A stretch of DNA of 21,117 bases from a virus. Position numbers and translations under genes: made by a program. Shown piece by piece: positions 1 through 21,117 of this stretch (position 1 is the first letter of the stretch; the number at the start of each line of letters is the position of its first letter). The DNA lies in IMG/VR virus record IMGVR_UViG_3300032087_002275, positions 1 through 21,117 of that record; one strand, 5' to 3'. The notes under the pieces were generated by a model, which saw nothing but the letters and a program-made list of their open reading frames with translations, was not told where the DNA came from and ran no database searches.

Positions 1-1974
1 CGTTTTGTCGATTATTTGTTGTTTTGCGATCTGGAATTGCTGAGTCGATTCTGTTGAATTGACTACAGTGTTCACATCTTCTTCTGTACTGGTGAGGCTG
101 TTCTGAGAAGCTTGCAGATCCTTTAATACCTGACTGTTAGCTTCTAGCTCATCCCCAATGGCTTGTTCTTGTGCCAGTAACTCATCACGCTGTTTAGCAA
201 CGTCTTCAGGCATCTCTTTGCCATCGTATTGAGCTTCTAACTCCTCTATTTGCGTGCCGATCTCTTCGCCACGATCACGAACTGCTATAAGCGCTTGCTT
301 AGCGGCTGTGACAAGTTTAGCGCCCTCCTCTAGATTGACTTCGCCGCCTTCCTCAGAAGGTTGTGTTACCGTTTTGTGACGGTCGGCAATTCTAGAGATC
401 ACATCTGAAACTTCAAACGTAGAGGTATTTTCGTCTTCAGAAGTAGAATTTCGAGTCTGCACTGGTACTTTAGTATCAATTGACTCATCAATGGCTTTGT
501 CCAGTTCAGCATTCTTAGTTTCTTGTGCCGCTTTCTCAGCAGCAGCTTTGACAGCCTCTTGCTGCAGTGGCTCAACAACTTTTTTCTTAACCGTGTCTCC
601 AGCTGCGCCCAGTACTGAGCCAGGTACGGGAGTCATACCACCAGCTGCTGCGCCAATCACTGCGCCCTGATAGACTTCACCGCCATCTATCTCATCCAGT
701 GACTTACCTTCAGCCAACTGCTCAAGTCCAGTTTGAACGCCTTCAGTGACGCCCTCTGTAGCACCTGCAGTAGCAGGTTTAACCGTACGTCCCAGTAGAG
801 CCTTTTTAAGCGACTGTGTGCCTGTATTGGCTTTACCTTTAACCAATCCAGCGGCTTTAAGTAACGCAGCATCAGCGACCATTTCTACGCCAGCAGCTGC
901 CATTGAAGCCATAAACATTTGACCCGTCTCTTCTTTAGACGGTAACTGACCATCATTCTCTAGGCGGTATGCATCAATACCACGACGGAACGTATCAAAA
1001 CCGTAAGCTGCGTTTGTTGTCGCTAAAGAAGCTTTACCGAATAAACCAGACAGTAACTGAGGCGCGTTCTCAACAGCGTATTCAAGTGAAGCGCCTGGGT
1101 TGTTAGCAATCGTACCAATACCGTCTACGATCAAGTTACCAACCGCTTGAGCCGCTTCCAGTGTGGTTGCGTCTTCAGAGAAGCCCTGCTTATTCACGTT
1201 CCATGCAGTGCTAAGTTCATCGACCATGTCATTACGACTAGAGTCATTGAAGATGCCCGAGACAAACGTATCTTCCATGAAGAACTTATCAATCTCAGAC
1301 GCAGCATCATTGGCTTTAACCGCTGCTTGTAGCTTAGAGCGGTAAGTCGTTGGATTACCGTTAACGCCTTCTGTACCTAAGCCTTCGAAACCAGAAAGAT
1401 CTGGGCCTTCGTCTTGTGAGACAACGACATCCAGTAGTGCGTTCTCAGCGTCAGTCAGTGATGGGATTTCTGCTTCACGAGCATCGAGGAATGCCATGCG
1501 ATCTTCATACTCTTTTGCAGTAATCGATCCCATGATGTTGTCTGCCATTGCCAGACGACGTTGACGAGCTAATTCGCGGGTAGCGCCATCAATGCCCATT
1601 TGTTTGTTGAAGCTTTTGATCGCTTCTTCAGGGACGCCACTAATTTCCCAAGCCGAGGCAATGTTGGCAGGTATCTGAACCAACTGGCTTAAGGTACGTG
1701 GAATACCGATCTCAACTGCAGCAGCAACAGAGTTTGCAACCGTTCCACCAAACGTATTTAAATTATCATCCGTTACCCACGCATCTGATTCACGCACCGC
1801 CTGATTATATTGGCGCTGACGAATCGCTTCGGCATTTTGGATAATGGCTTCTTGTTTAGAAAGAGGATTAACTCGCTGAGTTAATATATTTTGTTTTTCA
1901 GTTGAAGCAGTATTAACTGCATCTTCTTTTGTTGGTGGGGTAATTAAAGGTGAGTAAGGATTGTTGCTGCTCAT
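1..1974 (-). CDS. Giant internal virion (ejection) protein, N-terminal 658 residues, partial
   Basis: The frame is open from an ATG at 1974 to the window edge with no stop, so at least 658 codons and the C-terminus is outside. GAGGA lies about 10 nt before the ATG. The sequence is Ala/Gly/Glu-rich and helical. Around residues 400-415 it has an EGVTEGVQ-type motif, followed near 435-458 by a Gly/Ala-rich hydrophobic patch (GAVIGAAAGG...), then a long charged coiled coil at about 555-650. This order (helical N-terminus, EG.QEG..Q motif, glycine-rich patch) is what I remember from the N-terminal domain of the N4 virion RNA polymerase and from other giant ejected phage proteins. It is the last gene of the head operon and follows two smaller probable ejection proteins, as in T7 14-15-16 or N4 52-51-50. 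It probably leaves the capsid with the DNA. Whether a polymerase, transglycosylase or other enzyme domain follows cannot be seen here. Confidence 0.75.
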   Translation of the reverse strand, partial: MSSNNPYSPLITPPTKEDAVNTASTEKQNILTQRVNPLSKQEAIIQNAEAIRQRQYNQAVRESDAWVTDDNLNTFGGTVANSVAAAVEIGIPRTLSQLVQIPANIASAWEISGVPEEAIKSFNKQMGIDGATRELARQRRLAMADNIMGSITAKEYEDRMAFLDAREAEIPSLTDAENALLDVVVSQDEGPDLSGFEGLGTEGVNGNPTTYRSKLQAAVKANDAASEIDKFFMEDTFVSGIFNDSSRNDMVDELSTAWNVNKQGFSEDATTLEAAQAVGNLIVDGIGTIANNPGASLEYAVENAPQLLSGLFGKASLATTNAAYGFDTFRRGIDAYRLENDGQLPSKEETGQMFMASMAAAGVEMVADAALLKAAGLVKGKANTGTQSLKKALLGRTVKPATAGATEGVTEGVQTGLEQLAEGKSLDEIDGGEVYQGAVIGAAAGGMTPVPGSVLGAAGDTVKKKVVEPLQQEAVKAAAEKAAQETKNAELDKAIDESIDTKVPVQTRNSTSEDENTSTFEVSDVISRIADRHKTVTQPSEEGGEVNLEEGAKLVTAAKQALIAVRDRGEEIGTQIEELEAQYDGKEMPEDVAKQRDELLAQEQAIGDELEANSQVLKDLQASQNSLTSTEEDVNTVVNSTESTQQFQIAKQQIIDKT

Positions 1975-1994
1975 TTAATATTAATCCTCGATAT

Positions 1995-2027
1995 AAATAA
2001 AAATAGCCCGCAAATATACGGGCTATT
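1995..2027 (-). terminator. Intrinsic terminator-like hairpin after the 445-aa gene
   Basis: A 9-bp stem AATAGCCCG/CGGGCTATT (2002-2010 and 2019-2027) with an 8-nt loop. Read on the minus strand it is followed by TTTTTATTT. It sits between the stop of the 445-aa gene and the Shine-Dalgarno sequence of the giant ORF. There is little room for a new promoter after it, so it probably attenuates rather than ends transcription. Confidence 0.75.
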
Positions 2028-2047
2028 ATGAACTATTTAATTTTTAA

Positions 2048-3385
2048 TTACCTAGTTCGTTTATTATCGATAATTGTTTGTCGCTGAGCTTGTTTTAATC
2101 TATTTAGATCACCGGCTATTTTAGCCTCTGCCGCAGTACGAGCTTGGTCAGAGTTATAATTAAAAGCACGAAGTGTTTCAATATCAGCACGAGCCAATGA
2201 ATATTGATCCCAAACCTTTTTAAGGTTGCGTTCAAACTGAGACATGTAAGTCTGCCCATCTTCGTCTTTACCGATCATATCAAACGCACGTTTGATAACC
2301 GCACCGGGAATACTATTACCTGTTTGTGCAATAAGTGGGTTTTTACTACGAATCAGTTTAGTTTCTAGCTCGCTGACAAGGTCTTGCATGGCAGGTACCA
2401 CATTTTCAGCACCTTGCTTACCGTCAGCAAACCAATCATCGGGAGTAAACAGACTCGACTCACCTGCATTCTCACCAGCGTATCTATAGGCATCCGCTTG
2501 CTGAATATTTTCATCGTTCATCCAACCTTGGATCTCGTCTTCACTGAAGCGGATGTTAAGGTTCTCACGTTGACGATCCAGTGCACGATCCAACACTTTT
2601 AGATTGTTCTCACCTGCTGCTTGAAGAGCTAACTGATTCTGCTTCTGTTGTTCAGTTAACTGGTTCCAAGATGACCAAGTAGCGCGTCCGTCGTTCAGTG
2701 CTTTGTTGTAAGCAGCACCAGTGACGCCCGCTTCTTTCAAGCGTGTCGCCAAAGCACCCATGACTTCTGACTCATCATCCACATTACGAGCCACATCCTG
2801 AATGATGGTAGCTGCGTTATCCTGCATGGTGCATTGGTTCTGAGTGTAGTTGTAGTCGTTATCGTCACGCTGATTGGTTTCAAGAGAGTTGTACAGCTCA
2901 CCTGCATTAGGAATAAGCGCTTCGTTCTCTTTAAGGAATGCTTCAGCACCCTTGTAATCGTTTGAGCCAAGCAATGCGTTAAACTGATTAATCAATGGCG
3001 CAGCTGTACGCTCTTTAAGCGTCTGCTCGTAGTTGTACGCAGTCGTTGCATCATCCATCAACTGATTGTCACGTTGACCCAATGCACTCAAGATCTTAGA
3101 GGTATCGATCTGAGCACCGTACTGCTGTTGCAGTGCTTGTGGGTTCAAACGTTGCTGTAGCGCTTCATAACCAGCTAGGTCGTTAAGCCCCGCAATCTCG
3201 TTAAGAATGTTCTGTGTATTCGCAGCTTTAGTCTGCTCCCAAGCGTCTTGCTGACCCTGAGCGTAGTCTTCTGCCGTGGTTGCTAGTTTGCCCAGACCAC
3301 CTGAGATCAACTTAGCAGCTGCAGCCGCTGAACTGTTTACATCAGAAAAGCTTGGCGCATTAATGTTCTTCCAGGTGATCGGCAT
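2048..3385 (-). CDS. Probable internal virion/ejection protein (T7 gp15 or N4 gp51 position)
   Basis: A 445-aa, Gln/Asn/Ala-rich, almost wholly helical protein without membrane segments or cysteine clusters. It begins MPITWKNINAPSF, a start I associate with podovirus internal virion proteins, followed by an Ala-rich helix (residues 18-40). CGGAG precedes the ATG; the ATG lies 2 nt after the stop of the 168-aa gene, so the two are probably coupled. Its position between a small and a giant helical virion protein is that of T7 gp15, a periplasmic ejection-tunnel component, but it is shorter than T7 gp15 (747 aa). The role is inferred from position and composition; no catalytic motif is visible. 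Confidence 0.65.
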   Translation of the reverse strand: MPITWKNINAPSFSDVNSSAAAAAKLISGGLGKLATTAEDYAQGQQDAWEQTKAANTQNILNEIAGLNDLAGYEALQQRLNPQALQQQYGAQIDTSKILSALGQRDNQLMDDATTAYNYEQTLKERTAAPLINQFNALLGSNDYKGAEAFLKENEALIPNAGELYNSLETNQRDDNDYNYTQNQCTMQDNAATIIQDVARNVDDESEVMGALATRLKEAGVTGAAYNKALNDGRATWSSWNQLTEQQKQNQLALQAAGENNLKVLDRALDRQRENLNIRFSEDEIQGWMNDENIQQADAYRYAGENAGESSLFTPDDWFADGKQGAENVVPAMQDLVSELETKLIRSKNPLIAQTGNSIPGAVIKRAFDMIGKDEDGQTYMSQFERNLKKVWDQYSLARADIETLRAFNYNSDQARTAAEAKIAGDLNRLKQAQRQTIIDNKRTR

Positions 3386-3387
3386 AC

Positions 3388-3894
3388 TTAGACTCCGTTT
3401 TTCTTCATGTAGTCACCAACAGACTGGTAACCAGTAGGGTTAGCGCCCAGACGAGCACGCTGACGATCTTCAAGAGATGCGTTGGTTAGCTTTTGCTGGT
3501 TAGCAAGGTTAGTCAGTGCAAGATCTTTCTTCAGTGCAAACTGATCACGAGCCAGATCCAACTGCTGCATACCCAACCAAGACTGACCAATACCGCTGAT
3601 CGCGCCTAATAGTGGTGCGCCCCAACCTTGTTGTTGAACGCCGTTAGCATCTGTGTAACCCAAAGCACCTTTCATGAAGTCGCTCTGGAAAAAACCAGGG
3701 CCACCGACATTTGCAGTAGACGGTGCCAATGCTTGGTTGGTTAGTGCCCAAGAACCATCAAGACCAAAGTTCTGATCTGCCAACATCTGTTGTTGCTGTG
3801 ACATTACAGCGTTTTGCTGAGGCGTTCCGCCCCAACTAAACAAACTGCTCAACACATCCGAAATTGGATTTGGATTGAGATTAAACTCTGCCAT
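3388..3894 (-). CDS. Small internal virion protein (T7 gp14-like position)
   Basis: A 168-aa protein. Residues 1-90 are low-complexity Gln/Asn/Gly/Pro-rich; residues 93-108 (GAPLLGAISGIGQSWLG) form a small hydrophobic Gly-rich segment; residues 109-150 are a helix of the type 'LDLARDQFALKK...TNLANQ' that I recognise from small internal virion proteins of T7-like and cyanophage-like podoviruses. Such proteins (T7 gp14) are ejected first and form a pore in the outer membrane. GAGGT precedes the ATG at good spacing, and the gene ends 2 nt before the 445-aa gene. The family assignment rests on pattern and context, not on a search. Confidence 0.6.
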   Translation of the reverse strand: MAEFNLNPNPISDVLSSLFSWGGTPQQNAVMSQQQQMLADQNFGLDGSWALTNQALAPSTANVGGPGFFQSDFMKGALGYTDANGVQQQGWGAPLLGAISGIGQSWLGMQQLDLARDQFALKKDLALTNLANQQKLTNASLEDRQRARLGANPTGYQSVGDYMKKNGV

Positions 3895-3910
3895 TACTTT
3901 TAAACCTCAT

Positions 3911-6226
3911 TTATTCGTAAGTTGGCTGCGGTAACTGCAGCATTATGTCTGCGTAATTATTCATCATCGTATAACCCAATAAACCAGGATTAGTATTATG
4001 AATAGTTCGCTCATAATAGTTAGATGGATACTCGTTAAAGTTTATCATTGGTTCCGAATAAACAAACTCCATTGGGTCTATTAATCCGTCAACCGCTAAT
4101 AATTCCTGCGCTTCTTTTAATGCATCTAGGCTTTCTTTATATTCTTCTTGGAATACATCAAAGTCATTTTGTAAATCTTTAAATGCATCGCCAAGGTTTG
4201 CAGATATTCCCTGACTTAATCCAGACGCCGTCTGTAATAAAACATCAGCCCATGCCGCATTATCAATATTCCATCCAGAAACTGATAACTGGTAAATAGC
4301 AATTGCCGCTGCAATGATTGCCACAATAAATGAGTTTTCAATACCCAGTGCTTTAACTAAGTATTTGAAACCAACTGATATCACATACGAGATCACAATG
4401 GCTTCAATCAGCATCATTAATGCAGCGTTATACGCCCCGTTAGCAAGAGCTGTAGCAAACGCAGCACCGCCACCTGTGTAGATCACCAACGCAATAGCAG
4501 CGATCTGAAGCAGGGTTTTAAATAACCCCGTCTGGTACCACTTAACCTTAGTGACTTTGTAAGAGTTAAATACGATCTGTAGTGCGTCGTAGTAGAGAGA
4601 GTTGCGTTTGAGTGCACCCATCTGGTCAACAATGTCACTGTGAAGTGGAATCACAAAGTTGTTGTTATCTTCTGATTGAGCATCAGCCAGATCAGTTACA
4701 ACAGTGTGCCCTTGATAAACGTAGTTGGTTAAGACTGGGTTGTAGACCTTAATACGTTTGTACGTGTTCTCACTTATCTGCAATCGAAACTCTACGTAGG
4801 TGTCGTAAAAGTCACGCGCAGCGTCAGCGGTAGCGTGAGCGGTAGCGTGAGCTTTGCCCGACACCACTTCTACTTCAATATTGCTCCACGCAATACGCAG
4901 ATCCAGTACAGAGTCTTGAACTTTAAAGCCACCATTAGCGGATGAGCCAGTATCATCAACGTACTGTCCGTACATGCGATCCCAGAAGCGAGCCAAGTAT
5001 TCAATAGCCGCTTCCGTCTCTGTATTAAGGCGCGTACCGAACATCAGAATGGCATGGTCAATCTCACCGACATCGGGGTTTTCGTTAATAGCCTCCCGTA
5101 AGTCTTGGATGTTGATCCCAATTTTCTTCAGTAGCTTATTACTAGTAATGTACAAATCTGTATCAAAACGGCTCTCTGAACAAAGATCTACATTGTGTCT
5201 ACGTAGTGGAACCACTGGGTAAAACGGTGAGCTATTGCCGGTATAGGTTTGGAATGCCAACTGTGGGTACAGCGCATCGTCTACACGGTACAACCATATT
5301 TTGCGCTCCCCTGACTCCGTCTGGTACGCCGCAAAATAGTAGTAATCATTTAAGATAACTTCTTTAGTGAATGACTCAGTATCTGTCCACGCATCATCAT
5401 ACGTCTGGGTTACGTTAGCCTCAGTGTAAGACGATTGGGACGTTGTAATGGACGGCTCATCTACCGTTGGATCAAGACCGTATGTCCACGTCTCTAGCGT
5501 TTCAATACGTTCAATCGTATAGCCGTTAATGTAGCTAACGCGACGCGTGTAATTCACATCTGACGTAAACGAAGCAATGCCAGTTTCAACGTCATAGTCA
5601 GCTGTCACATCACCTAATATAGCTTTGAAGCTATATTCAGTAGTGGTTGGAAATAGTTGTGATGAAGATTGATACGTAACAGAGCGTCTCCACTGAACGC
5701 CATTCCCGTATGTCCCGGTGGTAGGTGTCTCGTCTTCAGGAGTTGCTGCGGCACGCGTTTCGTTAACGTAGTCCCTAAACTCGTTGTAACGCGCAATACC
5801 GATTTCTGAATCATTACCATTAGGATTGTGGATTACATCTGTATCGTAATCCCATCCAAGGTTTTGGTAGAGCCAATCCATGTGATGAAAACTGAGATCA
5901 GCGTAATCAAGGCGTGTCTCAGAGACAGTAACGCCCTCACCTTCTACCGCTTCAATGACAGCCTCTACGACATCAAGATCGTAGTTAAACGACTCTGTGT
6001 AGCCTTGCGGTAAGCCAAGAGTGTAGTTATCCCGAGCATAGCGATACGCTCGACGAATCTTAATTCCTGCACCGTCTAACATATCCTGTACCAGGCGCTC
6101 AGTTAGATTGTCACCGTTACGGATGACATGCAGCATTGATTTGGTTAATAGCTGTGGCTCAACACCAATCAGTGGCGTCGAGGTTGAACTAACGGAAATC
6201 TTCTTTTTGGAACGGAATAAACCCAT
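3911..6226 (-). CDS. Large virion protein with a C-terminal membrane-like block
   Basis: 771 aa from the ATG at 6226; a TTG two codons upstream (6232) is less likely. Numbering from the TTG, residues 1-160 are mixed helical, 175-300 are Thr/Ser/Tyr-rich and look beta-structured, 330-550 are mixed, 568-650 hold about three long hydrophobic Ala/Ile/Gly-rich segments, and 675-710 are a charged coiled coil. It lies between the coiled-coil 332-aa protein and the ejection trio. Length and slot suit N4 gp53; T7 gp12 (794 aa, tail nozzle) has a similar slot, but a membrane block is not expected in a nozzle. It is most simply a virion protein that inserts in the host envelope during DNA entry. The ATG has no Shine-Dalgarno: a terminator hairpin and its T-run end just 4 nt before it. 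Codons are less biased than in the capsid gene. Function unrecognised. Confidence 0.6.
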   Translation of the reverse strand: MGLFRSKKKISVSSTSTPLIGVEPQLLTKSMLHVIRNGDNLTERLVQDMLDGAGIKIRRAYRYARDNYTLGLPQGYTESFNYDLDVVEAVIEAVEGEGVTVSETRLDYADLSFHHMDWLYQNLGWDYDTDVIHNPNGNDSEIGIARYNEFRDYVNETRAAATPEDETPTTGTYGNGVQWRRSVTYQSSSQLFPTTTEYSFKAILGDVTADYDVETGIASFTSDVNYTRRVSYINGYTIERIETLETWTYGLDPTVDEPSITTSQSSYTEANVTQTYDDAWTDTESFTKEVILNDYYYFAAYQTESGERKIWLYRVDDALYPQLAFQTYTGNSSPFYPVVPLRRHNVDLCSESRFDTDLYITSNKLLKKIGINIQDLREAINENPDVGEIDHAILMFGTRLNTETEAAIEYLARFWDRMYGQYVDDTGSSANGGFKVQDSVLDLRIAWSNIEVEVVSGKAHATAHATADAARDFYDTYVEFRLQISENTYKRIKVYNPVLTNYVYQGHTVVTDLADAQSEDNNNFVIPLHSDIVDQMGALKRNSLYYDALQIVFNSYKVTKVKWYQTGLFKTLLQIAAIALVIYTGGGAAFATALANGAYNAALMMLIEAIVISYVISVGFKYLVKALGIENSFIVAIIAAAIAIYQLSVSGWNIDNAAWADVLLQTASGLSQGISANLGDAFKDLQNDFDVFQEEYKESLDALKEAQELLAVDGLIDPMEFVYSEPMINFNEYPSNYYERTIHNTNPGLLGYTMMNNYADIMLQLPQPTYE
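4821..4856. repeat. Three imperfect 12-bp tandem units inside the 771-aa gene
   Basis: Units gcgtcagcggta, gcgtgagcggta and gcgtgagctttg follow each other directly. The middle unit differs from the first by one base. In the protein they give a short Ala-His-Ala-Thr repeat near residues 461-470. It looks like recent replication slippage that kept the frame. Confidence 0.8.
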
Positions 6227-6230
6227 AAGC

Positions 6231-6255
6231 AAAAAAGGGGGGCTAAACGCCCCCC
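6231..6255 (-). terminator. Strong intrinsic terminator-like hairpin touching the next start codon
   Basis: A 7-bp all-GC stem (GGGGGGC at 6237-6243 with GCCCCCC at 6249-6255) and a 5-nt loop. On the minus strand it is followed by six T residues (6236-6231). It lies just after the stop of the 332-aa gene. The ATG of the 771-aa gene is at 6226, only four bases after the T-run, so a transcript ending here would exclude that gene. Confidence 0.85.
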
Positions 6256-6283
6256 AACCCCCTCACGCTAACTGGTGTAAGCA

Positions 6284-7282
6284 TTAGACTACGCCAATGC
6301 CTGTTTTAGCTTTTTGAACAACACGTTGGATCTCAGAATCTGCAAGACCAGCACCCGCTGGTGAGATACCTTCGTCCGTAGTGCGCTGTACAGACCACAC
6401 ATCGACCATAAGCTTCGCAAGCTTCTGTTCTGCATCACGTGCAAAGCCATCTGTCTGAGCAGCGTACAGAGCTTTCTGCTTACCAAGAACACCACTCACT
6501 GTGATGCCATCAACCATGTCAGCTGTCTGTGCAATCTCTGTCTTACGACGTTGATCCAACACTTCAACTTCTTTGTTGATCTTGGCAATAGCTGCTTGGA
6601 TCTGAGCTTCATCTGCAGTGACTTTAGCGGCAGTGGCTGTCAGTACATTCACGTTAGCAGTAGACGCCGCTGCATCAGCGTTAGTCTTAGCTGTCTGAGC
6701 ATCAATCAATAGACCCTGCTTGGGAATGTTCAGCCCTTCAGCTGTTGCATTCAGGCGCTGTTGCTCAACCATCAGAGTCTCTTCTTGGATCTTCTGATCT
6801 TGGTATTGCAACGTGTTGATCTCACCCTGAAGCTTGATACCTTCCAGAGGAATGATCGTACCTTGTAGCTTAAGGTTGGCTTCTTGACGCTCAGTAAGAT
6901 CAATATCGGCTGCAAGCTTGTCAGTCTGCTTAGCGGTTAACTGAACTTCTTCGTCCAGTTTCAAACCAACTTTGATAAGGTTCTTACCCTCTGTCGCAAG
7001 GTTAGCCAGTTGCTGTGCAACAACGGCTTCTTCACGACGAGTCTTATCAGTTTGTGCTTCAAGCAAGGTAGCCTGAGCTGCTGATTGATCGGCGGTTAGT
7101 GCGTATTGGATCGACTGCTGCAGCACTGCATTCATCGTACCCAAATACAAATTGGCGTAGTCTTCACCGGAGAAGCGATTCTTTTTGTACTCTTCATTGA
7201 GGTGCTCTTTAGCAGCCCTCATGAGTACATCAAATACGCCTTTACCGTTGAGCGTGCCTTCAGTTACTGCAGTAATCGACAT
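6284..7282 (-). CDS. Coiled-coil virion structural protein (N4 gp54 position)
   Basis: A 332-aa protein almost free of aromatic residues after residue 60. Residues 1-60 include 'EEYKKNRFSGEDYANLYLGTMN' style sequence followed by LQQSIQYAL; residues 65-260 are a very long helix rich in Gln, Ala, Thr, Leu and Lys with repeated short 'LQG', 'AQT' and 'TAD' themes. This composition, and the 'G.DYA.LYLG' stretch, are what I associate with N4 gp54-like structural proteins found next to the capsid gene. AGGAG is well placed before the ATG inside the end of the previous gene. It probably forms part of the inner portal/ejection assembly; alternatives are a tail adaptor or ring protein. No enzyme motif is seen. 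Confidence 0.6.
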   Translation of the reverse strand: MSITAVTEGTLNGKGVFDVLMRAAKEHLNEEYKKNRFSGEDYANLYLGTMNAVLQQSIQYALTADQSAAQATLLEAQTDKTRREEAVVAQQLANLATEGKNLIKVGLKLDEEVQLTAKQTDKLAADIDLTERQEANLKLQGTIIPLEGIKLQGEINTLQYQDQKIQEETLMVEQQRLNATAEGLNIPKQGLLIDAQTAKTNADAAASTANVNVLTATAAKVTADEAQIQAAIAKINKEVEVLDQRRKTEIAQTADMVDGITVSGVLGKQKALYAAQTDGFARDAEQKLAKLMVDVWSVQRTTDEGISPAGAGLADSEIQRVVQKAKTGIGVV

Positions 7283-7285
7283 ACG

Positions 7286-7834
7286 TTACTCCTGATCGAT
7301 TGCGCCAGCCATTGCCTGTTGCTGAGCCAAGTCTTTAAGCTCTTGCTCAGTTAGTGGCGGTAGGATCTCAACGCTGAACTCTTTAATCATCTTGCCTTTG
7401 CGCATCTTGTTACCACGTGGTCCGTTAACGGTAGTAAACACCTGACACTTACGTGCTTGGATCGCTTCAAGAATGATGTGCGGTACATGCCACTCAACAC
7501 CGAATGGGACGTACTTACGGAATGTGCCCACAACTGAGTTAGAGACTGTGAAGATCTCACCTTCCCACTCTTTTTTGTTTGGGTTCATGTTAGTGATACG
7601 TAGACGTACCAACTTGCCAGCTTCTTTCTGCATGCGCTGGCGACGTTGCCCAGGAGTCTCGCGTTTAGCTTCAGGCTTTTCTGGAACAACTTCAGCAACC
7701 GCTTCTGCAATAGAGTCAGCAGAGCGAGCTTCTTCGATCTTTGCGATCAACTTTTCACGACCAATTGCTGGGTGGTACTTAAGTCCCATCTCATCAGCAA
7801 GAATCTTTAGATCATCTAGGGAAATATCAGACAT
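7286..7834 (-). CDS. HeH/LEM-domain head protein (N4 gp55 position)
   Basis: A 182-aa protein with three parts. Residues 3-38 (SLDDLKILADEMGLKYHPAIG...LIAKI) have the helix-extended-helix pattern of HeH/LEM or Rho N-terminal-like domains, often nucleic-acid or protein binding. Residues 40-70 are a charged linker with a basic cluster (PGQRRQRMQKEAGK). Residues 72-165 are a compact, basic, beta-rich domain. It directly follows the major capsid gene, a slot often used for head-completion, decoration or connector proteins; T7 gp11 (tail adaptor, 196 aa) occupies the equivalent slot. I do not recognise the C-terminal domain, so the exact role is open. Confidence 0.6.
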   Translation of the reverse strand: MSDISLDDLKILADEMGLKYHPAIGREKLIAKIEEARSADSIAEAVAEVVPEKPEAKRETPGQRRQRMQKEAGKLVRLRITNMNPNKKEWEGEIFTVSNSVVGTFRKYVPFGVEWHVPHIILEAIQARKCQVFTTVNGPRGNKMRKGKMIKEFSVEILPPLTEQELKDLAQQQAMAGAIDQE

Positions 7835-7873
7835 AGGGGATAGTCTCTTTTAGCGTGGATTTAGAAGGAAGGA

Positions 7874-7896
7874 AGCCCCATCACTGGGATGGGGCT
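7874..7896. terminator. Hairpin between the capsid gene and the HeH/LEM gene
   Basis: An 8-bp stem AGCCCCAT/ATGGGGCT (7874-7881 and 7889-7896) with a 7-nt loop. On the minus strand it is followed by TTCCTTCC, a poor T-run, so it is more likely an mRNA 3'-end, processing or stability element for the capsid message than an efficient terminator. The MCP stop codon itself lies in a small palindrome (agtacttaaagtact). Confidence 0.5.
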
Positions 7897-7908
7897 TTAT
7901 GCTAGTAC

Positions 7909-9075
7909 TTAAAGTACTGCAGCAGTTTTAACTACAGCCAGACGCTCTGGACGTAGGATAAGTGAACCGTAGTACCACTTGATGCTCATGAAGCCAGTTT
8001 CGCCGTATGGATCGTTACGATCTGCAGTAGCTTCACCTGGTTTCTTGTGAGTGATCTTGAACTTCACTGATTTACCGTCAGTCTGGAAACCGATAGTAGT
8101 GAATGAACCATCACCAACAACAAGCATTGGGAATACGTCAACGTTACCGTTAGTTTCGTAAGAAGTACCAGCAGAAGCGACGTCGCCTTCACCAGCCCAC
8201 TTCATCATCTCTGGAACTACAACGATGCGGAACTGATCGATAGAACCAACTTCACCAGTAACAGTGTTACCGCCAGCAGCGTACTGCTGAACTGGAACGA
8301 ATGCTGGGTTACCGTGTAGATCAGTCATTGCACGTAGAGTTGGAAGAAGTTCCGAACCAACGTAGATGATGCGAGCAGCAGCGATAGTCTTAGTATCAAC
8401 TAGACGAGTACCAGTGATAACTTTAGTACCTTTAGGAGTACGGTTGTTATCTAGGTCGATTGCTAGACGCATAAGGTCGTCGTAAGTTACAACGTCTGCT
8501 TCACCAACAGTAGCGTTAGAAGTCGCAGCACCTGCGTAACGTACAACACCAGCACCGTTTAGAAGGTCGATCTGTAGAGCATCTTCAGTGATTTCAGATG
8601 CGCCGTTAACCATCTCACGAGCAACGTGCATTTCAAGCTCTGCATCAGAGTCGAAGTCTAGAGACTCTTGAGTGTACTCATCGAAGAAACCGAATTTCTC
8701 GATAGAACCTTCAAGTTCAAGACGCTTGAAGCCAACGCGGTTAACACGACCACCGTTCTCAGAAAGAGCTGGCATCTTACCTGCGATAGTACCGATGTCT
8801 TTAGATGAACCGTAAAGGTTACCGTCAGCAATCGCTACACCGTTAGCGTCGATACCCTGGTCGTTGACGTTGCGATCGTCAAGTAGAGGCATGTAGTGGA
8901 AAAGCTTGATGGTTTTACCCATGTGCTTAGGCATAGCAGTTACGTCAGCTAGCTGAGAGAAGTACTGTTCCTTCTTAGCTTCGATAAGTGCTTTTTTGTA
9001 AAAGTAATCAGTACGTAGCTGACCACCGATAGATGAATTAGATCCACCAATTGGATCGTTGTATGACTGTGCCAT
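7909..9075 (-). CDS. Major capsid protein, N4-gp56-like
   Basis: A 388-aa protein with the N-terminal signature of the N4-gp56 capsid family: '[33 protein letters not shown]' at about residues 38-80, then '[15 protein letters not shown]' and a C-terminal '[24 protein letters not shown]'. It is expected to adopt the HK97 fold and to form the icosahedral shell. The acidic scaffold gene directly precedes it. AAGGAG sits at ideal spacing before the ATG. Codon use is the most biased in the window (Asn AAC, Ile ATC, Phe TTC, Tyr TAC, Gly GGT, Leu CTT/CTA), as expected for the most abundant virion protein. The assignment is by motif memory and gene order. Confidence 0.88.
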
Positions 9076-9093
9076 TTTCTCGCTCCTTAAGTA

Positions 9094-10278
9094 TTAGAGA
9101 AACTTGCTTGCAACTAATTTGTCGAACTCATCATCCGACATGCTTAATGGGTTAAAGTCTGATTCTTTCGCGCTAGAGGTTGGTGCCGTTTTGGTTGGGG
9201 CTGCCGCTTTCTTGCGATTGACGACTTTAGGATCAGCTTGTTTCTTAGGTTTAGGAGAAGGTTTGGCAGGTTCTTTCACCGCGTTTTGCTGTGCGAATCC
9301 GCCTTGCGCAAATATCCTGTCACCAATTTCACGGTACGCCTCAATATCAGACATTCCGTTTAGCCGACCTAGTGCTCGCTCCTTCGTCATTACAGCGTCA
9401 ATCTGAGCATAAATGCCGTTAGACATGTGCTCGTTTATCACCTGAATCACTTGGGGGTTTTGCACGATGATTTTGCGACTTGCTTCATCCCACTTATTGC
9501 TGATGAGATCGACAGTCTTGCCATAGGTATCGGTGTGCTGAATGCCTTCAAGTACCGAATCTAGTTCAATCTCTCGCTCATCCACAGTGTAAGACTGGGG
9601 TTTGTAGCTCGTCTTATCAGAGGTATCTATATCAAGCGGGTCGATGCCACTTTCCTTGATAAGATTACGAATAGCATCTGGATTCTTCTTATCCAGATCT
9701 ATGAGGTAATTTAGCTTAGATTCTTCGAGTAAACTATTGTTTTCCAACATCTTCAACAATTTCATGTGGGGTTTTAAGCCAGACATCTTTTTGCTGTAGT
9801 TGGCGCCCATCTGCATGAGCTGAATCGCTTCGTCTACTGAATCTACTTTGATCTCTTTACCGTTCGCTTTAAACGGAGCCAAGATCTTCATGTACTCAGC
9901 TTTGTAGTCGATACCGTCATCAGTATCAGCATCATCTGAGTCTTGTTCTTCCTCAGCGTCTTCTACAGACTCTGCAGGTTCTCCTGAACCATCAAATACA
10001 TCGGGACCACCGTCTATTTCAGACGATTCAGGATCAGCATCGGTATCACCGCTGTCATCAGTATCAGGAGTTGAATCATCAGTATCTTCTGGCACATCGT
10101 CTTCAGGTGCCTCATCTGTTTCGTTGTTATCTACCGCATCGTCACCTTCAGCATCCGAGGGCTCAGCGCCCTCTTCTGCTTCAGTGCCGCTGGGAATATC
10201 GTTGAGATCCATGTTCATGATCTCTTCGTCTGATAACTCTAGAAAGCTATCGTCATTCTTCAGCAGCTCATCACTCAT
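9094..10278 (-). CDS. Capsid scaffolding protein
   Basis: A 394-aa protein with strong charge segregation. Residues 10-123 are almost entirely Asp, Glu, Ser, Thr and Pro; residues 125-330 are helical and include 'APFKANGKEIKVDSVDEAIQ' and 'LMQMGANYSKKM', a segment I know from podovirus scaffold proteins; residues 336-365 are Lys/Pro/Ala-rich; the C-terminus (380-394) is a short amphipathic helix. Scaffolds of P22 and T7 bind the capsid protein through a C-terminal helix, so the last residues are the likely coat-binding part. Its ATG overlaps the stop of the 114-aa gene (ATGA), with GAGGAG upstream, and it ends 18 bp before the capsid gene. The very acidic N-terminus is unusually long. Confidence 0.82.
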   Translation of the reverse strand: MSDELLKNDDSFLELSDEEIMNMDLNDIPSGTEAEEGAEPSDAEGDDAVDNNETDEAPEDDVPEDTDDSTPDTDDSGDTDADPESSEIDGGPDVFDGSGEPAESVEDAEEEQDSDDADTDDGIDYKAEYMKILAPFKANGKEIKVDSVDEAIQLMQMGANYSKKMSGLKPHMKLLKMLENNSLLEESKLNYLIDLDKKNPDAIRNLIKESGIDPLDIDTSDKTSYKPQSYTVDEREIELDSVLEGIQHTDTYGKTVDLISNKWDEASRKIIVQNPQVIQVINEHMSNGIYAQIDAVMTKERALGRLNGMSDIEAYREIGDRIFAQGGFAQQNAVKEPAKPSPKPKKQADPKVVNRKKAAAPTKTAPTSSAKESDFNPLSMSDDEFDKLVASKFL

Positions 10279-10619
10279 GCATCAAGCTCCTCAGCCAACA
10301 TCTCTTCACGGGTAGCTTCGTCATCAGCAATGGCTTTCTCTGCCATACGACCCATCTGCATAACCGTAGATAGGTACTGACGAACTGTACCGATTGCATC
10401 CATCTGCTTAACGATAAGCGCTTGGCTCTCTTCGTCTTGCATGTTTGGATCAGCTTTTAGTGTGACTAGACGGACTGGCTCTTTCTCGAAGTAGCCTTCT
10501 AGGAACAGGGCTTTGAAGTCACGGTTACGGGTAAGTCGATCCAAAGACTTCATTAGATCAACAGACTTCTTAGCGTGCTTAATAGAGAGTTCGATCGTTT
10601 CAAGATCATGTTGTGACAT
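10275..10619 (-). CDS. Small helical protein between portal and scaffold (N4 gp58 position)
   Basis: A 114-aa soluble, helical protein. It contains 'LDRLTRNRDFKALFLEGYFEKEPVRLVTL' at about residues 25-53 and a helix 'MDAIGTVRQYLSTVMQMGRMAEKAI' at 73-97. I recognise this layout from small proteins encoded between portal and scaffold genes in N4-like and marine podoviruses, but I know of no assigned function; a portal- or scaffold-associated assembly factor is the simplest guess. AGAGGA precedes the ATG, and the stop overlaps the scaffold start by 4 nt, so translation is probably coupled. Confidence 0.65.
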   Translation of the reverse strand: MSQHDLETIELSIKHAKKSVDLMKSLDRLTRNRDFKALFLEGYFEKEPVRLVTLKADPNMQDEESQALIVKQMDAIGTVRQYLSTVMQMGRMAEKAIADDEATREEMLAEELDA

Positions 10620-10645
10620 TACTTGTGTCCTCTGGCGAGATAATA

Positions 10646-10673
10646 GTAAAAAGATGCACCCCCGAAGGGGTGC
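10646..10673 (-). terminator. UUCG-loop terminator after the portal gene
   Basis: A 7-bp stem GCACCCC/GGGGTGC (10656-10662 and 10667-10673). On the minus strand the loop is TTCG closed by C-G, a very stable cUUCGg tetraloop, followed by ATCTTTTTA. It lies between the portal stop and the 114-aa gene start. Only about 27 bases remain before that start, so no new promoter fits. Confidence 0.8.
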
Positions 10674-10685
10674 GATGTGGGGGGG

Positions 10686-12824
10686 TTATTGAGGTGTTGC
10701 AGTTTTGTCGTTCAGCGAGGCTTTCACGACTTCAAGCTTAGCGTTGGCTTTTGCTTGTTCTCCTAGCTTCTGTAGATCACGTTCCTGCTTAACGCCAGAC
10801 TCCTGCTCTACAAAGTTCAGATTCTTCAGATCGGTATCAGACTGGATGTTGCCAGACTTAACCTGTTCAGTACCTGCCTTAGCTTGATCCAACATAGCGC
10901 CAGCCTGGTTCTCCATAGCACGGCTCTGTAGTTCTGCGATCTCAGCCTGTAGCTTAGCCATCTCTAGCTGCTGTAGCTGTACTTGCATTGGATCAGGTTG
11001 TGGCTGGTACTCTTCAATACTTTTAGCCAGATCAGGCATCTTACGTAGACGGGCAATGTCAGCAAGGATCATACGAGACATCGCTGGATCCATGTTGTTA
11101 CCCATTGTCTGAAGCATAAATGCCAGTTCTTGTGCTTTAGCGTTGTCTTCTTCAGCCGTTGAGATCGAGAGACGTAGATCGAAGTTACCGGCAAGATCGT
11201 CACGACGAATGGTGACAAACTCTTCGTTAGTAATACGAACCACTTCCTCTTCAGAGAGGAACTCAGCGTTCATCGCAATGAACTTACGACCAATCTGGAT
11301 GATGCCATCTGCTAGACGACGTAGGATGCCTAGCTCACGTTTAGAGGCTGCATCGAGTGCACCTCGTACGCCTGTTGCAGTATCTCCCAACGCCTGACCA
11401 CTGATACCATTATTAAACGCCTTAACACCAGTCAGTGATTCTGCATCTGCATTCTGGAGCTGCAGCATAACTTGCGCAGAGTTAGGGATTTCTGGATAGG
11501 TATGCATGAAGATTGCTTGGCGAGGATCAACGTTCGCATTGAACTCATAATCCATGCCTTGATCGAAGCGGCGCTTGTTGGTTAAGTCGAGGGCGTCTTT
11601 ACGCACGCCAGTCTGACCATTTGCGCTCTTACCCATGATATCAATCATGCCACGGGTAACGGCTCCGAGAATCTTCTGGTTATCTTCCAGTAGTTCCCCA
11701 TCAGGCTGTCCGTAGAGGCTCTTACGGACTGGGAGATACGGTACAACTACAAACGGTAGTTGTTGATCTGGGAATGGGTTCTCTTCAAGGCGAATCAATA
11801 CATCACCTGCCCATGCAGCAACGATGGGTTGAACCACACCGCTACCATCAATGTCCCAGAAACCCCAATACTCATGAACCATGAATTTCTTACGTGGTTC
11901 GTCATTGAAGTTAAATGCGCTGTTGTCTTCAGAGACGTGATCAGGATTACCCAGAATTGAGCTGTTAGTAATCTTAATCGCCTCTAAGTTCTTGTACTTA
12001 CCGTCACGACGTAACTCGTCCAGTGAGGTTTCAAAGGTGTACACCGCAAAACGTGCTTTAGTCATATCACCACCACAAGATGGATCAATCACAACGTTTC
12101 GGTAATCACAGATCTCTAGAGTGGGTTGGTTCCGAACAGGTACGACTTCCGTAACCTGTTCTTCCCCAGACTCTACAGGTACAAGCACTTGACCATTCTC
12201 GATAGAAAGCTGGAGGGCTTCCTGGATTTCGGATGGCACCTGCTGTGCAAAAGCTTCAGGATTGCTCTGAAGAAGTTGAGCCAGCTGCTGATACTGGTTA
12301 GCGATGGTGGGATCATTTGCAGGGACAAAGTCGTAGATAGTCTCAGTACGAGTCACTTCGCGCTCTTCGTAATCCCATCCGACTCTGACAATAACCGTAC
12401 CTTCATCAACCGCAGTACGAACGTACTCGTCAATGAACTTGGTCTTTTCGATCTTAGTATTGAATTGGTTGTTGAGAACCAACTGGTTTTGTTGAGCAGC
12501 CTTCTTATCTTCCCAACTCACTGGGTAGACGTTATACACATCTGGAGTTGATAGGAATGGCTCACTCAAAGCCGAGTATCTCCACTCAGCCTGTTTGCGA
12601 ATCAGTTTAGGTTGAATGCTCGACTTACCTTTTTGGTATTGCTGACGAGCCGAACCTTTGACGTGTAAGTTATCAAGCCAACGATTAACGTCAGATACGT
12701 GAGAATCTGTTTCGTTCTTCGCATCAGAGTAATCTTGTTTAAGCTCAGCAACTGAAGGTTCGTTTTCCCAGTCGGTAAGCTTTTCAAGACTTGTCTGCAT
12801 ATATTGCATATCTGCGTCTTTCAT
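10686..12824 (-). CDS. Portal protein
   Basis: A 712-aa protein of typical size for N4/P22-type portals. Residues 45-110 contain 'DNLHVKGSARQQYQKGKSS' and 'IRKQAEWRYSALSEPFLST', the start of the portal core in this family as I remember it; then 'VGWDYEE', 'DYRNVVIDPSCGGDMTKARF' and 'LLEDNQKILGAVTRGMIDIMG' (the long core helix). Residues 607-712 form a Gln/Ala/Lys-rich coiled coil, likely the barrel or a long C-terminal helix inside the head. It would form the dodecameric ring at one vertex through which DNA is packaged and ejected. It is the first gene of the head operon, preceded by a regulatory gap. A 4-codon upstream ORF overlaps its start. Confidence 0.88.
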   Translation of the reverse strand: MKDADMQYMQTSLEKLTDWENEPSVAELKQDYSDAKNETDSHVSDVNRWLDNLHVKGSARQQYQKGKSSIQPKLIRKQAEWRYSALSEPFLSTPDVYNVYPVSWEDKKAAQQNQLVLNNQFNTKIEKTKFIDEYVRTAVDEGTVIVRVGWDYEEREVTRTETIYDFVPANDPTIANQYQQLAQLLQSNPEAFAQQVPSEIQEALQLSIENGQVLVPVESGEEQVTEVVPVRNQPTLEICDYRNVVIDPSCGGDMTKARFAVYTFETSLDELRRDGKYKNLEAIKITNSSILGNPDHVSEDNSAFNFNDEPRKKFMVHEYWGFWDIDGSGVVQPIVAAWAGDVLIRLEENPFPDQQLPFVVVPYLPVRKSLYGQPDGELLEDNQKILGAVTRGMIDIMGKSANGQTGVRKDALDLTNKRRFDQGMDYEFNANVDPRQAIFMHTYPEIPNSAQVMLQLQNADAESLTGVKAFNNGISGQALGDTATGVRGALDAASKRELGILRRLADGIIQIGRKFIAMNAEFLSEEEVVRITNEEFVTIRRDDLAGNFDLRLSISTAEEDNAKAQELAFMLQTMGNNMDPAMSRMILADIARLRKMPDLAKSIEEYQPQPDPMQVQLQQLEMAKLQAEIAELQSRAMENQAGAMLDQAKAGTEQVKSGNIQSDTDLKNLNFVEQESGVKQERDLQKLGEQAKANAKLEVVKASLNDKTATPQ

Positions 12825-12835
12825 ATTAAGTACAT
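12821..12835 (-). other. Possible 4-codon upstream ORF overlapping the portal start
   Basis: On the minus strand ATG TAC TTA ATA TGA runs from 12835 to 12821, and the portal ATG (12824-12822) lies within its last two codons (ATATGA). AGACAGG stands closer to this first ATG than to the portal ATG. It could be chance or a small translational control element. Confidence 0.3.
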
Positions 12836-12986
12836 ACCTGTCTTTTAAATAAAAGAGCTATTATAAAAGCCCCTTGTCGGCTTGATATTAAATATCAGTC
12901 TTTGACAGGCATTCTAACGACTTAAACACAATATAAACAAATTTATTTACATATTTACCACTATATATTGTGTTTTTGGTAATAAA
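12825..12986 (-). promoter_or_regulatory. Regulatory gap upstream of the portal gene
   Basis: This AT-rich gap lies between the tail-fibre terminator and the portal gene. Read on the minus strand, TTGTTT (12940-12935) and TAGAAT (12916-12911) are 18 bp apart, an acceptable sigma70-like pair. A second TATAAT (12865-12860) has no good -35. A 15-nt palindrome TGATATT-A-AATATCA lies at 12883-12897. A perfect 12-bp inverted repeat (listed separately) has one arm inside the spacer of the first candidate promoter. Promoter calls are inference from consensus only. Confidence 0.45.
12924..12975. repeat. Perfect 12-bp inverted repeat AAACACAATATA / TATATTGTGTTT
   Basis: Arms at 12924-12935 and 12964-12975, separated by 28 bp. 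The arms match without error and stop matching on both sides. It lies in the only sizeable non-coding gap between the tail-fibre and head operons. The arrangement fits either a two-site operator with centres about 40 bp (nearly four helical turns) apart or a large-loop RNA hairpin. Confidence 0.7.
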
Positions 12987-13006
12987 AAACCTGCCGAAGC
13001 AGGTTT
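12981..13006 (-). terminator. UUCG-loop terminator ending the tail-fibre operon
   Basis: An 8-bp stem AAACCTGC/GCAGGTTT (12987-12994 and 12999-13006) with a TTCG loop on the minus strand, closed by C-G, and followed by T residues and ATTACC. It begins a few bases after the stop of the 396-aa gene. The plus-strand side is also T-rich, so it may work in both directions. Confidence 0.85.
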
Positions 13007-13010
13007 CTAT

Positions 13011-14201
13011 TTAAATTAAATGCGATGGCGCTATAAGTTCTTCTTCATATTCCCAAGGACGTTGGAACGCATAAAATAAAATCTTCGTTGCAACACCGTG
13101 TTCGAATATCACCGAACCTGCATTTATTTGTAATAACTCACCGTTCTCTCCAAGATTATAATGACGTACTCGGTAACGCCCATTACCTGAATCTAATTCA
13201 GCAGCAATAGTGTCGTTTACTGGCGACGGTAAATTATAGTACTGAGCCACTGCATTTAATTGTTCACTGGATTGAGCATTAAAATAAACCTCAGCAAACT
13301 CTTCAGGTAAACCATAATGAGAGCGTGCGTACCATATACCACCTAAATCAGTTAAGTCGTGTTCCTCTTCAAAATAAATACCTTTATCAGAGAAGGAACC
13401 TAATACACTGTAAACCAGCTTAGAGGGTTCAAAGACACGCTTTTTACCGTTAGATTCAAAACCTGCCCAAGCAATAAACGGGTTATCTGACTCAGCATCA
13501 TGAAAACGGTACTGAGTACGTACACCATCTGCACGGCGTGAACGAATACGCACTTCCGTCATGTCAGACATGCGCCCGTTGTGATCACTACCTGGCGTCA
13601 CAATGCCACCGCATAACCGTTTAAAGTAACCACCCTCTTCCCAGACTTTACCGCCTTGGTAGTAGGCTGTACCTTTCATCCACAAATCCCAAGCACCGAT
13701 GTCTTTTGGATAAGTGTAAAGCTTCAAATACGTCGGTGAGCCATCAACATACTTAACCGCACCAACCACAACAGGACGTCCTTCAACGTTGTACATGGCG
13801 ATGGTTTCAGGTGCTGTATCGATAACTTGATCAAGCTCAGGCGTGCTAGGGTTTGCTAAACCATAAAACTCTGAAATGCTTTGCAGTGCTTCAGCGTTAT
13901 CAATTGCAAAGAAGAGATCGAAGTTCTGATCGTCCCACTTCTCTTTAACCGCTACGCACAACCACAATGTGACAGCTGGCGCTAATGGATAATGTTCCAG
14001 CTCTGCTGCTGGTACATCACTGGATGGGTAAAACGCTTTAAACTGTTCCGTTACCCAATACCGTTTACCGTCATTCTTCACTTGATTAAAGATGGGATCG
14101 GCTTCAGGATCAAAAGTGTACTCCTGCATTAATTGGTTATGGGTCTTCTCTTTGTAGATGTCACCACCGTTGTGGTACACCACTTCATGAAACTTAGGCA
14201 T
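13011..14201 (-). CDS. Tail-fibre operon protein with a diverged internal duplication
   Basis: A 396-aa protein, rich in Tyr, Trp and Phe and probably beta-structured, without membrane segments. Two regions look like copies of each other: residues 94-172 and 302-385. They share 'A/S-E-x-L-x-x-I/V-x-x-[FY]-Y-[GN]-L' followed by a Pro/Ser turn, then 'x-Y-x-[VL]' strands and a final '[TF]-[YF]-x-x-P...W' segment. It is the last gene of the tail-fibre operon; its ATG overlaps the stop of the 319-aa gene by 8 nt. I do not recognise the family. From position it is probably a receptor-binding, tip or chaperone-like protein that completes the fibre. Confidence 0.55.
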   Translation of the reverse strand: MPKFHEVVYHNGGDIYKEKTHNQLMQEYTFDPEADPIFNQVKNDGKRYWVTEQFKAFYPSSDVPAAELEHYPLAPAVTLWLCVAVKEKWDDQNFDLFFAIDNAEALQSISEFYGLANPSTPELDQVIDTAPETIAMYNVEGRPVVVGAVKYVDGSPTYLKLYTYPKDIGAWDLWMKGTAYYQGGKVWEEGGYFKRLCGGIVTPGSDHNGRMSDMTEVRIRSRRADGVRTQYRFHDAESDNPFIAWAGFESNGKKRVFEPSKLVYSVLGSFSDKGIYFEEEHDLTDLGGIWYARSHYGLPEEFAEVYFNAQSSEQLNAVAQYYNLPSPVNDTIAAELDSGNGRYRVRHYNLGENGELLQINAGSVIFEHGVATKILFYAFQRPWEYEEELIAPSHLI

Positions 14202-15153
14202 CGTAGTGACTCGCGTTAATTAAGATGATGGGGTTTGTAGTCAAATTAATAGTTTTCTCGCTGTAAGGACGTGCACCTGATGTGTACGATTTACCGTCAC
14301 CACCAAACCAACCGCCACCCTCTGCACTCTGATTAAACGAGTAACCCGCACGAATAGTAGACCAACCGGCTGTTAGCTGTAGGTTTGGCTCTGTACCTTG
14401 TAAGCCATAGGCAGCGTGATACATAGCCCACCACCACGTGTACGCTCTGTGTTCCTGACATGAGCCGCCGTAACCACAGGACTTGTAATAACCCGAATAC
14501 ACATTATCGATTACGGATTCAGCAATAGACGGTGCTAAGAACGCTAAGTCTTCTCGTGCAGCATCGGCAATGTCGTAAGTATTAAACGTCGTGTCACAGT
14601 GATAGTCACCGTAACCATTAAGCCAACTGCTTTGGTTCCAGTTACCGTAACTGTAGTTACTTGGGGTTGTATCACATGGCATAGAAGGGGGAACTGCGAT
14701 CGCAACATCGTGGATTGCCATTGGTCTTCGCCCAGAATCAAACGCCACTTCACCGTTATCTAGAAACGTAACAAGACCCGTATCCGTCATAGGCGTAGTA
14801 ACGCCTGTTAACTGCGTAAAACAGTAAACACGTGGGTGCAGATATGTCGGACCGTGTTGCAAAATCTTAATGTACCAGTAACCTGCTTCGTACCAAGTTC
14901 TTAGTACACCGTAACGAGTCGTATGCGCCCCTGGGCGTATAAAGACGAGTGGCGACTGTTCATTGATTGCAGGTATTCGAAACGTGTACATACAGCGCCC
15001 TGACAATAAGCCATCACCGCCGTATCCCGTAAATGTTGTTAAGCCTGATTCATCGTTAGAGTGGAGGGCTGCTTCGCCCATGAAGTGAAATGAACGTATA
15101 TCCGAACTAACCAGTATATGGTTTTCGTCGTTACGCACCGAAATGCCGTACAT
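14194..15153 (-). CDS. Probable tail-tip / receptor-binding protein
   Basis: A 319-aa, aromatic- and Gly-rich, beta-type protein. Its start (MYGISVRNDENHILVSSD) and N-terminal half resemble, from memory, tail proteins that follow gpJ-like fibre genes (DUF6453-type), but this is weak. Residues 160-235 are Cys-, Tyr- and Gly-rich with a repeated CDTT (160-163, 186-189) and C226/C232 in a CGYGGSC stretch, which could bind metal or form disulfides in the virion. The C-terminus (270-319) is Gly/Ser-rich. AGGACG precedes the ATG; the start lies one base after the stop of the 94-aa gene. Its variable-looking, surface-type composition and position suggest host recognition. Confidence 0.55.
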   Translation of the reverse strand: MYGISVRNDENHILVSSDIRSFHFMGEAALHSNDESGLTTFTGYGGDGLLSGRCMYTFRIPAINEQSPLVFIRPGAHTTRYGVLRTWYEAGYWYIKILQHGPTYLHPRVYCFTQLTGVTTPMTDTGLVTFLDNGEVAFDSGRRPMAIHDVAIAVPPSMPCDTTPSNYSYGNWNQSSWLNGYGDYHCDTTFNTYDIADAAREDLAFLAPSIAESVIDNVYSGYYKSCGYGGSCQEHRAYTWWWAMYHAAYGLQGTEPNLQLTAGWSTIRAGYSFNQSAEGGGWFGGDGKSYTSGARPYSEKTINLTTNPIILINASHYDA

Positions 15154-15154
15154 A

Positions 15155-15439
15155 TTATCGTCCTAAAATTAGAATGGCTGTTGAGATAGCCCCACCAGTC
15201 GCAGTGATTGTGTCGCCCGAACGGGTCACAGTGTGTACATAGTTCTCTTGACCACCCCAAAGAGCATCAAGCAACTGAGTACTGATTAGAATGTCTGTAA
15301 AATTATTCATCTCAGGCACTGACCAACTGGCATTAGCACCTTCAGGAGCCACTAAGTACTTTACAAAGTTCCAAGTGGTTTTAGAGGTGTCGAAGTACGA
15401 CACCCCCTGATCATTGAGTAACTGTAAGCCTTGAGCCAT
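15155..15439 (-). CDS. Small tail-fibre operon protein
   Basis: A 94-aa protein with no signal or membrane segment: a mixed N-terminal part (residues 1-60, Trp/Phe/Asn-rich) and a short beta-like C-terminus 'HTVTRSGDTITATGGAIST' at 68-86. The start codon shares one base with the stop of the 532-aa fibre gene (TAATG), so the two are likely translated together. It probably caps or joins the fibre to the next tip protein; no family recognised. Confidence 0.55.
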   Translation of the reverse strand: MAQGLQLLNDQGVSYFDTSKTTWNFVKYLVAPEGANASWSVPEMNNFTDILISTQLLDALWGGQENYVHTVTRSGDTITATGGAISTAILILGR

Positions 15440-17037
15440 TACAGATCTCCTAGCTTCACACGCAAGTTACCTGAAGCGTCAAACACTTTAAGACAGTTGT
15501 TGTTTAGATCGATCACAAAGCGCCCTGTTGTGTTTGCCATGTAACCTGCTGTGATAGAGCCCATGTCTGCTCGAATCGCTGAGAGCGTGTCTGCAGAGAT
15601 CTTAGAGGCATCCAATGACTCAATAGACGCTGAACCAATCGATGCATCTTTAATGTACGCACCATCGATCATAGTGACGCCATTAGATGTACCAAATACA
15701 AGATTACTGCTGTCTGGGTCGTAGACTTCAAAGTTATCCGCTTCAATGGCAAACGTAGACGTCTCACCATCGTTCATTAAACCAATACCAGCAACACGCC
15801 CGTTAACGTCTGTCTTCACAGCGTACTCAGCTTGTAGACCATCTACTGCGGCTGTCAGGGTCGATACAGAAGCTGTATTACCGTTCAATGCCGTTGTGTA
15901 GTTGGTAACGGTTTGAGCCAATGCACTCACTTCACTGGCACGTGTTGCTGACTCAGACGTAATCGCCGCATTCACATCTGTGATTGCCGTATTCAACGTA
16001 GACTGTAGTGAGTTCAGCAAGCTTGCGAGTGAGCTGTCTTCTGAAACACGTAGCTCTGCTTCGTTACTGATGGCTGATGTCAGTGACTGTACCGACGTAT
16101 TCAAGGATGCCGTCAGTGCGGTAATGTCACTTGAGACAGAGGCAATATCCGTTGTACGAGCCAAGGCTTCCGCTTCAATAGCAGCCGCACGTGCCTGTGC
16201 TTCTGTAATCAGATCTGCACTTACCGTGTTGATGTTCTCAGCTGTCACAGACAACGCGTTAGCACGCAATGTCTGCTCCGCTTCGATCGCTGCAATACGA
16301 GAGGCTTCTTCGTTACTTAACGCTGACTCTAGTGCTTCAATCTGGTTTAAGAACGATGTTTCGTTCGTTGCTAGTGCTTGAACCTGTTCAACAATCTGTG
16401 CACGTATAGCAGCGTCTTCCGCTTCCAGTTCTGCTCGCAGAGTATTGATCTGAGTGACCAGGCTTGCCAAGTTACTCAAACCTGATAAGTCGATGTTCAT
16501 CTCTTCAATACTGGCTTGAAGCGATAGTAGCGTCTCATCTGTCGCATCAGAGATCAGCTCTTGGATTGCTGAAATGATTGACGGCGATAGGTTCGCATCT
16601 GTTAGTGCAGTGCCCAGTGCCTGAGCTAAGCGGTGTGGGTTGTTACCGCTGGTAGCAGTGACTGAATCACTCAGTACCCCTACTTCGTTGTTAAAACCAA
16701 CAGGACGAAGCCAGTAGTAATACGTAACCCCTGCATCAACAGAGTCGTTGTACGCAGTGGATTTAGATGTCCCAACTAATATCGCAGTATTTGGGTCATC
16801 AGATTCTGAACGGTAAACCTCAGTGTAGTCGTGATCCAATGCTTCAGACTGGGTCCAAAGAATCTGGATCTGTGACATGCCTTCAATGACAGCAATACTA
16901 TTGATGGTGGCATCAGTAGCATCTGTTTTGGTAAATGGGTTCGATGAGCTTTGTGAATACTTCATACCCATTGTTGGGTCGAAGATCTGAATTACTTCAT
17001 TTTCTTTCTGAACCAACTCAATAGTATTGTCAGCCAT
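15439..17037 (-). CDS. Tail fibre with FN3-like domain, coiled-coil shaft and gpJ-like (DUF1983) domain
   Basis: A 532-aa protein. Residues 42-132 have the pattern of a fibronectin type III domain (IQILWTQSEALDHDYTEVYR...YYYWLRPVG). Residues 135-395 are a long Ala/Ser/Thr/Glu/Leu shaft with repeated heptads, certainly helical and probably trimeric. Residues 410-480 contain 'VNGRVAGIGLMNDGETSTF', 'IEADNFEVYD' and 'IDGAYIKDASIGSASIE', the hallmark of the DUF1983 region of lambda host-specificity protein J. The last 20 residues are a short beta end (FDASGNLRVKLGDL). It would be a central or side fibre extending from the tail. It stops soon after the gpJ-like domain, so receptor binding probably lies in the downstream proteins. 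GAGGT precedes the ATG, 2 nt after the upstream stop. Confidence 0.75.
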   Translation of the reverse strand: MADNTIELVQKENEVIQIFDPTMGMKYSQSSSNPFTKTDATDATINSIAVIEGMSQIQILWTQSEALDHDYTEVYRSESDDPNTAILVGTSKSTAYNDSVDAGVTYYYWLRPVGFNNEVGVLSDSVTATSGNNPHRLAQALGTALTDANLSPSIISAIQELISDATDETLLSLQASIEEMNIDLSGLSNLASLVTQINTLRAELEAEDAAIRAQIVEQVQALATNETSFLNQIEALESALSNEEASRIAAIEAEQTLRANALSVTAENINTVSADLITEAQARAAAIEAEALARTTDIASVSSDITALTASLNTSVQSLTSAISNEAELRVSEDSSLASLLNSLQSTLNTAITDVNAAITSESATRASEVSALAQTVTNYTTALNGNTASVSTLTAAVDGLQAEYAVKTDVNGRVAGIGLMNDGETSTFAIEADNFEVYDPDSSNLVFGTSNGVTMIDGAYIKDASIGSASIESLDASKISADTLSAIRADMGSITAGYMANTTGRFVIDLNNNCLKVFDASGNLRVKLGDL

Positions 17038-17039
17038 TA

Positions 17040-17375
17040 TTAACCTCGAACAATGTTTTGTTGAATTACAGCTTCGCCGTCTACGATATTAGTTTTAATA
17101 CCGTCGCTTTGAATAAGCTGAACCCCATAAATAAATGTCTCTTCCAAAACATTATCTAAAACATCAGCTGTATCAGCTGGAACCAGTGCTATTTTAATTT
17201 CGCCCTCTGGACCACTAATAACAGCGCCGCGTTCTATTAATACAGGCGAGTACATGCTTCGTCTTAAAACAAATTTAGCACTTGCGCCTGATAAATCTAC
17301 GGGAAAGCCATCACCATCTTTATAAACGAGCTTGAGAATGTAATGGTTATCTGCCGTAATAGTTAATCTACTCAT
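17040..17375 (-). CDS. Small beta-sandwich fibre/baseplate adaptor-like protein
   Basis: A 111-aa protein with alternating beta strands: 'ADNHYILKLVYKDGDGFPVDLSGASAKFVLRR' (8-39), 'GEIKIALVPADTADV' and 'TFIYGVQLIQSDG...VDGEAVIQQNIVRG'. This is the pattern of small Ig-like domains found at the N-terminus of BppU-like baseplate and fibre-attachment proteins. It is the first gene of the tail-fibre operon, 2 bp before the 532-aa fibre gene, which supports a role in attaching the fibre. AAAGG lies about 11 nt before the ATG. It shares an AT-rich divergent promoter gap with phoH. Confidence 0.6.
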   Translation of the reverse strand: MSRLTITADNHYILKLVYKDGDGFPVDLSGASAKFVLRRSMYSPVLIERGAVISGPEGEIKIALVPADTADVLDNVLEETFIYGVQLIQSDGIKTNIVDGEAVIQQNIVRG

Positions 17376-17468
17376 GAGAGAAATACCTTTAAATAACAGA
17401 ATATGGGTCAGTATATAAATGCAATCTAACTATTTCTATTTTATTATTTATTTAAGGATCTTTTCCGT
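17376..17468. promoter_or_regulatory. Divergent promoter region between fibre operon and phoH operon
   Basis: A 93-bp, very AT-rich gap between outward-facing start codons, so both transcription units should start here or in the gene ends. The plus strand has AAGGA (17454-17458) before phoH. TATACT on the minus strand and TATATA on the plus strand are in the middle, but neither has a convincing -35 box, so no precise promoter is claimed. Confidence 0.45.
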
Positions 17469-18185
17469 ATGGGTAAAACCTCAAGAAAAGCACCAACTCG
17501 CCATGAAAAGGCAGAGAGTGCTTGGCAACCAGCTGCTCCACTTGAACCATTAAATCAAATACAGTCTGAATATATTCAATGTATTAAATCTTCACCCATA
17601 ACATTTGCGACAGGATATCCTGGTACTTCTAAAACATATATTCCCACCCGAATAGCCTCTCTCTGGCTAAAACAAAATGCGATCTCAAACATTATATTAA
17701 TGCGCCCAGCTGTCTCAGCTTCTAAATCCGTTGGTTTTGCTAAGGGATCTCATGAAGAGAAGATGCGTCATTGGCTCCGTCCAGTGTTAGGTGCACTACA
17801 ACAAGAGTTCTCGCATGGTCAGTTGAGCTACATGCTTAAAGAAGAGATTCAAATGCTGGACTTTGTACCGCTGGAAAACGTCAAAGGTAACAGCTGGGAT
17901 AACGCATTCATCATCGTGGACGAGGCAGAAGACTGCACGATGGCTGAACTCAAATCGATTGTTACCCGCGTGGGTAAAAACTCGACGCTCGTACTGTGTG
18001 GCGATGTTGCACAGTGTGATCTTCAAAACGGATCTGGCTTACGTCAGTTCCTCAACATACGTGAAAACTCGCCTCGCTTAATGCGAACGATTCAACACGT
18101 TGATTTCAATGACTTCGAAGACATCGTCCGCAGTGACGTGTGTAAGGAGTTGGTCAAAGGCTTTGCAGAAGTAGGACTTATATAA
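17469..18185 (+). CDS. phoH: PhoH-like P-loop ATPase
   Basis: A 238-aa protein with a complete PhoH core. Walker A is GYPGTSKT at residues 49-56 (usual form GPAGTGKT), Walker B is IIVDEAED at 148-155 (usual DEAQN), and sensor I is LCGDVAQCDL at about 176-185. 'LMRPAV' (77-82) and 'GSHEEKM' also match the family. Bacterial PhoH is associated with phosphate starvation; phage PhoH proteins are common in marine phages and may act on RNA, but their role is not settled. The N-terminal 20 residues are basic and look disordered. It starts the plus-strand operon, with AAGGA about 10 nt before the ATG, and its stop is followed at once by the glutaredoxin ATG. The GTSKT and DEAED variants keep the catalytic Lys and Asp/Glu. 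Confidence 0.9.
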   Translation: MGKTSRKAPTRHEKAESAWQPAAPLEPLNQIQSEYIQCIKSSPITFATGYPGTSKTYIPTRIASLWLKQNAISNIILMRPAVSASKSVGFAKGSHEEKMRHWLRPVLGALQQEFSHGQLSYMLKEEIQMLDFVPLENVKGNSWDNAFIIVDEAEDCTMAELKSIVTRVGKNSTLVLCGDVAQCDLQNGSGLRQFLNIRENSPRLMRTIQHVDFNDFEDIVRSDVCKELVKGFAEVGLI

Positions 18186-18416
18186 ATGCACGTAACTATT
18201 TACGGATCAAAAACATGCACTTGGTGCGAACAAGCTAAACAATTGTGTAACCGTTCATTTGTCTCATACGACTATATCGATCTGACAGCAGAAGGTAACG
18301 AACAGTTGTTGCACGAATTCAAAGGTAAAGGTTACACCACCGTACCTCAAATCTTTGAAGGTGAACGTCACATAGGAGGCTTTCAGGAACTTCACAAAGA
18401 ATTGGGAGGTGTCTAG
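18186..18416 (+). CDS. Glutaredoxin
   Basis: A 76-aa protein with the glutaredoxin fold in order: beta strand, active site C11-T-W-C14, TVPQIF with the cis-proline P54, and G64-G65 (HIGGFQEL) for glutathione binding. The dithiol CxxC form suits electron transfer to a ribonucleotide reductase, which many marine podoviruses encode; none is visible in this window. The ATG follows the phoH stop with no gap, and GTAGGA lies upstream. The stop shares one base with the next GTG start. Confidence 0.92.
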   Translation: MHVTIYGSKTCTWCEQAKQLCNRSFVSYDYIDLTAEGNEQLLHEFKGKGYTTVPQIFEGERHIGGFQELHKELGGV

Positions 18417-18886
18417 TGAGTAACTTTACTGACGTATCTGAGCTAAACCATCTCATAGGTAATACTCAAGGTAATCCAAGCAATCCTGACTGGGACGCAC
18501 TCGCGTCTCAGCTAGAGCTTATTAAAGAAGAGTTTCAGGAGTTAATCCATGCCATTGAACAACATGATTTCACTGAAGTACGTGACGCAGTTGCAGACAT
18601 CCTCGTTACTACTTATGGGTTGGCATACCGTGCTGGTGTTAACGCCGATGCAGATATGGATGAAGTCCATGCATCGAATATGAGCAAGTTTTGTAGCACT
18701 CGTGAGGAAGCCATCCACACAGCGCACAAATACGAGAAGCTAGGCGTTATGTGTAGCTATCGTCAACCTGTACCAGGTATCACAGCGGTTGTCTCAGCCA
18801 GTGATCAAACAGGTAAGGACGGTAAGTTCTACCCAGAGGGCAAGCTTCTTAAATCCATAAACTTTAAGGAGCCAAAACTCTTATGA
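18416..18886 (+). CDS. MazG-like NTP pyrophosphohydrolase
   Basis: A 156-aa all-alpha NTP-PPase. The metal-binding motifs are EEFQE at residues 38-42 and DAVAD at 57-61, followed by the helix ILVTTYGLAYRAG. The C-terminal half (DADMDEVHASNMSKFCS and DGKFYPEGKLLKS) is the MazG-like/PRA-PH type seen in phage proteins. The enzyme would hydrolyse nucleoside triphosphates, perhaps non-canonical ones, or act on (p)ppGpp as suggested for phage MazG; substrate cannot be read from sequence. The start is GTG, with GGGAGG six bases upstream, overlapping the glutaredoxin stop by one base. The end overlaps the next ATG (ATGA). Confidence 0.85.
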   Translation: MSNFTDVSELNHLIGNTQGNPSNPDWDALASQLELIKEEFQELIHAIEQHDFTEVRDAVADILVTTYGLAYRAGVNADADMDEVHASNMSKFCSTREEAIHTAHKYEKLGVMCSYRQPVPGITAVVSASDQTGKDGKFYPEGKLLKSINFKEPKLL

Positions 18887-19239
18887 GCCTTAACGACTAC
18901 TTCGATCGTTCCGAGTTCGCATGTGAATGTGGATGTGGTTACGACACAGTAGACGCAGAGTTGTTGGAGGTGCTTACGATTGTTCGTGAGCACTTTGCAC
19001 ATCCTGTGTCGATCAACTCAGGGTGTCGCTGCCCTTCTCACAATGCTGCTATTAAAGGATCGCCTCGATCTCAGCATCAGTACGGTAGAGCGGCTGACAT
19101 TGTTGTAAAAGGTGTATCACCTGGTGTGGTGCATGATTACATTAACGCTAAGTTCCCTAACCAGTATGGCTTGGGACGTTACGAAACCTTTACCCATGTG
19201 GATACACGTGGATGGAAAGCTCGTTGGGAGGGAAAGTGA
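18883..19239 (+). CDS. M15-family peptidase, probable endolysin
   Basis: A 118-aa protein of the small M15A peptidase type. Zinc ligands appear as H65 and D72 in SQHQYGRAADI and H105 in FTHVDTRG. The N-terminus (FACECGCG..TVD..LLEVL) and 'INSGCRCPSHNAA' are standard for this family. Such enzymes cut peptide cross-links or stems of peptidoglycan (D-Ala-D-Ala or L-Ala-D-Glu bonds). No signal peptide or cell-wall-binding domain is present, so it needs the holin encoded next to reach the periplasm. The ATG overlaps the mazG-like stop (ATGA); the stop overlaps the holin start by one base. Confidence 0.9.
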   Translation: MSLNDYFDRSEFACECGCGYDTVDAELLEVLTIVREHFAHPVSINSGCRCPSHNAAIKGSPRSQHQYGRAADIVVKGVSPGVVHDYINAKFPNQYGLGRYETFTHVDTRGWKARWEGK

Positions 19240-19733
19240 TGGACTGGTCTTCAATCAAATCAGCGGTTGCCAGCGCAGCTCCCCTTGTCGGTACGCTGCT
19301 TGGCGGCCCTGCTGGCGCTTCAGTAGGTGCTCTTGTCTCTAATGCACTGGGTGTTGATGAAACCCCTGATGCCGTACTAGCCGCTCTAGGCGACCCTGAG
19401 AAGCTCGCAGAGCTTCGTAAGTGGGAGCTAGAGCATAAGGTACAGTTAGAGAACTTAAAGCTACAGACGCTACAAGCAGAGCTAGGTGATAAAGCCAATG
19501 CTCGATCCACTCACAAAGACAGCCCCATGCCCGCAGTGATTACTGTTGCTATGACGGCTATCTTAGGTGGATTGCTCTACACACTCTTTAGTTTTGAGAT
19601 TCCTCAATCCAATAAAGAGGTGGCATACATGTTATTTGGACAAGCCTCTGCACTTTGGGCTGCATCAATTTCATATTGGGTCGGTACAACTCGCTCATCT
19701 AGCGATAAAACACGACTAATTCGCTCAAATTGA
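19239..19733 (+). CDS. Holin of the three-TM (GTA-holin) type
   Basis: 164 aa from the ATG at 19239, chosen because GGGAGGG lies six bases upstream and the ATG overlaps the endolysin stop; an in-frame ATG 27 bases earlier is inside the endolysin gene. Residues 14-36 (APLVGTLLGGPAGASVGALVSNAL) are a Gly/Ala-rich hydrophobic helix, 55-85 a charged helix, and 97-118 and 126-148 are two clear membrane segments, with a basic tail. This order matches the 3TM holin family first described in gene-transfer agents. It would form lesions in the inner membrane that release the M15 endolysin. Confidence 0.82.
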   Translation: MDWSSIKSAVASAAPLVGTLLGGPAGASVGALVSNALGVDETPDAVLAALGDPEKLAELRKWELEHKVQLENLKLQTLQAELGDKANARSTHKDSPMPAVITVAMTAILGGLLYTLFSFEIPQSNKEVAYMLFGQASALWAASISYWVGTTRSSSDKTRLIRSN

Positions 19734-19827
19734 ACCAAATTGTGCTGAGAACGTTTCAAGTACATTAATAATTTTGTGGTCTATATTGGTATTACGTCTC
19801 CAGAGAGAGACACATTAAAACCAAACT
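19734..19827 (+). promoter_or_regulatory. Gap with small hairpin upstream of the 74-aa gene
   Basis: A 94-bp AT-rich gap, unlike the overlapping joints before it, so the next gene may have its own promoter. TATATT at about 19782-19787 could be a -10 box, without a good -35. A 5-bp stem GTCTC/GAGAC (19796-19800 and 19807-19811) lies just before the start region. Confidence 0.3.
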
Positions 19828-20052
19828 ATGAGAGTGAACCACATTATGTCAGCCAAAGTTGTCGATATCCGCCGCTACAGTTTAGTCACTATCGAAGGTG
19901 AAACACAGCTTGCCGTTTATACCCAAGGGCGTTGGACCATAGACGCTACTTGCGAGTCTATCAATGATCTATTGCAGCATGGACTGCTCAGTGAAGATTC
20001 CATTCAAGGATGGATTGAGAAGAGAGTATTGCGTAGAACCAATTACGTTTAA
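19828..20052 (+). CDS. Small protein of unknown function
   Basis: 74 aa from the first ATG, or 68 aa from the ATG at 19846; neither has a strong Shine-Dalgarno, and GAGAG before the second is the better of two weak sites. The protein is soluble, with a beta-like N-terminal half (AKVVDIRRYSLVTIEGETQLAVYTQGRWTI) and a helical end (INDLLQHGLLSEDSIQGWIEKR). No family recognised. It is the last plus-strand gene; its stop codon overlaps the stop codon of the oppositely oriented 120-aa gene. Confidence 0.55.
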   Translation: MRVNHIMSAKVVDIRRYSLVTIEGETQLAVYTQGRWTIDATCESINDLLQHGLLSEDSIQGWIEKRVLRRTNYV

Positions 20053-20411
20053 GAATCGGTGTGGCGTCGTCTACCGTAGTAATCGTTTTCGCACGCCTCA
20101 CTTTGCCACTTCAGGTACACATCGAGGGTTTTAGCGTAAGCCAATAAACAGAACCCTGTGAAGTAATCATAAAATAACCACAGAACGTCTGTGGTGTCGC
20201 CTACATCATTTCCGTGGTCTTCAACGATCCATTCAATCTGCAGCAGTATGTAGCTTGCTGCTTGAAGAACCATGACACTGCTCGTAATCCCAATCCACTT
20301 AACCAGTACTGGTACATTGTGTGCCTTGTGCGCGTACATCAGATTTGAACATGCGCTGAAGATTACTGATGCAAACAGAAACAGAATAAGCCATTGGAAT
20401 ACGTCTAGCAT
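20049..20411 (-). CDS. Small integral membrane protein, about three TM segments
   Basis: 120 aa from the ATG at 20411, which overlaps the stop of the 93-aa gene (TAATG); the frame is open 24 codons further upstream but that part lies inside the 93-aa gene. Hydrophobic segments are at about residues 4-26, 34-60 and 77-99, with a hydrophilic, acidic loop at 63-75 (EDHGNDVGDTTD) and a polar, Arg-rich tail. No family recognised. Coupling to a XhlA-like gene and closeness to the lysis cassette suggest a holin, antiholin or lysis-timing role, but that is inference. Confidence 0.55.
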   Translation of the reverse strand: MLDVFQWLILFLFASVIFSACSNLMYAHKAHNVPVLVKWIGITSSVMVLQAASYILLQIEWIVEDHGNDVGDTTDVLWLFYDYFTGFCLLAYAKTLDVYLKWQSEACENDYYGRRRHTDS

Positions 20412-20692
20412 TAGGCGATCCTCGAAAACAAGTACGTCATCGACATTACGATTGCACTGCCACCCGCTGTAATTGCTAACCATTTAACTGCATTAACGAT
20501 CAGTGAGTTGTTAATACTAGTCTGTTCAAGCTTACGTACACGCGGCTCAATATCAACTAATTGCTGTAAAGTGTTATTCATGGTTTCAGTGTTAATAAGC
20601 AGCTTAGTGAGTGTACTGCTCATCTCAGAATCCGCATCTTCAAGACGCGTCAAACGACGATTAATGTCGTGGTGTTCGTACTGTTCTGACAT
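20411..20692 (-). CDS. XhlA-like small membrane protein
   Basis: 93 aa: an N-terminal charged coiled coil (residues 8-58, heptads with 'INRRLTRLEDADSEMSSTL' and 'VRKLEQTS') and one membrane segment at about 66-89 (VKWLAITAGGSAIVMSMTYLF). This is the layout of haemolysin XhlA-like phage proteins, which in Bacillus PBSX work with a holin in lysis. It is translationally coupled to the 120-aa membrane protein. The ribosome site is weak (GGA before the ATG). Other possibilities are a spanin-like or membrane-tethered accessory protein. Confidence 0.6.
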   Translation of the reverse strand: MSEQYEHHDINRRLTRLEDADSEMSSTLTKLLINTETMNNTLQQLVDIEPRVRKLEQTSINNSLIVNAVKWLAITAGGSAIVMSMTYLFSRIA

Positions 20693-20732
20693 GCGGATAA
20701 TCCAAGTTAAAAGCCATAGTTAATAACCTAGA

Positions 20733-20775
20733 ATTATATTGAGCCGATTATCAAATATCTTCGGCTCAACTTTTT
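20733..20775. promoter_or_regulatory. 9-bp inverted repeat with T-run: plus-strand terminator or minus-strand operator
   Basis: Arms TTGAGCCGA (20739-20747) and TCGGCTCAA (20761-20769) with a 13-nt loop. On the plus strand they are followed by CTTTTT, a terminator shape. On the minus strand a perfect TATAAT (20738-20733) directly follows the dyad, placing it over the -35 region of a possible promoter for the 93-aa gene. Both readings fit the sequence and they are not exclusive. Confidence 0.6.
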
Positions 20776-20784
20776 AAATCATCA

Positions 20785-20814
20785 GATAATAAAAAACCCC
20801 TCCGAGGAGGGGTT
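20785..20814 (-). terminator. Intrinsic terminator of the upstream minus-strand gene
   Basis: Stem AACCCCTC/GAGGGGTT (20795-20802 and 20807-20814), a GC-rich 8-9 bp stem with a 2-4 nt loop. On the minus strand it is followed by TTTTATTATC. It starts 11 bp after the stop of the gene that enters from the right edge. Confidence 0.88.
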
Positions 20815-20824
20815 GGTTAGTATT

Positions 20825-21117
20825 TTACGCTTCGATTAGGTCGTTGCTTAGCTGCACCCAGTTGAGCTGATTTTCATCCCACTTAAAATACTTTGACTCT
20901 GTAGTAGGGTCAGGTATTGGGGGCTCCCATTGCTTTATAGCGTCATTCCACACCCACGACTCGAACACACCACCATCGCCCTCAATTTTGGGGTAACACG
21001 GTGTATTAATTGAGAACTGCTTTTCATAGAATCGTCCCGCATCTTCTACCCAAATGTGAATCGAGTACGCTTCATTTGGTACAGTTTCAAACGTTCTTAG
21101 TTCGACTACAGACGTGT
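20825..21117 (-). CDS. C-terminal end of an unknown protein, partial
   Basis: The last 97 codons of a gene whose start lies beyond the right edge; the stop TAA is at 20827-20825. The visible part is Trp-, Glu- and Pro-rich, with two similar segments: 'WVWNDAIKQWEPPIPDP' and 'KYFKWDENQLNWVQLSND'. This W-x-W/D...W type of repeat is frequent in phage virion proteins and at the ends of fibre-related proteins, but I cannot assign it. It is followed by a strong terminator, so it ends a separate transcription unit. Confidence 0.7.
   Translation of the reverse strand, partial: TSVVELRTFETVPNEAYSIHIWVEDAGRFYEKQFSINTPCYPKIEGDGGVFESWVWNDAIKQWEPPIPDPTTESKYFKWDENQLNWVQLSNDLIEA

Follow-up and report, generated by a model that had tools for sequence, protein, structure and literature searches.

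Genomes of the Schitoviridae measure 59-80 kb and hold three RNA polymerase genes, including those of RNAPII (gp15/gp16). A giant virion RNA polymerase (vRNAP) of about 3,500 aa is a hallmark of these phages (PMC7650795, PMC10654107), and IMG/VR has already yielded more than 3,000 vRNAP-associated proteins (PMC10654107). In the phages N4 and DEV, the gp52- and gp51-type proteins are the outer-membrane pore and the periplasmic tunnel for vRNAP passage (PMC12633501, PMC10925440), and the gp73/gp72/gp71 operon of DEV serves as the functional model for such a locus (PMC10925440).

The window analysed here, 21,117 bases, is the full length of its record (G000), a fragment of an uncultivated virus. 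The ORF at its left edge almost certainly encodes the N-terminal domain of a virion-encapsidated RNA polymerase of the N4 type (a gp50 homologue) from an uncultivated Schitoviridae phage. What supports this assignment is homology and gene order, together with the catalytic residues and the predicted fold in a collinear relative. The identity of the ORF rests on relatives because the window does not reach the catalytic domain, the 658 codons covered here including no catalytic residue of the polymerase, and because the record has no bases to the left of position 1, the end of the gene was likewise read in relatives. A search with Pfam RNA_pol gave no match in the window, as expected with the polymerase domain outside it; the controls of that search were also silent.

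The collinear relative, IMGVR_UViG_3300031976_000907 (L001/G001, hereafter L001), is an uncultivated contig of 71,350 bp whose two ends share a repeat of about 91 bases. It is collinear along most of the window, with a major capsid protein 95% and a portal 92% identical, and the two phages are probably different species. The ORF begins with ATG and continues for 658 codons with no stop, open at the contig edge as the earlier note had described; the "N-terminal third" that the note saw in it amounts to about one fifth, the protein of the relative having 3,354 aa and that of the window phage being expected at about 3,350 aa. All 658 residues align with the first 667 of the L001 protein at 65% identity. 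Over 657 aligned codons the frame is unbroken, dN is 0.27 against a saturating dS of 1.51, and the differences number 183, 123 and 340 at codon positions 1, 2 and 3, which indicates that the ORF is a real coding sequence under strong purifying selection. As the DNA of the two contigs is also collinear as far as window base 2, neither the frame nor the edge of the ORF resembles an artefact. Truncation or splitting of the vRNAP gene in the window phage is very unlikely; split genes do occur, both in the literature (pSb-1 and AD45-P1, PMC10654107) and among the relatives, where the vRNAP match of G005 (19935-27547) falls in two open frames and that of G032 (45410-56002) contains an internal TAA, but the 658 codons of the window are intact and under selection and the gene of L001 is intact.

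To the right of the ORF and on the same strand, the genes follow the gp59-58-57-56-55-54-53-52-51-gp50 order of N4 (Table 1), with the portal, capsid and structural gene order of the Schitoviridae. Assignments were made from PHROG matches, from the matches of N4 gp52-gp55 to the same families, and from the N4 map. The ORF thus sits in the gp50 slot, with the N4 gene order intact, and follows ejection genes of the gp52 and gp51 types, which bears out the earlier claims that a giant ORF sits where N4 encodes its virion RNA polymerase and that two smaller ejection proteins precede it. The 168-aa protein also matches solved pore proteins, namely an 'N4 gp52-like protein' (8vxq, E 4e-13) and the N4 16.5-kDa protein (9yf4, E 4e-7). 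The family of the 445-aa protein, phrog_6467, is matched as well by the genes in the gp51 slot of Littlefix and phi50-12; N4's own gp51 belongs to another PHROG, phrog_6126. The gp53-type gene has an ATG two codons in that gives MGLFRSKKK, the same as in L001, and contains a 12-bp tandem repeat of 2.8 copies at 4820-4852 (AGCGTGAGCGGT). Elsewhere in the window, a tail-fibre region at 13011-17375 (-) encodes a tail-tip/fibre protein of 532 aa that contains a Phage_Tail_Tip domain, followed by proteins of 319 aa (weak family match only) and 396 aa (no family match). A cassette on the opposite strand at 17469-19733 (+) encodes a PhoH-like ATPase, a glutaredoxin, a MazG-like pyrophosphohydrolase and an M15-type endolysin, the gene of the last being overlapped by that of a small protein.

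Table 1. Positions of the edge-cut ORF, its N-terminal elements and the neighbouring structural genes in the window.
Feature	Position	Strand	Evidence
gp50-type virion RNA polymerase gene, N-terminal 658 codons	1..1974	-	ORF; 65% identity to L001; Littlefix match; Foldseek; 3' end cut by contig edge
Glycine patch GAVIGAAAGGMTPVPGSVLG, residues 437-456, second arm of putative helical hairpin	607..666	-	Conservation; helix 431-447
GATEGVTEGVQTG run, residues 404-416, Gly at every fourth residue, contains EG..EG.Q	727..765	-	ORF translation; conservation; helix 389-421
Most hydrophobic stretch of N-terminal domain, residues 354-372	859..915	-	Kyte-Doolittle mean 1.52; model helix 347-374
gp51-type ejection protein (periplasmic tunnel), 445 aa	2048..3385	-	phrog_6467, E 1e-23
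gp52-type ejection protein (outer-membrane pore), 168 aa	3388..3894	-	phrog_2646, E 3e-29, also matched by N4 gp52
gp53-type protein (tail plug), 773 aa	3911..6232	-	phrog_2220, E 6e-143, same family as N4 gp53
gp54-type protein (tail tube)	6284..7282	-	phrog_2050, E 2e-64, same family as N4 gp54
gp55-type protein	7286..7834	-	phrog_2130, E 5e-62, same family as N4 gp55
Major capsid protein (gp56)	7909..9075	-	phrog_1357, E 1e-144
gp57-type protein	9094..10278	-	phrog_2120, E 5e-122
gp58-position small protein	10275..10619	-	phrog_2346, E 2e-34; position as in N4
Portal protein (gp59)	10686..12824	-	phrog_1216, E 9e-260; 60% identity to Schitoviridae portals

The intact L001 gene in the gp50 slot encodes a protein that is matched by phrog_2206 ('virion RNA polymerase') at E=0 over residues 107-3345 and by N4 vRNAP in the PDB at E 5e-63. 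Alignment with 15 reference vRNAPs (16 proteins with L001) places its catalytic positions at R1340 (TxxGR), D1480 (motif A), R1573, K1577 and Y1585 (motif B) and D1838 (motif C). R1340, D1480, R1573, K1577 and D1838 are invariant in an alignment of 40 polymerase domains, where they correspond to positions 381, 521, 614, 618 and 879 of the first sequence. The AlphaFold model of the L001 polymerase domain (pLDDT 83, pTM 0.82) has N4 mini-vRNAP as its closest Foldseek match (2po4, TM 0.75, E 3e-31), followed by mitochondrial and T7 RNAPs, and searching the PDB with a profile built from the 40 domains recovers the crystal structures of N4 mini-vRNAP at E 3e-67. The earlier proposal that the gene continues into a T7-like single-subunit polymerase is thus supported by way of L001, and we infer that the missing part in the window phage is like that of L001 and that the protein has a comparable role in virion packaging, injection and contact with the membrane. 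L001 also encodes homologues of both N4 RNAPII subunits (gp15 E 3e-34, gp16 E 1e-71), whose genes fall outside the genome section covered by the window, as well as a DNA polymerase, a primase and an SSB. A scan of L001 for N4-type hairpin promoters gave no convincing set; in N4 the same scan recovered AAGAAGC-TCC-GCTTCTT and AAGCTGC-TCC-GCAGCTT, which stand upstream of gp2 and gp15, respectively. The C1 region of the L001 protein contains an HExxH motif (HELMH, residues 2072-2076, L001:16214-16228), which aligns in most references; VBP47 has HEALY, and the motif is not aligned in JA-1 and phi50-12, which for phi50-12 may be a fault of the alignment since this protein has HEIVH at residue 1985. 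The motif was dropped as a candidate new protease, having already been described in the C1 domain of N4 (PMC12633501).

The 658 residues of the window themselves resemble vRNAPs. The vRNAP of Littlefix is their strongest isolate match (tblastn E 1e-18, 36-37% identity), that of phi50-12 matches at E 1e-8, and the top tblastn matches among those listed are mostly annotated as vRNAP. A structure model of the domain searched with Foldseek against a viral library has two vRNAPs as its only hits below 1e-3, with phi50-12 at the top; the corresponding search of the PDB found nothing. In the PHROG profile search the window domain by itself stays below threshold for phrog_2206, a family that is matched individually by 21 of the 23 N-terminal domains in its alignment. 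Direct comparison with N4's own N-terminal domain is not significant, and a profile-profile comparison between the N-terminal domains of the window lineage and of the N4 subgroup reaches E 0.05, with a C-terminal control at E 0.03. The resemblance to N4 gp50 suggested in the earlier note therefore stands as far as a vRNAP-like domain with family motifs is concerned and not as a direct likeness to the N4 domain; the link runs via Littlefix, phi50-12, LUZ7 and the 71-kb relative. Profile and fold searches alike find vRNAPs and no unrelated virion protein. An internal virion protein like T7 gp16 or a tape-measure protein, lacking a polymerase, would share the all-helical build of the N-terminal domain and its hydrophobic glycine hairpin, but T7 gp16 is absent from the profile and Foldseek matches of the domain, the best of which are vRNAPs, and the T7-like core is present in L001, so that this reading has a vanishingly small probability.

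The arrangement holds across the capsid relatives. Among 80 contigs that carry a related capsid gene, 33 extend 10 kb past that gene, and every one of the 33 has a giant ORF in the gp50 slot that runs off the locus: 32 directly, and L083 with extra genes that shift the giant ORF, which still reaches the edge. In none of these 33 testable relatives does the gene stop after only a few hundred codons, all 33 records match phrog_2206, and no different cargo was seen in the slot among them. The gp50 slot is accordingly a reliable guide for annotating partial N4-like contigs. These counts also bear on the reading in which the same delivery module carries another cargo, the N-terminal domain being common to large polyvalent virion proteins and the missing part being something other than a polymerase. 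Below the two vRNAPs, the Foldseek list includes a protein of phage PTXU04 with a polyvalent-protein domain (E 7e-3), and single N-terminal domains touch a tape-measure and a DarB-like PHROG (3e-4 to 4e-4), but a polymerase is carried by L001, whose portal and capsid are 92-95% identical, by 33/33 capsid relatives and by all 16 aligned proteins, which makes another cargo highly improbable.

Within the N-terminal domain of the vRNAP, the EG..EG.Q motif and the glycine patch named in the earlier note are both present and are signatures of the family. Among 23 aligned N-terminal domains, the motif (residues 407-414) keeps E407 in 19, E411 in 20 and Q414 in 21; E418 is kept in 22, and in the glycine patch G441 and G445 are kept in 19 and 20, respectively. 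The number of GxxxG motifs exceeds that of composition shuffles at p about 0.03. Motif and patch lie on two predicted helices (389-421 and 431-447) of a model of all 658 residues that is only moderately reliable, given its pLDDT of 70 and pTM of 0.50, and the most hydrophobic stretch (Table 1) is a candidate membrane-contacting helix. To our knowledge, the N-terminal domain of N4 vRNAP is not resolved in published N4 structures. That domain goes into nanodiscs and has predicted membrane helices at residues 224-278 (PMC12633501), a placement because of which a membrane role for the window hairpin is something we infer. The conserved glycine-zipper-like hairpin is plausibly an inner-membrane delivery element, and it is a concrete, testable candidate for the means by which a protein of 380 kDa engages that membrane. 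Window positions 505-894 (residues 361-490) match phrog_5880, a family of 661 aa and unknown function, at E 8e-6, and a PDB profile search with the N-terminal domains gave only a marginal match, covering the glycine region, to a Tse5 chain (E 0.03). From these two matches, the hairpin module may be common to other giant or injected proteins; it is rather unlikely, though conceivable, that it is a glycine-zipper element for inner-membrane translocation, similar in mechanism to those of T6SS effectors and tape-measure proteins (Tde1, PMC10240207), and that it recurs on giant virion proteins with other cargo in other phages.

The following account of packaging, ejection and transcription is carried over from published work on N4 and DEV. 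On infection, the proteins of the gp52 and gp51 types would form an outer-membrane pore and a periplasmic tunnel. The giant protein, packed in the head, would be ejected after these channel proteins and threaded through pore and tunnel, and its helical, glycine-rich N-terminal domain would then engage the inner membrane and anchor it there. The single-subunit polymerase domain could in turn use promoters on the incoming DNA to transcribe the early genes and so help to pull the DNA in.

Compared with known systems, N4 gp50 (YP_950528; PDB 2po4, 3c3l, 9pnq, 9pnr) occupies the same gene slot with flanking gp51/gp52, is of similar length to the L001 protein (3,500 vs 3,354 aa) and shares with it the catalytic residues, the predicted polymerase fold and the HExxH of the C1 region, but differs in an N-terminal domain too diverged for significant direct similarity and in an identity of about 13-20% by domain. 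The closest references in the polymerase-domain tree, in which Pseudomonas phage DEV is not placed, are the Vibrio phages phi50-12 and vB_VhaP_PG11 (support 86/98 and 87/81), which are only about 25-30% identical in this domain and joined by long branches. The Pseudomonas phages Littlefix and LUZ7 fall on a different branch of the tree. The lineage of the window is diverged and has no close isolate, but its injected polymerase is of a known kind; the finding adds a diverged lineage to this class and is ordinary for its family.
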